In this document: positions 1 through 64,000 of the stretch, piece by piece
How the letters are laid out: every line of letters begins with the position of its first letter
Numbering within the stretch: the stretch's first letter is position 1
Assembly (NCBI RefSeq): GCF_036322585.1
Contig: NZ_AP024600.1
Span: 5,518,001 to 5,582,000, forward strand
DNA: 64,000 bases
Direction: 5' to 3'
Source of the DNA: Luteolibacter sp. LG18
GTDB taxonomy: Bacteria > Verrucomicrobiota > Verrucomicrobiia > Verrucomicrobiales > Akkermansiaceae
The notes under the pieces: generated by a model
Databases searched by the model: none
Seen by the model: only the letters and a program-made list of their open reading frames with translations
Told to the model about the DNA's origin: nothing
Translations under genes and position numbers: made by a program

Positions 1-254
1 CCCGGAAAGCCATGGAACGGAGCCGCTGATTAACTTGTTAATCACTCCCACGGTAAAGGACGCCCGGTGGATGACAACGTCGATCTTCCGCTCCGGTAGC
101 CGGGCGGATCCTCCCGCTGAGCAACTTGGAAATCTCCGCCCCCCTCGCGCGGATCGTTCCCGTTCCCCTATGCGTTTCCATGAGCGGCTCACCCCGTCGT
201 GAAACGCTCCCGTCCACCAATCCATCCATCCGCGACCCCCACCCCATCTCTCCC
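1..254. other. Upstream region of the first PATR gene with an AT-rich palindrome
   Basis: No gene is supported in this stretch. Positions 27-44 hold a perfect 8-bp inverted repeat, TGATTAAC-TT-GTTAATCA, which stands out in GC-rich surroundings and could be an operator or the end of an upstream transcript. No Shine-Dalgarno sequence is visible before the start codon at 255; the bases just upstream are pyrimidine-rich. Most of the region is open in frame with the gene at 255, but the signal peptide begins at 255, so the upstream extension is unlikely to be translated. Confidence 0.4.
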
Positions 255-3080
255 ATGAAACCCACCCGCGCCGTACTCGCCCTGCTCGGACTGACCAGCA
301 GCGCCCTCCTCGTCCCCACCGCCTTCGCTCAGAGCGTCTGGGATGGCGGCGGTGCCGACAACAAATGGCAGACGCCCCAGAACTGGAGCACCGACGTGGC
401 CCCCACGGCCTCCACCACCACCGACCTCCAGTTCGCCGGATCGTTGCAGACTTCCGCCAGCAACGACTACGCCACCGGCGCGGACTTCCGGAACATCACC
501 TTCGCCGCGGGAGCGTCCTCGTTCACCCTGGATGGCAACCAGTTCGATCTCTTCGGCGCGGTCACCAACAGCAGCGGCACCACCCAGACGATCGGCACGC
601 CCATCAACCTGCAGGGAGCCTCCAACAACATCGTCGGCTCCGCGGGCGCGAAGACCATCTTCAACGGCGCGATCAACTACGGCACCGGCCGCCTTTTCCC
701 GACCACCACCGCGCACACCCTGGTCTTCAACGCCGCGGGCACCAACGGCGGGGCGAGCGTCACGGCCTTCGCCATCACCGGCCCGTCCACGATGCGCGTC
801 AACATCGCGGGCAGCATCATCGAGCTCGGCAACGCGGCCGCCCTCGGCACCGGCTACATCCAGGTCAACGCGAACTCCACGCTCCAATCGAACACCGCCC
901 TGACCGGAGCCAATGCCGTGGGCAACACCTTCATGATCGGAGCCGCCGCCATCCTCACCATCGGCGGCACCAGCAACCTCGAACTCAGCGGCAGCTCCAC
1001 CACGCTGACCAGCCCGGCCTCGACCTCCGGCGGCGCCTTGATCAACGCGGGAGCGAACCGCACGCTGGCCGTCACCAACACCGGCACCACCACCGTTTCC
1101 GGAAAGGTCTCGCTCTCCGACGCCGTCGGCACCGGCCGCACGCTCACCGTGGATGTGGCCTCCACCGCCGGGGCCACCACCATCAGCGGCGCGATCGTCA
1201 ACTACGTGAACCCGTCCACCGGCGCGGCGGGCGGCCTGACCAAGACCGGCACGGGCACGCTCACCCTCACCGGCGCGAACACCTACACCGGCGCCACCAC
1301 CGTCAGCGCGGGCACCCTGAGCCTCTCCACCCCCTACATCGCGGACACCTCCACGCTGACGGTGGCCACCGGAGCCACGCTCAATCTCACCCACTCCGCC
1401 ACGGACCGCGTCACCACCCTCTTCCTCGGTGGCGTCAAGCAGGCCATCGGCATCTACGGGGCCATCGGTTCCGGAGCGCAGTTTGAAACCGCCTTCATCA
1501 CCGGCACCGGCCGGATCGAGGTGGCGAACCCGACCTGGGACGGCGGCGGCGCGAATGGCAACTGGAGCACGGCAGCGAACTGGAACGGCGACGTCGCCCC
1601 CGCCACCACCGGGGACACGCTCTCCTTCGCGGGCACCACCAACCTGGCCACCAACAACGACTACATCACCAGCCTCGGCGGCAGCGCCACCAAACACGCC
1701 ATCACCTTCAACTCCGGCGCCGGTTCCTTCACGCTCGCCGGCGGGGACCTCGCCATCACCAGCAACTACATCGCCGACAACCAGAGCGCGAACCCACAGA
1801 CGATCGGCAACAACCTCACGCTCGCCGGTGGCGACAACCGCATCACGCTCGCCACGGGTGCGGGCGCGTTGACCTTCAATGGCAGCCTCGCGCTCAGCGG
1901 TGCACGCCTCTACCTGGAAACCACCAACTCCGGCACCATCGTCCTGAACGGCGCGAGCACCGGCGGCGGCGTGACCTTCAATTCCTGGGGCATCACCGAG
2001 TTCCGCTCCGTGCTCTACGCCTCCAACACCTTTCCCGCCACGATCGTCGAGCTGGGCAACAAGAACGCGCTCGGCGCGCCGAACAGCTCCCTCGGCGGAC
2101 TGCAATCCGGCGTCCAGGTGGCATCGGAACTGACCATCCGCTCGAACACCGACCTGTCCGGAGCCAACGCGGTCGACAAGGCCCTGCTGGTGCAAAGCGC
2201 CAAGGTCCTCACGCTCTCCGGGTCCAACAACCTCCAATTCACCGGCAACGTCTACAACGCCGGCGGCAACGGTACCATCCTAGTGAACAACACCGCCGCC
2301 ACCACCCTCTCCGGCCCCACCTACCTCTCCAACGACACCACCGGACGCCTCCTCAACGTGAACGTCGCGGGCACCGCTGGCACCACCACGCTCAGCGGCG
2401 TGATCGCGGACAGTTGGGCCGCGGGCGCGGCGGCCGGCAGCCTGGTCAAGCTCGGCACCGGCACGCTGGTCGTTTCCGGAAACAACACCTACACCGGCAC
2501 CACCACCGTCAGCGCGGGCACCCTCACCCTCACCCAGCCCTACCTCAACGACGCCTCCACGGTGAACATCGCCAGCGGCGCGACCTTGAACCTCACCCAC
2601 GCGTCCACCGATACCGTGGCCACCCTGGTGATCAACGGCGTGACCCAGGGCAACGGCGTCTATGGCGCGATCGGTTCCGGAGCCGCCCACGAGGTCGCCC
2701 AAATCACCGGCACCGGCAAGCTCCAGGTCGGCGCGGGTTACAGCGCCTGGTCCACCGCCAATGCGGGAGGCCAAGCCGCGAACCTCGACTATGACAACGA
2801 TGGGGTGACGAACGGCGTGGAGTACTTCCTGAACGCCGCGGCCGGTGTCACCGCTAATCCCGGCGTGGTGTCCGGCAAGGTCACCTGGACCAACGGCGGC
2901 AACATCCCCAGCGGCAGCTACGGCACGGCCTTCGTGGTCCAAACCTCCCCGGATCTCACGACCTGGACTGACATCCTCGCCAACGACTCGAACCTCAGCA
3001 ACGCCGCGGGCTCCGTGCAATACACCCTGCCCACCGGCGCGGGCAAACTGTTCGTCCGCCTCAAGGTGACGCCGAACTGA
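255..3080 (+). CDS. Secreted autotransporter-associated beta-strand (PATR) repeat protein
   Basis: This encodes 941 residues starting at the ATG at 255, which opens a signal peptide (MKPTRAVLALLG...PTAFA, cleavage near residue 23). An in-frame upstream start at 126 would bury that signal. The mature protein is two tandem halves of about 400 residues. Each opens with a W-D-GGGA...W.....NW....AP module and ends in PATR motifs such as GTGTLTLTGANTYTG and GTGTLVVSGNNTYTG. The last ~110 residues carry a DYDNDGVTNGVEYFL calcium-loop-like motif and end in KLFVRLKVTPN; the same C-terminal module recurs in other proteins of this window. No autotransporter beta-barrel is seen, so it is probably a surface or secreted structural protein (inference). 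Composition is dominated by Thr, Gly, Asn and Ala. No catalytic domain is recognised. Confidence 0.85.
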   Translation: MKPTRAVLALLGLTSSALLVPTAFAQSVWDGGGADNKWQTPQNWSTDVAPTASTTTDLQFAGSLQTSASNDYATGADFRNITFAAGASSFTLDGNQFDLFGAVTNSSGTTQTIGTPINLQGASNNIVGSAGAKTIFNGAINYGTGRLFPTTTAHTLVFNAAGTNGGASVTAFAITGPSTMRVNIAGSIIELGNAAALGTGYIQVNANSTLQSNTALTGANAVGNTFMIGAAAILTIGGTSNLELSGSSTTLTSPASTSGGALINAGANRTLAVTNTGTTTVSGKVSLSDAVGTGRTLTVDVASTAGATTISGAIVNYVNPSTGAAGGLTKTGTGTLTLTGANTYTGATTVSAGTLSLSTPYIADTSTLTVATGATLNLTHSATDRVTTLFLGGVKQAIGIYGAIGSGAQFETAFITGTGRIEVANPTWDGGGANGNWSTAANWNGDVAPATTGDTLSFAGTTNLATNNDYITSLGGSATKHAITFNSGAGSFTLAGGDLAITSNYIADNQSANPQTIGNNLTLAGGDNRITLATGAGALTFNGSLALSGARLYLETTNSGTIVLNGASTGGGVTFNSWGITEFRSVLYASNTFPATIVELGNKNALGAPNSSLGGLQSGVQVASELTIRSNTDLSGANAVDKALLVQSAKVLTLSGSNNLQFTGNVYNAGGNGTILVNNTAATTLSGPTYLSNDTTGRLLNVNVAGTAGTTTLSGVIADSWAAGAAAGSLVKLGTGTLVVSGNNTYTGTTTVSAGTLTLTQPYLNDASTVNIASGATLNLTHASTDTVATLVINGVTQGNGVYGAIGSGAAHEVAQITGTGKLQVGAGYSAWSTANAGGQAANLDYDNDGVTNGVEYFLNAAAGVTANPGVVSGKVTWTNGGNIPSGSYGTAFVVQTSPDLTTWTDILANDSNLSNAAGSVQYTLPTGAGKLFVRLKVTPN

Positions 3081-3546
3081 GGTAGGGTCATCTCGCCGAG
3101 ATGACCGGGCGGTGGACGTCGTCCGCGGCAAACACGCCGCCCCATCAGACGACGGGATGGGACGCGCCGCTGGCAGCGGACCCGGCCGTTAGACCCGGTC
3201 GCCCCGGCGGTGCGACCCTACCTCCGCGGATCGCTGCGAAGGTAGGGTCATCTCGCCGAGATGACCGGGCGGTGGACGTCGTCCGCGGCAAACACGCCGC
3301 CCCATCAGACGAAAGGATGGGACGCGCCGTTGGCAGCGGACGCGGCCAATTAGACCCGGTCGCCCCGGCGGTGCGACCCTACCTTTACGGCCCGCCTCTG
3401 GAGGTAGGGTCATCTCGCCGAGATGACCGGGCGGTGGACGTCGTCCGCGGGAAACACGCCGCCCCATCAGACGAAGGGATGGGACGCGCCGTTGGCAGCG
3501 GACGCGGCCTCTTCCCCCCGGTCGCCCCGGCGGTGCGACCCTACCT
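3080..3546. repeat. Three-copy array of ~145-bp elements with terminal inverted repeats
   Basis: Three near-identical units lie at 3080-3223, 3240-3384 and 3402-3546, separated by unrelated 16-17 bp spacers. Each starts AGGTAGGGTC and ends with its complement GACCCTACCT. Inside the left end is a perfect 10-bp palindrome, GGTCATCTCG-C-CGAGATGACC, and at the right end a GGTCGC...GCGACC stem. Unit 1 begins on the last base of the upstream stop codon and unit 3 ends 12 bp before the stop codon of the convergent gene, so the array fills almost the whole intergenic gap. Terminal inverted repeats and lack of coding potential suggest a REP/MITE-like element; it could also act as a bidirectional terminator. 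No transposase is nearby. Confidence 0.85.
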
Positions 3547-3558
3547 CCGCGGACCGCC

Positions 3559-6222
3559 TCACCGCTTCCCCGCGAATAACACCACCGTGGAAAGCGGTCC
3601 CACCCGGAGATCCCCGGCTTCCACTTTCTTTCCGCTCACGAGGTCGACCGCGTCCTTGTAATCCTCTGGAACATGCAGCGTGTAGTTCCGATCCTCGGTC
3701 GTATTCAGGCCGATGAGGTAGTCGCCATACGGCAGCGTGTAAAAGGCCGCCTTGCCGACGAACGGCCCCCACTCGCCATAGGCCGGGGATTTCGCGTCAT
3801 CGGGCCGCTTCGAAATGGGCAGCACCTCACCGGCCCAGGCCTGGTGGAGATCCTGGCCGGGTGGCACCACGCCGCGGCTGCGGATGCGGTCGATCCAGTC
3901 CGGACGGGTGTAGGTTTCCCCGCTGCCGATGATTTCCACCTCGCTGCGGACCGTCGCGATGCGGGTGATGTCCGGCGTGAGTTCGAACACGCGGGCCACG
4001 CGGTTCACGCCACGCTCGGCACGATAGTAGAGGTTCACGAAGAGCCGCGTGTCGCCATGCTTGAGCGCGAGCACGGCGTTCTCCTCATCGGCGAACACGA
4101 AGTCGGGCTGGCCCGGGGTCATCGGCAGCCGCTTCGGGCTCTTCGGCAGGGCGGACACCTTCTCCCAGTTGGTGACGTTCCGCATCATCCCCACCGTGTC
4201 GCGATCCTTCAGGCGCCCCGCGATGTGGTCGAAGTACTGGCCGTCCTCCACCGATTGCTGCGCCGCACCCACCACATAGGGATCGTCCGGCAACAGCGCC
4301 GCGGTTTCCATCCACCACGCTTCCCGTACATCGGGGGAATTGTAGGCGCTGCCCTCGTAGGGATAGTGGGCGACGCGATTGTCGATCTCGCTGGCGAGCT
4401 TCATGCAGCGGTAGCCGTCGCCATCGGTCGAGGGATAGCGGAAGGCCAGCCGCGCCAACTGCATCCGGCGTGCCTGCTCGCGCAGCTTGCGGTCGCCCGT
4501 CAGCATCGCCATGTCGCGCGCGAAGGGCAGAATCGTTTCGCCATACGACGCCACGTAGCCGAGCTCGCGGGACAACCCCTTCCGCGTGATGAGCCGGTAA
4601 TCCTTGCCGAATGGCATTTCGCTGCCGCCGGAAACGAGGTCGCTGCCGACCCACGGTTCGATCCCCACCGATTGATAAAGGAACTCCAACGTGCGGGACC
4701 GCGGCAGCGCGCTCTTCGGATCGAGCAGCGCCACCGCCTCGTTCGCGGAGTAGATGCCCGCGTCCACGATCATCGACTGGTTCGTGTAGGAACGGCGGTG
4801 GGTGCGCCAATAGTCCACGCTGTACTTCAGCATCGCCACCCACGCGTCCTTCCGCGAAACCTTCGCCCCATTCAACATCAAGCTGCCGTTCAGCACCGGA
4901 CGCAGGCCGTCCCACGCGTGCATCACCGCCTGGCCGAGCGCGCCGGTGCCCCCCCAATCGTCATCGATGAACTTGCGATCCTTCGCGAAGTCCTGCGCCA
5001 TCGCATCACCAAGGCGGAGAATCCTTTCGACCGCCAGCCGGTTCCGGTAGGCCGGAGTCCACGGCGTCTGGTAGGCCTCGGAGAGCAGCATCAATTCCTC
5101 GGCGCGCCCCTTGTGGGTGGCTGGCACGTCCTGGCTCGCGAGCAATTTCGAGATCCGCTCGATCACCGTCTTCTTCGTCTGGTCGATCACCTCCGGTCCA
5201 GCCGTCGAGCGGACCACCGCCTCCGGCATCCGCCCTTGAGTTTCCGTGTCCGACGGCACGAAGCGGTTCACCGTATGGGTGTAGGCCCGGTAGATGCCGC
5301 GCGAGGGCCCGGTGAAACCCTTCTGATACTGCGGGAAATTGCTCCCATAGAACCAGATCGGCCCGGTCGACACGATCTTCAGGTCGAGGCTGGTCAGGCC
5401 CTTGGTGAGCATCGGCGGCAGCGGCACCGTGACGTACACGAAACGCCCGGCGGCCAGCGGATCGGCGTCGCACTGGTTGAGGAGATCGTGGTCGCTCTCA
5501 TGCCGGTAGCCCACCTGCAGGCCGTTGGCGAAGAGGATCAGCCGCCCGGTCTGAAGGCCCTTGTCCGAGCCCCACAGTTTCACGGTGACGTAATTCTGCT
5601 GCCCGGGATCGACCTTCATCGTCCACTCCACCGCGCCACCCTCCCACGAGTTCGGCCCGCCCGCGACCAACCGCCGCGCGCGCTGCTCCAGCCCGCCGGT
5701 GACCACCTCGCTCCGGGTTTCCTTGAACGCGTGGGCCCGCTCCGACGCCGCATCCGCGAACACCACTTGATCCAGGCAGAACGCGGGCAGCGCCGCCAGC
5801 GGGGAAGACGTTTCCTGTTTCGCCTCCGGCTTCCACTCCGCACGCGGGAGGATCGTCTCCTGCGGCGATGGCGATGATTCCTGCGGCACCGCCACCCCCG
5901 CGGTCGCTCCCGTTTCCGGCGCCAGCCCGGGCGTGGCGGATGGGCAGCGGACCACCACCGGCATGCTGAAATACTTCAATCCATAATAGACGCCCGCCCC
6001 ACTCGCACAGAGGCAGACGAGACCGGTGGCGATCCTCGCCGCAGTGCCTCCCGACCGCGCGCGGAGGCTCCCGGCGGCCGACCGCGCCTGCACTTTCCGC
6101 ACCGGTGGCTCGGCCCCTCCGAGCTGGAACGAGCGCTGGCAATTCGGGCAATCGAACGCTTCACCGGGACGCGGATCCTCGACTGAAAGCTTCTGGGAGC
6201 AATGGGGACATTGGAACTTCAT
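3559..6222 (-). CDS. Zinc-ribbon/membrane-anchored member of an unnamed large extracytoplasmic family
   Basis: This encodes 887 residues. The start at 6222 (MKFQCPHCSQ) is chosen because it begins a zinc ribbon: Cys-x-x-Cys pairs at residues 5-8 and 25-28, of the MJ0042 finger-like kind common in Planctomycetes and Verrucomicrobiota. One membrane segment follows at about residues 62-84, then a large domain that is probably outside the membrane. That domain is homologous to the gene at 40812-43151 and to the head of 31549-40518. Shared landmarks are QNYVTVKLWGSD, GLQVGYRHE, YTNQSMIVDAGIY, SVGIEPWVGSDL and a C-terminal beta-rich part ending LSTVVLFAGKR. The helical middle and beta-sandwich end resemble an alpha-toroid glycan-active enzyme (inference); no catalytic residues can be assigned. 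The cytoplasmic zinc ribbon on such a protein is odd. Confidence 0.75.
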   Translation of the reverse strand: MKFQCPHCSQKLSVEDPRPGEAFDCPNCQRSFQLGGAEPPVRKVQARSAAGSLRARSGGTAARIATGLVCLCASGAGVYYGLKYFSMPVVVRCPSATPGLAPETGATAGVAVPQESSPSPQETILPRAEWKPEAKQETSSPLAALPAFCLDQVVFADAASERAHAFKETRSEVVTGGLEQRARRLVAGGPNSWEGGAVEWTMKVDPGQQNYVTVKLWGSDKGLQTGRLILFANGLQVGYRHESDHDLLNQCDADPLAAGRFVYVTVPLPPMLTKGLTSLDLKIVSTGPIWFYGSNFPQYQKGFTGPSRGIYRAYTHTVNRFVPSDTETQGRMPEAVVRSTAGPEVIDQTKKTVIERISKLLASQDVPATHKGRAEELMLLSEAYQTPWTPAYRNRLAVERILRLGDAMAQDFAKDRKFIDDDWGGTGALGQAVMHAWDGLRPVLNGSLMLNGAKVSRKDAWVAMLKYSVDYWRTHRRSYTNQSMIVDAGIYSANEAVALLDPKSALPRSRTLEFLYQSVGIEPWVGSDLVSGGSEMPFGKDYRLITRKGLSRELGYVASYGETILPFARDMAMLTGDRKLREQARRMQLARLAFRYPSTDGDGYRCMKLASEIDNRVAHYPYEGSAYNSPDVREAWWMETAALLPDDPYVVGAAQQSVEDGQYFDHIAGRLKDRDTVGMMRNVTNWEKVSALPKSPKRLPMTPGQPDFVFADEENAVLALKHGDTRLFVNLYYRAERGVNRVARVFELTPDITRIATVRSEVEIIGSGETYTRPDWIDRIRSRGVVPPGQDLHQAWAGEVLPISKRPDDAKSPAYGEWGPFVGKAAFYTLPYGDYLIGLNTTEDRNYTLHVPEDYKDAVDLVSGKKVEAGDLRVGPLSTVVLFAGKR

Positions 6223-6616
6223 GGCTTTTGAAAAGGGGGATGATTTTTCACCTCGAAGGTCGGCTTGCGGGGACCTCAACCCGACAAGCGGTCACCACCA
6301 CGGGATCATCATCATTGGCTGGGGACGGCGCGCATGAGGGCCTTGGAGAAGGAGAGGCGGATGTAAAGCGAAGCAGCCTAGAGGTCGCCACCATTCCCCC
6401 ACAAACGCCGCCACGGTTACCCTGTTCATCTCCACCCCGCCCCGACCGACGCGAGTCATGCACAACACGGAAACCTCACCAACCCGTTGCCGATCGACCA
6501 CGCGACCGTGCCAGCGTGCAAGGTGAAATCCCGTCCTCTCATCCGCCCCACACCCATGTCCGGGCGGACGGTGGCGGGATTCATCCACAACCCAAAACCC
6601 GAACATCCGAAAACCC
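6223..6616. other. Divergent intergenic region, about 390 bp
   Basis: It separates the zinc-ribbon gene (minus) from the beta-helix gene (plus) and should hold both promoters. I find no convincing ORF, no copy of the 18-bp palindrome seen elsewhere in this window, and no clear -35/-10 pair. Just before the start at 6617 the leader reads CCGAAAACCC rather than a Shine-Dalgarno sequence. Nearly the same leader precedes the start at 14237. Confidence 0.4.
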
Positions 6617-7546
6617 ATGACCATCCATCGCACCCTGCGCGCCACGCTGTGCCTCGCCTCCCTCTGTCCGGCCGCCTTGTCCGCCGCCACCGCCACCGTG
6701 AACCCCGGCCAGAGCATCCAGGCCGCGCTCGATGCCGTCGGCAATGCCGGTGGCGGCACCGTCTATGTCCAGCCCGGCAACTACGACATCACCGCCTCGC
6801 TGAAGGTCCCGAACAACACCCGGCTCAAGGGCGTGACCACCCGCCCGGTCATCACCATGGCCGCGAACGCCGACAAGCCGGTGATCCTGCCGAAGACCGT
6901 GCCCTTCACCGCCGTGACCTGCGATTACCTCTCGCTCAACGGCGGCCTGACCAATGCCCAAATGGACGCCGGCACCTACTGGGGCGCGGTGGGCATCCAG
7001 TTCGGCGGCGGCAACAACGGCACCGCGGGCTACATCTACAACTGCAACATGACGAACTGCACCGCCGGCGTGGTGATGGGCTACGTCACCGACGGACTGA
7101 TGCAGGGCGTGAACATCACCAACTGCGGCTGCACCGGCACCACCACCCCGGGCATGCACAACGTCTACATCAGCAACACCGATCCCTTCCGCGCCAGCTA
7201 CTGCACCTCCACCTACTGCCGCACCGGCATGGGATTCAAGATCACCGACTTCTACGGTGACCGCACCGAGACCAGCCAGATCGTGGACCACTGCAACTTC
7301 AGCAACAACCAGGGCGGCCGCGGCACGGCCATCTACGACATCTCCCCGATCGTCTTCAAAAACAACACCTGCGACAACAACACCCAGAGCGGCATCAACA
7401 TGATCCGCTGCGGCAATGTCACGCTCACGGACAACCACGCCACCGGCAACCCCGACCAGGCGGACGTGTCCTACGACATCTGGCTGAACAACTGCACGGC
7501 CACCACCATCAGCGGCAACGTCTACGGCACGAAGCGCGGCTTCTAA
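6617..7546 (+). CDS. Secreted right-handed parallel beta-helix protein
   Basis: This encodes 309 residues with a signal peptide (MTIHRTLRATLCLASLCPAALSA, cleavage near residue 23). The mature protein opens with VNPGQSIQAALDAVGNAGGGTVYVQPGNY, the usual entry of pectate-lyase-like beta-helix proteins (Pectate_lyase_3 / NosD-type folds). It continues with short repeats carrying stacked Asn ladders (IYNCNMTNC, VNITNCGC, FKNNTCDNN, LTDNHATGN). It is Cys-rich for a secreted protein of this kind, about a dozen Cys mainly in the helix turns. No lyase catalytic Lys/Arg set can be assigned, so the substrate is unknown; a pectin- or alginate-type polysaccharide, or a structural role, are options. A strong hairpin lies 25 bp after the stop codon. 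Confidence 0.75.
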   Translation: MTIHRTLRATLCLASLCPAALSAATATVNPGQSIQAALDAVGNAGGGTVYVQPGNYDITASLKVPNNTRLKGVTTRPVITMAANADKPVILPKTVPFTAVTCDYLSLNGGLTNAQMDAGTYWGAVGIQFGGGNNGTAGYIYNCNMTNCTAGVVMGYVTDGLMQGVNITNCGCTGTTTPGMHNVYISNTDPFRASYCTSTYCRTGMGFKITDFYGDRTETSQIVDHCNFSNNQGGRGTAIYDISPIVFKNNTCDNNTQSGINMIRCGNVTLTDNHATGNPDQADVSYDIWLNNCTATTISGNVYGTKRGF

Positions 7547-7571
7547 GCCATCGCCCGCCTCCGTGCACCAC

Positions 7572-7602
7572 ACGCTCCACCCGCCCCGCGCGGGTGGAGC
7601 GT
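7572..7602 (+). terminator. Hairpin terminator after the beta-helix gene
   Basis: A perfect 13-bp stem (7572-7584 with 7590-7602; 5' arm ACGCTCCACCCGC) with a short loop is followed by CTTT. It lies between the beta-helix gene and the next gene on the same strand, which suggests they are separately transcribed or that readthrough is attenuated. Confidence 0.6.
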
Positions 7603-7619
7603 CTTTCCATGCCACCCTG

Positions 7620-8642
7620 ATGAACACCCGCCGCACCCTCGCCGCCGCCAGCGGCTGTACCCTCCTGCTGCTGGCCTCGCTGGCCGCACGCCACTTCCAC
7701 GGACCCTCCTTCCGCGGACCCTCCTTCCGCGGACCCTCCTTCCGCGGACCCTCCTTCCGCGGACCCTCCTTCCGGGACGCCGCCTCCCGCTCCGCCTCCG
7801 CCCATCGGCAGCCGGAGCCCTCCGGCGACCATGATGCCGACCTCAACCTGCTGGCGAAGACCCGCGCCCTGGCCACCGCATTCGAGCGTTTCCACGCCCA
7901 CCCCGACGACATCGACCTGTTCCGGAAGGCCGCCGAGATCGAGAACGAATTCACCCAACACCTCGATCCGCGCTCGGCCGCCATCCTCGTCCGCAAGATG
8001 CCCGCCGGATTCGTCGACACCCGCTTCGGCACCCTCGCGCTCGCGAAATGGGCCACCGCCGATCGGCTTGAAGCCGCCGGTTGGATGGCCGTTCATCCGG
8101 GAACCACCCCCACCGCGACCTCCGCCCTGGCCCGCGGCTGGTTCGCCGAAGCCCCCTGCTCCCTCAAGGCCCACCTTGATGCCTTGCCCAGCGGCGATTG
8201 GAAATCGCACCTCGCTCTAACAGCCAGCGAGGACGCGCTGGTGTCCCGGGATTCCCAGGCCACGCTCGATCTCCTGGACCGCGTGGACACCCGCGATCCG
8301 CACCGCGCCCAACTTCAGGAATGGACGTTCACCTCGTGGGCCACCATCGATCCCTCCGCCGCGGCCTCGCAAGCCGCCCGTGAACCGGATGCCAAGCGGC
8401 GCGAGGTCCTTCTGGCCGCGGTGGTCATCGGCGAGGCCAATCTCTCTCCGGAGGCCGCTGCTGAAAACCTCGCTCGCCAGGTGATGACGCCGGAAACCAG
8501 AAAGCCCGCGCTCGAGGCCATCGCCCGGATCTGGGGCCCTCAGGACCACGAAGCCGCGTACCGATGGATGCAGAGCCTGCCGCCAGGGGAAGAACGGGAG
8601 TTTGTCCGAACCGAATTGATTCAAACCACCGAAGCGCCCTGA
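7620..8642 (+). CDS. Hypothetical signal-anchored helical protein with a GPSFR minisatellite
   Basis: This encodes 340 residues. The ATG at 7620 is chosen because it begins an export signal or membrane anchor (MNTRRTLAAASGCTLLLLASLAA). Directly after it come five perfect or near-perfect GPSFR repeats (residues 28-52), then an Ala-rich helical protein. The C-terminal part repeats a W-x-x-x-D...A pattern (FTSWATIDPSAAASQAA, AYRWMQSLPPGEER), typical of the alpha-solenoid hypothetical proteins frequent in Verrucomicrobiota. No enzyme motif is seen. It follows the beta-helix gene by 73 bp with a hairpin between, and faces the GH20 gene convergently. The function is unknown; a periplasmic scaffold or regulator is possible but unsupported. 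Confidence 0.65.
   Translation: MNTRRTLAAASGCTLLLLASLAARHFHGPSFRGPSFRGPSFRGPSFRGPSFRDAASRSASAHRQPEPSGDHDADLNLLAKTRALATAFERFHAHPDDIDLFRKAAEIENEFTQHLDPRSAAILVRKMPAGFVDTRFGTLALAKWATADRLEAAGWMAVHPGTTPTATSALARGWFAEAPCSLKAHLDALPSGDWKSHLALTASEDALVSRDSQATLDLLDRVDTRDPHRAQLQEWTFTSWATIDPSAAASQAAREPDAKRREVLLAAVVIGEANLSPEAAAENLARQVMTPETRKPALEAIARIWGPQDHEAAYRWMQSLPPGEEREFVRTELIQTTEAP
7701..7775 (+). repeat. 15-bp coding minisatellite, five copies
   Basis: Five tandem copies of GGACCCTCCTTCCGC run from 7701 to 7775, the last with one changed base. They encode (GPSFR)5 between the signal/anchor helix and the folded part of the host protein. Identity at every third position shows the array is recent and prone to slippage; copy number changes would keep the frame. 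Confidence 0.9.
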
Positions 8643-8722
8643 CATCCGCTGGGCGGAGCGTTGTCCGATGCGATCCCCTTCCTTGTTTGCCCGCCGGTGG
8701 GTCTGCTCGCAGTCTGGTCACC

Positions 8723-10351
8723 TCACGGACCGCCCACTTGAGGGCGGTCGAGGTGCACCGGCTTGGCCTGGTCACCCGCAATCTCGGGCGAATCGAGAAA
8801 GGGATCGTAGGGCACGATGCCCCTCCCCCTCAACACAGGCAGTTCCGCGTGCAAGCGCCGCTGGAACCCCGCGAAGCTCTTGCCCGTTTTCGGCGTCCAG
8901 GCGGATTCAGCCATGGCGATCAACCGTGGCCAGACCAGAAACTCGCGGCGTTCACGGCTCGCGGCATTCTCCGTCCAGAGGCAGGCCTGCATGCCAACCA
9001 CCTGCCGCTCCTGTTCCGGTGAAAGTCCCAGCGTATCCGGGAAGGCATACACGTCCTCAATCGGATTGAATCCATTCCAGGTCCGTCCGGACTTGTGCGC
9101 GGCGTTCTGGATGAAGTCGAAATACAAGGGCCGCCGTGGGCAAAGTACCACCGGATATCCCGCGGCCAAGGCGTCCTTCAACACTTCCGGCTTGTCGTGC
9201 CGCCACCAGAAAACCGTCGTGCGATCCGCTGGCAGCCCGTAGCCCGTGATTTCATCCCAGCACGCGGCGTGAACCCCCAGCTTGTACAGGGAGGCAGCCG
9301 TTTCACGTGCGAACCAGCGCTCGACCGCGGCATTGTCCGCCAGACTCTCACGGGTCATCAGTTGCCGCACCTCGGGAAAGGTCTGCCAGGCACCCCAGCC
9401 GAAATGCACCTCATCGCCACCGAAGTGGATCATGCCCGCGTCTGGGAACAACTCCGCGACCTCCCGGAAGACCTTGTCGCGGAACTCCCACACGGCCGGT
9501 GAACCCGGATTGTAGGTGAATCTCGGCCATTTTCCCGGGGAAGCCGGCTTTTGATAGCCGCCTCCGTCCAATTCCGGATAGGCCCGCACCGCGGCATCCG
9601 CGTGCCCCGGCAGGTCGATCTCCGGGATGACCTTGATCTGGCGTTCCGCGGCGTATTTCACGATCCCACGGATCTGCTCCTTGGTGTAGAAACGCGCGCC
9701 GCCCTTCCCCTCGGGATCGCCCTCGTTGCCGCGACCACCCACCTCGGTCAGCTTCGGATAGGCGTCGATCGCCAGGCGCCATCCGGGGGAATCGGTCAGA
9801 TGCCAATGGAAGCGGTTCAGCTTGTAGCGGGCCATTGCATCCAGCAGCCGTTTCACTTCGGTCTCCCCAGCGAAATAGCGGCTCTCATCGAGCATGAATC
9901 CCCGCCAAGCGAACCGGGGAGCATCGGAGATGGTCAGGCATTTCAGGCGAACCCGGCCATCCTCCCGCGGGGAGGCCGCGATCAACTGCGTGAGGCTCAT
10001 CGTCCCATAGAACAAACCAGCGGCATCACCGGAGATACGGATTCCCCCACGGGTGATCGCCAGTGTGTAGGCTTCCGTCGGCGAGCCCGGAGCGGCGTTC
10101 TCACGAACGAACTTCACACCCGGAGCGCCATCATGGCGGGCACCCTTTCCGCGCTCCCCCAGTGCCTCGGCCATCCACTTCACCAACCGGCTGCCATCGG
10201 GCAGGCCTTCCATCGAGATCGGGGCGTCCGGAGCCAGCAACAGCTCTCCTTCATGCTCGGCAACTTCGACCGGAGCCGGTATCAACGGTAGTTCGACAGC
10301 GGCGACGGGAAGGGCGGCCCACAACAAGACCCATAGAATACGGTGTGGCAT
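8723..10351 (-). CDS. Glycoside hydrolase family 20 beta-N-acetylhexosaminidase
   Basis: This encodes 542 residues with a signal peptide (MPHRILWVLLWAALPVAA). An N-terminal GH20b-like domain (LPLIPAPVEVAEHEGELLL) is followed by the catalytic barrel: FAWRGFMLDESRYF, YKLNRFHWHLTDSPGWRL, IKVIPEIDLPGHADAA and the signature HFGGDEVHFG. The Asp-Glu pair at residues 313-314 is the expected acid/base and acetamido-orienting pair of the substrate-assisted mechanism. It should release terminal N-acetylglucosamine or N-acetylgalactosamine outside the cytoplasm. Length is normal for a minimal two-domain GH20. It is divergent from the PATR gene at 10505, and the shared promoter region holds two copies of the window's palindrome, one centred 48 nt from each start codon. 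Confidence 0.95.
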   Translation of the reverse strand: MPHRILWVLLWAALPVAAVELPLIPAPVEVAEHEGELLLAPDAPISMEGLPDGSRLVKWMAEALGERGKGARHDGAPGVKFVRENAAPGSPTEAYTLAITRGGIRISGDAAGLFYGTMSLTQLIAASPREDGRVRLKCLTISDAPRFAWRGFMLDESRYFAGETEVKRLLDAMARYKLNRFHWHLTDSPGWRLAIDAYPKLTEVGGRGNEGDPEGKGGARFYTKEQIRGIVKYAAERQIKVIPEIDLPGHADAAVRAYPELDGGGYQKPASPGKWPRFTYNPGSPAVWEFRDKVFREVAELFPDAGMIHFGGDEVHFGWGAWQTFPEVRQLMTRESLADNAAVERWFARETAASLYKLGVHAACWDEITGYGLPADRTTVFWWRHDKPEVLKDALAAGYPVVLCPRRPLYFDFIQNAAHKSGRTWNGFNPIEDVYAFPDTLGLSPEQERQVVGMQACLWTENAASRERREFLVWPRLIAMAESAWTPKTGKSFAGFQRRLHAELPVLRGRGIVPYDPFLDSPEIAGDQAKPVHLDRPQVGGP

Positions 10352-10390
10352 GAGGCCTGAATCATGCTCCCGGGCAGGCCCCCCATACAG

Positions 10391-10407
10391 TCGGGTAAAC
10401 TACCCAT
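10391..10407. promoter_or_regulatory. Palindromic operator candidate, copy 1 (GH20 side)
   Basis: The site reads TCGGGTAAACTACCCAT, an exact GGGTA/TACCC dyad. On the minus strand it reads ATGGGTAGTTTACCCGA, matching the family ATGGGYAG-NN-TGCC. It is centred 48 nt upstream of the GH20 start codon at 10351. Confidence 0.65.
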
Positions 10408-10448
10408 CCGCACGCCGGGGGGAGCCCATCTTTCCCGCCGCCCTCCCC

Positions 10449-10466
10449 ATGGGCAGAAATGCCAAT
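10449..10466. promoter_or_regulatory. Palindromic operator candidate, copy 2 (PATR side)
   Basis: The site reads ATGGGCAGAAATGCCAAT and is centred 47-48 nt upstream of the PATR gene start at 10505. Together with copy 1 it gives each divergent gene a site at the same distance from its start codon. Confidence 0.7.
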
Positions 10467-10504
10467 TACGCGAAAACCGGGCCAGGCGCATGGTTTACGG
10501 CGTA

Positions 10505-13500
10505 ATGTACCCGAAACCCCTCATCGCCATTCTCCTCGCCTTGGCCGCCGGACCGGCCACCGCCACCACCTTCACGTGGACGAACACCGCCGGAGGCTCC
10601 TGGGCCACCGCCGCCAACTGGAGCAGCGCGCCGACCTTCGCCGCCGACGACGTCCTCGATTTCTCCACGCTCAACATTACCGCCGACAGGACGGCCACGC
10701 TCGATGCCGACCGCATCGCCGGTGCGCTCAAGTTCGGCGATGCCACCACCGCCTCGAACAATTGGATCGTGAGTGCCGGCACCCCCAGCACCAGCAAGCT
10801 GACCCTTTCCACCACCAGCGGCACACCGACCATCGAAGTGGTCAATCAAACAGCGACCATCAGTGCCCAGGTCGTCGGCACGCAAGGCTTCCAGAAGATC
10901 GGCGTCGGCACGCTGTCGATCAACAACGGCAGCAATAACGGCACTTTAAGCGGTCTCATCACGGTCAGCGCCGGCGTCTTGTCCGCCGCAGCGGGTTCCG
11001 TTACCACCAACCAATTGGGCACAGCGACGGTCACGGTAAGTGACGGAGCCACGCTCAACCTCAACTCGTCCCGCGGGACTTATTCAGCCATCACCCTCAA
11101 TGGCGCTGGAGCCTCCGGACTTTCCGGGGCTCTGCTCCTGGGCGGAAGTTCGTCATTTTCCAGCATCACCGTCACCAACCTCACCCTCGGCTCCAATGCC
11201 ACCATCGGCACGGCCAATTCACAGGGCAACGGCAACGGCATTGCAGGGGCCATCTCCCTCGGTGCCAATACGCTCACGTGCAATCCACTCACCCCTGCCG
11301 GTGCCGAAACCAGCGAAGCGCTGACCCTCAGCGCTGCCATCACCGGGACGGGTGGCATCGTTCAGAACGGCCCCGGACAAACGACACTCAGCGGCACCAA
11401 CGGCTACACTGGCACGGCCACCGCTTTGGCGGGAGCCTTGATCGCCAGCAAGTCGGCGGCACTGCCCGGATATGACGCGGCGGGCAAGGTCGTCTTCCTC
11501 GGCGGCACGGTTGGCGCGCAGATCGGCGGTGCCGGTTGGACGACCGCCCAGGTGGATACCCTGCTGACGAATGCCACCAAGACCAGTGGCGCGCTGGGCA
11601 TCGACACCAACAACGCCAACCTCACCCAGTGGACGGCCTTCACCACCAGCAACCTGGGCCCCCTCGGCCTGAACAAGCTCGGCAGCAACACACTCACGCT
11701 GAACCAGGCGAACACCTACACCGGAAACACCATCGTCACGGCGGGAACGCTGTTGCCCACCACCGCGGCGGCCCTGCCCGGATATGACGCGGCGGGCAAG
11801 GTCGTCTTCCTCGGCGGCACGCTGGACCTGCAGGTCGGTGGAGCCGGTTGGACCACCGCCCAGGTGGATACCCTGCTGGCGAATGCCACCAAGACCCGTG
11901 GCACGCTTGGCCTCGATACCACCAACGGCAACGTCACCCAATGGGCGGCCTTCACCAACACCAACCTCAGTTCGACCCTCGGCCTGATCAAGCTGGGTAA
12001 CAACACCCTCACTCTGGTCCAGACGAACACTTATACCGGCGTGACCACCGTCAGCGCCGGCACGCTTCAGTTCGCCAAGAAGGCCTCCCTTTACAACGGC
12101 ACCACGGCAAGCTGGACCGCCACCAACGTCAACGTGAAGAGCGCGGCAACGCTGGCCCTCAATGTCGGCGGCACGAATGAATTCGCCTCCGGCGATGTGG
12201 ACACCCTGCTGACCAACATCTCGGTGGCAGGCAACGCCAACGCGGGCTTGCAATCCGGCGCGATCCTCGCCTTCGACACCACCAACGCCACGGGTGCCAC
12301 GTTCACCCAAGGCAACCTCATTGCGAACTCGACCGGGACTAGTGGCGGAGCGATCGGGCTCACCAAACTGGGCACCGGCACACTGGTTCTGGACAAGACC
12401 AACACCTACACCGGCGTGACCAAGGTTGGCCGGGACGGCGGCACCAGCGGCGGCACGCTGACGGTCAGCGGCGATCCGTCCGCGGCCAACGGCGGCTGGG
12501 ACATCCAAAACGGCACGGTGAACTTCCAGAGCGGGACCACCATCAACGTGGCCAGCGGCAAAAGCATCAACACCGGCGGCGGCACCAACAACAATCTGCG
12601 GAACCTGAATGTGGCCGGGACGGTGGTGAATGCCGGATCCTTGGGCCTCAACGGCGGCGCCGTCTTCACCCTCAATTCGGGGGCGGGCTGGACGCAGTCG
12701 GGGACGGTGAACATCAAGCCGAACACCACCTTCACGAGCAACGTCCTGACGGTGAACACGGGTGCCATTTTCAAATACACCAACATTTCCACCGCGTTCG
12801 GTCTTTCCGCCTCGGCGGGGAGCAACGGCGGCAGCTCCACGCTGTCCATCGCCGGCGGCAGCTTCGAGACCGGGATGGGCTTCGTGAACAGCGGCGGCAC
12901 CAATGGCTCGGCGAACCTGCAGATCTCCGCTGGCGGCACGCTGAAGCTGACCGCCAATGTGCCGGACTTGGCCTCCAACAGCGGCACGACGACGCCCTTC
13001 AATGTCCAGGTCGGCACCGGCGGCGGCATCGTCGACACCAACGGTTTCAACACCACGCTGAACCTGGCGATCACCGGCACCGGCGGTCTCACCAAGGCGG
13101 GTGCGGGAACCCTGACCACCGCCGTGGCCAACACCTACACCGGCAACACCACCGTCACCGGCGGCACGCTCTCGCTCGCCGCCGCGAACCTCGATGACGC
13201 GTCCTCCGTGACCATCGCCACCGGGGCCACGCTGACCCTGAACTTCGCCGGCACCGACACCGTCGCCGCCCTCTCCATCAACGGCAGCGCCCTTCCCGCC
13301 GGCACCTACAACAGCACCACCCACCCGGGATCGATCAGCGGCACCGGCCAGATCACCGTGACCGGTGGTGCCAACTTCGCGAGCTGGGCCTCCGGTCTCG
13401 GCCTGAGCGGCAACCCGAACGCGGACTACGATCACGACGGTATCTCCGATGCCGCCGAGTACGTACTGGGCACCGATCCGAAGGTGGCGAACACCGGAGG

Positions 13501-13780
13501 TTCCGGCATCCAGATCCAGAAATCCGGGAACAACCTGGTCGTCACCTTCAACCGCACCGATGCCTCGGAAACCTCCGACATCACCCTGACCGTGGAAGCC
13601 GGTAACAATCTCCAGACCTGGACCCAGGTGTTCCAGATCGGCGACACCACCGCCCACTCCACCTCCGGCGTGGTGGTGACGGAAAACGGCGCTTCACCGG
13701 ACACCGTGGTCGTCACGATCCCCACCGCCGGATCGCCCAAACTCTTCGCCCGCCTCAGGGTCGCCGTCAGCGGCTCCTGA
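10505..13780 (+). CDS. Secreted PATR-repeat surface protein
   Basis: This encodes 1091 residues from the ATG at 10505, which begins a signal peptide (MYPKPLIAILLALAAGPATA). The operator-like palindromes lie just upstream, so longer in-frame starts are unlikely. The mature part begins with a TTFTWTNTAGGSWATAANW module and then holds many PATR repeats (GPGQTTLSGTNGYTG, GSNTLTLNQANTYTG, GTGTLVLDKTNTYTG, GAGTLTTAVANTYTG). An internal duplication of about 104 residues is nearly exact at DNA level in its first part. The C-terminal module contains DYDHDGISDAAEYVLGTDP and ends PKLFARLRVAVSGS, as in the other surface proteins here. No barrel or catalytic domain is seen. It is likely a fibrous cell-surface or secreted protein, divergent from and probably co-regulated with the GH20 enzyme. 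Confidence 0.85.
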   Translation: MYPKPLIAILLALAAGPATATTFTWTNTAGGSWATAANWSSAPTFAADDVLDFSTLNITADRTATLDADRIAGALKFGDATTASNNWIVSAGTPSTSKLTLSTTSGTPTIEVVNQTATISAQVVGTQGFQKIGVGTLSINNGSNNGTLSGLITVSAGVLSAAAGSVTTNQLGTATVTVSDGATLNLNSSRGTYSAITLNGAGASGLSGALLLGGSSSFSSITVTNLTLGSNATIGTANSQGNGNGIAGAISLGANTLTCNPLTPAGAETSEALTLSAAITGTGGIVQNGPGQTTLSGTNGYTGTATALAGALIASKSAALPGYDAAGKVVFLGGTVGAQIGGAGWTTAQVDTLLTNATKTSGALGIDTNNANLTQWTAFTTSNLGPLGLNKLGSNTLTLNQANTYTGNTIVTAGTLLPTTAAALPGYDAAGKVVFLGGTLDLQVGGAGWTTAQVDTLLANATKTRGTLGLDTTNGNVTQWAAFTNTNLSSTLGLIKLGNNTLTLVQTNTYTGVTTVSAGTLQFAKKASLYNGTTASWTATNVNVKSAATLALNVGGTNEFASGDVDTLLTNISVAGNANAGLQSGAILAFDTTNATGATFTQGNLIANSTGTSGGAIGLTKLGTGTLVLDKTNTYTGVTKVGRDGGTSGGTLTVSGDPSAANGGWDIQNGTVNFQSGTTINVASGKSINTGGGTNNNLRNLNVAGTVVNAGSLGLNGGAVFTLNSGAGWTQSGTVNIKPNTTFTSNVLTVNTGAIFKYTNISTAFGLSASAGSNGGSSTLSIAGGSFETGMGFVNSGGTNGSANLQISAGGTLKLTANVPDLASNSGTTTPFNVQVGTGGGIVDTNGFNTTLNLAITGTGGLTKAGAGTLTTAVANTYTGNTTVTGGTLSLAAANLDDASSVTIATGATLTLNFAGTDTVAALSINGSALPAGTYNSTTHPGSISGTGQITVTGGANFASWASGLGLSGNPNADYDHDGISDAAEYVLGTDPKVANTGGSGIQIQKSGNNLVVTFNRTDASETSDITLTVEAGNNLQTWTQVFQIGDTTAHSTSGVVVTENGASPDTVVVTIPTAGSPKLFARLRVAVSGS
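11408..12037 (+). repeat. Internal tandem duplication inside the PATR gene
   Basis: Two units of about 312-315 bp (starting near 11408 and 11720) encode matching segments sharing AALPGYDAAGKVVFLGGT, GGAGWTTAQVDTLL and NATKT. The DNA around 11463-11510 and 11775-11822 is essentially identical, including synonymous positions. The duplication is therefore recent compared with the divergence of other PATR repeats in the gene. Confidence 0.8.
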
Positions 13781-13796
13781 TGAGGCACGATCTTCC

Positions 13797-13893
13797 TGGC
13801 AGGTAATCGGCTCGGGGGGGCCGATCTGGAAGAAGCATGGATGCGCTGGCTTTGCCCGATGAGGGGAACAAAGCCGGCGCATTTCATTTCCAG
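13797..13893. repeat. Hairpin repeat element, copy 1 (also a likely terminator)
   Basis: This ~97-bp element is related to 14097-14188. It holds a small stem (ATCGGC 13806-13811 with GCCGAT 13820-13825) and then a long stem, ATGCGCTGGCTTTG at 13841-13854 with CAAAGCCGGCGCAT at 13869-13882, followed by TTCATTTCC. It begins 16 bp after the PATR stop codon and probably ends that transcript. Confidence 0.7.
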
Positions 13894-13907
13894 CCCTTTC
13901 CCGAAGC

Positions 13908-13926
13908 ATGGGGAGAATTGCCCACT
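13908..13926. promoter_or_regulatory. Palindromic operator candidate, copy 3 (upstream of PL8 gene)
   Basis: The site reads ATGGGGAGAATTGCCCACT, matching the family ATGGGYAG-NN-TGCC except for G at the Y position. It lies between the two hairpin elements, about 320 nt upstream of the PL8 giant gene's start codon. A degenerate second dyad (GCAGAATATCTACCC) follows directly. The distance implies a long leader if the promoter is here. Confidence 0.6.
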
Positions 13927-14096
13927 AGCAGAATATCTACCCGGAAATCACGCTGGCCGACGCAATGGGTCAGAACCGTTCCTTTCCCCTTTCCTTGGCA
14001 TGTCCACCCGATCCCAAGCGGCGGCGTGCCCGACTCCTTTGCCCGCCCCGGAGCCCGGATCATCCACCCATGATCTGAAACGAACCAGCATCCCGC

Positions 14097-14188
14097 TGCC
14101 AGGCTCCGGGGGGAGGCCGACACGGAAGACACACGAATGCGCCGGTCTTTTGCCCCCCGCGGCAAGACCGGCGCATTTCGTTTTCCAG
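14097..14188. repeat. Hairpin repeat element, copy 2, in the leader of the PL8 gene
   Basis: This is a diverged copy of 13797-13893. Its main stem is a perfect 14-bp pairing (AATGCGCCGGTCTT at 14136-14149 with 14164-14177), extended by a bulged GCC/GGC, followed by TCGTTTTCC. It has terminator shape yet lies 49 bp before the start codon at 14237 and downstream of the operator-like site at 13908, so it could attenuate transcription of the PL8 gene. Confidence 0.65.
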
Positions 14189-14236
14189 AGCCATTGTCCG
14201 TTCCCCGCTCGCCATCCCCACTCATCCGAAAAACCC

Positions 14237-17200
14237 ATGACCAAAAAACCGAAACCCACCGCCATCGTCCCGGCGGCCATCCTGGTCCTGCTGCCATTCG
14301 CGGCATGGTCCACCCCGGCCTACACCTGGGACCTTCGAACCTGGCACCCGCACGCGGAGGCACTGCCATCGAGCCTGACGTCCCAGCAACTCGCATCGCT
14401 CGACCAGCTCGATGCCTATTACCCGACAGCGATGACCACGGCGAATGGCACGGGGCTCACCGCTGCGGAACTGAACGAAGTGGCGGCGATGCCCGCCTAC
14501 TTCGCCTTGAGCCGCGATCCTTCCACAGGGGCTCTCACCGGCCGCGACATCGTGATGGATGGGGATGAAAGTGCCGTCGCACAGCCCGACGTGGGCAAGC
14601 CCGCGAGCTTCTACGCCGACTTCACGCTCAAGGTGGAGCGGCTCACCGAGCTCTACGCCAAGGCCACCACCGCGCAGGCCCCGCAGCTCGAGCAGGTGTA
14701 TTCCGACCTGATCGAGCACTTCCTGGATCTGAACTACCTGCCAGGAGGGCGGGTGCCCGGCTATCTGCCCGTGGGCAACGGCTACCTCTGGCGGGACCAT
14801 GGCTGGAAGACGCTGCGGATGATGAACAAGCTTTCCGCGGACAAGCGTGACCTCTATGCGATGAGCCTCGCCCACGTCTGCGGGTTTTCCACCCTGCTGC
14901 CGGAGAACTCGTGGTCCTCCACGGATGTCTATTACAACTACTACGCGACCGCGAACAAGGCCCTCGCGCTGATGTCGGACACGCCTGCCAAATGGCAGCT
15001 CGTGAGACTGGTGCGCCGCGGCATGGATGTCTCCACCATCGGCTGGGAGGATGACCCGGTTTCGCCTCTGGTGCCACGCGATGGCTCCGTCATCCACCAC
15101 AATGGCTACGCCAGCAACTACACATCCTATTCCTATGCCGGGCAGTTGGTCATGCACACCAACTGGACCACGGCAGGTTTCACCAGTTCCTATACAGCCC
15201 AAGCCATCTCGAACATGCGCCGGGCTTCGCTGGCGTGGTGCTTCACCACCACCGGTGGACTGAACCCTTTGCACCAGATCAGGGAAGGAAATTTTCCGTC
15301 CGGGACCTCGTTGGGGGACGGTGGAGCGGGCAACGGCCCGGACTTCGCCCTCAAGGCGGCCAATCTCACCAGCGCCTACTACGGCACCCCCATCGCCAAT
15401 GACCTGGAGATGGCTTATGCCGCGATTTCCAAAACGGGCGTGGGCAGCACGACGCTCCCCACCCAATGGCGGACGATCACGCCGCCCTCCAATCCCGAGC
15501 CCAACTCGCCGCTCTACACCGCCACCCTGCAAGGACACTATTCCCGCACCACCACCGGTACCTCCATCCAGCGCGGACCAGGCAATTGGGTTGCCTCGCT
15601 CCGCGGCCAGCCCTCCCATTGGACCGGTGCCGAGTCCCGCTCCGCCATGGGGCTGCCGCCTCATTTCATCAAGAAGATGCTGCATGGGTCGCTGGAACTG
15701 ATCACCACCGGCAAGAACGGTCGCAAACCGAACGAGGTGGATTCCGGCTACCGCTACGAGGGCTGGAATCCCAGCTACTATCCGAACGTGACCTGCCCGG
15801 ACTACGCGCCCGGCGATCTCCTCTATTGGCAAGTCTGGGCCTATTTCGGCGGTGAAAGCAATCTCATGGGTGGTGCGAACCTGCGGGACAGCGGCATCTG
15901 GATGAACGCGGGCACGGCCAGCAAGAGTGCCTTCTTCCTGGGCAACCGCATCGTGCTGGTGACCAACAACATCACCGGCAACGGCCTTCACACCGGCCTG
16001 ATCCAGACCGCGCACGATACCCCGGCCTCCGAGCCGCTGGTGCTCGACGGCACCTCCAACACGGCCGATGGCACCTGGACGCTGGCCGCCGGTGGCAACC
16101 ACAAGATCGTGGACCCACGGGGCAATGCCTACTACGTGCACGCGGACCCCGCCACCCCGCAGATCCAGGCCCGCCGTGGCAACCAGGACTGGACCTACGC
16201 CCTCGCCAGCCAGTGGACCGGCACCGGCACCGCGCCAACCTTTACCTACGCCTCGGATTTCCTCGCCCGCATGAACGAGTTCACGCCCACCACGGCGAAC
16301 TACTCGCGGGTGTGGTTCGACCACGGCGCGACCGCGACCAACCAGGCGCTGGAATACACGGTGCTGGTGAAGCCCCAGGCGGGAGATCTGGACACCTACG
16401 CCGCTGCCATGGCCAATCCGGCCACCGCTCCGGTCACCGTGACCCAAAGCGCCAAAATGCACCGCTACCGAGACCGCTCCACCGGCACCCATGCCATCGC
16501 GGTGTTCGATCCGAATGAAGCTGTGCAGATGGGCGGACTCGCCACGGTGAATCGTGCCGGCGCTTACATCTGGCGCACCGATGGAGATCTGCTGCGTCTC
16601 AGCGTCAGCTCCTCGGAGACGGAAAACACGGCGGCTTTCCAACTCGCGCTCACCGGCGAATGGACGCTCGATTCGCAGCAGGACACCTACAGTGTCACCG
16701 TGACGCCGAATGCCGGAGGCACGGCGGTGTCGATCTCCTACCGGGACACCCCTCAGAGCCTCGTCCTACGCCGGGTCATGCCGCAGGTGGTGGTGACCGT
16801 GCCCGCGAACAATGCCACGGTGAACGCACCCGTCAGCCAAACGATCGGCGCGGATGTGACCACCCATGGCCACACCATCGCGAAAGTGCAGTTTTTCGAT
16901 GGCACCATCTTGATCGGGGAGGACGCCACCGCGCCCTATTCCGTGACATGGACGACGACCACGCTCGGCAGCCACAACCTGAGCGCCCGCGCGGTGATCT
17001 CGGCGGCATCGTCCGTGGACTCGGCACCGGTTGCCGTTTCCGCGGTGAACACGGCACCGGTCTTCAACTCGGATCCCGTCCAGGCACGGGCGGTCGTAAA
17101 CACCCCCGCCACAGGCCAGCTCGCGGCCACGGATTCCGGAGCCTCCGAAACCTTGACCTACGCGAAAGTCTCCGGTCCCGCCTGGCTCACGGTAGCGGCG

Positions 17201-20200
17201 GATGGCACGTTGGGAGGAACGCCCTCCAGCGCCAACCTGGGAAGCAACACTTTCACCGTCCGGGTGACGGACAGCTACGGCGCACAGGCTAGCGCCACGC
17301 TGACCATCACCGTGGGTCAGACAAATGCCGCCCCGGTCTTCACCGCCAACCCGATCACCAAGCCCGCAGCCATCGAGGATACGGCCTACACGGGCACCTT
17401 GGCAGGTTCCGCCACGGACGCGGACGCCGGTGACTGGCTCACCTACTCGAAAGTCAGCGGCCCGGCTTGGTTGCAGGTGGCGGCGAACGGCGCGCTCGGC
17501 GGCCCTCCTTCCAACGGCGATGTCGGTGCGAACACGTTCGTCGTGAAAGCAACCGATGGCGCCGGTGCTTCCGTCCAAGCCACCTTGAATCTCAACGTCA
17601 CCAATGTGAACGATGCTCCTTTGTGGACGAATCCGGTCCTCACGAAGGTGGATGCCACGGCGGGAACCCCCTATTCCGCCAGCGTCACAACCGACGCGAG
17701 CGACGCGGACCCGGGCGACACGCTCTCGTTCAGCAAGGTCGCGGGCCCGGCTTGGCTGAACGTGGCGGCGAACGGCGCGCTCTCGGGCACACCCACGACT
17801 CCCAATGACAGCGGGCTGCCCTTCACCCTCCGGGTCATGGACTCCGCAGGGGCCAGCGCGGACGCCACGCTCACCCTCATGGTAAACGTCAATACCGGAG
17901 ATGGCACCTGGCTGAACGCAGCAGGTGGCACTTGGAACACGGTCACCAACTGGAACTCGGCCACCCTCGCCGATGGAGCGAACCGGATCGCGGACTTCAG
18001 CACGCTGAACCTCACCACCAACGCGATCGTCACGCTCGATTCGCCACATACCATCGGCCAATTGAAGTTCGGAGACACCACACCCAGCCACAATTGGACG
18101 CTGAATGGCTCCTCGCTCACACTTTTGACGACGACCGGGAATCCGACCATTCAGATCACCAGCGGCACCACCGGCATCGGCACGGTGCTCACGGGCTTCC
18201 AAGGCTTCACGAAAACCGGTGCCGGAGCGCTAACCCTATCGGGAGCGAACACCTATACCGGCGTCACGACCATCGCGGACGGCTCCGGACTGGTCACGGT
18301 CAATGGCAACCAGACCGCGACGACCGGCGGTTGGCTTATCGGATCAGGTTCCAGCGCCACCACCACCGTCACCTTCGCCGCGGGAAGCCAGATCAATGTC
18401 AATGCGGGCAAGCAAATCCGCATCGGCAACACCAGTGCCACCGGCACCTCAAGCCAAACCCTGAATGCTGCCGGCACGGTGGAGAACGCTGGCAGCCTGC
18501 TAGTCGGTCGTCCGGCGGTGCTCAATTTGAACACCGGCGGCACTTGGGATCAAAGCGGCACCATGAGCGTGGCGGCACAGGGCGGCTATTCAGCCAGTTG
18601 CTATGTGAAAAGTGGCTCCATATTCTCATATTACGGAACTTCCACGGTGAAATTGAACGCCGCCGGAGGGTCCGCATACCTGACGATCGATGGCACATTC
18701 GCCACCACCGCCGGCTTTGAACAACCCAATGCGCAGGCCACCGGAGTCGGACGAACGACTTTGCAGAATGGCGGCACGCTCAAACTCGCGGCCGACGTGT
18801 CGGCGCTGTCAACCGGCGTGCAGTTCACCCTCGGCACCGGTGGCGGAGTGATCAACACCAACGGCTTCACCGCCACCCTCAACCAGCCGCTCACCGGCAA
18901 CGGCGGCTTCACCAAGGCGGGCGCGGGCACCCTGTTCCTCACCTCTGCGAGCGCCTACACCGGACCGACCTTGATCGGCGGCGGCTTGCTGGCGGTGAAT
19001 GGCTCGCTTTCCAACGGAGCGGTCACGGTGGGCAATACCGGCACGCTTGGCGGCGGCGGCACCATCGGCGGCGCGGTCACCGTGCAGGCCGGCGGCACGC
19101 TTGCTCCGTCCGGCGCCATGACCGTGAACAACACTGTCGGCCTCGCGGGTAACACCGTGATGACCCTGGGCCGAACCGGCGCCATGCATTCCAACACCCA
19201 GGTGAAGGGCGTGACCACGCTCACCTATGGTGGCACGCTCACCGTCACCGACGTCGGAACGGATGCGCTGGCCATGGGGGACACGTTCCAGTTGTTCAGT
19301 TCCTCCGCTTACACGGGAATCTTCAGCGGCTTCACGTTGCCAGCGCTGCCCGGCGGCTTGAGCTGGCACACCGGAAGGCTCGCCATCGATGGCACCATCA
19401 CCGTGGGCTCGCTGCCGCTGGCGGTGAATGACAATTTCACCACCACGGAAGACACCGCAGGCACGTTCGCGGTGATGGCGAACGATAGTGATCCGGATAA
19501 CGACACCCTCACGCTCCTCTCCGTGACCCAGGGGGCACACGGCAGCGTGACGATCTCCGGAAGCAACGTGACCTACACTCCGGCCGCGAACTACAACGGT
19601 ACCGACAGCTTCACCTACACCGTCACCGATTCCAGCGATGGCACGGCGATGGCGACCGTTTCGGTCACGGTCACGCCGATGAACGACGCGCCGACCTTCA
19701 CCGCGAACCCGATCACCGGCGGCAATGCCACCGAGGACAGCGCGTATTCCGGATCGATCGCCAGCTACGGCTCCGACATCGACGCGGGCGACACGCTCAC
19801 CTTCTCGAAGGTGTCCGGTCCGTCGTGGCTCACCGTGGCTTCGAATGGCGCGCTCTCCGGCACGCCGCTCAATGGCGACGTGGGTGCGAACGCCTTCACC
19901 GTGAAGGTGACCGATGCCGCGGGTGCGAACGTCAATGCGACGCTGAACATCGCGGTGGCGAACGTGAACGATGCTCCGGTCTTCACGGCAAACCCGATCA
20001 CCGGCGGCAATGCCACCGAGGACAGCGCGTATTCCGGATCGATCGCCAGCTATGGCACCGATGTGGATGCGGGCGACAGCCTCACCTTCTCGAAGGTGAG
20101 CGGTCCGGCCTGGTTGTCCGTTGCCTCGAATGGAGCGCTCTCCGGCACGCCCGGAAATTCCGACGTGGGAGCGAATAGCTTCACCGTGAAGGTGACCGAC

Positions 20201-22672
20201 GCCGCGGGTGCGAACGTCAACGCGACGCTGAACATCACCGTGGTCAACGTGAACGATGCCCCGACCTTCGCCTCCGCCCTCACGGCACCGGACGCGACCT
20301 CGGGCATGCCCTACACCGGCAACACCATCGGCAGCTCCGCCAGTGACGTGGACGCGGGTGACGCGCTTACTTACTCGAAGGTTTCCGGTCCATCCTGGCT
20401 GGTTGTCGCTTCCACCGGCACGCTTTCCGGCACCCCTGGGCTCGCCGATGGCGGCAGCGCCAACGTCTTCACGGTGCGCGCCACCGATGGAACGGGGGCC
20501 TATGCCGAGACCACGCTGACGATCAACGTGATCATCCCCGACCTCGCCGCCGATCCGGATGGCGATGGCTCGCCGACCGGCTTGGAGTTCACCGTTGGCA
20601 CAGCGCCGTTCGACAACGCTTCGGTTCCGGGTTCGATCTACACCAACCTCCGCGGCTGGTGGAAACTTGACGAAACCTCCGGCACCAATGCCGATGACGC
20701 CACCGGCCGCGTGCAGGATGGCACCCTCGCCGGCAGCCCGGCATCCACCGCCGGCATCGTGGGCAATGCCCTGAACCTCGACGGCACCGATGACGGCATC
20801 ACGCTCGGCAACGCCCCGTCGCTGTCCGGCACCGGTGACTTCACGGTCGGTGCCTGGGTGAAGATCGCTCCGGGCTCCGGCACGGGCGTGATCATCCAGC
20901 AGCGCGATGCGACCGGCTCCGGCTACAACGGGGAGTATGGACTCCAGGTGCTGTCCAACGGCACCGTCGAGTTCTACATCTACAACGGCGGCTACCAGTT
21001 CGACATCACCACCCCGACGACCTACGGCCTGGTGAACGACAACCAGTGGCACTACGTCGCCGCCACCCGCAGCGGCACCACCGGCACCGTCTATGTGGAT
21101 GGCAACCCGCTGGCCACCGCCTCCGGCACGGCCAAGAGCCTGGTGTCCACGCTCACCATGTCGATCGGCTGGGACCAGCGTGACAACAACAAGCGCTTCA
21201 AGGGCCTACTCGACGAGGTCCGCCTCTACACCCGCGCGCTGAGCGCCAGTGAACTCAATGGCATCCATGACGGCCTGATCGCCAACCGCGCCCCGGCCTT
21301 CACCGCCGGTTCGTATACCCTCACCAATGCGACCGTGGGTTCCACCTACGCTGGCACCCTGGTGGGCAAGGCGACCGACGCCGACACCGACGTGCTGACC
21401 TTCGCCAAGGTCTCCGGCCCGTCGTGGCTCACGGTCGCCTCGAATGGCACGCTGTCCGGCACACCGGCGGCGGGCGACGCGGGCACCGGCAGCTACTCGG
21501 TGAGCGTCACCGATCCGGATGGCCAGAGCGCCACCGCCTCGCTGAGTGTCACGGTCTACGGCGCGTTGCCCTCCGGCTGGACCGCCGGGGACATCGGCAG
21601 CACCGGTGTCGTGGGTTCCAGCGGCTACACCTCGGGCACCGGCCTCTACACGATCAGTGGAGCAGGCGCGGACATCTGGGGCACGGCCGATGCGTTCCAA
21701 TATGCTTCCACCTCGATGACGGGTGACGGTGAGATCCGCGCCCGGGTGACCTCGCAGTCGAATACCGGTGGCTGGGCGAAGGCCGGTGTCATGATGCGTG
21801 ACACCACCGCCGCGGGTTCCGCCCACGCGATGATGGTGGTGACGCCGTCCAACGGCTTCGCCAACCAGTATCGAGCGACCACGGGTGCAAGCAGCAGCCA
21901 CATCGCCGGACCGGCGCTCAACGCCTACCCGAACAACTGGGTGCGCGTGACGCGCTGCGGTTCCCTGTTCACCACCTACGTGTCGTCCAACGGCACGACG
22001 TGGACGCAGGTCGGCCAGGAAACGGTGACGATGGGCAGCACGATCCGCGTGGGTCTGGCGGTGGACTCCACCTCCACCACCACGGCCAGCACGGCGACCT
22101 TCGACAACGTGACGGTGACGCCGTATCCCTCGCCGTGGGTCACGGCGGACGTCGGCACCACCGGTGTGGCGGGCCGCTCGGAGTTCTTCAACAACGTCCA
22201 TACCTTGAACGGCGCGGGCGTGGTGGGAGGCACCGCGGACGGACTGCGCTACACCTACCAGGCGCTGACCGCGGATGGCGACATCACGGTGCGTATCCCG
22301 AGCTTCGCCAACACCGGCTCCAGCTCGCGGATCGGGGTGATGATTCGTGACACGCTGTCGGCGAATTCGGCGCACGTGTTCCTCGGTACGGATGGCTCGG
22401 GTGCCTTCACCTGGACCTACCGCACCACGGCGGGCGGCAGCACGACCACCGCGAACAGCGGCACGGCGACGGCTCCGAACGTGTGGGTGCGCCTGACCCG
22501 CGTGGGCAATGTCATCACGGCCTACAGCAGCACGAATGGGACGAGTTGGACGACGGTGGGCAGCCAGACGGTGACGATGGCGAGCAACTGCTACATCGGC
22601 CTGGCCGTGGGCAGCGGCAACACGACCGGGCTGAACGCCTCGACGTTCGACAACGTCACGGTCACTCCGTAA
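14237..22672 (+). CDS. Giant secreted PL8-type polysaccharide lyase with Ig-like, PATR and LamG modules
   Basis: This encodes 2811 residues. The ATG at 14237 starts a signal peptide (MTKKPKPTAIVPAAILVLLPFAAWS). Residues ~30-840 resemble polysaccharide lyase family 8 (chondroitin ABC lyase-like): an alpha-toroid, then beta-sandwiches. The segment DGSVIHHNGYASNY at residue 282 matches the family catalytic loop; H288 and Y295 keep the 7-residue His-Tyr spacing. Then follow an Ig-like domain (~850-935), three putative-Ig repeats with the AWL.VA..G.L.GTP motif (~938-1218), PATR repeats (~1221-1724), a cadherin-like domain (~1724-1818), three more Ig repeats (~1818-2101), a LamG-like lectin domain (~2131-2348), another Ig repeat, and two beta-sandwich repeats (~2444-2811). 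It should cleave uronic-acid-containing glycans by beta-elimination, for example glycosaminoglycan-like ones. The substrate is inferred from family only. Confidence 0.8.
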   Translation: MTKKPKPTAIVPAAILVLLPFAAWSTPAYTWDLRTWHPHAEALPSSLTSQQLASLDQLDAYYPTAMTTANGTGLTAAELNEVAAMPAYFALSRDPSTGALTGRDIVMDGDESAVAQPDVGKPASFYADFTLKVERLTELYAKATTAQAPQLEQVYSDLIEHFLDLNYLPGGRVPGYLPVGNGYLWRDHGWKTLRMMNKLSADKRDLYAMSLAHVCGFSTLLPENSWSSTDVYYNYYATANKALALMSDTPAKWQLVRLVRRGMDVSTIGWEDDPVSPLVPRDGSVIHHNGYASNYTSYSYAGQLVMHTNWTTAGFTSSYTAQAISNMRRASLAWCFTTTGGLNPLHQIREGNFPSGTSLGDGGAGNGPDFALKAANLTSAYYGTPIANDLEMAYAAISKTGVGSTTLPTQWRTITPPSNPEPNSPLYTATLQGHYSRTTTGTSIQRGPGNWVASLRGQPSHWTGAESRSAMGLPPHFIKKMLHGSLELITTGKNGRKPNEVDSGYRYEGWNPSYYPNVTCPDYAPGDLLYWQVWAYFGGESNLMGGANLRDSGIWMNAGTASKSAFFLGNRIVLVTNNITGNGLHTGLIQTAHDTPASEPLVLDGTSNTADGTWTLAAGGNHKIVDPRGNAYYVHADPATPQIQARRGNQDWTYALASQWTGTGTAPTFTYASDFLARMNEFTPTTANYSRVWFDHGATATNQALEYTVLVKPQAGDLDTYAAAMANPATAPVTVTQSAKMHRYRDRSTGTHAIAVFDPNEAVQMGGLATVNRAGAYIWRTDGDLLRLSVSSSETENTAAFQLALTGEWTLDSQQDTYSVTVTPNAGGTAVSISYRDTPQSLVLRRVMPQVVVTVPANNATVNAPVSQTIGADVTTHGHTIAKVQFFDGTILIGEDATAPYSVTWTTTTLGSHNLSARAVISAASSVDSAPVAVSAVNTAPVFNSDPVQARAVVNTPATGQLAATDSGASETLTYAKVSGPAWLTVAADGTLGGTPSSANLGSNTFTVRVTDSYGAQASATLTITVGQTNAAPVFTANPITKPAAIEDTAYTGTLAGSATDADAGDWLTYSKVSGPAWLQVAANGALGGPPSNGDVGANTFVVKATDGAGASVQATLNLNVTNVNDAPLWTNPVLTKVDATAGTPYSASVTTDASDADPGDTLSFSKVAGPAWLNVAANGALSGTPTTPNDSGLPFTLRVMDSAGASADATLTLMVNVNTGDGTWLNAAGGTWNTVTNWNSATLADGANRIADFSTLNLTTNAIVTLDSPHTIGQLKFGDTTPSHNWTLNGSSLTLLTTTGNPTIQITSGTTGIGTVLTGFQGFTKTGAGALTLSGANTYTGVTTIADGSGLVTVNGNQTATTGGWLIGSGSSATTTVTFAAGSQINVNAGKQIRIGNTSATGTSSQTLNAAGTVENAGSLLVGRPAVLNLNTGGTWDQSGTMSVAAQGGYSASCYVKSGSIFSYYGTSTVKLNAAGGSAYLTIDGTFATTAGFEQPNAQATGVGRTTLQNGGTLKLAADVSALSTGVQFTLGTGGGVINTNGFTATLNQPLTGNGGFTKAGAGTLFLTSASAYTGPTLIGGGLLAVNGSLSNGAVTVGNTGTLGGGGTIGGAVTVQAGGTLAPSGAMTVNNTVGLAGNTVMTLGRTGAMHSNTQVKGVTTLTYGGTLTVTDVGTDALAMGDTFQLFSSSAYTGIFSGFTLPALPGGLSWHTGRLAIDGTITVGSLPLAVNDNFTTTEDTAGTFAVMANDSDPDNDTLTLLSVTQGAHGSVTISGSNVTYTPAANYNGTDSFTYTVTDSSDGTAMATVSVTVTPMNDAPTFTANPITGGNATEDSAYSGSIASYGSDIDAGDTLTFSKVSGPSWLTVASNGALSGTPLNGDVGANAFTVKVTDAAGANVNATLNIAVANVNDAPVFTANPITGGNATEDSAYSGSIASYGTDVDAGDSLTFSKVSGPAWLSVASNGALSGTPGNSDVGANSFTVKVTDAAGANVNATLNITVVNVNDAPTFASALTAPDATSGMPYTGNTIGSSASDVDAGDALTYSKVSGPSWLVVASTGTLSGTPGLADGGSANVFTVRATDGTGAYAETTLTINVIIPDLAADPDGDGSPTGLEFTVGTAPFDNASVPGSIYTNLRGWWKLDETSGTNADDATGRVQDGTLAGSPASTAGIVGNALNLDGTDDGITLGNAPSLSGTGDFTVGAWVKIAPGSGTGVIIQQRDATGSGYNGEYGLQVLSNGTVEFYIYNGGYQFDITTPTTYGLVNDNQWHYVAATRSGTTGTVYVDGNPLATASGTAKSLVSTLTMSIGWDQRDNNKRFKGLLDEVRLYTRALSASELNGIHDGLIANRAPAFTAGSYTLTNATVGSTYAGTLVGKATDADTDVLTFAKVSGPSWLTVASNGTLSGTPAAGDAGTGSYSVSVTDPDGQSATASLSVTVYGALPSGWTAGDIGSTGVVGSSGYTSGTGLYTISGAGADIWGTADAFQYASTSMTGDGEIRARVTSQSNTGGWAKAGVMMRDTTAAGSAHAMMVVTPSNGFANQYRATTGASSSHIAGPALNAYPNNWVRVTRCGSLFTTYVSSNGTTWTQVGQETVTMGSTIRVGLAVDSTSTTTASTATFDNVTVTPYPSPWVTADVGTTGVAGRSEFFNNVHTLNGAGVVGGTADGLRYTYQALTADGDITVRIPSFANTGSSSRIGVMIRDTLSANSAHVFLGTDGSGAFTWTYRTTAGGSTTTANSGTATAPNVWVRLTRVGNVITAYSSTNGTSWTTVGSQTVTMASNCYIGLAVGSGNTTGLNASTFDNVTVTP

Positions 22673-22690
22673 ACGCTCGATCGAATCCAC

Positions 22691-22738
22691 GCGGGCGGCG
22701 GCTCCGGTTTGCATGATGCGAACTGGTCCGCCGCCCGC
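22691..22738. terminator. Bidirectional hairpin between convergent PL8 and GH16 genes
   Basis: An 11-bp perfect stem (GCGGGCGGCGG at 22691-22701 with 22728-22738) carries a second imperfect stem in its loop. It lies between two convergent stop codons and is the only structure in the 92-bp gap. No U-run follows. Confidence 0.6.
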
Positions 22739-22764
22739 TTCGCTTCCGTTCCACTGGACGAGGG

Positions 22765-23586
22765 CTACTCCTTCCTGTCGTTCTTGCGGTCCCGGTCCGC
22801 CTCAGACTGGGCGGGTGTCTGCCACACCCGAACATAATCCACGATGAATGCATCCGGTAGCGCGGCCTTGGCGATATCCCCAGCCCATTTCTCACTTTCG
22901 CAGGAGAGGATAAGATATTCCGGAGCCTTGGAAATGGGGACGCTCTCCGGCCAGCGGCCCGTCTCCGCGCCATCGATGTAGAACGCATACCCCTTCTCGT
23001 CCCATTTGACGGCAAAGGTGTGAAACCCCTTCGTCATCCCCGGCACCTTCGCCTCGATTCCGACCGACTTGTGGAATTCCTTGTAGCCGCCCCAGTGCGC
23101 GGTGTGGTGCATCACATCCCCATTGTAGGCTAAGTGCTCCATCACATCGATTTCCACACCGGACTTGGCCGGATCCTCAACCGGCTTCCCGAAAGTCGGC
23201 GAAGCGAGCCAGAAGGCGCTCCAAAACCCGTTTTCCTTCTGCAACTGGCACCGGCATTCGAAATAGCCGTGCGTGGCTTCGAATTTCCCCGCCGTGCCGA
23301 TGTAGCCGGTCTCATAGCGGTCTCCGTTCTTCCGCACCACGATCTGAAGATGGCCCTCACCATCCTGTCGGCAGGCGTCCTCCATGTTCCACAGGTCCCG
23401 CCATTTCCCGCCCATCATGGGTGACCAAACCTTGGGATCGGGAGGAGCACCTTTGGCACCATTGAATTCGTCGCGAAACACCAGCTTGTATCCCTGATCC
23501 AGGATCGGCTTCGGCACCTCGGCCTCGGTGGACGCCTTGGCGGCGGGCATGACGGCGAACAGGGCGATGGCGGGCAGGTGACGCAT
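22765..23586 (-). CDS. Secreted glycoside hydrolase family 16 enzyme
   Basis: This encodes 273 residues with a signal peptide (MRHLPAIALFAVMPAAKA). It contains the GH16 beta-jelly-roll landmarks YKLVFRDEFNG at the start of the fold, GYFECRCQLQ, and the catalytic signature EIDVMEH, with E145 as nucleophile, D147 and E150 as acid/base. The end reads FIVDYVRVWQ, the usual last strand. GH16 members cleave beta-1,3/1,4 glucans or galactans such as laminarin, agar or carrageenan; the exact substrate is not decided by the motif. A charged tail (AQSEADRDRKNDRKE) follows. It starts 48 bp after the TonB-like gene stop on the same strand and may be co-transcribed with it. Confidence 0.9.
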   Translation of the reverse strand: MRHLPAIALFAVMPAAKASTEAEVPKPILDQGYKLVFRDEFNGAKGAPPDPKVWSPMMGGKWRDLWNMEDACRQDGEGHLQIVVRKNGDRYETGYIGTAGKFEATHGYFECRCQLQKENGFWSAFWLASPTFGKPVEDPAKSGVEIDVMEHLAYNGDVMHHTAHWGGYKEFHKSVGIEAKVPGMTKGFHTFAVKWDEKGYAFYIDGAETGRWPESVPISKAPEYLILSCESEKWAGDIAKAALPDAFIVDYVRVWQTPAQSEADRDRKNDRKE

Positions 23587-23634
23587 GGAGCCGATATGAC
23601 GTCCGAGGGTTTCGCGAACTTACATGAGATCCCG

Positions 23635-24960
23635 TCAGATCCCGGGTCCGGTCGATTTACGGCCGAGCTTCCACACCGGCCCGGAGGGATCGAAGGGCGC
23701 GGCCATCTCCTTCGCCTTCACCTCGGGCAGACCGGAATCGAGACGGAACAACGGCAGGATCGGCGCGCCGGTCGACGCCTTCTGATAAGTCGCGCCGATC
23801 TCCTCGATGTAAAGCAGAGCCCCGAACGATCCGCCCGGCACCTCGCTGATGAGGATCTCCAGTTCGTATTCCGATCCGGCGTTCGCCTCGAACTCGGTCC
23901 CTACCGCCAGCCCGCCGATGGCATCGTTCCATCCGCCGAGCGTGTCGTATTGATAAAACGTCACCGGAAGCTTCATCGGATAGTCCCGGCGGATCGCCTT
24001 CTTGAGATCCTGGTTCTCCGCTTCGCCACGCAGCACCGCCCGGGTGTTCTTGTCGGAGAACGACATCGGCGCGGTTCCGGAAGTCCAGCCGTGATCGAGC
24101 ACCGCCTTGCGGTTGAACCGGACCACCATGATGTCATCGGCGGCTCCCACGAAACGGTAACGCGCCGTCTTGGGCGGAATCACGCTGCCCCGGTAGAGCA
24201 CCATCCAGCGGCTCGGCTGAACCTCCTTCTCGCACTTGAAGGCGGCCGGTGCCGCATCCGCGGACATCCTTGGAATGTAGACACGGGTCTGATAAAGCTT
24301 CTGCGGAGCCTGATAGTATTTCCTCAGGGTGCTGTCCCGCCAGCCATCGTTCACGAATTCGCGGACGATCTTCACCATGTCACCGGGAGTCACATCGGTG
24401 GACTGCCGCTTGTCCGTCTGCTTCATGTCATAGAAGGTGCCGACCATCGCGCCGGCATTGGGATCGACGAGGCCGAAGGGGCTCATCCCTCCCGCGGCAC
24501 CACCACCGAGGCCCGGCCCCATGCCGCCGCCGAAACCGCGGCCATTGCCATCCCCGCGGCCGCCACCGGCGCCGCTGCCACCCAGCCCGCCGGACAAAGC
24601 ACCCGAGCTCAGGGAGCCCACCGAGGACATCGACGCGGCGGGATCGACTTCCGGCAGGGTGAACGACGAGGACGATCCCTTGGCGGAGAGACGTGGCGCG
24701 TTCGCCGTGGTCATCGTGGCGCGCTTTTTTTTCTGGCTCACCTCCTTCACCCCCGAAGAGCCCCCTCCACCGCCCTTCGGCATGAAGTCGATCTCCGCTT
24801 TCTTCGCCGGAATGATCTGGAACACCCACACCACTCCCACCGCGAGCAAGATGGCGTGGACGATGATCGACACGGACAGCGAGCCTCCCCCGAGCTTTCG
24901 CCAGACGGACGGCGGGCGGTGCTTCGGGCGGACGGTTTCAGGGAAAAGATCGAGGGACAT
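23635..24960 (-). CDS. TonB-like-anchored protein with glycine-rich linker and possible PA14-type domain
   Basis: This encodes 441 residues. The ATG at 24960 is chosen because the operator-like site at 25034-25052 lies 83 nt upstream and the longer frame crosses it. A short basic N-terminus precedes one membrane helix (SVSIIVHAILLAVGVVWVFQ, residues 30-49), resembling the anchor of TonB/energy-transducer proteins. Next come a Gly/Ser-rich linker with GGG runs (~62-165) and a globular C-terminus. Residues ~250-400 (SVIPPKTARYRFVGAADDIMVVRFNRKAVLDHGW) look like a PA14-type carbohydrate-binding beta-sandwich. There is no TonB C-terminal domain. It is divergent from the response regulator and followed by a GH16 gene. 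A periplasm-spanning glycan-binding component is possible (inference). Confidence 0.6.
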   Translation of the reverse strand: MSLDLFPETVRPKHRPPSVWRKLGGGSLSVSIIVHAILLAVGVVWVFQIIPAKKAEIDFMPKGGGGGSSGVKEVSQKKKRATMTTANAPRLSAKGSSSSFTLPEVDPAASMSSVGSLSSGALSGGLGGSGAGGGRGDGNGRGFGGGMGPGLGGGAAGGMSPFGLVDPNAGAMVGTFYDMKQTDKRQSTDVTPGDMVKIVREFVNDGWRDSTLRKYYQAPQKLYQTRVYIPRMSADAAPAAFKCEKEVQPSRWMVLYRGSVIPPKTARYRFVGAADDIMVVRFNRKAVLDHGWTSGTAPMSFSDKNTRAVLRGEAENQDLKKAIRRDYPMKLPVTFYQYDTLGGWNDAIGGLAVGTEFEANAGSEYELEILISEVPGGSFGALLYIEEIGATYQKASTGAPILPLFRLDSGLPEVKAKEMAAPFDPSGPVWKLGRKSTGPGI

Positions 24961-25033
24961 GGAGGGGCTGGGTTGTGGGAACCACAGGGGGATTCCCTTT
25001 CCGTCCACTGTATCCTCCTTTCCCATCCCCGGT

Positions 25034-25052
25034 AGTGGGTAAAACTGCCAGT
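25034..25052. promoter_or_regulatory. Palindromic operator candidate, copy 4 (TonB-like gene)
   Basis: The site reads AGTGGGTAAAACTGCCAGT and on the minus strand contains GGCAGTTTTACCC. It is centred 83 nt upstream of the start codon at 24960 and sits in the divergent region shared with the response regulator. Confidence 0.65.
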
Positions 25053-25210
25053 GCCTCCCGGGATGGCGGCACATGGAAAGGGGAGGCTCGAAGCCTCCCC
25101 TTTCTGGATGGCCCGCCCTCTGGTAAGGACAGGCGGAAACCACCCGCGGATACACTTAGGCAATAACAAATGAACGGAGCCAACCTACCTTCCGGCTCCA
25201 GTGCCCCACC

Positions 25211-25228
25211 ATTGGCAATACTGCCCAT
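25211..25228. promoter_or_regulatory. Palindromic operator candidate, copy 5 (response regulator, distal)
   Basis: The site reads ATTGGCAATACTGCCCAT, or ATGGGCAGTATTGCCAAT on the other strand. It differs by a single base from the site at 31469-31486. It is about 48 nt from the proximal site (centre to centre) and 96 nt from the regulator's start codon. Confidence 0.7.
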
Positions 25229-25258
25229 GGGAAACCGCCGCTTCCCCGAATTGGAAAG

Positions 25259-25277
25259 ATGGGTAGAATTGCCGAAT
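25259..25277. promoter_or_regulatory. Palindromic operator candidate, copy 6 (response regulator, proximal)
   Basis: The site reads ATGGGTAGAATTGCCGAAT and is centred 48-49 nt upstream of the regulator's start codon at 25316. This is the same distance seen for the GH20 and PATR genes at 10.4 kb. The pair of sites here suggests autoregulation. Confidence 0.7.
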
Positions 25278-25315
25278 TGCACGAACCCTCCCACATCGCG
25301 ATACTTGACTGAATC

Positions 25316-26005
25316 ATGAGCACACCCGATCACCCGAAACCCGCCTTCGTGGGAGACAAGGCGGCCACCACCCCACGCCCGCCCATCACCGTCGCAGTCG
25401 TGGAAGATGACTCCCGTATCCGCTGGAGCCTCACCGCCATCCTGGAAGAGGAAGACGATCTTGAATGCGTGGGCGCCTTCGCCAGTGCCGAAGAGGCCCT
25501 GACCCATCTGCCGAAGCTCGCCCCCCAAGTCGTGCTGATGGACGTGAACCTTCCCGGCATGACCGGGATCGACTGCGTTCGGCAGCTCACCGCCCGCCCG
25601 AAGCCGCCGCAGATCATCATGCTGACGGTGCGCCAGGACGCCGAAATCATCTTCGATGCACTGGCCGCCGGCGCCAGCGGCTACCTCCTGAAGCCCCCCA
25701 CCGCCGGTGAACTGGTCAATGCCGTGCGCGACGTGTCTTGCGGCGGGGCTCCGATGACCGCATCGATCGCCCGCCGTGTCGTCCAGTCCTTCAACAAGGT
25801 ACGCCCCAAGACCGCGGAGACCGAGGCCCTGTCGCCCCGTGAAATCCAGGTGCTCGAACTGCTCGTGAAAGGCTTCGCCTACAAGGAAGTCGCCGCGGAA
25901 CTCGGCATCAGCTACTCCACGGTCCAACGCCACATCGAGAGCATCTACCGAAAACTCCACGTTCACTCGCGCACCCACGCGGTCACGAAGTATCTCGGGG
26001 CCTGA
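25316..26005 (+). CDS. NarL/FixJ-family response regulator (orphan)
   Basis: This encodes 229 residues. After a 23-residue unstructured N-terminus comes a receiver domain with acidic residues D31-D32, phospho-acceptor D76 (VVLMDVNLPG), T104 and K126 (GYLLKPP). A LuxR-type HTH follows at about 163-220 (LSPREIQVLELLVKGFAYKEVAAELGISYSTVQRHIESIYRKL). It should bind DNA as a dimer when phosphorylated. No kinase gene is adjacent; the nearest NarL-type kinase is at 43313. Two copies of the palindrome lie in its promoter and others precede the flanking genes, so it is the leading candidate for the factor that binds them (inference). Confidence 0.92.
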   Translation: MSTPDHPKPAFVGDKAATTPRPPITVAVVEDDSRIRWSLTAILEEEDDLECVGAFASAEEALTHLPKLAPQVVLMDVNLPGMTGIDCVRQLTARPKPPQIIMLTVRQDAEIIFDALAAGASGYLLKPPTAGELVNAVRDVSCGGAPMTASIARRVVQSFNKVRPKTAETEALSPREIQVLELLVKGFAYKEVAAELGISYSTVQRHIESIYRKLHVHSRTHAVTKYLGA

Positions 26006-26012
26006 GGTCCCC

Positions 26013-26031
26013 ATGGGCAGTTTTGCCCGCT
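26013..26031. promoter_or_regulatory. Palindromic operator candidate, copy 7 (GH16 lipoprotein)
   Basis: The site reads ATGGGCAGTTTTGCCCGCT, with a perfect GGGCA/TGCCC core. It lies 8 bp after the response regulator stop codon and is centred about 91 nt upstream of the GH16 lipoprotein start. Confidence 0.7.
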
Positions 26032-26112
26032 ACCCGCAGCCCGGTTTTCCAGGATGATGGTCACATGCACGCCAATCCGCCTTCCGCCGGATCCGCGTGA
26101 ACCCTTCATCCC

Positions 26113-27024
26113 ATGTCCAACTCCCCTTCCTTCCCAAAGTGGGGCCTCGCCCTGGCTCTCCCCGCGCTGCTCGCCACCACCGGATGCGACTCCCCGGCCA
26201 AGGCCAAGCAGGCATCTTCCCCCGGACAAAACACCCGGGCGGATGAAACCGCCGTGCCCCCGGGCATCCAGCCCGCCGCCGCGGACCAATGGCAACTCGT
26301 GTGGCGGGATGAATTCGAGGGTGCCGCGTTCGACCCCACCAAGTGGGACTACCGTTACCTCGGCCCGCGCGACGGCGCCATCATGACCAAAGACTGCATC
26401 ACCGTGGAGAACGGGCTGATGCGCGTGTGGGTCCGCGAAAAGGATGGCCAGCTCCTCAATGGAATGGTGAGCACGCACAAGAAGTTCGAAACCCTCCACG
26501 GCATCATCGCCGGGCGCATCCGCTTCCCGCGGCAACAAGGACAGCATGGCTCCCTCTGGATGCAGCCGTCCAAGGGCGAGAAGATCCCGGACAATCCCGC
26601 GCGCAGCGGCGCCGAGATCGACATCGTCGAATGGTTCGGCCATGGCCGCAAGGATGGCGGCATCGCCTCCAACCTCTATTGGCCCGGCGTGAAAGACGGC
26701 ACGCTCGACATCAAAGCGAACCACGCCGGCGGCACCCATCCCTACCCCCTCTTGCCGGCGGGCGAAATCCTGAGCGACAACTTCCACGTCTTCTCCGTGG
26801 AATGGACGCCGACCGAATACGTCTTCCGGATCGACGGCAACGAAACCCAACGCGTTTCCCAAGGAGTCTCCCAAGTGCCGCAATATCTCATTCTCAGCCT
26901 GTTCTCCGCGGCCTGGGAAGCCCCGCGCCTCGACCGCACCCAGCTCCCCAACAGCATGGATGTCGACTGGGTGCGAGTGTGGCAGCGGAATTCCGCGCCG
27001 GCCCAGGAGGTGACGCGAAAGTAA
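26113..27024 (+). CDS. GH16 lipoprotein
   Basis: This encodes 303 residues with a lipoprotein signal: the lipobox LATTGC gives lipidation at C25, so the enzyme is membrane-tethered. The GH16 fold begins at QWQLVWRDEFEGAAFD. The catalytic signature is EIDIVEWFGH (E168, D170, E173), and the last strand is MDVDWVRVWQR. It is likely an endo-beta-glucanase or galactanase acting at the cell surface. It differs clearly in sequence from the GH16 at 22765 and is not a recent duplicate. It follows the response regulator in the same direction with an operator-like site between, so it is a likely direct target. A strong hairpin follows. Confidence 0.92.
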   Translation: MSNSPSFPKWGLALALPALLATTGCDSPAKAKQASSPGQNTRADETAVPPGIQPAAADQWQLVWRDEFEGAAFDPTKWDYRYLGPRDGAIMTKDCITVENGLMRVWVREKDGQLLNGMVSTHKKFETLHGIIAGRIRFPRQQGQHGSLWMQPSKGEKIPDNPARSGAEIDIVEWFGHGRKDGGIASNLYWPGVKDGTLDIKANHAGGTHPYPLLPAGEILSDNFHVFSVEWTPTEYVFRIDGNETQRVSQGVSQVPQYLILSLFSAAWEAPRLDRTQLPNSMDVDWVRVWQRNSAPAQEVTRK

Positions 27025-27047
27025 TCGGGCGAAAGGACCGGAAGTTC

Positions 27048-27074
27048 GCAGCGCGAAGCCGGGCTTCGCGCTGC
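27048..27074. terminator. Bidirectional hairpin between GH16 lipoprotein and convergent gene
   Basis: Perfect 13-bp arms (GCAGCGCGAAGCC at 27048-27060 with 27062-27074) are separated by one base, so the tip must open into a loop. It ends 2 bp before the stop codon of the convergent gene. Confidence 0.65.
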
Positions 27075-27076
27075 AC

Positions 27077-27838
27077 TCACTTTGTCTCCCACGCGATCGT
27101 CGGCAGCAGCGTGAACGCCAACTCCCCGTCATTCGGACGCTGGTAAAGCAGCCCCAGGTTCCTTTCATCGAAACGGATCGCGCGCCGTGTGCTCACACGG
27201 GAAACCCATTCCTCCTTCTCCCGGTCGAAGATCTCGATCGGCATCTGGTAGTCCGTGAAGGCCGCCACCGAGAACACCGCGAGACTGTTCGGCGTGAGCA
27301 CCTTTTTCTCGATTCCCACCCGGACCCCCAGCCCGCGGTTCGCCGCATTGAACAAGAGCATCTGCCCTTTCGCCACGCTTCCGGCATCGTAGGGAAACAC
27401 CAGGAGCCGTGGGGCCTTCACCCCGCCGTCCATGAACAGCACGTAGCGCCCGCCGCCGGTGGGCAGCAAAGTCTCCGCCACCGGTACGAAGGCCGCCTCG
27501 TCTGGAGTTCCGCTCCCCTTGCGGAAGAGTTGGAACTTCCGTGGTCCTTGGTAGTGGATCGGCTCGGAGTAGGACTGGGGCACGCATTTCACTGCCTCGT
27601 ATTCCTTGCCCTTTGGCACGAAGTACTCCCTCTGCGCGGTGCCATCCTCCTTCGCGGCCGGAGCCTTCGCTTTTTCCGTCCACAGGGCGCTGCCCACCGT
27701 GTTCCAGAGATACAGCCGGACCTCGGCCTGCACGGTCTCGTTGTCGGTCGTGGCCTGGGCCTTGGCCGGCACCGCGCTCCCACTGGCAAGCAGGCCCGAG
27801 GCGAGAAAGGAGCGGAGGATGGTTGAAATGGGTTTCAT
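27077..27838 (-). CDS. Small secreted protein paired with the Verru_Chthon A-like gene
   Basis: This encodes 253 residues. I chose the ATG at 27838, 7 bp after the upstream stop codon, because it begins a clean signal peptide (MKPISTILRSFLASGLLASGSAVPAKA). An ATG at 27856 would overlap the upstream gene by 11 bp. No named domain is recognised. It is beta-rich, with patterns such as RKFQLFRKG, RYVLFMDGG and LLVFPYDAG, and ends FTLLPTIAWETK. The layout is reminiscent of the small secreted proteins that accompany Verru_Chthon A genes in some Verrucomicrobiota (inference from context). It is almost certainly co-transcribed with 27846-31331. Confidence 0.65.
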   Translation of the reverse strand: MKPISTILRSFLASGLLASGSAVPAKAQATTDNETVQAEVRLYLWNTVGSALWTEKAKAPAAKEDGTAQREYFVPKGKEYEAVKCVPQSYSEPIHYQGPRKFQLFRKGSGTPDEAAFVPVAETLLPTGGGRYVLFMDGGVKAPRLLVFPYDAGSVAKGQMLLFNAANRGLGVRVGIEKKVLTPNSLAVFSVAAFTDYQMPIEIFDREKEEWVSRVSTRRAIRFDERNLGLLYQRPNDGELAFTLLPTIAWETK

Positions 27839-27845
27839 TGGATTT

Positions 27846-30800
27846 TCAGATTTCATCGGAGGTCATCCAGCGGAAGGACACCACGCGGAAGGTTCGCCCG
27901 AAGCGCTCCTCCATGGAGCCCGCCGCCGGTTTCGCGGTCGGTTCCAGTCCACCACCGACCCACTGCGGCTCGCGTTGCACGATCGCCTCGCAACGGGCGC
28001 TCGCCAGCAGCTTGCCGGCCGAATCGCGGGCTTCACCGTAGGTTTGGATCCGGAACGTGTCCGAGCGCACCGTCAGGAACGGGCCGATCTTCGCGAGGAT
28101 GTCCGATGGCATCAGGTAGAGCGGCGCGCCGAATCCGCGGGCACCGGCCGCAGCCTCCGGATACACGTGCCCGGTCTCGCTTGATCCGTAGAGTTTGACC
28201 GAGGGGCTCAAGTCTCCCGGCTTCACCCAATCGGAGCGGGAGATCGACTGGTTCACATCCTCGCTGCCGTCCGATTTCTTTCCATCCAGCGCCGCCTGCA
28301 GCGCCCCTTGGTTGCAAACCTGGTCCGCCGTGAGCCCGCTGCGGCCGTGCGATGCCGGATCGATGCTACGGTTCACGAACGCCGCGAGCGTGGGAAACGG
28401 TCCGCGCAATTTCACCTGTTCCACCAGGTGCTCCGCCAGCAGATCGAGCGAGCGCTCGTCCAGCATGCGGGCATCCTGCAAATAGGGATCCGCGCTGGTC
28501 GCTGTCATGCCACCATCGATCGAGCGGAATGCGGTGTCCGCCTGCGGAATCCGGTTGTAGCCGGGCAGGTCCGCCGCCTTGCCGTCCGCCGTATTCCGGA
28601 TGCCCACCGTCGAGGCCAACAACGCCTTCCACGCCGCCTTCGAAGTCGAGTTCACATTGAAACCTCCATCCAGATACACCTTGGAAAGGGCGGCCAGCGG
28701 GTCGTTCATCGCCGCCTTGGACTCGCGATCCTCATGCCCCCACTTCAGTCGGGCGTTCAGGAACCGTCCCTTGTCCTGCTCGTAGCCGCTCAGGTAGTAG
28801 GTGTCCCACAGCGCGTTGTTGTAGAGAAACGAGGTATCCGCCCGGTAGATGTAACCGACTTCCTTCGGCACGCCATGGTAGTTCACGGACCAGTCCCATT
28901 TCGCGACGGTATAGGCCCGCAGTTGGTCGGCCGGATGGTGCGGCGGACGCACCGAGTTGCCGATGGGATAGGTCGGCTCCAGATCCTCGCCGCCGCTGCT
29001 GCCACGGTGGGCCTCGGCGTTGTAGTCGAAGGGACGCACCAAGGCCGCATGGCTGAACTGCGCAAGCGAAAGAACCGGCTCCGAATCCCGCGGCACATGG
29101 AACAGCACGCAACGGTCCGCGCCCCCAAGATCGGAACCGCCCACGAAGGTGTAGTGGGGGCCGGCTGCGGAAGGATTCGTGAGCTGCGGCTTCAAGTAGG
29201 ACGAGACATCCGTGCCCGCGCGGAGCGTTCCGGTGACGAACTGCGGGGGCGTGCTGGCAGCATCGCCGACGTAGGAATAGTGGTGAGCCCGGAGATTGTA
29301 ACCCGCCAGGCCTTTCGCCGGATAACCGTTCGCCTCGGTCGGGGAGGCCAGCGGCTGCAATTGGTTCTCGATCAGCTTCCGCGCCATGACCGCGCCCCAC
29401 CGCGGCGTGCTCGGCCCCATCAACGGGGCGGCGGCAGGACGGATCTGCGGGATGAAGGCACCGGCCGCATCGGCGGCGTCATCGATGTCCCAGGCAAGCC
29501 CCGCCACGTGGATCCCCAGTTCATTGGATAGAAGGCGTGTCTCGCTCCCATAGTTGTTGTTGGTCGCACTGTCGCCATCCGAATCCGTCCGGGTGACTTG
29601 AATCGAGGGAGGGGACGCGGGAGCGAAGGCCACCGTGGCTGCCTTGGTGTATAGGCCGAACCCGTCCTGCCATTCCGGCACAAGCTCCTGTCCGGCATTG
29701 GAGGTGTTGAAGGGGATGTGCTTCTTCGGCGTGGTCAGGATGATGGACTTCCCGGCCGGGATCTCGATCGGTTTCGAACTGAAGAAGCAGAGCGGCCTGA
29801 ATGTCACCGTGGAGGATCCCGGCGAACCCACGAAGGAATAGGTGCCCTTCAACTGGTACCCGAAGGTCAGTTCATACCAGCCGGTGGAAGCGTTCTTGTT
29901 CGCCATCAGGTTCACCCGGAACGGGGGCACGCGCATCGGCTGATCATAGGGATTCCACAGCACGATCATCGGAAAGAGGTGGAACATCACGTCATAGGTC
30001 CCCGCTCCCACCTCCTGGTAGGAAACGTCGAAGAACATCTGCGCGCGGTTCAGCACCGGGTAGAACTGGGACACCGCACCCAGTTCACGGCCGGTGATGT
30101 TCGGGCTCTGGTTCGCGCCCAGCGTCGGCACCTTGCCCAGCCAATCCCGGACATCCATCACCTGGGAACCGGACGAGATCCGCTTGCCATAGTTCACATA
30201 GTCCTGGAGCACCGACCACGGCACACCGCCGGGACGCCAGGTCAACGGCCTGCCGGTCTCCCCATCCGCGGGCGTCCCCTGCTGCGGGAAGATGAGCTCG
30301 GAATCGAACACCTTCTTGTCGATCATGCCCTGCAGGTCGCCCTGACGAAAAGCCGCCGTCAGGTCGCGGCGGAAGCCTCCACGCTGCATGTCCACCAACA
30401 GCGAGCGGGAACTGGTTGTCAGATCCGACCGCAAACGCTTGAGATCCTCCCGGCACGCCATGGGATCGTTGCCAGCGAGGGCGACCGTCTCCATCGACGC
30501 CAGTTTGCCATAGACCGGATCGTCTCCGCCCTTGGGAAGGGATGCCAAAGTTGCTCCCGGTGGGTTACTGGAACCCGCCCCCTTCGTGACCCAGTCCACC
30601 CGGTTGCGATGTCCCAGCGCGCCGCCAGCCAAAGCCCCCACCTTGTCGCTCGGCTCGTCATAGGGATGACGCAGGTCGAGCCGGGCTTTCACTCCCTCAT
30701 CCTCCACCCAATAGGCATAGCCCCCCTGCGTCGAGTTCGCGGTCTTCACGGCCATCAGCGGAGCGCGCACCACCTGCTCGCTCCCCGCCCGGGAACAATG

Positions 30801-31331
30801 TCCCACCACGACGTCTCCCGGACGGTCGGCTCCCCCGGCAGGCAACGATTGATCGGGCGTGAGGTAACCCGTCGGATAGCCATTTGCCTGCCCCCCGGCG
30901 GACGAAAGGTCAAAGCGCTCGTTTCCCGACACCAGATACGCCGGAAACTTCTGCGGACGCCTCAGGTGCAGGTCCCGCCCCAGCTTGTCCGAAAGCGGGT
31001 TATCCTCCGTCCTCCACACTCCCGTCAGCCATGGCTGCTTCAACGCGGCGCTGTTCCCGGCGGGCTCCATGATGTCAGCCCGCGCGGTGACGCGCTGGTC
31101 CGCTCCGGCGTGTTTCTGAAGTTCCGCGATCGCCAGCATCAATCCCAGGCGCGCATTGGCCCGTGCCTCCTCCCGTGCCACCCCCGCTTGGGAGCCCCGC
31201 AACGAGATCGACGAAAGCGACAGCAATCCCAGCCCCAGCATGGCGAGCAACATCATCAGGAGCAGGACACACACGAGAGCGAAGCCCTGCTTTCGGCCCT
31301 GCCCGTGGTGAATGGAGACGTGGGTTTTCAT
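27846..31331 (-). CDS. Verru_Chthon cassette protein A-like, prepilin-type N-terminus
   Basis: This encodes 1161 residues from the ATG at 31331. The N-terminus (QGRKQGFALVCVLLLMMLLAMLGLGLL) is a type IV prepilin-like signal, with cleavage expected between G and F and a long hydrophobic helix. It lacks the usual Glu at position +5. The size, N-terminus and body resemble Verru_Chthon cassette protein A (TIGR02600), known from Verrucomicrobium and Chthoniobacter. The body contains LGLMLAIAELQKHAG, AYWVEDEGVKARLDLRHPYD and, near the end, LYLMPSDILAKIGPFLTVRSDTFRI, a GspK-like minor-pseudopilin trait. Partners B, C and D are not in the window; only a small secreted gene follows. It may be a pseudopilin of a secretion system or surface filament (inference). 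An operator-like palindrome lies 146 nt upstream. Confidence 0.65.
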   Translation of the reverse strand: MKTHVSIHHGQGRKQGFALVCVLLLMMLLAMLGLGLLSLSSISLRGSQAGVAREEARANARLGLMLAIAELQKHAGADQRVTARADIMEPAGNSAALKQPWLTGVWRTEDNPLSDKLGRDLHLRRPQKFPAYLVSGNERFDLSSAGGQANGYPTGYLTPDQSLPAGGADRPGDVVVGHCSRAGSEQVVRAPLMAVKTANSTQGGYAYWVEDEGVKARLDLRHPYDEPSDKVGALAGGALGHRNRVDWVTKGAGSSNPPGATLASLPKGGDDPVYGKLASMETVALAGNDPMACREDLKRLRSDLTTSSRSLLVDMQRGGFRRDLTAAFRQGDLQGMIDKKVFDSELIFPQQGTPADGETGRPLTWRPGGVPWSVLQDYVNYGKRISSGSQVMDVRDWLGKVPTLGANQSPNITGRELGAVSQFYPVLNRAQMFFDVSYQEVGAGTYDVMFHLFPMIVLWNPYDQPMRVPPFRVNLMANKNASTGWYELTFGYQLKGTYSFVGSPGSSTVTFRPLCFFSSKPIEIPAGKSIILTTPKKHIPFNTSNAGQELVPEWQDGFGLYTKAATVAFAPASPPSIQVTRTDSDGDSATNNNYGSETRLLSNELGIHVAGLAWDIDDAADAAGAFIPQIRPAAAPLMGPSTPRWGAVMARKLIENQLQPLASPTEANGYPAKGLAGYNLRAHHYSYVGDAASTPPQFVTGTLRAGTDVSSYLKPQLTNPSAAGPHYTFVGGSDLGGADRCVLFHVPRDSEPVLSLAQFSHAALVRPFDYNAEAHRGSSGGEDLEPTYPIGNSVRPPHHPADQLRAYTVAKWDWSVNYHGVPKEVGYIYRADTSFLYNNALWDTYYLSGYEQDKGRFLNARLKWGHEDRESKAAMNDPLAALSKVYLDGGFNVNSTSKAAWKALLASTVGIRNTADGKAADLPGYNRIPQADTAFRSIDGGMTATSADPYLQDARMLDERSLDLLAEHLVEQVKLRGPFPTLAAFVNRSIDPASHGRSGLTADQVCNQGALQAALDGKKSDGSEDVNQSISRSDWVKPGDLSPSVKLYGSSETGHVYPEAAAGARGFGAPLYLMPSDILAKIGPFLTVRSDTFRIQTYGEARDSAGKLLASARCEAIVQREPQWVGGGLEPTAKPAAGSMEERFGRTFRVVSFRWMTSDEI

Positions 31332-31468
31332 CGACTGGAGTTTTCTTGCGATCCCGCGCGTCACCGTTCAGAGGAGCGCGTTTTCACGAGCGGACCGCTT
31401 CCTTTCCCACCACGGAAAAGAAGCCGCCCGTCGCGATTGAATCATCCACCCACTCCCCCATCCTGCCT

Positions 31469-31486
31469 ATTGGCAGTACTGCCCAT
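31469..31486. promoter_or_regulatory. Palindromic operator candidate, copy 8 (Verru_Chthon A operon)
   Basis: The site reads ATTGGCAGTACTGCCCAT; its core GGCAGTACTGCC is a perfect palindrome. It is centred about 146 nt upstream of the start codon at 31331 and differs by one base from the site at 25211. The gene on its other side ends here (stop at 31549), so the operon to its left is the only plausible target. Confidence 0.7.
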
Positions 31487-31503
31487 GTATTTACCAACGT
31501 GGA

Positions 31504-31527
31504 CCCTGCGACCTCTTTGTCGCAGGG
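31504..31527 (-). terminator. Hairpin after the 2989-residue gene
   Basis: A 9-bp perfect stem (CCCTGCGAC at 31504-31512 with 31519-31527) with a 6-base loop lies 22 bp beyond the stop codon of the giant minus-strand gene. No U-run follows on that strand. Confidence 0.45.
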
Positions 31528-31548
31528 CCAGCCGCCTCCCGGATCCCA

Positions 31549-34500
31549 TCAATAGGAAACCTGAAGGCGAAGGAAGCGCCTCGGACTCGTGCCGATGGTC
31601 TGGACATCCGTCACCGTCACGACCCCGGCGGTATTCTGCGCCCCGGTGCTGGACCAAATGGTGGTCCACGTGTCGGCAATCGAATCCGCGGCGAGCACCC
31701 GGTAGGTCAGGGTGCTGTCCGCGATGCGGGTAAAGGTCAGGGTGAAGCGGGTGCCATCCGTGGTTTTTCCGAGGACGGCGGCCGCACCGGAGGTGGTGAC
31801 ATCGGGACGGGTACCCGTCGCATACTCGAGCAGATTCGAGCGACCATCGTTGTCGGCGTCCGCCGTATCGGAGGCGGTGGCGCTCCCCAGATAGGCCGTC
31901 CTCCAGGTCTGGATCGCGGAGGGCGGCGGAGCGGCGGCGGCGACATTGAGGGTGAGCACACCGGAGGCAGCGCTCAAGGAGCAGGCATAGCCGGACGGCT
32001 GGGTGCCGATGGCAAATCCGGCGGCACTGATGCCGGTGGCCGTGGCGAGGGTGTAGCTGCCGCTGGTGAAGCCCGCCCCGGCGGTGACGTTCACGGTCAC
32101 CGTGCCGCTGGCGGGGCCCGTGTAGGCGCCTGCGATGACAAGCTTGTCCGTGACGGTGCCCGCCTCGACCGCGAGCACGGCTCCGCCATTAAGCGTGGCT
32201 GCTCCGTTGCACGTCAGCGTTCCCGCGCCCGCGTTGCCCGGGGCGATGGTGCCGCCGCTCGCGACGGTGACCGCACCGGTGATCGTGCCGGTCCCCGCGA
32301 GCGTGCCGCCCGCATTCACCGTGACCGCCCCGGCCCCGGTGAGGCTGCCGGTCAGGTTCAGGGTGCCCGCGTTGACGGTGGTGCCGCCGGTGTGGGTGTT
32401 GGTGCCGCTGACGGTGAGCACGCCGGTGCCGACCTTGGTGAGCGCGATGCTGCCGGTGTTGCTGAAGGTCCCGGCCCATGTGCTGTTGGTATTGAGCGCG
32501 CCCGCGCTGACAGTGGTGGTGCCGCCGCCGCTCTGGCGCACGTTGCCCGCGCTGCCGCTGAGCTCGCCGAATTGGATGGTGCCCGTTCCGAAGAGAAACG
32601 AAGGCGAGTCGGTGGTGCCATTGAGCACCCACTTCGCCTGCGTGCTGCCCGCGGAGGCGCTGCCGAACTTGTTCCGCGCGGCATTCCCCGCGTTGAAGGT
32701 AAAGGTGCCGGTGAAGTTGCTGTTGTCGCCATAGAGACGGGTGCCGCCGTAGTTCACCGCGGCGCTGGTGGCGAGGTTGCCGGAGCCGGTGATCGAACCA
32801 TAGAGGTCGAGGTTGTTGCCGGTGGAAACCTCGTAGATCGTGGTGGTCGTTCCCGCCTGGGCCACGATGTTGTTGTAGAGCACGCAGCCCGAACCGTGCT
32901 GGAGATTCCCCCCGGCCAGCGTGAGCGTGCCGGTGCCGAGCGCGCCCGCGGTGGAGGTCCCGGTGCCGGACACCGCCAGGGTGCCCGCGGACAGGGTGAC
33001 GCCTCCGCTGAAGGTGTTCGCGCCGCTCAGGGTGAGGAGTCCCGTCCCCGCCTTGGTGATGGCGCGGCTGCCGCCCGATTCACTGATCACGCCGCTGATG
33101 GCGATCGCGCCGGTGTTGCTGGTAACGGTCGTGTTCTTCAACAGCACCAGCGGCAAGCCCAGGGTCTGGGTCGCGGTCGAGTTGTTGGTGATGTCCCCGT
33201 AGAGCTTGAGCGCGTTTCCGGTCAGCGTGTAGGCGCTCGCGCCGCTGTTGAACGTCAGCCCACGGGTGGTGAACCCAGTGAGATCGTTGGACAACGCGGT
33301 ATTCGCGGAAGTGCCGAAGGAGAACAGATCCTGCTCGAGCGGCGCGGTGCCTCCCCAGTTCGCCGCCAAGGATAGACTCCCCGAGGTCGTGCCGGTCCAG
33401 GTGGTGGCGACGGGCGTGCGGATGGTGAGATACAGCGTGGTGCCGCTGACCGAGAGCGAGGCGATGTGGGTGTCCGGCAGCGAATTGAGCACGAAGGTGC
33501 CCGCGACGAGGCCGGCGGCATTGGTGAGGATCGGATAGGTGCCGCTCGCGAAGCCCGCAATTGGGCTGACGTTCACCAGGACCGTGCCGCTGGCGGGAGC
33601 GGTGTAGCTTCCCGTCGCATCGATCGTCAGACAATCCGCCGTGGCCCCCACCTCGATGGCGAGAATGCTGCCCGCGGCGGGCTTGTAGGCCCCGGTAAGC
33701 GTGAGGGTGCCCGCCGAGGTGGCAGCGGCGGTGTTGTGATTGCCCGGGGAAACGAGGCTGCCCGCGGCGGCGGTGACAGTGCCCGCCACGCTGCCGGTGC
33801 CCGCCAGGGTGGCCCCGCTGGCGATGTTCACCGCGCCCGATCCTCCCGAGGTGCCGGTCACGTTGTAAATCCCGGCATTGATGCTGGTGGTGCCGGTGAG
33901 ACCGATGCCGCCGGAGATGGTCAGCGAGCCCGCTCCGACCTTCGTCAGCGCGACATTGCCCGGAGAGCTGCTGATGCTCCCGGAGAAATTCGAATCGGTG
34001 CCAAGGTCGCCGATGCGGAGCGTGGCCGTGGAGCTGCCGACATCGTTGCGGATGCCGCCCGCCCCCGCCAGCGACCCGAACGAGATCGTGCCGTTTCCAA
34101 ACGAGGTGGCGGTTCCGGCCGAAACCGTGTTGTTGAAGATCCACGCCGCGGAGGCGCTCCCGGAGTTCAAGGTGGCGAGCTTCAGCCGGTTGGTGCCGCC
34201 GCTGTTCTGGGAATTGAACGTGCCGGTGAATCCGGTGTTGTCCCCGGACAGCACCAGCGAGTTGACGTTGCCGCTCTCGATGACCGTGCCACCGCCGGTG
34301 AGATTCCCGGCCAGGGTGCTGGCGGAGGATTTCACGAGGTTCGCGGTGACCCCGGTGGGAACGACGATCGTGTTGTAAACCGTGGCTCCACCGAGTTGGA
34401 GCGTGCCGCCATTGAGCGTGACCGTTCCACTTCCCATTGGCGCGCTACCGGTGACGACGAGGGTTCCCGCGTTGACCGTGGTGCCACCGGTATAGGTATT

Positions 34501-37500
34501 GGTGTTCGAAAGCGTGAGCGTGCCGGTTCCCGCCTTGATGATCGAAGCATTCATTCCCGCGTCGCCAAGCGATCCGCCCAGCGTGATCGCGCCGGTGTTG
34601 GCGGTCATCGTGCGCGTGCCCACCAGCGTCATGTCCAGATTCAGGACCTGCGCGGTGGTGGAGTTGTTCGCGATGTCACCGGTGAGGGTGATGGCGTTTC
34701 CGGAGATCGTGAAAGCGCTCGCGCCACTATTGAAGGTGACGCCACCCAGCGTGAGCCCGGAGAGGTCGTTGGTCAGGTTCGTGGCGGATGAGCTGCCAAA
34801 GGTGAGTGCGGCATTGTTCACCGGCGCGTAGCCGCCCCAGTTCGCCGCGAGACTCCAGTTCAGCGATGTCGGCGCGGCGATCCAGGTGTTGCTGGCGGGC
34901 ATCGCCGCGACCGCGGTGGATTGCGCACTTTCACCATAGGAGTTCACGCCGCTGACCACATAGTAATAAGTGGTGCCATTCGTCAGCGATCCATCGGTGT
35001 AGGAGAGAGTGGACGAGGTGCCGACCTGGGCATAGCTGCCGGTGGTCTTCCGGTAGATCTTGTAGCTGGTGGCACCGGTGGCGGCATTCCACACCAACGA
35101 CACGGAGGTGCTGCGGGCGTAAGCCGTGAGTCCATCCGGGATCGAAGGCGGACCGGTGACGGTCAACGTCAGCGTGCCCGAGGCCGCGGAGAGCGCGTAG
35201 GTGTAACCGGACGGCGCGGCGCTGCCGAGGGTGAAAGACGCGGCGCTGATGCCGGAGGCTCCGGTGATCAAATTGTAAGTGCCGGGTCCAAAGCCCGCGA
35301 TGGCGGAGGGCTTCACCGAGACGGTTCCGCTGGACGGCCCGGTGTAGCCGGTGCCGCCGATGGCGATCCGGTCGAAGGTGGCCGCGTTTCCGATCTCGAA
35401 ATCAAGGATCGCACCGCCATTCAAGGCCAGGCCCGCGGTCGTGAACGCGCCCGCCCCGGCATTCCCCGGAGCAAGGTGGCCACCGCTGTTCACGGTGGTG
35501 GTTCCCGCGGTCGAACCGTCCCCGGTGAGAATGGCGGTGGAGTTCACCGCGATGCCTCCGGCGTGCGTGCCGAGGATGGAAAGCGTGCCTGCACCCACGG
35601 TGGTGGAGCCGGTGAAGGTGTTGTCGCCACCGAGGGTGAAGGTTCCCGCACCCGCCTTGACCAATCCACCGGTGCCGCTGAGGACGCCATCGTAAACGGT
35701 GTCCGACCCGTCGCCGCCGACCGTCAGCGTCACCGAGCTGTTCGTGGCGACCGGCCCCGCACCATGGACCCCGCCATCGGTATTGAGCATCACCACCGCC
35801 CCTTCCACCCCGGACAGGCTGCCGATCACCGGCGCGGTGGTGTCGAACCAGACCGATGCATTCACCGCGTTCACGTTCTGGATGTCCACCGCCGCGTACT
35901 GCAGCGCGGTGTTGTGGCCGATCGAGAGCGCGGCTTTTCCGGAAACCGTGTCATCCAGCACGATGGTGCCGTTGTAGGTGTTCGAGCCATTGGTGAAGTC
36001 GATGGCCGAAACCTGGTTGCTGTTGGCGTTGTTCAGCACGATGGTCCCGGATCCGGTGACCACGCCCGCGAGCTGCATCCACTTCCCGGACCACTTGCTC
36101 TGGAGCGTCACGTCGCCATTGATCGCAATGGTGCGGGCGCTGGTGCCGAGCGTGATCTTCCCGTCGCTGGGCAACACCAGCGAGCCGTCGTTGAAGACGA
36201 AATTGTTCCCCAGCGTGTTGTTCGAGTTGCTGCCCATCTGGAAGCGCAGCGTGGAGGCATTGAGGGTGACGGTGCTGCCCGCCGCTCCCAGTGAGGTCAC
36301 CGAGCCTGACGCGCTGGAGCTGGTGGACGTGCCGAGCTGCACCACGCCGCCGCTGACGGTGAGGCCGCCATCGAAGGTATTCGCGCCGGTGAGGGCGAGG
36401 ATGCCGGGGCCGGTTTTGGTGACCCCATAAACACCGCTGCCGTCGCCGATGACGCCGCTGAGCACCAGAGTGCCCACATTCGCCACCACCGTGCCCGGCC
36501 CGGTGAGCACGAGCGGCAGGCTGATGGTCTGGGTATTGACGGCATTGTCCACGATCGAGCCACCGAGCGAGAGCGAGTTCCCTGCCAGGGTGAAAGCACT
36601 GGCCCCGGTCTTGAAGGCGATGGCGGAGACCGACAGGCCCGTGATGTTGTTGCTCAGGCTGACATTGGTGGCGGTGCCGAAGGAAAGTTGGGCTCCAGAG
36701 GCAGGCACGAGGTTCCCGCTCCAATTCGTGGCCGTGTTCCAATTGGCCGAAGTGGTGCCAGTCCACGTGTAGGTGGATTGGACCGCGCTGGCCGTCGACG
36801 AACCCACGCTGGTGCCGCCGCTGTTTCCAGCCGTGACGTAGTAGGTGTAGGTGACACCGAGCGTGAGTCCCTGGTCGATGTAGCCGGTGTCCGTGGTGGT
36901 CCCCGCCAACACGTAGGCACCGCCCGATGCCGAGCGATAGATCGAATAAACCGGCACGCCCGTGGACGCATTCCACGCCAGGCTCATCTGCCCGGAGTCC
37001 GGTCCGCTGGCAACGGTGAGGCCGGTGGGCACCGATGGCACCGGGGTGCCATAGACCGCGCTCACGTAGGAGGTGGCGGCGCTGGCTCCACCCGTGCTCA
37101 CCGCATTCACGGTGTAATAGTAGGTCCCGGACGCAGGTGCCGTGGAGTCTTGGAAATAGGGACGGTCACAGGTGCCGATCTGGGTGTAGCTGCCACCGGA
37201 CGAGGTGGCACGGTTCACCCGGTAGGACGTTGCGCCGCCGGAAACGTTCCATGAGAGGAACACCCGGCTGCCCGAAGTGGCAGCGAGTCCGGTGGGCACC
37301 GCCGGAATGGGCACGGTGCCCTCCCCGCTGGCGTAGAGCCCCAACTCCGCGACCTGCATCTCGTAGCCGATGCCGCCGTTCACGGCCGTGACATTGAGCC
37401 GATGGTAGCGGTAGCCGGTGGTATTGGTGAAGGTGTAGCTCTTGGTCAACGCGCGGGTGGCGAAGGTTTCACCGCTGCGGCTGTCGAGCGTGGTCCATGT

Positions 37501-40500
37501 GGTGCCATCGTTGGAACCCTGGAACTGCCACGTGGCGGGATCGCGGAGGGTGGTGTCCGCGCTGGTGATGTCATAGCGGGTCACCGCCCACGTCATCGCG
37601 AATCCGAAATCATACTGAAGCCATCCGCTGACTCCGGAGACGCCGTTGTTCCACTTGGTGGTGGTGCTGGCATCGAAGGCCTGCGAGGCGGCATAGCCGG
37701 AGGCGCTGGCACTGGCGGAGGCAGTGCCGCCGCTCGCGCGGTTCAGCAAACCCGCCGTCTTGAGCGTGGCGGACGCTTCAATCGAATCCCCGCCATCACC
37801 ACCGGCACTGACACCACAGACGACGTAGTAATAGGGCGAGGCACTGGCCGGTGGAGTGTCCACGTAGTTGCCCACCGCCCCCACCGTGGTCACCAGCGTG
37901 TAGCTGCCGCCGGGAGTGGTGGAGCGCTTGATCTTGTACGACGTGGCTCCCGCTGCGGGCGACCACTGGAGGACCACCTTGTTCACCGAGGAGGCCGCGG
38001 TGAGCGTGACCGGACGCGCCGGACGCGCGGAGACATCGACATCGTCCGGCAGATAGAACACCACGGACGTTTGCGGCTGGAGCGTGACCGTTCCCGTCTT
38101 CGTGGTGTTCGAGATGAGGTCCGTGGCCGAGGTGAAATTCGACGGCAGGATCATGTCATACGTGGCGCTGTAGTGGCCGTTGATCCCCACCAGCCAGTGG
38201 CCGTAGCGCAACGTGTAGCCGGTGCCGCGGCCCGCGTCCGGATTTCCCCCGGAAATGCTTGTCAGATCCGAGCGCATCGGGATCGGACAAACGATGCCAT
38301 TGTAGGCGTTCGTCGGATTGTCCGGAGGCGTGCGCGTGGAGTTTCCCTCCACCGCGGGCCCCAGCGTGCGGAAAGTGCCGCTCGGCTTGTAACGCACGTC
38401 CTCCATCTGCACCTCGGCGAGGCGCGGCGTGTTTCCGGCGAGGTGGAAAACCTTCGCGAAGCCATTGATGTGGTCCGGCGACCGCCAGTAGAGGTTCGCG
38501 AAGAAACGTTCCTCGCCATGCTTCGCCGCCACCACCATGTTCTGCTCGTCCGCCCACGCGAAATCCGGCGCACCGGGATGCATCGGCAGGGGGATGTTCG
38601 TGGCGGCCATCGCCTTCACCAGCGTGTAGTTCCGGGCCGAATACGGCCCGTAGGAGGACGCCAGCATCTGGAGCTGCTGGCCATCCGCCACGGAGGTCTG
38701 GTAGTAGCCGAGCAGGTCGGAGATATCGAAGTTCGTCGCGCCAATGGTGAACGACGGGCCTTTCGAAACCACGCCGAGCCCGCCATCGCCACGCTCCAAA
38801 TAGGCCCAGTGGCCGGGCATGTCGTTGTTGCGATCGCCGATGGGCTCCGCGCCATACATCATCAGCGCGCCGCTGCCATCGTAGTTCGGATAGCGGAACA
38901 CGCAACGGGCGCGATAGACTTGGAGAGCCTTTGCCATGAGGGCCGCATCACCGGCGGAAAAGGCGACATTGAAGAGATTGCCCCCCATCTCGCCGTAATC
39001 GCTGGCCACGAATCCTCCACCATCCTTCGTCGTGCCGCGGCTGGTGGTGATGTACCAATTCTGGTCCGTGCCGCGCACGGGCGTGGGTCCGGAGCCGGTC
39101 TGGTCGCTCCCCTTGTAGGTCTCAACACCGGCGGCCTCCCGCATGTAACGGGTGGACTCGGTGAGATAGAGCGCGTTGACCGGATCCACCACCAGCAGCC
39201 CGCTGTTCGCGAGGTAGATGTTCCTCGCCACATCGATCTCCTGGTTCGCGGTGCGGGACTCGCCCCGGCGGTTGTAGCGACCGTAGTCCACGCTGGCCCG
39301 GAGCGCCTTCGACCAACCGCTCGTGCGGGTGATGGTCCCGTAGGTGCCGCTGTAGGCCACCTGCGTGGACATGATCGCGCCCGCGCTCAACTGCGGCCAC
39401 AGCAGCTTCGCCGTCGCCCCCAGCGGCGCGAATCCCCCTCCCCAGCTATCGTTTCCGAACGCAGCCACCTGGCTGCCGGTGATGCTCTGCTTCGCCACTT
39501 GATAATCGATGGCATCGACGATGAGGTTGAGCAGGTCGGTGGCCGTCTTCCCGCTGGGGTAAGTGATCCAGCTTTCACCGAGGTTCTCCTTCGCATCATA
39601 GCACTGGGCCATGTAGAGGATTTTGTTCGGAATGAGGCCGCTGGCGGCGGTGCCCATGTAGCCGGAAAGCGTGCTGTTCACCCCTGCCTTCACGGTGGCC
39701 AGCGTGGTCGCCTCGCTGTCCCCGGTGCGCGCCACGAACGCCGGTGCCGGCGTCTGCGCCTCGCCGGACACATCGAGCTGCGACCCGACGTGTGAGTAGA
39801 GCCGGTACAACCCGATCGAGGGCGAGTTCATCAGCTTCTGGTATTTGCTGAAATACGCGCCCGCGTCGTAATCATTCAGCCAGCCGGTCGAGCGCAGCTT
39901 CAGCGCCACGCTGGTCTTCCCCTGCGTGAGGTGCAGCGGAAGCGGGACCGTGCGGTAAAGGAACTGGTTGGCCGCCCAGCTCACGCCATCCGCAATGAAC
40001 TGGTCCGGCGCCGCCGAACCTCCGCTATGCCGCAGGCCCACCTCGTAGTCCTCCACATTCAGGATGAAATAATGCTGCGGATTCGGATCCGATCCCCAGA
40101 TCTTCACCGTGAGGTAATTCTGTTTCACCGGATCAACAGCCATGCTGAGCGATCCCTCTCCGCCATAGATGTCCGCATACGGCGTGCGCGGCAGGAACCG
40201 CCGGGCCGTCTGCCCGAGCGCCCCGGTGATCACATCGCTGGGATCGTCGCTGGAAGGATCGGACGGATCGATGCCTCCGGCCTGGGCCACCCACGAGGAA
40301 GGCGTCACCGGCCCCCAACCCAAGGTAAGGCCGTGGGCACTTTCCGAGGTCGAGTTCCCGAAGACAACGGTGTCCACCGTCTGCGCAGGCAGCGGCGACA
40401 TCATGCCGGTCGCGACGAAGGTCGCGAACGCAGCTCGCCGCAAATTGGAAATCCAACGACGGGTGCTCCTGGACACGATGGTCCCGGGGCCATGACACGG

Positions 40501-40518
40501 TTCATCCGTAATCCTCAT
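31549..40518 (-). CDS. Giant secreted protein: unnamed enzyme-like head, FN3, discoidin and PATR modules
   Basis: This encodes 2989 residues. The ATG at 40518 is chosen because a long, arginine-rich signal (STRRWISNLRRAAFATFVATGMMSPLPAQ) follows; AGGA lies 11 bases upstream. Residues ~45-828 belong to the same unnamed family as 3559-6222 and 40812-43151 (DPVKQNYLTVKIWGSD, YEVGLRHSG, GVETYKGSD, SVVFYLPDD). Next come a fibronectin type III domain (~835-910), an F5/8C discoidin-like domain (~925-1065), two more FN3 domains (~1075-1245), PATR repeats (~1247-1780), another FN3, and further PATR repeats (~1875-2865). The C-terminal module has DADNDGRSNLLEYATGTRP and ends RRFLRLQVSY. Probably an extracellular glycan-active protein with binding modules (inference). 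Divergent from its paralogue at 40812. Confidence 0.8.
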   Translation of the reverse strand: MRITDEPCHGPGTIVSRSTRRWISNLRRAAFATFVATGMMSPLPAQTVDTVVFGNSTSESAHGLTLGWGPVTPSSWVAQAGGIDPSDPSSDDPSDVITGALGQTARRFLPRTPYADIYGGEGSLSMAVDPVKQNYLTVKIWGSDPNPQHYFILNVEDYEVGLRHSGGSAAPDQFIADGVSWAANQFLYRTVPLPLHLTQGKTSVALKLRSTGWLNDYDAGAYFSKYQKLMNSPSIGLYRLYSHVGSQLDVSGEAQTPAPAFVARTGDSEATTLATVKAGVNSTLSGYMGTAASGLIPNKILYMAQCYDAKENLGESWITYPSGKTATDLLNLIVDAIDYQVAKQSITGSQVAAFGNDSWGGGFAPLGATAKLLWPQLSAGAIMSTQVAYSGTYGTITRTSGWSKALRASVDYGRYNRRGESRTANQEIDVARNIYLANSGLLVVDPVNALYLTESTRYMREAAGVETYKGSDQTGSGPTPVRGTDQNWYITTSRGTTKDGGGFVASDYGEMGGNLFNVAFSAGDAALMAKALQVYRARCVFRYPNYDGSGALMMYGAEPIGDRNNDMPGHWAYLERGDGGLGVVSKGPSFTIGATNFDISDLLGYYQTSVADGQQLQMLASSYGPYSARNYTLVKAMAATNIPLPMHPGAPDFAWADEQNMVVAAKHGEERFFANLYWRSPDHINGFAKVFHLAGNTPRLAEVQMEDVRYKPSGTFRTLGPAVEGNSTRTPPDNPTNAYNGIVCPIPMRSDLTSISGGNPDAGRGTGYTLRYGHWLVGINGHYSATYDMILPSNFTSATDLISNTTKTGTVTLQPQTSVVFYLPDDVDVSARPARPVTLTAASSVNKVVLQWSPAAGATSYKIKRSTTPGGSYTLVTTVGAVGNYVDTPPASASPYYYVVCGVSAGGDGGDSIEASATLKTAGLLNRASGGTASASASASGYAASQAFDASTTTKWNNGVSGVSGWLQYDFGFAMTWAVTRYDITSADTTLRDPATWQFQGSNDGTTWTTLDSRSGETFATRALTKSYTFTNTTGYRYHRLNVTAVNGGIGYEMQVAELGLYASGEGTVPIPAVPTGLAATSGSRVFLSWNVSGGATSYRVNRATSSGGSYTQIGTCDRPYFQDSTAPASGTYYYTVNAVSTGGASAATSYVSAVYGTPVPSVPTGLTVASGPDSGQMSLAWNASTGVPVYSIYRSASGGAYVLAGTTTDTGYIDQGLTLGVTYTYYVTAGNSGGTSVGSSTASAVQSTYTWTGTTSANWNTATNWSGNLVPASGAQLSFGTATNVSLSNNITGLSVSAIAFKTGASAFTLAGNSLSLGGSIVDNAVNTQTISLPLVLTGPGTVVANVGTLVLSGVIGDGSGVYGVTKTGPGILALTGANTFDGGLTVSGGVVQLGTSTSSSASGSVTSLGAAGSTVTLNASTLRFQMGSNSNNTLGNNFVFNDGSLVLPSDGKITLGTSARTIAINGDVTLQSKWSGKWMQLAGVVTGSGTIVLNNANSNQVSAIDFTNGSNTYNGTIVLDDTVSGKAALSIGHNTALQYAAVDIQNVNAVNASVWFDTTAPVIGSLSGVEGAVVMLNTDGGVHGAGPVATNSSVTLTVGGDGSDTVYDGVLSGTGGLVKAGAGTFTLGGDNTFTGSTTVGAGTLSILGTHAGGIAVNSTAILTGDGSTAGTTTVNSGGHLAPGNAGAGAFTTAGLALNGGAILDFEIGNAATFDRIAIGGTGYTGPSSGTVSVKPSAIAGFGPGTYNLITGASGISAASFTLGSAAPSGYTYALSAASGTLTLTVTGPPSIPDGLTAYARSTSVSLVWNAATGATSYKIYRKTTGSYAQVGTSSTLSYTDGSLTNGTTYYYVVSGVNSYGESAQSTAVAAMPASNTWIAAPTSLNWSLAANWGGYAPVNNAALTFGSSSATNLTNDLSGLTLGGVTFNSGASAFTISGNAITLTGDIANNSTTAQVLNLDMTLVGTRTMTANTGAITLGGSLGDAGMNASIIKAGTGTLTLSNTNTYTGGTTVNAGTLVVTGSAPMGSGTVTLNGGTLQLGGATVYNTIVVPTGVTANLVKSSASTLAGNLTGGGTVIESGNVNSLVLSGDNTGFTGTFNSQNSGGTNRLKLATLNSGSASAAWIFNNTVSAGTATSFGNGTISFGSLAGAGGIRNDVGSSTATLRIGDLGTDSNFSGSISSSPGNVALTKVGAGSLTISGGIGLTGTTSINAGIYNVTGTSGGSGAVNIASGATLAGTGSVAGTVTAAAGSLVSPGNHNTAAATSAGTLTLTGAYKPAAGSILAIEVGATADCLTIDATGSYTAPASGTVLVNVSPIAGFASGTYPILTNAAGLVAGTFVLNSLPDTHIASLSVSGTTLYLTIRTPVATTWTGTTSGSLSLAANWGGTAPLEQDLFSFGTSANTALSNDLTGFTTRGLTFNSGASAYTLTGNALKLYGDITNNSTATQTLGLPLVLLKNTTVTSNTGAIAISGVISESGGSRAITKAGTGLLTLSGANTFSGGVTLSAGTLAVSGTGTSTAGALGTGTLTLAGGNLQHGSGCVLYNNIVAQAGTTTTIYEVSTGNNLDLYGSITGSGNLATSAAVNYGGTRLYGDNSNFTGTFTFNAGNAARNKFGSASAGSTQAKWVLNGTTDSPSFLFGTGTIQFGELSGSAGNVRQSGGGTTTVSAGALNTNSTWAGTFSNTGSIALTKVGTGVLTVSGTNTHTGGTTVNAGTLNLTGSLTGAGAVTVNAGGTLAGTGTITGAVTVASGGTIAPGNAGAGTLTCNGAATLNGGAVLAVEAGTVTDKLVIAGAYTGPASGTVTVNVTAGAGFTSGSYTLATATGISAAGFAIGTQPSGYACSLSAASGVLTLNVAAAAPPPSAIQTWRTAYLGSATASDTADADNDGRSNLLEYATGTRPDVTTSGAAAVLGKTTDGTRFTLTFTRIADSTLTYRVLAADSIADTWTTIWSSTGAQNTAGVVTVTDVQTIGTSPRRFLRLQVSY

Positions 40519-40811
40519 GGGAAGTTTTTTCCTAACAGGGTTTTGAAAAGCAGGCGGCGGAAAATCCGCATGACATGCCCGCGGTGGGTTTTGTGAGACG
40601 TATGGCATTAGCCAGTTCCGCCCGCATCGATGCAATCCCGCGCCTGAAACATGTGGTTTGAACTGGTAACCCGATAACGACACCGGACCATCCACACCTT
40701 CACGTCCCGTTGCTGACCAATCCGCAACAACGACCGTGGGGCCACCATCGAACAAAAGGACAGGCGATCCGGTGATGGAAGCCATGACATCGGATCGTTC
40801 AGAAAGAACAC
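40519..40811. other. Divergent promoter region between two paralogues
   Basis: This 293-bp gap must hold the promoters of the 2989-residue gene (minus) and of 40812-43151 (plus). It contains no good match to the window's palindrome; TGGCATTAGCCA at 40602-40613 is a weaker, shorter dyad. A GTTGC...GCAAC stem lies near 40710-40730. No Shine-Dalgarno sequence is clear for the plus-strand gene (AAAGAACAC before ATG). Confidence 0.4.
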
Positions 40812-43151
40812 ATGATCTCCTTCATCCACCCGTCTCCCCGGAAGCGCGCGCTCCTCGCTCTGGCCACGGTTCTCTCCGCCGGTCCGCTCCCGGCGGCGAC
40901 GATCGACACCTTGATCCTCGGCTCACACGACTCCGAAGACCTCCATGCGGTGAAGGCCGACCACGCCGACATCATCGCCGGCGGACTGGGCACCGTGGCG
41001 CGCCGATTGCTACCGCTTGAAGAGGCCACCTGGCTCGGAGGCAAACTCACCGCCACGTTGAAGGTCGATCCAGTGAAGCAGAACTACGTCACCGTGCGGC
41101 TGTGGGGATCGGACGTGAACCACAACCTGCTGATGCTGGAACTCGATGGCAAACAGATCGGCTATCGCCACCTCGGCGACTACGACTGCCTCGATGTCGG
41201 CGCGGACGCCCCGGCTTACAACGATCGCTTTTACTACAAGACGCTGCCCCTCCCCCTCGACAAGACCACGGGCCGCAACACCGCGGAACTGACGATCCGC
41301 GCCAATGGACCGATCTGGGGCTATGGCAAGTCGTTCGCCGAATACCAGAAGCCGATGACGGAACCGACGCGCGGCATCTACGCGGTCTACACCCATGACG
41401 ACGGCTGCTTCATTCCCTCCTCACTGGAGAAGCAGGGCGTGTTTCCGAAGGATGCACCGCTCCGAAAGGAACCCGGCGAGGAACTGATGGCGCAAGTGAA
41501 GGACCGGGTGAACGGCGAACTCACGAACCTGCTCAAGCCGGACCGCATGCCGAACCAAATGCAGACCCTCTTCCTCGCCAAGGCCTACCACACGAAGTGG
41601 ACGGTGGCCGCGGGCAAACCGGAAACGGCGGCACAAGCGCTGCGTTCGCTCGACAACCTCTACCGCGGCTACAAGAAGAACCCGAAGCTCGCCCAGGAGG
41701 AACCTTCCACCTGGAATCCGGATTGGTTCGGCCTTGGACCGAGCGGGCAGGTCATCACCTTGCTCGCGGAGCCATTGAAGGCCGAGTTCGACAAGACCAT
41801 CGACGACGGCACCGGCACGCAAATCACCCGCCGCGCGGCCTACACCGAGATGCTCCTCGCCTGCCGCGACTGGCACCGCGAGAACCGCCGCCAGTACACG
41901 AACCAGTCGATGATCAACGACCTCTACGGCATCTATCTGGCGAACCGCGGCATCGCCGTGCTCACTCCCGCGAAGGCGCTGCCGGAGAAGCAGGTTCAGC
42001 GTTACCTGCGCGAATCGATCGGCCTCGAGCCGTGGCTTGGCAGCGAGGTGAATGGCAAACCGGTGGAACCGCTCGGCAAGGACTTCATGCAGATCACGAA
42101 AAAAGGTCTCACCCGCGAACTCGGCTTCGTGGGGAATTACGGCGAGGTCATCGACTGGGTCAGCCAGATCTACGAGGCCACCGCACCCGCGTGGGGAAAG
42201 CCCGGGGACCCGGCGATCAAGGCCCAGCTCGTGCGCATCGCGCGGGCACGGGCCCCATTCCGCTACCCCATGCTCGATGACCAGGGCAACCGCACCATGG
42301 TTCAGGAAACCGTGGTCGGCTGGCGGGACACCCACTTCCCCGGCAACGTGACCTACGGCCAGCGCCCGTCGTGGGACGGCTCGCCCTTCGAAGCCGCCGC
42401 GCTCACGCTCGATCCGAACCTCGTCGGCTACGCGCAACAGCAGATCGCGGACAACCAGTATTTCTCCACCGTGGCGGAGCAGGCGAAGAACAAGGGCTTC
42501 CGCGTCACCTTCGGCCTGCTCCAGGTGCCGGAGCAATATGAGAAGATCAAGGGCCAGCCGCCGTCGGCGAAGCGCCTGCCGATGTCGTGGGACCAGCCGG
42601 ACTTCGCCTTCACGGATGAGGAGGACGGCGTGATCGCGATCAAGCATGGCAACGAGATCTTCTACGCCTCGCTCTATTGGCGCGCCCGCCACGCGGTGAA
42701 CTTCCTCGCCCGCGTCCATTACCTCACGCCGGACTTCGACCGGGTGGCGGTGGTGAAGCAAAGCACGCTCTACACCGCCAGCGGCATGGAATACACCCGC
42801 CCGGATTGGACGAACTTCGGCTTCGGCAACGGCGGCCACCGCTATCCGGCCGCCATCGTTTCCGCCCATACCGGCGAGAAGCTTCCGATCGCGAAGATCC
42901 CGGACGGCATCAAATTCAAGCCCGGCGACGAAAACCTGTATGCCGGCCGCGGCGATCTCTACGAACTGCGGTATGGCCCTTACTTCGTGGCCATGAACAT
43001 GTCGAAGGACAAGACCTTCGACGTGAAGGTGCCGGAGGACGGGGGCAATGCCATTGAGCTGGTGGACGACCGCAAGGACGTCAAACCGGGCACCGTCTGC
43101 AAGGTCGCACCGCGCACCACGCTGGTGTTCCGGTTCGAAGACAAAAAATAA
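40812..43151 (+). CDS. Secreted stand-alone member of the unnamed enzyme-like family
   Basis: This encodes 779 residues with a signal peptide (SPRKRALLALATVLSAGPLPAA). It is the simplest of the three paralogues, lacking both the zinc ribbon and the C-terminal extensions. Family landmarks in order: GGLGTVARRLLP near residue 60, KVDPVKQNYVTVRLWGSD, KQIGYRHLGDYD, YTNQSMINDLYGIYLANRG, YLRESIGLEPWLGSEV, TRELGFVGNYGEV, DQPDFAFTDEEDGVIAIKHG, LYELRYGPYFVAMNMS and a last strand RTTLVFRFEDKK. The conserved Trp, Tyr, His and acidic residues in a helical middle followed by a beta-sandwich suggest an (alpha/alpha)-toroid lyase or hydrolase. I do not recognise a named family and do not assign a reaction. 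Divergent from the 2989-residue paralogue. Confidence 0.75.
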   Translation: MISFIHPSPRKRALLALATVLSAGPLPAATIDTLILGSHDSEDLHAVKADHADIIAGGLGTVARRLLPLEEATWLGGKLTATLKVDPVKQNYVTVRLWGSDVNHNLLMLELDGKQIGYRHLGDYDCLDVGADAPAYNDRFYYKTLPLPLDKTTGRNTAELTIRANGPIWGYGKSFAEYQKPMTEPTRGIYAVYTHDDGCFIPSSLEKQGVFPKDAPLRKEPGEELMAQVKDRVNGELTNLLKPDRMPNQMQTLFLAKAYHTKWTVAAGKPETAAQALRSLDNLYRGYKKNPKLAQEEPSTWNPDWFGLGPSGQVITLLAEPLKAEFDKTIDDGTGTQITRRAAYTEMLLACRDWHRENRRQYTNQSMINDLYGIYLANRGIAVLTPAKALPEKQVQRYLRESIGLEPWLGSEVNGKPVEPLGKDFMQITKKGLTRELGFVGNYGEVIDWVSQIYEATAPAWGKPGDPAIKAQLVRIARARAPFRYPMLDDQGNRTMVQETVVGWRDTHFPGNVTYGQRPSWDGSPFEAAALTLDPNLVGYAQQQIADNQYFSTVAEQAKNKGFRVTFGLLQVPEQYEKIKGQPPSAKRLPMSWDQPDFAFTDEEDGVIAIKHGNEIFYASLYWRARHAVNFLARVHYLTPDFDRVAVVKQSTLYTASGMEYTRPDWTNFGFGNGGHRYPAAIVSAHTGEKLPIAKIPDGIKFKPGDENLYAGRGDLYELRYGPYFVAMNMSKDKTFDVKVPEDGGNAIELVDDRKDVKPGTVCKVAPRTTLVFRFEDKK

Positions 43152-43166
43152 CCCCGCAGGGAAAGG

Positions 43167-43193
43167 GCGCCCACGGCGGGGATCCGCGGGCGC
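43167..43193 (+). terminator. Imperfect hairpin after 40812-43151
   Basis: GCGCCCACGG at 43167-43176 can pair with CCGCGGGCGC at 43184-43193 with one mismatch. It lies 15 bp after the stop codon, with no U-run. Weak candidate. Confidence 0.35.
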
Positions 43194-43312
43194 TCCGATG
43201 TCATCGGGACGCCCCCCGAACGGATGGTGTTCAAACCCCAACAAACACGGTAGGCTGTCCTTCTGCGCCCCTGCCGTGACCCCACCCGGGCGGCCACGAG
43301 AAAACCCTCCAC

Positions 43313-46291
43313 ATGGTCCGCCCGCTTTCATTTCTCAAAACTTCATGCGTTCTCGCGATCGGCTGGCTGGCCGCATTACCCGCGGCGGCCAATGAGGGCC
43401 GGGCATATCTGAATCGATTCTGGCAGACCAGCGAGGGCATGCCGAGCAACGTGGTCTCAGGCGTCGCCCAGGATCACGATGGATTCATCTGGGCCGCCAC
43501 CGGCGCGGGAGTCACCCGCTTCGACGGAGTGCGCTTCGAGGTGATCGGTACTGCGGCCGACTTGCCCGACACCCACATCCACTGCATCCTGGTGGATCGG
43601 GCCGGCCGGGTCTGGGTCGGATCCCGCCGCGGTGTGGCGTATCGCGAGAACGGTGTCTGGAAGATCCCCGCGAACAGCCCGAATGAAACGGTGTATGCGC
43701 TGGGGGAAACCACCGATGGCACGATCTGGGCCGGCTGTTTCCGCACCTGTTTGACGATCCGCAGTGGCATCGCCAGCAAAGTCGACCTCGGGGTGGAACC
43801 GGATGTCCGCTGCCTGCTGCCGGATGATGCAGGCGGAATGTGGATCCTCACGCGCAATCACCTCCATCACCGCACGGCGGGCAACAATGGAACGGAACTG
43901 ACCGGCCCATGGAGTGGCCGCGACCTGACCGGATTGACCAAGGACGCACAGAACCGGCTCATCCTCTGCGGCAGTGGCGTCCTGTTCCGCCAAAACGGGA
44001 CGGATTGGGAAAACCTGAACAGCCTCATTCCCGGCAGCGAGGCGAACTCGAACCTCGCCTGCGCCGTCGATCACGAGGGCACGCTCTGGATCGCCACCCG
44101 CAACCGCGGCGTCACGTTCCTGCATGGAACCGAACACGGTCGCATCGACGCCTCCGGCCAGCTTTCGCTCGATGACGTCCGCGGCCTCCTCGTCGACCGG
44201 GAGGGCAACGTCTGGGCCGGCACCAATGGCGGCGGCCTCAACCGGCTGCGCCGCCGCGTATTCGACACCTACGGCGTGACGGAGGGCCTCGGCCGGACCG
44301 TGACCTCCGCGATCACCGTGGATCCCATGGGAAAGGTCTTGGTCGGCACGGATGGCGCTGGCATATTCCGCCATCAGGACGGCGGCTTTGTGCCGGACCT
44401 GCGCGAGACGGGACTGCCGGAGCGGGAGCCCATCTGGTCGATGCTCCATGATTCGCGCGGCACCCTGTGGATCGGGACGTTTCGCGCCGGACTTTACCGA
44501 GTGACGAACGGCAAGGCCGAAGCCGTTCCCGCATTCCTGGACGATCCGGCTTCCGAAATCTGCACGATCCAGGAATGTCAGGATGGCAGCCTCGTTCTGG
44601 GGCTCTACGGCAATGGCATGAGGAGGCTGAAGGATGGCCATGTCGAAAGGATCACCATCAAACCGGAACTCGATCACGCCACGGTTCTGAGCACGCTCGA
44701 AGACCACCGCGGCCGCCTGTGGGTGGCCGCCGGGCCGGCGGGCCTCTGGCTCCGGGAAAACGGCACATGGCGCGATCTGCGCACCGTGCCCGGCGCATCG
44801 GATCTCCAACCCACCATCCTCGCGTCCACCCCGGACGGGGATATCTGGGCCGGCACCCTCGGCCAGGGATTGATCCGCTGGCACGACGACAAGCCCACCC
44901 GCTGGACGGAAGCGGACGGCCTCATCAGCCCCACCATTTGCCAGATCGAATCGGACGATCATGGTTTCCTGTGGCTGGGCTCCGACCGCGGATTGCAACG
45001 AATCCCGGTAGTCGAGCTCGTCAATCCTCCCGGAGGCCCCTCCGGTGGGAGAATCCACGGCATCCGCTTCAGCCGCCCGGACGGACTGCCCACCCCCCAG
45101 TTCAGCGGCGAGCATGGCAACCTTTCGACAAAAGGCCCGGACGGCGCGCTGTGGTTTTCCCTGGCCGCGGGAGCGATCCGCGTGAATCCGGCCGAAAACC
45201 TCCAGGCTTCCGAGCCGCCGGTCGTGCACATCGAAAGCGCCACCACCGACAAAGGACCGCTTTGGCAAACCGATCTCCCGTCGACCCGCAACCGGATCGT
45301 CAAGGAGCCCGGCACCGGCACCCTGCAAATCCGCTTCACCTCGCCGAGCTACAACCGGCCGGAAGAAACCCGCTTCCGCTACCGCATGGATGGCCTGGAA
45401 GAGGAATGGCAGGACACCGATGGCAACCGCCTGGCCAGCTACGCCTCCCTTCCGCCAGGCACCTACCGCTTCGACGTCATCGCCTCCACCCCGGACGGCC
45501 GCTGGAGCGCCAGCCCGGCCTCGGTCACCCTGGAGGTCAAACCGTATCTCTGGCAAACCCTCGGTTTCCGCATCGTGGTCGGCACCTTGGTGCTCGCGGC
45601 GCTGGCCATCCTCGTCCGCAAATGGTCGGTGCGGCGATTGAAGCGACGGATGGCCCGCCTGCTGGAAGAGAGCCGCCTGGAGCGGGAGCGAACCCGCATC
45701 GCACGGGACCTCCACGACGATCTCGGAGCGAGTCTCAGTGAGATCAATTTCCTCGGCACTTTGGCCGCCGACACCCTGGGCGAGCATCCGGTCCGCCCCC
45801 GGGTGGAGGGCATGGTCGATCGCGCGCAGAGAATGGCCAAGTCCCTCGACGAAATCGTGTGGACCGTGAACCCCGCCAACGACAGCCTTTCCTCGACCGC
45901 GAACTACCTCTGCTCCCGCAGCCAGGAAAGCCTGCGCACCGCGGGCATCCGTTGCCGCCAAGACGTGGCGGATCATCTGCCGAACATCTCCTTTGACTCC
46001 CAGCTCCGCCATCACCTGCTGATGGCCGTGAACGAAGCCGTTCACAACGTGTTGAAGCACTCCCGCGCCACCGAATGCACGCTCACCATCCGTCTGGACG
46101 GCCCGGACCTGCTGGTCCAGGTGGCGGACAACGGCAAGGGCTTTTGCCCGGAAGACGTGCCCCCGAATCGGAACGGTCTCACCAACCTGGCCCGCCGCAT
46201 GGAGTCGTCCAAGGGCAGCGTGGAGATCACCAGCCACCCGGGCCAAGGCACGGTGGTCACGCTCCGCACCCCGGTGGCACCCGCCGCGTGA
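43313..46291 (+). CDS. Two-component propeller sensor histidine kinase (NarL-type)
   Basis: This encodes 992 residues with a signal peptide (MVRPLSFLKTSCVLAIGWLAALPAAA). The extracytoplasmic part is a two-component regulator propeller with repeats such as DHDGFIWAATGAGVTRFDG, DRAGRVWVGSRRGVAY and DREGNVWAGTNGGGLNRL (residues ~30-620). A Y_Y_Y domain follows (~666-745, ending LPPGTYRFDVIAST), then one membrane helix (~748-768) and a HisKA_3 dimerisation domain with H801 in ARDLHDDLGASLSEI. The HATPase has NEAVHNVLKHS, DNGKGF and GLTNLARRMES. There is no fused receiver, unlike Bacteroidetes hybrid sensors of this architecture, which sense polysaccharide fragments. It should phosphorylate NarL/FixJ regulators; the orphan regulators at 25316 and 61384 are candidates. 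Convergent with the receiver gene at 46300. Confidence 0.92.
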   Translation: MVRPLSFLKTSCVLAIGWLAALPAAANEGRAYLNRFWQTSEGMPSNVVSGVAQDHDGFIWAATGAGVTRFDGVRFEVIGTAADLPDTHIHCILVDRAGRVWVGSRRGVAYRENGVWKIPANSPNETVYALGETTDGTIWAGCFRTCLTIRSGIASKVDLGVEPDVRCLLPDDAGGMWILTRNHLHHRTAGNNGTELTGPWSGRDLTGLTKDAQNRLILCGSGVLFRQNGTDWENLNSLIPGSEANSNLACAVDHEGTLWIATRNRGVTFLHGTEHGRIDASGQLSLDDVRGLLVDREGNVWAGTNGGGLNRLRRRVFDTYGVTEGLGRTVTSAITVDPMGKVLVGTDGAGIFRHQDGGFVPDLRETGLPEREPIWSMLHDSRGTLWIGTFRAGLYRVTNGKAEAVPAFLDDPASEICTIQECQDGSLVLGLYGNGMRRLKDGHVERITIKPELDHATVLSTLEDHRGRLWVAAGPAGLWLRENGTWRDLRTVPGASDLQPTILASTPDGDIWAGTLGQGLIRWHDDKPTRWTEADGLISPTICQIESDDHGFLWLGSDRGLQRIPVVELVNPPGGPSGGRIHGIRFSRPDGLPTPQFSGEHGNLSTKGPDGALWFSLAAGAIRVNPAENLQASEPPVVHIESATTDKGPLWQTDLPSTRNRIVKEPGTGTLQIRFTSPSYNRPEETRFRYRMDGLEEEWQDTDGNRLASYASLPPGTYRFDVIASTPDGRWSASPASVTLEVKPYLWQTLGFRIVVGTLVLAALAILVRKWSVRRLKRRMARLLEESRLERERTRIARDLHDDLGASLSEINFLGTLAADTLGEHPVRPRVEGMVDRAQRMAKSLDEIVWTVNPANDSLSSTANYLCSRSQESLRTAGIRCRQDVADHLPNISFDSQLRHHLLMAVNEAVHNVLKHSRATECTLTIRLDGPDLLVQVADNGKGFCPEDVPPNRNGLTNLARRMESSKGSVEITSHPGQGTVVTLRTPVAPAA

Positions 46292-46299
46292 GCGGGCGC

Positions 46300-46728
46300 T
46301 CAATCCGGAAACAACACCTTCACCAGCCGTTTGATTTCCTCGGGGTCGGCGGGTTTCGAGAGATGCGCGTCGAACCCGTGCTCCGCACAGCGATGGAGCA
46401 TTTCCTGATCATCGTAGCCGGTGAGGGCAATCACCACCACCCGCTTGGTGAAGGGATGGCGGCGGATTTCACGGGCCACCTCGAGCCCGTTCATTTCGGG
46501 AAGCCCCAGATCCATGAGAATCAGGTCCGGAGGCTCCACCACCGCCTGCTTGAGCGCCTCCGCGCCGTCATACGCCACCCTCACCCGATGTCCCTCGGCC
46601 TCGAAGAACATTCCGAGAATGTCCGCGGTAGCCCGGGCATCCTCCACCACCAGCACGGAAAGCTCGGTGGGAACAGGACCTTCGCCCCGATCGGATAGGT
46701 CAGCAGCCGGATTCTTCAGGAGGTGCAT
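46300..46728 (-). CDS. Stand-alone CheY-like receiver protein
   Basis: This encodes 142 residues from the ATG at 46728; an in-frame start at 46773 would add 15 residues. It is a single receiver domain: acidic E29-D30, phospho-acceptor D73 (LILMDLGLPEMNG), T103 and K125 (LSKPAD). No output domain follows, so it acts by protein contact or in a phosphorelay. It lies 8 bp from the convergent kinase gene stop. The kinase belongs to the HisKA_3 group, which usually pairs with NarL regulators, so pairing with this receiver is uncertain. Confidence 0.9.
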   Translation of the reverse strand: MHLLKNPAADLSDRGEGPVPTELSVLVVEDARATADILGMFFEAEGHRVRVAYDGAEALKQAVVEPPDLILMDLGLPEMNGLEVAREIRRHPFTKRVVVIALTGYDDQEMLHRCAEHGFDAHLSKPADPEEIKRLVKVLFPD

Positions 46729-46814
46729 GGCAGGCTTCCACACTAGTAAGGGCTCCACCTGACAGCAATTCAATACCCCGCGACGGCGATATTTCGAGCC
46801 CGCATGCCTGCCGT

Positions 46815-49073
46815 CTATAAGGAGATGGTGAGAGACGAGCCCGTGTATTCCACCACCTTCGCGGTGCCCCCGGGAACCAGCTCGATGCGGAATGCCTGCG
46901 GCTTCGTCTGGCGGGCCTGGGTCGAAACCCGCGGCTCGATCACCAGTTTGCGCTCCCGGTCATTCCAGGAAAACGAGGTCACCGCCGCTTCGCCTTTCAG
47001 ATAGCCTTGGCTGCCTCCGTCGTCCTCATACAGGACGCCGCTTCCATCCGCGCCCGTGTGCACCCGGATCACGCGCGGCTCAGTCACAGGCTCCGCCGTA
47101 TACTGCCGGACCGGATCGAGCGGCAGGATCGCACCGGCTTTCACATAAAGCGGCATCGTCCCGAGATCAACCGGGCGGGAAACCGTGCGCCCGCCGTCCA
47201 CGATCTCGCCCGACCAAAAGTCATGCCACTTGCCCACGGGCAGATAGACGTCCCGCGAAGTCGCGCCTTTTTGGAACACCGGCGCCACGAGCAGATCGCC
47301 GCCCCACAGGTATTCGTTTCCGATTCCCCGGGCCTTCGGGTCCTCCGGGTAATGGAGCCACAGCGCGCGCATCATCGGCAGGCCTCCGTCCCGCGCCTGC
47401 CAGGCCGCGGTGTAATTGTAGGAGAGCAGACGGTAGCGGAGCTCCGCGTAGCGCCGCACCAGCGGCTCGATGGCGGGATTGTTCAGCTCCGAAACCTTCG
47501 GCGGCTCGCGGTCCTCGACCGGACCCAACGAATCCAAGCCCCACCCCCACGGCAACCGTGTCCACCATGTCCGCCCATGCGAGCGGAACGACGGGCAGAA
47601 CGCGCCGAACTGGAACCATCGTAGATACAGCTCCCCGGTCAGCTCCGGCGTGGAGAAGAACCCGCCGATGTCGGAACCCCAGAACGGGGACAGGCTGAGC
47701 GAATGGTTGATGCCCACCGCGATCTGGGCCTCCAGGCTTTTCCAAGTCGATTGCGTGTCGCCGGACCACACCCACCCGCCCCACCGCGCGATGCCGAGGT
47801 AGCCATTGCGGTGCAGGCTCCACGGCCGCCGGTCCGGCTGGCTGCTCAACGGCCCCTGGTAGTATAGCTGGTGGCGCGTGAGCCGCTCATGGAGATCGAA
47901 CCAATCGCCCTCGTCCGGCCACCAGCCGTCTACGCCCGCCTTCACCAGCGCCTCATGCTCCTTCCAATAGGAGCCAAGGTGGGCGTCATCGAGAACCGGC
48001 AGGCGGTCGCGGTCCCACGGCACCATGTGCAGCACCACTTTCGTGTTCCGGGCATGGAAGTCGGAGAGCACCGTGGCCGGGTCGTGCTTGAACACCTCCG
48101 GGTTGAACTCGAAGGAGGGCTGCGGCTTGTTCCAGCCTCTCGGCGTGAACCCGGTGCCGAGATAGATCACCGCATCCATCGGGATGTGCTTCTCCCGGAA
48201 AGTGTCCACGATCTGCAGCATCGCCACGTCGTCCTCCAGCGTGCGGTGGGACTGCATGTAACCCAGCGCCCACTTCGGCGGCAGCACCGCCGGTCCGCTG
48301 ATCGCGGCAAGGTCCTTCATGAACACCGCCGGCTGGCGCGCATCGAACACGAACACGTCGAGCAACCCAGTTACCACCGATTCCGCCGGAGGCAGCCCCT
48401 TGCCGAGCTGTTGCTGCTGGTTGCCAACCGTCTGACGTGGTCCGGCCACCCTTGGTTCATTGGGAACGAACAAGCCGCGGTCGGGCTTCGACAGGTCGAT
48501 CTTTCCCCATGGGGCCGCGAAATAGAGCCCCCATCCGCCTGTCCCCGCCAGCACCGCCACCGGATTGCGCGAACCATAGGCATCGGACTGCCAGCGCGGC
48601 ACCATGTCCTCCATCCGCCCGCGCCGGTCGAACTCCACCGGTGCGTGCTGCCAGTCCTTCCCGGGCCGCGGGCCGCCCTCACCCAGTCCCAGCACCGGCT
48701 GCCCATCCAAGGCGAAGGCCACCTTTCCCGCGGCATCCACCACCAGTTCCTGGATCAATCGCCCACCCGCTGCCGTCACCCGGACGGTCAATGGCACGGG
48801 CCTAACCAAAATTTGCAGCTCCCCCACCCTCGCCTCCTGCGGGCCATCGAGATCCCGCCAGCGCGCCACAGGTGCAGCCGTGGAATCCAACAACGCCGGG
48901 TTCGCGGGCAGCTCCGGCGCGAATTCCACCGGCTTGAGCGTCAGCCGCACACCCCGCTCCCCAGCGGCGCGGACGCTCAATTCCACCGGCTTCCCCGCCG
49001 TGGTTAGAAGCTCCGCGGCCAGCGGGCCGGAGAAGAAGATCAGGAGCGGAAAAGGGAGCAATGGCAGTTTCAT
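46815..49073 (-). CDS. Glycoside hydrolase family 31 enzyme
   Basis: This encodes 752 residues. The ATG at 49073 starts a signal peptide (MKLPLLPFPLLIFFSGPLAA); the in-frame GTG two codons upstream is less likely. The N-terminal beta-sandwich is followed by the GH31 barrel: PKWALGYMQSHRTLEDD, IPMDAVIYLGTGF, and DGWWPDEGDWFD with D387 as the probable nucleophile. The acid/base region is VWSGDTQSTW, near residue 440. The C-terminal beta domains include LWGGDLLVAPVF and LPVGKWHDFWSGE. It should hydrolyse alpha-linked glucosides, xylosides or related sugars in the periplasm; the exact sugar is not readable from motifs. Monocistronic and divergent from the HU gene. Confidence 0.92.
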   Translation of the reverse strand: MKLPLLPFPLLIFFSGPLAAELLTTAGKPVELSVRAAGERGVRLTLKPVEFAPELPANPALLDSTAAPVARWRDLDGPQEARVGELQILVRPVPLTVRVTAAGGRLIQELVVDAAGKVAFALDGQPVLGLGEGGPRPGKDWQHAPVEFDRRGRMEDMVPRWQSDAYGSRNPVAVLAGTGGWGLYFAAPWGKIDLSKPDRGLFVPNEPRVAGPRQTVGNQQQQLGKGLPPAESVVTGLLDVFVFDARQPAVFMKDLAAISGPAVLPPKWALGYMQSHRTLEDDVAMLQIVDTFREKHIPMDAVIYLGTGFTPRGWNKPQPSFEFNPEVFKHDPATVLSDFHARNTKVVLHMVPWDRDRLPVLDDAHLGSYWKEHEALVKAGVDGWWPDEGDWFDLHERLTRHQLYYQGPLSSQPDRRPWSLHRNGYLGIARWGGWVWSGDTQSTWKSLEAQIAVGINHSLSLSPFWGSDIGGFFSTPELTGELYLRWFQFGAFCPSFRSHGRTWWTRLPWGWGLDSLGPVEDREPPKVSELNNPAIEPLVRRYAELRYRLLSYNYTAAWQARDGGLPMMRALWLHYPEDPKARGIGNEYLWGGDLLVAPVFQKGATSRDVYLPVGKWHDFWSGEIVDGGRTVSRPVDLGTMPLYVKAGAILPLDPVRQYTAEPVTEPRVIRVHTGADGSGVLYEDDGGSQGYLKGEAAVTSFSWNDRERKLVIEPRVSTQARQTKPQAFRIELVPGGTAKVVEYTGSSLTISL

Positions 49074-49190
49074 GGGCACGGTCTAACCGGTTTCCGGGGA
49101 TTACAGGCGGTCCGGGGACACTTTTTCGGCCTCCTCCGTCCGCTCCATCCTTGACTCCAGTGGATTCCTCGGAGAATCGTTCGACGAACT

Positions 49191-49520
49191 ATGGCTAAAA
49201 AAGCAGCTCCCGTAAAAGAACGTTTCAGCAAGACCCAGATTCTCGATGAGATCGCGGCCAGCACGAGCCTCACCCGCAAGCAGGTGTCCGCCGTGCTCGA
49301 CAGCCTCACCGACGTCATCGAAAGCCACGTCAACAAGCGTGCGGTCGGCGAGTTCGTCCTGCCGGGCCTCCTCAAGATCAACACGATCAAGAAGCCGGCC
49401 GTGAAAGCCCGCAAGGGGATCAACCCATTCACCAAGGAAGAAGTTACCTTCAAGGCCAAGCCCGCCTCCACGGTGGTCAAGGTCCGTCCGCTCAAGAAGC
49501 TCAAGGACATGGTCCTCTGA
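49191..49520 (+). CDS. HU-family DNA-binding protein
   Basis: This encodes 109 residues: SKTQILDEIAASTSLTRKQVSAVLDSL helices, the GEFVLPGLLKI strand and the basic arm KKPAVKARKGINPFTKEEV, then a Lys-rich tail. The protein is slightly longer than classical HU (about 90 residues) because of an N-terminal KKAAPVKER extension. It bends and packages DNA. A possible -35 element TTGACT sits at 49151-49156, but no good -10 matches it. A strong terminator follows. Confidence 0.93.
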   Translation: MAKKAAPVKERFSKTQILDEIAASTSLTRKQVSAVLDSLTDVIESHVNKRAVGEFVLPGLLKINTIKKPAVKARKGINPFTKEEVTFKAKPASTVVKVRPLKKLKDMVL

Positions 49521-49547
49521 GCGGTCTGACGAACCGTTTCCATTCCC

Positions 49548-49583
49548 GGCCGCCGCGACCTCGTGTCCGGCGGCCTGTTTTTT
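49548..49583 (+). terminator. Rho-independent terminator of the HU gene
   Basis: A GGCCGCCG/CGGCGGCC stem (49548-49555 with 49568-49575) is followed by TGTTTTTT. It lies 28 bp after the HU stop codon and before the convergent small HTH gene, which ends at 49595. Confidence 0.85.
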
Positions 49584-49594
49584 GCCCGTAGGGC

Positions 49595-49939
49595 TCAGAG
49601 CTGCTGCTTGAGCTTCTGGAACTTCGCTTCCAGCGCCGTCAGCTCCTTGCGTCTCGCCGCGATCTCGTGGTCCAGCGAAGCGAGCTGCCCCAGCAGCTTC
49701 GAACGCGCGCCATCGCCGCCCTTGGCCGCGGCCTTGCCAGCCTTGCCGGGTTTCGAGGCAACACCGCCCTCGGCTTTGACCCACGAGGCGACAGTCAGCG
49801 CGCTGACTCCGAACTTCTTCACGGCGGCGGCGACACCACCGCGGCCCTTGTCGCCGTTGGCTTCGCGCACGAAATCCACGATCTGCTGCTTTTCCTCCGC
49901 GGTGTAGCGTTTGCCCTTACCTGGTTTCTTGTTGGCCAT
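49595..49939 (-). CDS. Small HTH protein with C-terminal coiled coil
   Basis: This encodes 114 residues from the ATG at 49939 (MANKKPGKGKRYTAEEKQQIVDFV); a longer in-frame extension upstream is AT-rich and lacks a signal. Residues ~10-55 resemble a transposase/IS3 OrfA-type or homeodomain-like HTH (TAEEKQQIVDFVREA...AAAVKKFGVSALTVASWVKA). An Ala/Gly/Lys linker follows, then a heptad-rich coiled coil (LLGQLASLDHEIAARRKELTALEAKFQKLKQQL). No transposase catalytic gene is adjacent, so it is more likely a chromosomal regulator or nucleoid protein than an insertion-sequence part. Convergent with HU. Confidence 0.7.
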   Translation of the reverse strand: MANKKPGKGKRYTAEEKQQIVDFVREANGDKGRGGVAAAVKKFGVSALTVASWVKAEGGVASKPGKAGKAAAKGGDGARSKLLGQLASLDHEIAARRKELTALEAKFQKLKQQL

Positions 49940-50235
49940 AAGCGCGATACTTCGTTCAGACTTGTTAGAATTGCAAGTCATCCGGGCCGCAAATGTTGGA
50001 AAACATTCCATCGGATAGCGATATCGACAATCGCGGAACTCCCTATTCGCGCAAGGTCGACACCTCCGCCAGATAAGCAAATGGCAATATCCACACCTCA
50101 TCCAATGGCACAAAAACGGCCAATCACTGGAATATATATTTTCCCAAACAAGATGATTGCCACTCCACGCTGATCCATGACAGATGAACCATCATATTCA
50201 TCTCTAACAAACCATATCAGCACCCACCCGATTGC
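49940..50235. other. Intergenic region upstream of the catalase-LodA operon
   Basis: This 296-bp region is markedly more AT-rich than the coding DNA (for example AATATATATTTT near 50129-50142). It should hold the promoters of the divergent HTH gene and of the catalase-LodA gene. No copy of the palindrome seen elsewhere is present. No clear Shine-Dalgarno sequence precedes the start at 50236. Confidence 0.45.
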
Positions 50236-53220
50236 ATGAAAAACCTGGAAGCCACGCCCGATGACGCGCCCGTCTGCGACTGCGCCACGAACCCCGACAA
50301 CTCGCTGGTCACCATGTTCGTGGACATGGTTCAGAAGGGCCGGATCAAGGCGGGCCAATGCCCGGCGCTGCGTCCCGTGTTCCTGAAGCCGCACTGCGTG
50401 GCGCACGGGGTTTTCCGCATCAATCCGGACATTCCAGAGGTTTTCAAGGTGGGCGTCTTCGCGGGCGGCGAGTATCCGCTGTGGGCCCGCTTCTCGTCCG
50501 ACACCCTGCCCACCCGCAACGACTACGAAAGCACAATCGGCATCGGCCTGAAGCTCTTCGGCACCCCGACCCCGAAGATCTTCGGCCTGCCGGATGACAC
50601 AACCTTCGATTTCATCATGCAGAACATGGACGTGTTCTTCGTGGATACGGCGCGGGACATGTGTGAGTTCACCAAGGCGGGGGTGATCGATGGCGACTAC
50701 GGCCCCTATCTGGAGGCCCATCCGAAGACCAAGGAGATCCTCGACGCGATGGCGAAACCGGTGGGCTCGGCGCTGGCCTCCCCCTACTGGGCGATCCTAC
50801 CCTTCGCCCTCGGCGGCAGCCACTATGTGAAATACAAGCTGGAGCCCACCATCGAGGTGCCAGTTCCTTCCACGCCGCCGCAGGATCCCTGCTATCTCGC
50901 CGCGGACCTTGCAAAACGCCTTTCCGAGGGAGACGCGGTGTTCCGTTTCTGCATCCAGCTCCGCACGAACCCGGCGACGATGCCGCTCGACCAGGCCACC
51001 GTGGCATGGCCGGAGGACGAAAGCCCCTTCGTCCACATCGCCGACGTGATCTTCCCGAAGCAGGACGTGACCGAGCGCGGTCAGGCGGCCTACGGCGAGA
51101 ACCTGAGCTGGAACATCTGGCGCGTGACCGCGGACCACACCCCGCAGGGCTCGATCGCCGACGCCCGCAAGGTGGTCTACGCCGCCTCCGCCAACGAGCG
51201 CCGGAACGTCAACGGCATCCCCGATGGCGAGCCCACCGTGCCGAAGCCCGCCGAGGACCTGCCACCGGGCAAGGACACCCGCGTCGTCCGCGCCGCGATC
51301 CATCCGGCGATCGGCGTGGCACGGGTGGGTGACGCCGAAACCGAATACTTCATCGGGCCGGAGGTCACCGAGCCCCCGCTCGGCGAATACACCAACCAGT
51401 ACCGCACCGCCGGTGGCGAGCTGAAGCGCCAGGCCGCGCGCTTCCGCCTCTATGGCTACAATGCCGCCGGCGAAGTGGTGCGCGAGCTCACCCCGGACAA
51501 CGCCGACATCTCGTGGACCGTGCACGTGGCGAACCGCAAGGCCGATTGGTTCCGCTTCATCACCGCGATGGATATTCCGGCGACCAAGAACCTGACGGTC
51601 CCCCGCCGCAACGCCAGCATCACCGGCCCGGCCCGCGCCCAGCTCGTGATCGATCCCGGCCCGCGCAGCATCAGCGGCCGGAATGTTTCCGGCGGAGCCG
51701 AGCACCGCTTCGATACCGGCGAGTTCAAGGGTGTGACCGTTCCTCTGGGAGAATTGCAGACCGACGACCAGGGCCGCCTGCTCTTCCTTGGCGGCCACGG
51801 CAAGTCGGCCTCGCCGAGCGGTGCCCCGCCCTTCGATCCCGCCGATCCGGACACCTTCAACAACGCGGACGATTGGTACGACGACATGTCGGACGGCCCG
51901 GTGGACGCCACCGTGTCGATCAACGGCCGCTCGATTCCCGTGGAAGGCTCGTGGGTGCTGTGCGCCCCTCCGAACTATGCCCCGGACGTGATCGGCTGGC
52001 GGACCCTTTACGACCTCCTCGTCGACACCTACGTGGACGCCGGAATGCTGCCGCTGCCGGACCAGACCTCGTTCACCCGCGACATCCAGCCATTGCTCGG
52101 CCGCCTTTCGAACCTGCAGTGGGTGAACAAGGGCTTCGCCGCGATGTATGGCAAGGGCCGCCCGATGGACTTCGAGGACCCGGCGTTCATCCGCGAGCTG
52201 TCGCTCAACGGCGAGTCCGGCAAGCCCTACGAGGAACTCCGCCGCACCATTCTGAACACCTTCCGCGCCTTCGACACCGAGGTGAACGAGCCGCGCCTGT
52301 GGCCGTGGATCTATGGCGATGACTTCGGCGGCGATCTCTTCTCGCCCTCGCCGCAGACCATGCTGGCGCTGCCGCAGCTCCAGCAACTCCATCTCCAGCG
52401 TTGGGTGGCCGGCACCTTCGTGGATGACTGGGATCCCGCCGCCACGCCGCCGCACACGCTGGCGGACGTGCCGCTGGCCGAACAACCGGCGATGCTCGAC
52501 AAGGCCGCGCTGCACTACTGCCTGGCGGACGCATTCCATCCCGGCTGCGAGACCACCTGGCCGATGCGCCACTCCACGCTCTACAGCGCGCCATTCCGCA
52601 TTCGCCGCCGCTCCGATGAACCGGCCGATACCTACGGCAGCACCCTCGACCAGCAAGAGGCGCTGGCCCTCACCGGCCCGCTCTATCGACAGGGGCCCGG
52701 CAACATCACCTGCTGGATGGGCCTGCCGTGGCAAGGTGACACCGCCTACTGCCGCTCGGGCTATGATCCGCAATACGATCCCTTCCTTCCCACCTTCTGG
52801 GCGGCCCGCGTGCCGAACTGGGTGCTGACCGAAGAGGACTACGTGATCGTGATGAACGAGTCGCTTCCGCGTGAGGAACGCATCGCCGCCTACAACCGGC
52901 GTGCCTACTGGTTCCGCGCCATCGATGAGGCTCCGGACATCCCCGCGCGCATGGAGAAGATGGTCGCCGAGTTCGGTGCCCAGGGCATCGTGGAAGCCCG
53001 CCCTGGCATCGCCGATGATCCGGATTTCCCGGCCACCATCTTCGTCGAGAACCTCAGCAAGGACCAGCAGCAGCGGTTCGCCGCGGCCAGGGCCAGCCTC
53101 AAGGCGCTCCGCACCGCCGCCGCTCCGAACTCTTACCAGGAAAAGGTGCACGCCGCCGGTTGGAACAGCGAGCAGCACCTCCGCGAAGCCATCAACCTTC
53201 GAGCCCGCCGCAAGTCATGA
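50236..53220 (+). CDS. Catalase-like domain fused to LodA-type CTQ amino-acid oxidase
   Basis: This encodes 994 residues with no signal peptide. Residues ~20-340 form a catalase-related heme domain: KPHCVAHGVF (distal H53), YPLWARFSSD, MQNMDVFFVD (N130) and ARKVVY (R311 and proximal Y315), all expected heme-site residues. Residues ~350-994 are LodA-like (L-lysine 6-oxidase/GoxA family), starting AAIHPAIGVARVGD. LodA uses a cysteine tryptophylquinone; the cross-link pair is probably C771 (HPGCETTWPMR) and W832 (LPWQGDTAYC), 61 residues apart versus about 65 in Marinomonas LodA. The LodA part would oxidatively deaminate an amino acid and release ammonia and H2O2; the catalase-like part could consume that peroxide or use it (inference). 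The stop overlaps the LodB-like start, as expected for a maturation partner. Substrate is unknown. Confidence 0.85.
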   Translation: MKNLEATPDDAPVCDCATNPDNSLVTMFVDMVQKGRIKAGQCPALRPVFLKPHCVAHGVFRINPDIPEVFKVGVFAGGEYPLWARFSSDTLPTRNDYESTIGIGLKLFGTPTPKIFGLPDDTTFDFIMQNMDVFFVDTARDMCEFTKAGVIDGDYGPYLEAHPKTKEILDAMAKPVGSALASPYWAILPFALGGSHYVKYKLEPTIEVPVPSTPPQDPCYLAADLAKRLSEGDAVFRFCIQLRTNPATMPLDQATVAWPEDESPFVHIADVIFPKQDVTERGQAAYGENLSWNIWRVTADHTPQGSIADARKVVYAASANERRNVNGIPDGEPTVPKPAEDLPPGKDTRVVRAAIHPAIGVARVGDAETEYFIGPEVTEPPLGEYTNQYRTAGGELKRQAARFRLYGYNAAGEVVRELTPDNADISWTVHVANRKADWFRFITAMDIPATKNLTVPRRNASITGPARAQLVIDPGPRSISGRNVSGGAEHRFDTGEFKGVTVPLGELQTDDQGRLLFLGGHGKSASPSGAPPFDPADPDTFNNADDWYDDMSDGPVDATVSINGRSIPVEGSWVLCAPPNYAPDVIGWRTLYDLLVDTYVDAGMLPLPDQTSFTRDIQPLLGRLSNLQWVNKGFAAMYGKGRPMDFEDPAFIRELSLNGESGKPYEELRRTILNTFRAFDTEVNEPRLWPWIYGDDFGGDLFSPSPQTMLALPQLQQLHLQRWVAGTFVDDWDPAATPPHTLADVPLAEQPAMLDKAALHYCLADAFHPGCETTWPMRHSTLYSAPFRIRRRSDEPADTYGSTLDQQEALALTGPLYRQGPGNITCWMGLPWQGDTAYCRSGYDPQYDPFLPTFWAARVPNWVLTEEDYVIVMNESLPREERIAAYNRRAYWFRAIDEAPDIPARMEKMVAEFGAQGIVEARPGIADDPDFPATIFVENLSKDQQQRFAAARASLKALRTAAAPNSYQEKVHAAGWNSEQHLREAINLRARRKS

Positions 53221-54305
53221 GCCAAACCTGGGATGCCATCATCGGTGGTGCCGGACCGGCTGGACTGATCGCCGCGACCACCTTGTCGCGGGCGGGCGGG
53301 AAAGTCCTGCTCCTCGATCCCCAATCATCCGGCCGCCACAAGGTCGGCGAAAGCGTGCCGGGCGCCATGGCCCGACTGCTGGCGAAACTCAACCTGCCGC
53401 CCATCGGCGGGCCGGGTAGTCCCCACCGCTCGGTCGGAGGCATCGTCTCCCACTGGGCGGGCGAACTGCGGACCGAAGATCACCTTTCGAAACCCGAGGG
53501 TGGTGGCTGGCGGCTCAACCGCGGCGCGTTCGAAGCCGAACTCGCCCAGGTGGCCGCCGCCGTGGGAGTCATGAGAAAACCCGCGCGCGTCACCGGTGTG
53601 GAACGCATCAACGGTGTCTGGCAGATGGACACGGAGGCCCACGGCAAACTCGCCGCGGATTTCCTGATCGATGCCACCGGCCGCAATGCCGCCATCGCCC
53701 GGCGTGCCGGAGCCCGTCAGATCCACGGCCCGCCCTTGGTCGCCGTCTGGACCATCGGCCGCAACACCCGCGAAACACCGCCCAACCGCACCTTCATCGA
53801 ATCCACCGCCGAGGGTTGGTGGTATGCCGCGTATCTGCCGGATGGTCGACCGCTCACGGTCTTCCACACCACCCCGGCCCTGGCCGCGGATCTGCGCGCC
53901 CATCCCATGCGATGGCTCGAGCAACTGCGCGCCACGCGCCACATCGCGGCACAGGTCGATCCCGAGGCCTTCTACCGGATGGCGCTGAAGGTCCACGACG
54001 CCCGGTCCTGCCATCTGGAGTCACCCTGTGGCCCGGGCTGGGCCGCCTGCGGTGATGCCGCGCTGGCATTCGATCCCCTCGCCTCGCAGGGCATCTTCAA
54101 TGCCATGGCCTCGGCCGACATGGTCGCCACCGCGCTGTTGGGAAATACGACCTTGGAACACTACCAGCGAACGGCCGAGGAGGTGAGATCCCTCTATCAG
54201 CGCCGCAGGAATCCGCTCTACGCCGCTGCCGCGCGCCACTTCGGCACACCGTTCTGGCAACTCCACGCGGATCGGGATCCGATCGCGGATGGCGTGACGT
54301 CATGA
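53217..54305 (+). CDS. LodB-like FAD-dependent monooxygenase (CTQ maturation)
   Basis: This encodes 362 residues. The ATG at 53217 overlaps the upstream stop codon (ATGA), a sign of translational coupling; the longer in-frame start at 53160 would lie inside the upstream gene. It has an FAD Rossmann motif GGAGPAG (residues 9-15), an internal DATGRNAAIARR motif and the second FAD signature GDAALAFDPLASQGIFNA, as in the p-hydroxybenzoate hydroxylase/halogenase group. LodB proteins hydroxylate the precursor Trp of the LodA cofactor. Its position directly after a LodA domain supports that role. It ends just before a strong terminator. Confidence 0.88.
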   Translation: MSQTWDAIIGGAGPAGLIAATTLSRAGGKVLLLDPQSSGRHKVGESVPGAMARLLAKLNLPPIGGPGSPHRSVGGIVSHWAGELRTEDHLSKPEGGGWRLNRGAFEAELAQVAAAVGVMRKPARVTGVERINGVWQMDTEAHGKLAADFLIDATGRNAAIARRAGARQIHGPPLVAVWTIGRNTRETPPNRTFIESTAEGWWYAAYLPDGRPLTVFHTTPALAADLRAHPMRWLEQLRATRHIAAQVDPEAFYRMALKVHDARSCHLESPCGPGWAACGDAALAFDPLASQGIFNAMASADMVATALLGNTTLEHYQRTAEEVRSLYQRRRNPLYAAAARHFGTPFWQLHADRDPIADGVTS

Positions 54306-54311
54306 TCAAAC

Positions 54312-54341
54312 GACGCCCGGAGGTCTCGGCCTCCGGGCGTC
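54312..54341. terminator. Bidirectional hairpin between the lod operon and the HpnZ-like gene
   Basis: A perfect 12-bp stem (GACGCCCGGAGG at 54312-54323 with 54330-54341) with a 6-base loop sits in the 62-bp gap between convergent stop codons. No long U-run follows on either strand. Confidence 0.7.
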
Positions 54342-54367
54342 CTCATCGCAGTTACCCGATTAAAGCA

Positions 54368-55462
54368 TCAAGGGATCACCGCCACCCGTTTGCCGGGACT
54401 GGCGTTCGCGGACGCAAAGGCTTCGTTGACCTGTGCCAATGCGAACGAGCCCCCGGCCAGCGACGCGTAAGGATAACGCATGCCCGCCGTCGCGAGGAAA
54501 TCCACCGCGGTCACCAGATCCTCCGGTGCGTAGTTGTGCAGCCCTTTCAAGGTGAGCATGCGCCGGACGAGATCGTTCGGATCGAGTGCCACCGGCTTGT
54601 CTGGCATCGTGGTGCCCGCGATCACCGCCGTCGCGCCGGTCCTCATCACCTCGATCGCCGTGGCGACCGACTGGGACGCACCGGAAAACTCCAGCACCAG
54701 ATCCGCACCGCGGCCGTGGGTGGCCTCCAGAACCACCTCGCGCAAGCGCGCCGGATCGCTGAAGCCTGTGGCCCCGAAGGCACGGGCCGCCTCTTCACGG
54801 GCCGCGCTCAGATCACAACCGATCACCTGCTCCGCTCCCGCGGCGGCCGCCATCGCACAGGCGGTCAAACCTAGAACTCCACAGCCGATCACCACCACGG
54901 TCGCTCCCTCCGCCGGTTCAGCACGACGGTAGGCCGCGGCCACCGTGGCCACGGCACAATTCGCAGGTGCGGCGATGGCGTCCGGTAACTCCTCCGGCAA
55001 GCGCAGCACCCCGGTGCCCGCGGTGAGAATGCAGCACTCCGCGAAACCACCGCTGAACTCCCGGCCCGGAGAGATGGCAGCGTGGCCATACTTGAACAAG
55101 CTGCCGCACTTCTGCGGCAAGCCACGCTTGCAATAGAAACACTCCCCACAAGAGGCCGCCAGCGTCCACGTCACCCGATCGCCCACGTGGAGCGGAACTC
55201 CCCGCAAGTCCACCCGCGAAGCGCCCTCACCGAAACCGGCGACGCGTCCGGTGATCTCATGACCGAGCACGCATGGCGTGGGTTCATTCCGGCGACCATG
55301 CCACGTGTGCACATCGCTGCCGCAGATGGTGGCACAGGTGATCTCCACCAGCAGCTCACCGGGTCCCGGGCGGGGCACGGCAAACTCCATTAACTCCAGC
55401 GGCAGACCATGCCCCCTGAAGACGGCGGCCAAGGCCTTTCCATTCGATCGTTCGGTTTTCAT
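54368..55462 (-). CDS. Zinc-dependent alcohol dehydrogenase, HpnZ-like
   Basis: This encodes 364 residues from the ATG at 55462, 4 bp after the transporter stop codon (tight operon). Medium-chain dehydrogenase features: catalytic zinc residues C47 (ATICGSDVH), H69-E70 (GHE); structural zinc Cys 105, 108, 111 and 119; and an NAD(P) motif VIGCGVLGLTA. VTWTLAASCGECFYCKRGLPQKC, LFKYGHA and LPDAIAAPANCAVATVAAA are typical of TIGR03366 (HpnZ), a dehydrogenase proposed to act in phosphonate catabolism. No C-P lyase or phosphonoacetaldehyde hydrolase gene is nearby, so the link to phosphonates rests on family and the GlpT-like neighbour. Another short-chain alcohol or aldehyde substrate is possible. 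Confidence 0.82.
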   Translation of the reverse strand: MKTERSNGKALAAVFRGHGLPLELMEFAVPRPGPGELLVEITCATICGSDVHTWHGRRNEPTPCVLGHEITGRVAGFGEGASRVDLRGVPLHVGDRVTWTLAASCGECFYCKRGLPQKCGSLFKYGHAAISPGREFSGGFAECCILTAGTGVLRLPEELPDAIAAPANCAVATVAAAYRRAEPAEGATVVVIGCGVLGLTACAMAAAAGAEQVIGCDLSAAREEAARAFGATGFSDPARLREVVLEATHGRGADLVLEFSGASQSVATAIEVMRTGATAVIAGTTMPDKPVALDPNDLVRRMLTLKGLHNYAPEDLVTAVDFLATAGMRYPYASLAGGSFALAQVNEAFASANASPGKRVAVIP

Positions 55463-55466
55463 CGGA

Positions 55467-56723
55467 TTAACGGCGGACAAAAAGCATGAGCGAGGCCCCC
55501 GCCGCGCAGGCCACCGCGATCACGGTGAAAGCGATGGAGGTGGTGTGCGCGTGTTCGATCAGGGCTCCGATCAACGGTTCCCCCAGACCAGCGAAGAGAT
55601 ACGCGCAGAAATTCATGATCCCGATGCCGGTGCCAGCGAAACGGCGACCGAGCAGATCCGGGCACAGCGCCCAATAACCGGACTGCGGCCCGTAGACGAA
55701 GAAACCGGTCAGGAACAACAACGGCAGCGACCAATGGGATTCCCTCGGCACCTGGCTCGTCAGCCCGGCGAAGATCGCCGCGAGGAACAGGAAGATCACG
55801 ATCGCGCTGGAGCGCCTGCCCTTGAACACCCGGTCCGACATCCAGCCCGCGCTCACCGCCCCGATCGCCATGCCCAGCGGCAAGGCCATCGCGACCCACC
55901 GCATCGGCGAGTTTCCCTTGTCCCAATCCGTGCCCAGCAGGTGGACCGGAACCCACACCAGCAATCCGTAGCGCGCGAGATTTTGAAAACCGATCGAGAA
56001 ACACCCCAAGAGGAACGGCACGCAGGTGAGGCCAACCCGGTAACGCTGCCAGATCGAAAGCCCGGCGATCGATTCCACCACCATGCCACTATCCCCCTTC
56101 TCGTCCTCCAAATCCGGAAACCCGCTGTCCGATGGACGCTCGCGCGCCACCAGCCAAAACACCACCGCCCCCACCACCAGCAGGATCACCGGCAGTCGGA
56201 AAATCCACCGCCACCCAAGCGGGAGCACCAGAGCAGCCAGACCATAGGTAAGTACCGAGGAACTGCCCGCGGCGAATAAATACCAGCCGAACACCCGCCC
56301 TCGATGCTGCTTGTCCCACCAGTTCGAAAGGATCCGGCTCCCCGGTGCCCAGCCCATCGACTGGGCCATTCCATTCACCGCCCACGGCACCATGAGCGTC
56401 GTCAGGCTGGTCGCGCCGCTCAGCACGAGATTCAGCACGAATGAAAAACATGCCCCCATGGTCATCATCCGCTTGCCGCCAAAGCGGTCGGCGAGCTGCC
56501 CGTTCACCGCTTGCCCCAGCGCGTAGCACCACAACATCGCGGTACCGCACCAACCCAACTGCGTCTTCGTGAGGCCAAGCTCCTTCATCATCCCGGGGAT
56601 AGCGAATCCGAAGGTCTGCCTGCCGGTGTAATAGAACAGGTAGCAGAACATCACCGCCATCAGCGTGCGCAGGCGCGCGGTGCTGAACTCGGGGGAAACA
56701 GAATGGAGGGATGGCGACGTCAT
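55467..56723 (-). CDS. GlpT/UhpT-like MFS transporter
   Basis: This encodes 418 residues from the ATG at 56723. It is a 12-helix major facilitator: YLFYYTGRQTFGFAIPGMMKELGLTKTQLG at the start, the loop NGQLADRFGGKRMM, and NGMAQSMGWAPGSRILSNWWDKQHRGRVFGWY, which matches the GlpT/UhpT (organophosphate:phosphate antiporter) group. It likely imports an anionic phosphoester or phosphonate. First gene of a two-gene operon with the HpnZ-like dehydrogenase and divergent from the XRE-cupin regulator. Confidence 0.9.
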   Translation of the reverse strand: MTSPSLHSVSPEFSTARLRTLMAVMFCYLFYYTGRQTFGFAIPGMMKELGLTKTQLGWCGTAMLWCYALGQAVNGQLADRFGGKRMMTMGACFSFVLNLVLSGATSLTTLMVPWAVNGMAQSMGWAPGSRILSNWWDKQHRGRVFGWYLFAAGSSSVLTYGLAALVLPLGWRWIFRLPVILLVVGAVVFWLVARERPSDSGFPDLEDEKGDSGMVVESIAGLSIWQRYRVGLTCVPFLLGCFSIGFQNLARYGLLVWVPVHLLGTDWDKGNSPMRWVAMALPLGMAIGAVSAGWMSDRVFKGRRSSAIVIFLFLAAIFAGLTSQVPRESHWSLPLLFLTGFFVYGPQSGYWALCPDLLGRRFAGTGIGIMNFCAYLFAGLGEPLIGALIEHAHTTSIAFTVIAVACAAGASLMLFVRR

Positions 56724-56974
56724 CGAAGCGACTGGGTGGTGGTCACACGTTTCCAAATCACTTGCAACTTTGTTTCCCAAAAAACAACTTCAATTCGGTG
56801 TCAGTTTTGCTTCTCGAGGGGCATTTTTCTCCAACTCCAACTTGCCCCGTCATCATTCTCCTTCACGGTCAACTCACAGCCAATAGGTTGGGAGCAGCCC
56901 CTCCCATGGATGCAAAACCGGACCGACCAGCGCACTCTTGACAGTTGACGGCGGATGAAAGGAAGTTTCCCGAA
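56724..56974. promoter_or_regulatory. Divergent promoter region of the transporter operon and its regulator
   Basis: This 251-bp region has several AT-rich tracts. GGGGCA near 56819 and TTGCCCC near 56842 form an inverted repeat with an 18-base gap, one possible operator for the adjacent XRE regulator. GGAAG at 56961-56965 is a plausible ribosome site for the regulator start at 56975 and decides that start over the upstream TTG at 56945. Confidence 0.45.
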
Positions 56975-57535
56975 ATGAATCTCGTGGAATTGGCATCGCG
57001 GATCCGGAACACCCGCCTCAGCCGCGGCTACACCCTCGATCGCGTCTCCGAGCTTTCAGGCCTGGGCAAGGGACTGCTTTCCAAGGTCGAGAACTTCCGG
57101 GTGACCCCATCCCTGCCGACCCTCGCCCGCCTCTGCGAGGCTTTGGGAATCCGTCTTTCAGAATTGGTCGAAGGCTTGGATGAAAGACCCAATCTCAGCA
57201 TCATCCGCCGCGGCGAACGCAAGGCCGTGGATCGGGACAGCGACCAATCCGACATCTCCTATGAGTCGCTGGCCCATGGTCGCCCGGATCGCAAGATGGA
57301 CCCCTTCGAGCTGACGATCCCAGCCGGGGGCGGCCGTCGGGATCCGATGCCTCACGAGGGCGAGGAGTTCCTGACCGTGCTCGAGGGAGCCGTGACTTTC
57401 GAGTTCAATGGTGAGCTCCACCAATTGGTGAAGGGCGACAGCGCCTACTTCGACGCGGACATCGCCCACCGGGTTTTCAATCCGGGTGCGACCGAGGCCC
57501 GGATCCTCTGCGTGTTCCTCGGCCGGTCTCTTTGA
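56975..57535 (+). CDS. XRE-family regulator with C-terminal cupin domain
   Basis: This encodes 186 residues. The N-terminal XRE HTH is LASRIRNTRLSRGYTLDRVSELSGLGKGLLSKVENFRVTPSLPTLARLCEALG (residues ~5-60). A cupin sensor domain follows at ~110-180 (MPHEGEEFLTVLEGAVTFEFNGELHQLVKGDSAYFDADIAHRVFNPG), including the His/Glu residues that usually bind a metal or ligand. It is divergent from the transporter-dehydrogenase operon and probably controls it in response to a small-molecule ligand. Confidence 0.92.
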   Translation: MNLVELASRIRNTRLSRGYTLDRVSELSGLGKGLLSKVENFRVTPSLPTLARLCEALGIRLSELVEGLDERPNLSIIRRGERKAVDRDSDQSDISYESLAHGRPDRKMDPFELTIPAGGGRRDPMPHEGEEFLTVLEGAVTFEFNGELHQLVKGDSAYFDADIAHRVFNPGATEARILCVFLGRSL

Positions 57536-57742
57536 CCCCGCGGTTCGCCTGTATGTTCGCGAAGCTGACGTCGGAAAGATACTAGTGTGACCACTGGACT
57601 GGGTGTAGGGGTCCAAAAGCATGCCTTTGCATGCATCTAAACCCACCTTGGTCATTCAGCTCACCTGCCGTGGTGTCTTCTGAAAAGACATCCTCTTCCG
57701 CCGTTGCCCGATTGCGGAGCCCCATGGCGAGGCGAGTGTTCC
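57536..57742 (+). promoter_or_regulatory. Leader of the BNR_4 gene with small dyads
   Basis: A 207-bp gap. GCATGC occurs twice, at 57619-57624 and 57629-57634, separated by CTTT, and a GTCTT...AAGAC stem lies near 57679-57693. Either could be a regulator site or RNA hairpin. GAGGCGAG just before the ATG at 57743 is a fair ribosome site and favours that start. Confidence 0.35.
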
Positions 57743-60115
57743 ATGGATCGCCCCGTCATGCTCGTCCGCCTTCTCAAGCTCGTTCCTGTTCCGCTGTGCC
57801 TTGCAGTCGTCCTCTTCTCAGGCCGCCTTCACGCACAAGTCACCTATGTCGATGCCAGCACCGGAAACACGACTAAGGCCGACGGCAGCTCGCTGGGCAC
57901 GCCACCCGCGACGGCAAACCTCTACACCGACAGCCTGTGGTCAATTCGCACCGGTCTGGCCAGCGGCGGCACCATCTTCGAGGCAGGGGGCGGTGAGGCC
58001 GCTCCAGTCCTGCGTCAAACACTGACCAACGTACCCGCCGGCACTTACGACATCCACGTGTTCTTCTGGGTCTCCACCGGCGCGCGTTGGCAGATCAACG
58101 CCGGATTGAACAGCGGATCGCTTTCCAATTTCTACGGCTACGGCATCCAAACCGATGGTTCGCTCACCACCTCGCCGACCGGCTCAACCGCCTACGCGGG
58201 CTCCTCGACCTACACTGGCGGCTCGGCACCGACGACCTTTCTCGAAGTGGACCGCACGCTGGTGCGCGCGAGCATCGGACAAGCCACCGTCGGCGCCAAT
58301 GGCATCCTCCAAGTCTATGTCTCGGTGGGGCCCGTGACCACCGGCGGCCAGACCGGCCCGCAGGCGACCCGCACCTGGTTCGATGGCGTCGGCTACAGCG
58401 TGCCGATCCCGCTCCCGGGCAATGCCGTTGAAATCGCTCCGGACGGCGCGTGGACCTGGTTCAATGACGAACGCTCGATCATCCACCAGGGTTCGCTTTA
58501 TGCCGGTTACATGAAAGCGAACGGACTCGCCGGAGTCACCCGCTACAATCTCTCCACCGGCACGAGCCAGCACATGGTCCTCGGCACCGCGACCTCCCAG
58601 CAAGTCGACGACCACAACAACCCCTCCTTCACGGTCCTGCCGGACGGTCGCATCACCGCCCTCTATTCAAAGCACGCCGGACCCGCCGTCTTCTACCAGC
58701 GCACCTCGACCATCACCCAACCCTCCACCGACGCCGACTGGGGAGCGGAGCAAACCCGCACGGTGCCCGCCTCGAACACCTACGCCAACACCTACCGCCT
58801 CAGCGGCGAGAACAACGCGATCTACAACTTCCACCGCTGCATCAACTTCAACCCGACCCTGACCATCTCCACCGACAACGGCCAGACCTGGGGCACCTCC
58901 CGCCAGCTCGTCGGCACCGGCAGCGGCTCCACCCGCCCCTATCCGCGCTACTGTTCGAACGGCGTCGACCGCATCGACGCCATCTACACCGATGGCCACC
59001 CGCGCGACGTCAACAACTCCGTCTACCACCTCTATTACCAGAACGGCGTGCTGAGAAAAACCGACGGCACCGCGATCAAGAACCTCGCCGACATCCCGCT
59101 GGACCATGACGGAGGCGAACGCGGCAGCGTGATCTACCAATACTCCGCCGCCGCCTGGGGCACGGGCCAGGGGCCGGACGACTGGATCCCCACCGGCCGC
59201 GGCTGGACCTGGGACGTCCACTACGGCAAGGACAACGCGCCGGTCTGCGTGTTCCAGGTGCAGAAGGACGAGGCCGCGGGCACCGGCTGGAACAACGACC
59301 GCATCTATTACTACTACGCCCGCTGGACCGGAACCGCGTGGCAGAAACGCTTCATCGCGCAGGGAGGCCGCCCGATCTACTCGTCCGAGGACGACTACGG
59401 CGGCGGCATGTGCCTCGATCCCGAGGACCCGCGCATTGTCTATATTTCCACCAACGCCGCTTCGCCCTTCTCGCTCGGCGAGATCAACGCCGTGCCGCTT
59501 CGCAGCGGGGAAAAGTACGAGATCTACCGTGGCTTCACCGCGGATGGAGGCCTGACCTTCACGTGGACGCAGATCACCGTGAACTCGACCTCGGACAACC
59601 TGCGCCCGATCGTGCCCGTCCACCACGGACGCCAGGAGTGCCTGGTGTGGTTTTACGGCACCTACACCAGCTACACCAATTACTCGGCGAAGGTGCTCGG
59701 ACGCATCGGCGCACCGGTGGTGTCCTACGCGGACTGGGCCGCGGGCTTCGGACTCTCCGCCACCTCGGGCAACGACGATCCGGACCACGACGGGCAATCC
59801 AACATCCTCGAATACGCGCTGCAGAACCACCCACTGAGCGCGCAGAACGCGGAGCGTCCGGTGTTGGCGGGGAATACGTTCCAATTTTCAATCGATCGCA
59901 GCCGCGCCGACGTGGAGTGGGCGGTACTGCAATCAACAGATCTGGTGAACTGGCAGGAAGCGGCGGTGATCCGCTCCGCCGGCCTGCCCACCACCACCGC
60001 GGCGGGCTTCAACGCCACTGTCCCGGACACCACGGGAAGCGCCGCGGTGTCCACCGTCACGCCACCAGCAGGCGGGAAGAGCTTCTTCAAACTCACCACG
60101 CGCGCCGTGCGCTGA
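57743..60115 (+). CDS. Secreted BNR_4 (propeller) protein, possible polysaccharide lyase
   Basis: This encodes 790 residues with a signal peptide (MLVRLLKLVPVPLCLAVVLFSGRLHA within the first 31 residues). Residues ~30-220 form a beta-rich module (GGTIFEAGGGEAAPVLRQTL...YDIHVFFWVS). The centre is a BNR_4-type propeller: DGAWTWFNDERSIIHQGSLYAGYM, NPSFTVLPDGRITALYSKH and LTISTDNGQTWGTSRQL. BNR_4 includes ulvan and glucuronate lyases (PL24/PL25-like) and uncharacterised proteins, so a lyase is possible but not proved. The last ~120 residues carry NDDPDHDGQSNILEYALQNHP and end GKSFFKLTTRAVR, the shared C-terminal module of this window. GH43 follows after 65 bp. Confidence 0.8.
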   Translation: MDRPVMLVRLLKLVPVPLCLAVVLFSGRLHAQVTYVDASTGNTTKADGSSLGTPPATANLYTDSLWSIRTGLASGGTIFEAGGGEAAPVLRQTLTNVPAGTYDIHVFFWVSTGARWQINAGLNSGSLSNFYGYGIQTDGSLTTSPTGSTAYAGSSTYTGGSAPTTFLEVDRTLVRASIGQATVGANGILQVYVSVGPVTTGGQTGPQATRTWFDGVGYSVPIPLPGNAVEIAPDGAWTWFNDERSIIHQGSLYAGYMKANGLAGVTRYNLSTGTSQHMVLGTATSQQVDDHNNPSFTVLPDGRITALYSKHAGPAVFYQRTSTITQPSTDADWGAEQTRTVPASNTYANTYRLSGENNAIYNFHRCINFNPTLTISTDNGQTWGTSRQLVGTGSGSTRPYPRYCSNGVDRIDAIYTDGHPRDVNNSVYHLYYQNGVLRKTDGTAIKNLADIPLDHDGGERGSVIYQYSAAAWGTGQGPDDWIPTGRGWTWDVHYGKDNAPVCVFQVQKDEAAGTGWNNDRIYYYYARWTGTAWQKRFIAQGGRPIYSSEDDYGGGMCLDPEDPRIVYISTNAASPFSLGEINAVPLRSGEKYEIYRGFTADGGLTFTWTQITVNSTSDNLRPIVPVHHGRQECLVWFYGTYTSYTNYSAKVLGRIGAPVVSYADWAAGFGLSATSGNDDPDHDGQSNILEYALQNHPLSAQNAERPVLAGNTFQFSIDRSRADVEWAVLQSTDLVNWQEAAVIRSAGLPTTTAAGFNATVPDTTGSAAVSTVTPPAGGKSFFKLTTRAVR

Positions 60116-60180
60116 CGAGACCCACCCGGTTGGGGGGTATACGAAAGATCACCGCCGACTACCTTGTAGTTCGCAAACCC

Positions 60181-61296
60181 ATGACACACCTCCTTCCTTC
60201 CGCCTGGTTTTGTGGCACCCTTCTTCTCGCCTCGGGAATGCTTTCCGTCTCGGCCAAGGAGTCCGCTCCCGCCTCCGCGGCCCCCGTCACGAAGTTCCGC
60301 CCCGGGGCGGTGTGGCCCGACACCACCGGAAAACCAATCAACGCCCATGGAGGCGGCCTGCTTTATCACGAAGGCACCTACTACTGGTATGGTGAGATCA
60401 AGCAGGGGGAAACCTACCTCCCGAAGGTGAACGCCTCGTGGGGCGGTACCCGGGTCGATGTCGTGGGCGTCTCGTGCTACTCCTCGAAGGATCTCCTCAA
60501 CTGGGAACCACGCGGCAACGTCCTGCCCGCCGTGCCGGGAACCGATCTGGATCCGAAGAAGGTGCTCGAGCGGCCGAAGGTCGTCTACAACGCGAAGACC
60601 CGCAAATTCGTCCTCTGGTTCCATGCCGACAGCGTGGACTACGCCGCCGCCGCGTGCGGAGTGGCCACCTCGGATTCCCCCACCGGCCCCTTCACCTACA
60701 TCCGGAGCTTCCGGCCGAACATCCAAAGCTGGCCGGTGAACCTCAAGGAGGGCGAGAAGGACGCCAAGGGCAGCCAGCTCGTCAAAGACTTCCCCGTGGG
60801 CCAGATGTCCCGCGACATGACCGTGTTCGTGGACGACGACGGCAAGGCCTACCTGTTCTCGGCTTCGGAAGGCAACCCGACGATGCACATCTCCGAGCTG
60901 ACCGACGACTACCTCGGCACCACCGGCAAGTTTCTCCGCATCTTCGAAGGACGCTCGATGGAAGCTCCCGCCGTCTTCAAGCGGAATGGCAAATACCATC
61001 TGATCGCCTCCGGTTGCACCGCCTGGGAACCGAACGCCGCCCGGTCCTGCATCGCCGACTCCATCTGGGGTCCGTGGAAGGAACTCGGCAACCCGTGCAA
61101 GGGCGACAAGGCCGGGATCACCTTCCAATCCCAAGGCACCTACGTCCTCCCCGTGGCCGACAAGCCCGGCTCCTTCATCTTCATGGCGGACCGCTGGAAC
61201 AAGGACAACCTGGCCGATTCCCGCTACATCTGGCTTCCGATTGAATTCGACGACAAGAACGCGCCGGTGATCCGCTGGCAGGACGAGTGGCGCTGA
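60181..61296 (+). CDS. Glycoside hydrolase family 43 enzyme (subfamily 24/34-like)
   Basis: This encodes 371 residues with a signal peptide (MTHLLPSAWFCGTLLLASGMLSVSA). Five-blade propeller landmarks: INAHGGGLLYHEGTYYWYGE near the start, QMSRDMTVFVDDDGKAYLFSASE in the middle, and SMEAPAVFKRNGKYHLIASGCTAW carrying the candidate acid Glu, then GPWKELGNP. This arrangement fits subfamilies 24 and 34 of GH43 (galactan- or galactofuranose-active). Length is a single catalytic domain with no binding module. The leader is AAACCCATGAC, resembling those at 6617 and 14237. It may be in an operon with the BNR_4 gene. Confidence 0.88.
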   Translation: MTHLLPSAWFCGTLLLASGMLSVSAKESAPASAAPVTKFRPGAVWPDTTGKPINAHGGGLLYHEGTYYWYGEIKQGETYLPKVNASWGGTRVDVVGVSCYSSKDLLNWEPRGNVLPAVPGTDLDPKKVLERPKVVYNAKTRKFVLWFHADSVDYAAAACGVATSDSPTGPFTYIRSFRPNIQSWPVNLKEGEKDAKGSQLVKDFPVGQMSRDMTVFVDDDGKAYLFSASEGNPTMHISELTDDYLGTTGKFLRIFEGRSMEAPAVFKRNGKYHLIASGCTAWEPNAARSCIADSIWGPWKELGNPCKGDKAGITFQSQGTYVLPVADKPGSFIFMADRWNKDNLADSRYIWLPIEFDDKNAPVIRWQDEWR

Positions 61297-61307
61297 CCGC
61301 CCCTCCG

Positions 61308-61326
61308 ATGGGCGGAAATTCCCCCC
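61308..61326. promoter_or_regulatory. Variant palindrome upstream of second response regulator, distal
   Basis: The site reads ATGGGCGGAAATTCCCCCC. It keeps ATGGGC but has GG where the others have AG and CCCC for GCCC. It lies 12 bp after the GH43 stop codon and is centred about 67 nt upstream of the regulator start at 61384. Confidence 0.45.
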
Positions 61327-61328
61327 GC

Positions 61329-61350
61329 ATGGGTGGTTTTTATTTCCCCA
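61329..61350. promoter_or_regulatory. Variant palindrome upstream of second response regulator, proximal
   Basis: The site has a left half ATGGGTGG and a right half TTTCCCCA, with a longer spacer than the main motif. It is centred about 44 nt upstream of the start codon at 61384, close to the 48 nt seen for the main sites. It may be this regulator's own, related, operator. Confidence 0.4.
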
Positions 61351-61383
61351 TCGTCTGGTACACTCGCTGTGATACCATTCGTC

Positions 61384-62022
61384 ATGCCATCGAAAGTCGT
61401 CATCGTGGAGGACAATGACATTGTCCGCGGATGCTTGGAGGAACTGGTGAATTCCGTTCCCGGTTGTGAATGTGTCGGCACCTTCAGCACCGCGGAGGAT
61501 GCGATCCGGATCGCGCCCCGGCTGGCTCCCGATCTGGCGATGATGGACATCCACCTGCCGAACCTCTCCGGCATCGAGTGCGCGTCCCGCCTGAAGACCG
61601 TCCTCCCACAGCTCCAGATCCTGATGCTCACCGTCTATGAGGACGAGGACAAGATCTTCCAGGCCTTCAAGGCCGGTGCCAGCGGCTATATCCTGAAGCG
61701 CAGCAGCCCCCATGAGATCACCCGCGCCATCCAGGACATGCTGGGCGGCGGCGTGCCGATGACCAGCGCCATCGCCCGCAAGGTCGTCGATTCCTTCCGC
61801 CCCACCGGCGTCCGCAATCCGAACGACCCCGAACTCTCCCGCCGCGAGACCGAGGTCCTCCAGAGCCTGTCCAAGGGACTCTCGAACAAGGAGATCGCGG
61901 ACGACCTCAGCATCACCGTGGAAACCGTGCGGTGGCACCTCAAACAGATCTACGAAAAGCTCCATGTTCACGGTCGCACCGAAGCGGCCCTGAAGTTCAT
62001 GGGGATGCAGGGCAATCGCTGA
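61384..62022 (+). CDS. NarL/FixJ-family response regulator (second orphan)
   Basis: This encodes 212 residues from the ATG at 61384, 17 residues shorter than the longest frame, whose extension crosses the palindromes. The receiver has E9-D10, phospho-acceptor D55 (LAMMDIHLPN), T83 and K105 (GYILKRS). The LuxR-type HTH is LSRRETEVLQSLSKGLSNKEIADDLSITVETVRWHLKQIYEKL, with ending VHGRTEAALKF. It shares its overall plan and the phrase GASGY.LK with the regulator at 25316 but differs in the recognition helix (VETVRWHLKQ versus YSTVQRHIES), so it may bind a related but different site. It lies between the GH43 and beta-helix genes. Confidence 0.92.
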   Translation: MPSKVVIVEDNDIVRGCLEELVNSVPGCECVGTFSTAEDAIRIAPRLAPDLAMMDIHLPNLSGIECASRLKTVLPQLQILMLTVYEDEDKIFQAFKAGASGYILKRSSPHEITRAIQDMLGGGVPMTSAIARKVVDSFRPTGVRNPNDPELSRRETEVLQSLSKGLSNKEIADDLSITVETVRWHLKQIYEKLHVHGRTEAALKFMGMQGNR

Positions 62023-62050
62023 CGGCGGCCCTTCGATCCCACCTCCTTTG

Positions 62051-63484
62051 ATGAAACCGTCCCTGTCCCTTGCCCTTTTCATCACGCTGGCGAGCCAAGC
62101 CTCAGCCCGCACCTATCATTTCGACGACACCTCCGGGGACGATGCCAAGGACGGCCTGACGCCCGCCACCGCGTGGCGATCGCTGGAGAAATTCAACGCC
62201 ACCCGCTTCACGCCCGGGGACGAGATCCTCTTCAAGGCGGGCGGCAAGTGGCTGGGCCAGATGAAGCCGAGCGGCTCCGGCACCAATGACTCCAAGCGGG
62301 TCCCGATCATCCTCGGCCGCTACGGCAAGGGAGCGGCTCCGGAGATAGCGGGCGAGGGCAAGGTCCTCGACACGCTGCTGGTGGAGGACGTGGAGCACTG
62401 GGACATCACCGGCCTGGCCATCACCAACCAGGGAGCCCAGACCGCTCCCGGCCGAACGGGCATACGGATGCTCGCGAAAAAGCTGCCGGTGATGCACGGC
62501 ATCGTCCTGCGCGGCCTGTGGGTCCACGACGTGAACGGCGACCTGCGGAAAAGCCATGAGGGCACCGGCATCCTCTTCGAGGCCGACGCCGCCACCGGTG
62601 CCAGCTACGACGGCATCCTGATCGAGCAGTGCAAGGTGGAGCGCACCGACCGCAACGGCATCTGCCAGCGCGCGACGGGCCGCGCCCGCAGCCGCAACGT
62701 GATCATCCGCGGCAACACGCTCGACGACATCGGCGGTGACGGCATCAAGCTCTGGGGAACCAATGGCGGACTGATCGAGCGCAACATCGTCCGCAAATGC
62801 CGGGCCCGCGCCCAAGATATGGCGGCGGGCATCTGGCCCTTCGCCTGCGATGACACCGTGATCCAGTTCAACGAGGTCAGCGGCACCAAAGGTACCGCCG
62901 ACGGCCAGGCCTTCGATTCCGACTACATCTGCAACCGGACGATCATCCAGTACAACTACAGCTACGAGAACGAAGGCGGCTTCATGCTGGTGTGCTCCCC
63001 TTCCCGCTCGTTCAACCGGGACACGGTCATCCGCTACAACGTCAGCGTGCACGACGGGGTCAACAGCGGCCGCGTCATCCAGATTGGAGGCAATCCGTCC
63101 AACACCCGATTCCACAACAACACGATCATCCTCGGAGCGAACCAGAACCTCCCGATGGTCTCCTTCAACGAGTGGGACGGGGGCAAGGCGAGCGGCACGC
63201 GGTTCGACAACAATCTCTTCATCGTCGCCGAGGGCGGCCGCGCCACCTACCGGCTCGACTCCAGCACCGGGACGGCCTTCACGAACAACCTTTTCCTCGG
63301 AAAACACGAGGGCTTTCCGGCGACGGCATCGCCTCCAGTCTTCACCGGCCCCATCGTTCCGTCGGAAGGCGTGGCCTTCTTCCGCAGCCTGAACGCCACC
63401 TCGCGTTCGAAATTCCCCAAAGGCATCAGCACGCCGAACAGCCCGGGCAAAGACCTGTTCGGCAGCGTGATGGGTGATCCGTGA
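62051..63484 (+). CDS. Secreted right-handed parallel beta-helix protein
   Basis: This encodes 477 residues from the ATG at 62051 (a TTG one codon upstream is less likely), with a signal peptide (MKPSLSLALFITLASQASA). TYHFDDTSGDDAKDGLTPATAWRSLEKFN is the usual entry of secreted beta-helix proteins (DUF1565/Beta_helix type). Helix turns include GGDGIKLWGTNGGLIERNIV and TIIQYNYSYENEGGFML. The fold suggests a polysaccharide lyase or galacturonase-like enzyme; catalytic residues are not assigned. It starts 28 bp after the response regulator and is probably co-transcribed with it. Confidence 0.78.
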   Translation: MKPSLSLALFITLASQASARTYHFDDTSGDDAKDGLTPATAWRSLEKFNATRFTPGDEILFKAGGKWLGQMKPSGSGTNDSKRVPIILGRYGKGAAPEIAGEGKVLDTLLVEDVEHWDITGLAITNQGAQTAPGRTGIRMLAKKLPVMHGIVLRGLWVHDVNGDLRKSHEGTGILFEADAATGASYDGILIEQCKVERTDRNGICQRATGRARSRNVIIRGNTLDDIGGDGIKLWGTNGGLIERNIVRKCRARAQDMAAGIWPFACDDTVIQFNEVSGTKGTADGQAFDSDYICNRTIIQYNYSYENEGGFMLVCSPSRSFNRDTVIRYNVSVHDGVNSGRVIQIGGNPSNTRFHNNTIILGANQNLPMVSFNEWDGGKASGTRFDNNLFIVAEGGRATYRLDSSTGTAFTNNLFLGKHEGFPATASPPVFTGPIVPSEGVAFFRSLNATSRSKFPKGISTPNSPGKDLFGSVMGDP

Positions 63485-63834
63485 GACCTCCGGCGGAATA
63501 ACTTCCCGCTCGAACATGCGAGAAGCCGGGCAGCCATATTGCCCCTCGCCCACACAAGCCCGGCGCCTCAGATCGAGGTCTGAGTCGACCGCTTTGACGA
63601 TCGGGCCCGCGCCACGGAGGCCAACTCCACCCTGAACGGACGCCTTCCGTCCGATTCCACAATCCCGACGAACTCGATGAACCCGCCCCCGTGTTTCGCA
63701 CTGGGGAGTGCGGCACATCGCTCCGGAACACGTCCGAAGAACGGTCCACCGGGAACCATCCGCCCAAAAAAGTGGCCGCCGTGGAACCCATGACCCACGG
63801 CGGCCGGCACACACTTCGCGCGAAAAAACGCGTC
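63485..63834. other. Convergent intergenic region, 350 bp
   Basis: No gene is supported here; short antisense frames look like GC-bias artefacts. Near 63528-63544 is GGGCA-N7-TGCCC, a wider-spaced dyad than the main motif, and it is not upstream of any start. The right end holds a clear minus-strand terminator. Confidence 0.5.
63766..63805 (-). terminator. Rho-independent terminator of the right-edge gene
   Basis: On the minus strand an 11-bp perfect stem (63805-63795 with 63784-63774, GGCCGCCGTGG/CCACGGCGGCC) is followed by ACTTTTTT. It ends the partial gene whose stop codon is at 63835-63837. Confidence 0.88.
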
Positions 63835-64000
63835 TTACTTCGTCGCCTTGAGACGGACGAACAACTTGCCATTCACCGCATTGCTCTTCGGAATGGCCAC
63901 GCTGACCGTATCGTCGAACGCATCGTTCTCCTGGACGAAGACAGAGGACGAGGTGGTGGCGGTGACGGGAATGTCTGTCCAGGTGATGAGGTTGGCGCTC
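63835..64000 (-). CDS. 3' end of another surface protein with the shared C-terminal module (partial)
   Basis: The window cuts this gene; only the last 54 codons and stop are present. The frame read on the minus strand begins SANLITWTDIPVT, continues SVFVQENDAFDDTVSVAIP and ends NGKLFVRLKATK. These match the C-termini of 255-3080 (DLTTWTDILAN...GKLFVRLKVTPN) and 10505-13780 (NLQTWTQVFQ...PKLFARLRV). It is therefore the tail of a further large secreted, probably PATR-type, protein. A strong terminator follows directly. Confidence 0.8.
   Translation of the reverse strand, partial: SANLITWTDIPVTATTSSSVFVQENDAFDDTVSVAIPKSNAVNGKLFVRLKATK

Follow-up and report, generated by a model that had tools for sequence, protein, structure and literature searches.

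A predicted heme domain of catalase fold, with phenylalanine at the distal-histidine position, fused to a LodA/GoxA-type quinone oxidase in Luteolibacter sp. LG18

What does a catalase-like domain do when it is joined to a quinone-cofactor oxidase? The question is raised by one gene in the window, the whole 64,000-nucleotide stretch of Luteolibacter sp. LG18 DNA analyzed here. The first-pass annotation had described a 994-residue fusion protein followed by an overlapping LodB-like gene, and this layout was confirmed.

50236..53220, + strand: catalase-fold/LodA-type fusion, 994 aa, ATG start, a single open reading frame
53217..54305, + strand: predicted flavoprotein maturase of the LodB/GoxB type, 362 aa (NCBIfam scores; ATGA overlap)

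The two frames share 4 bp (53217–53220), the second starting inside ATGA. The product of the second scored 203.7 bits against the NCBIfam GoxB model and 160.2 bits against LodB, both below the 400-bit equivalog cut-offs. The promoter scan returned one promoter-like site versus 0.8 expected, and the terminator scan returned no terminator-like site versus 3.3 expected. As annotated earlier, no export signal was seen by eye at the N terminus of the fusion. In a Bdellovibrionales locus, both of the separate proteins start with export-type leaders (also by eye), so the apparent lack of a signal peptide is no firm guide to the location of the fusion.

The catalase–LodA architecture is not new. It has been in print since 2015, when a survey listed 21 uncharacterized fusions of catalase (pfam00199) with LodA as LodA group III (Campillo-Brocal et al. 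2015, PMC4417212, Table 3); the earlier statement that no LodA with such an N terminus had been described was therefore mistaken. The group III fusions match the window protein in their two domains, in domain order, and in size range. One of the tabulated proteins, from Massilia timonae CCUG 45783 (979 aa), corresponds to locus L032 of our set (979 aa), a member of the same family. The portions of the survey used here give a domain match for these fusions and do not discuss the distal pocket. PMC4699246 mentions neither catalase, heme, nor fusion.

The oxidase half was assigned by alignment and superposition.

51286..53073, + strand: LodA/GoxA-type CTQ oxidase domain, residues 351–946 (Pfam and superposition)
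52537..52539, + strand: H768, equivalent to GoxA H583 (alignment)
52738..52740, + strand: D835, equivalent to GoxA D678 (alignment; Asp in 54/54 LodA rows)
52750..52752, + strand: C839, predicted CTQ cysteine, equivalent to LodA C516 (alignment; Cys in 54/54 LodA rows)
52798..52800, + strand: W855, predicted CTQ tryptophan, equivalent to GoxA residue 697 (Trp in 50/50 rows with a residue, 4 gaps)

The annotated complete LodA-like domain was borne out by Pfam matches to LodA_N (residues 356–576, E = 3.2e-79) and LodA_C (residues 705–855, E = 4.4e-38), both over their gathering scores. In the superposition, ten GoxA entries gave Z scores of 34.8–35.6 and one more 26.9, and LodA gave 31.1. The fusion stayed below the NCBIfam equivalog cut-offs for both GoxA (NF038173, 372.7 against 750 bits) and the LodA lysine 6-oxidase (NF038172, 179.4 against 600 bits). 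The window protein shares the oxidase fold and the CTQ Cys and Trp with GoxA glycine oxidase from Pseudoalteromonas luteoviolacea (6byw and mutants) and LodA from Marinomonas mediterranea (3weu, 2ymw), and has the equivalents of D678 and H583 of GoxA. The Y766/H767 loop of GoxA has no counterpart in the alignment, and GoxA and LodA, unlike the window protein, have no heme domain. The CTQ Cys and Trp are conserved in all LodA family members according to the portion of PMC4417212 consulted. The quinone pair had previously been placed at C771 and W832; the alignment gives C839 and W855 instead. At the C771 position, LodA has Ile and GoxA has Val, and the Cys is not shared by all relatives: 4 of 14 LodAs lacking the heme domain have it, as do 2 of 4 from loci with separate genes. 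W832 falls seven residues before LodA C516 and thus cannot be LodA W581. In the whole-protein model, the stretches 764–770 (with H768) and 840–857 (with W855) have pLDDT values below 50. Comparison with known enzymes shows the C-terminal half to be a LodA/GoxA-type oxidase, with C839/W855, H768, and D835 as its predicted active-site residues.

Pfam gave matches for the oxidase half; the N-terminal half was reached through a solved structure and superposition.

50287..51243, + strand: catalase-fold domain (predicted heme), about residues 18–336 (AlphaFold2 model and superposition)
50371..50373, + strand: R46, equivalent to catalase R72, heme contact and register anchor (Arg in 41/41 linked and 29/29 free domains)
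50380..50382, + strand: F49, at the catalase distal-His position (Phe in 41/41 linked domains)
50392..50394, + strand: H53, an invariant extra His four residues downstream of F49 (41/41 linked; 23/27 free rows with a residue)
50488..50496, + strand: R85-F86-S87, equivalent to catalase R112-F113-S114 (R and S in 41/41 linked)
50620..50625, + strand: Q129-N130, with Q129 at the catalytic-Asn position (Gln in 41/41 linked)
51166..51201, + strand: R311, Y315, and R322, proximal heme side (each in 41/41 linked and 29/29 free)

The N-terminal part of the Luteolibacter copy matched no Pfam or NCBIfam model at E ≤ 0.1. The window copy did not reach the PF00199 gathering score, and 5 of the 31 members of set A2 matched at E ≤ 0.01. 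Against the solved catalase-related chain 3e4w, the E value was 6.6e-5 with the sequence and 1.6e-12 with a 30-row profile. The AlphaFold2 model of the domain alone has a pLDDT of 92.6, and among the matches listed it superimposed on 3e4w with a Z score of 28.5, on coral allene oxide synthase with 27.4, and on classical catalases with at most 27.7. By this model, the N-terminal half adopts the fold of a catalase. Its closest solved structure, 3e4w, is a 33-kDa catalase-related protein from Mycobacterium avium subsp. paratuberculosis and has the same minimal catalase core; it was solved as a stand-alone chain of 320 residues, whereas the window domain is fused, and it keeps the distal His (RALHAKG) where the window domain has F49. 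The literature search returned nothing on this protein among the matches listed.

The annotation of a catalase-related heme domain holds for the fold and for R311 and Y315, which correspond to the proximal Arg and Tyr of catalase. All of the heme-holding residues (R46, R85, R311, Y315, and R322) are intact, and the equivalent of catalase R365 is Arg in each of the 40 linked rows having a residue there. H53, annotated as the distal His, is ruled out by position, for MAFFT, HMMER, and hhalign all place F49 there. Three MAFFT modes agree on the column, as do hhalign against the genome's own catalase and HMMER alignments with four catalase-family chains of known structure. One of the modes, genafpair, left the proximal residues unaligned with the classical catalase; the other two aligned them. 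The superposition starts with model residue 42 on human catalase residue 68; its register is known from the end points only and is the same provided that no gap follows, which is support and not proof. In the 29 free relatives, the distal-His column holds His in 25, Asn in 3, Gln in 1, and Phe in none. H53 looks extra rather than shifted, because most free relatives have it beside the true distal His. N130, annotated as the Asn of the heme pocket, aligns with the second Asn of the catalase GNN motif; the first, which we take to be the catalytic one, is replaced by Q129. The Q129-N130 pair sits in one of the locus search patterns, so its conservation was partly selected for; F49 sits in none. 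Six pocket residues (F49, Q129, F134, F135, S306, and N326) are invariant in the 41 linked rows, as are S87 and N130. With the heme-holding residues intact and the distal His and catalytic Asn replaced, the N-terminal domain, judged from its residues, very probably binds heme and is probably not a catalase.

The two-domain pairing extends beyond chance, because 37 fused proteins, the window protein included and two others cut by contig ends (L020 and L033), keep both domains in one order. The linked module was seen in nine named phyla. Of the 40 loci of the pattern search, 37 have lodA in one gene with the heme domain, open in 36 and broken in frame in 1, and the remaining 3 have it as a neighbor. 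Beyond these loci, L083 carries separate lodA, lodB, and catalase-like genes in a row, giving four loci in all where the catalase-like gene is separate and beside or clustered with lodA–lodB. A lodB-like stretch follows 3' on the same strand at 37 of the 40 loci, and at the other three the contig stops no more than 119 bases past the fusion. Across the loci compared, no widespread third neighbor gene was found besides lodB. Two genomes (G598 and G640) encode closely related LodAs in which the CTQ residues are the same, and have the heme domain nowhere, which indicates that the LodA reaction is independent of it. The reading frame of the Gemmatimonadota copy (L043) is interrupted. A Mesorhizobium locus (L009) has a 513-aa gene before lodA without Pfam match or BLAST likeness to the heme domain, and the viral contig scan returned no relative. 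L054, L083, and L090–L094 were found by profile search and not by pattern. In the larger genome samples, two or three candidates were scored per genome, so absence there is soft, and contigs of metagenome-assembled genomes are possibly misbinned.

In the catalase-domain tree, one branch (SH-aLRT 98) splits the 41 linked domains from the 29 free ones; the His-to-Phe replacement is one event on one branch, later conserved, and not 41 independent events. This tree kept 70 of the 83 extracted rows and the LodA tree 54 of 69, the dropped rows being loci retrieved twice or near-duplicates; support is SH-aLRT only, and long branches were flagged. The sister group consists of free-standing y4iL-like proteins (y4iL of NGR234 and others), which share the extra His (KxHG) and, unlike the linked domains, keep the distal His in 25 of 29. 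No lodA was found in the flanks examined, which span about 1.5 kb for most; where the flanks are long, four of five y4iL-like genes adjoin other heme oxidases or peroxidases.

Here, we propose, with a probability of roughly 0.4, that the fusion is a two-domain quinohemoprotein matured by its LodB-like neighbor and working as a relay rather than a scavenger. The flavoprotein would mature the fusion, and the oxidase half would feed the heme half locally with H2O2 or with its aldehyde, imine, or keto product. The Tyr-ligated heme would then carry out a second oxidation and not the catalase reaction. Acid–base help in this step would be given by H53, by K51, or by the substrate itself, for instance through a carboxylate, as happens in CYP152 peroxygenases. 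A relay to a second reaction, the alternative raised by the first-pass annotation, thus survives. The intact fold and heme-holding residues, combined with the loss of the distal His in the linked domains and its retention in most free ones, speak for the relay, as does the constant tie to lodA, L083 included. Against it stand the missing conserved third partner, H53 as a possible replacement for the lost His, and the independent LodA reaction in G598 and G640. The coral allene oxide synthase–lipoxygenase (3dy5, 1u5u), in which a catalase fold is likewise fused to the maker of its peroxide substrate, is a working precedent for a relay; its partner is a lipoxygenase and not a LodA-type oxidase. 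The coral domain keeps the distal H67, T66, and N137, according to the part of PMC5617202 consulted, whereas F49 and Q129 stand at the replaced positions here. It is tentative, and somewhat doubtful, that the LodA-linked domains form a distinct heme enzyme class, with Phe for the distal His, that runs a two-step quinone and heme cascade on one polypeptide, taking peroxide or product from its own CTQ half for a substrate-assisted second oxidation.

That the heme domain simply destroys the H2O2 of its own oxidase, was the sense of the annotated self-protecting oxidase; H53, four residues further along the same strand, would stand in for the distal His. The catalase fold, the invariance of H53, S87, and N130, and the tight coupling to a family whose characterized members make H2O2 are in keeping with it. 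We nevertheless regard it as unlikely, since self-protection needs an intact peroxide-cleaving pocket, and both the distal His and the catalytic Asn are replaced in 41/41 linked domains, while H53 looks extra. The genome also encodes an ordinary catalase elsewhere (644 bits), so bulk H2O2 removal need not rest on the fusion. Another improbable reading, given about the same weight, is a non-catalytic heme or pseudo-enzyme domain with a part in assembly, stability, localization, or the control of the oxidase by heme or a gas. It would account for the loss of both distal catalytic residues and for LodA relatives without the domain, and there are heme-carrying proteins in which a Tyr-ligated heme has a hydrophobic distal side. 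The strict conservation of the six pocket residues, however, seems beyond the needs of a scaffold. MauG, a Tyr-ligated diheme enzyme, helps to make TTQ, and by analogy the heme domain could do so for CTQ. Its tie to lodA at all 40 loci, and to lodB wherever the contig continues, whether fused or separate, would suit such a role, which is very unlikely all the same: G598 and G640 have the same CTQ residues without the domain, and LodB takes part in the maturation of LodA itself, according to the portion of PMC4417212 consulted. The preferred reading remains the relay.

With a catalase label on a quinone oxidase since 2015, self-protection was the natural guess, and the residue evidence argues against it for the whole LodA-linked group. 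The fusion is probably a heme domain with another job and not a simple self-protecting oxidase. If the heme uses peroxide otherwise, the protein would be a natural, built-in oxidase–peroxygenase cascade, relevant to biocatalysis and also to the group III LodA enzymes.

The fusion and the second open reading frame (ORF) lie on the same strand of the window:
50236-53220, forward strand, fusion ORF (994 codons)
53217-54305, forward strand, LodB/GoxB-like second ORF (362 codons), with an ATGA overlap at the fusion stop

Pfam located LodA_N and LodA_C at residues 356-855 of the fusion. The closest NCBIfam models were the glycine oxidase GoxA for the fusion (372.7 bits, cut-off 750) and the maturase GoxB for the second ORF (203.7 bits, cut-off 400). 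With scores below the cut-offs, the two genes are members of the LodA/GoxA and maturase families but are not identified as either named enzyme. Residues 1-345 matched no family model in Pfam or NCBIfam, but phmmer matched them to 3e4w (E 6.6e-5), a catalase-related protein of 33 kDa with a solved structure. With a 30-row heme-domain profile the E value for 3e4w was 1.6e-12, and classical catalases scored 2.9e-9 at best. The AlphaFold2 model of the whole protein had a mean pLDDT of 77.6, with values below 50 at 764-770 (holding H768) and 840-857 (holding W855), and the N-terminal domain modeled alone reached 92.6. When superimposed with VIA-align 2, the oxidase half matched ten GoxA entries over 538-560 residues at Z 34.8-35.6 and rmsd 3.4-3.6; one further GoxA mutant scored Z 26.9 and LodA Z 31.1. 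For the N-terminal half, Z was 28.5 with 3e4w, 27.7 with Micrococcus catalase, 27.4 with coral allene oxide synthase, and 27.2 with human catalase.

The His of the catalase motif R-x-x-H-A-K is the distal base. The matching stretch in the window protein is R46-P-V48-F49-L-K51-P-H53. Three MAFFT modes paired R72, V74, H75, and K77 of the genome's own catalase with R46, V48, F49, and K51, respectively, and the F49-His pairing was also obtained with HMMER against four solved chains and with hhalign. H53, annotated at first as the distal His, corresponds instead to an extra His: most free-standing relatives carry R-D-A-H-A-K-A-H-G, in which both histidines occur together. The distal position is Phe in all 41 domains fused to or clustered with lodA, and His (25), Asn (3), or Gln (1) in the 29 free domains; the catalytic Asn position is Gln throughout the linked set (41/41). 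R46, R85, S87, R311, Y315, and R322 are invariant in the same 41 rows. Since the alignments show the heme residues retained and the distal His and Asn replaced, the N-terminal domain very likely binds heme, but canonical catalase chemistry is unlikely. The corresponding residues of the coral allene oxide synthase, according to PMC5617202, are R64, R102, R360, and Y353 for heme and H67, T66, and N137 on the distal side.

In the heme-domain tree, one branch (SH-aLRT 98) separated the 41 linked domains (37 fused, 4 separate) from the 29 free ones; three separate-gene domains were nested among the fused ones, and that of L039, a Bdellovibrionales contig, was the outermost linked domain. Because every linked row falls on one side of this branch, the distal change counts as a single event, strictly retained thereafter. 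On the LodA tree the fused state had to change five times, and starred branches forced three of these changes. LodAs from Tistrella (L005), Mesorhizobium (L009), and genomes G598 and G640 lay among the fused LodAs, with no heme domain in the locus DNA covered. Genome-wide search found no such domain elsewhere in G598 or G640, and six of the seven LodA genomes searched gave no match, the seventh (G644) giving weak matches only. The Chitinophagaceae LodAs fell outside the main LodA clade, yet their heme domains fell inside the main heme clade. The heme domain has thus undergone repeated loss or gain, and its history is not simply that of the oxidase half.

The GoxA residues aligned with C839 and W855 are C682 and W697 (counted along the printed alignment), the pair that forms its CTQ, the quinone cofactor derived from Cys and Trp. 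In the HMMER alignment, D835 falls opposite GoxA D678 and H768 opposite H583, positions mutated in PDB entries according to their titles. PMC4417212 states that the CTQ of LodA is made from C516 and W581, and C516 pairs with C839 in HMMER alignments of both the window protein and the family profile. C839 is Cys in 54/54 LodA rows, and W855 is Trp in all 50 of the 54 rows with a residue there. The alignment therefore gives C839/W855 in place of the quinone pair C771/W832 proposed earlier. C771 is Cys in 36/36 fused rows, but the position is Ile, Val, or Ala in 10 of 14 LodAs that lack a heme domain, and two of the four separate-gene loci have Ile; it is therefore a lineage feature close to the active site and not part of the cofactor. 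Next to the active-site H768, D765 and C771 (window 52528-52548, forward strand) do not vary among the 36 fused LodAs but do in others, possibly marking a different substrate.

When one genome per species was scanned with heme-domain patterns, 40 loci were obtained. Both domains shared one open frame in 36, the frame was broken in one (L043), and three had a separate catalase-like gene. This gene immediately precedes lodA in L045 and L047, both from Chitinophagaceae, and is divergent from lodA in L039. Leader-type starts judged by eye in L039 (1182-4375), hydrophobic in the catalase-like protein and twin-arginine-like in LodA, suggest an exported version of the pair. Profile searches added six fused loci (L054, L090-L094) and L083 (3566-10543, forward strand), ordered lodA, lodB, catalase-like gene. 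In the 635-residue catalase-like protein of L083, about 285 additional residues match nothing in Pfam; the LodA of this locus is longer at the N-terminus by about 156 residues, and an NPP1-domain gene follows. Another LodA-type protein (L104:664-4116, reverse strand; 1150-residue frame) bears a long C-terminal repeat-like extension, propeller-like by eye.

The module occurs in Pseudomonadota, Acidobacteriota, Actinomycetota, Myxococcota, Gemmatimonadota, Nitrospirota, Bacteroidota, and Planctomycetota among named phyla, and as separate genes in Bdellovibrionota, some of these assignments coming from MAGs. The module is rare. In phylum samples with two or three candidates scored per genome, 3 of 387 Verrucomicrobiota genomes matched at all, the window copy being the sole fusion found. 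A search of 58 other near relatives gave no match. Among 398 Pseudomonadota genomes, 52 matched: 2 fused (one the Agrobacterium genome at the sample center), 1 with separate genes (G778), 9 with LodA as best match, and 40 catalase-like only. Eight of 247 Bacteroidota matched at 1e-20, five of these fused, plus the Chitinophaga center; five of 296 Actinomycetota matched, with a fusion in the Streptomyces center only. The nearest relative in the pattern scan was a MAG protein (70%). Because copies are rare and scattered and several lie on plasmids, horizontal spread is suggested.

LodB is the sole widespread neighbor: lodB follows the fusion or lodA on the same strand in 37/40 loci, and the remaining three contigs end ≤119 bases from the fusion. 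The other window neighbors are a GH31 gene and an ORF with weak transposase likeness on the upstream side and, downstream on the opposite strand, a zinc alcohol dehydrogenase and an MFS transporter; they hardly recur in relatives. On clustering, the dehydrogenase resembled only a gene in L008, where the catalase-like gene is free, and a two-component sensor farther upstream had counterparts in L015 and L047 only. The transposase-like ORF (49595-50110, reverse strand; HTH match at E 0.0093, below the gathering score), some 120 bp ahead of the fusion, is perhaps a relic tied to its arrival. The window also holds very long ORFs at 13841-22672 (forward strand, 2943 aa) and 31549-40785 (reverse strand, 3078 aa).

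Except for L008, the free sister genes with long flanks (four of five) adjoin other heme enzymes:
L088:3386-5107, reverse strand, RoxA-like cytochrome c
L089:6019-8349, reverse strand, RoxA-like cytochrome c
L084:3269-6295, reverse strand, animal-type heme peroxidase
L007:8059-12009 (NGR234), forward strand, annotated di-heme peroxidase and patatin-like gene

These may form a family of clusters that oxidize lipids or polymers. L084 also encodes a 900-residue ORF (7688-10390, forward strand) with a C-terminal catalase-like domain (629-894) and Asn at the distal-His position (RAGNTK), as in L074 and L077; this is another rebuilt distal pocket, with no LodA link in the locus DNA covered.

The catalase-LodA architecture is already known but uncharacterized: PMC4417212 lists 21 such fusions and states that, to its authors' knowledge, no protein of their group had been characterized. 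It was the only paper on the fusion among the matches listed for LodA with catalase, quinoprotein, and LodA/GoxA since 2016. Among the matches listed for proteins of catalase fold whose distal His is altered, mostly non-subscription literature, none described this change. Within the literature searched, the new elements are the corrected CTQ pair of the window protein, the distal His-to-Phe and Asn-to-Gln signature in every LodA-linked domain counted, the placement of these domains in a single clade, and the loci with separate genes, which link the heme domain to LodA-LodB.
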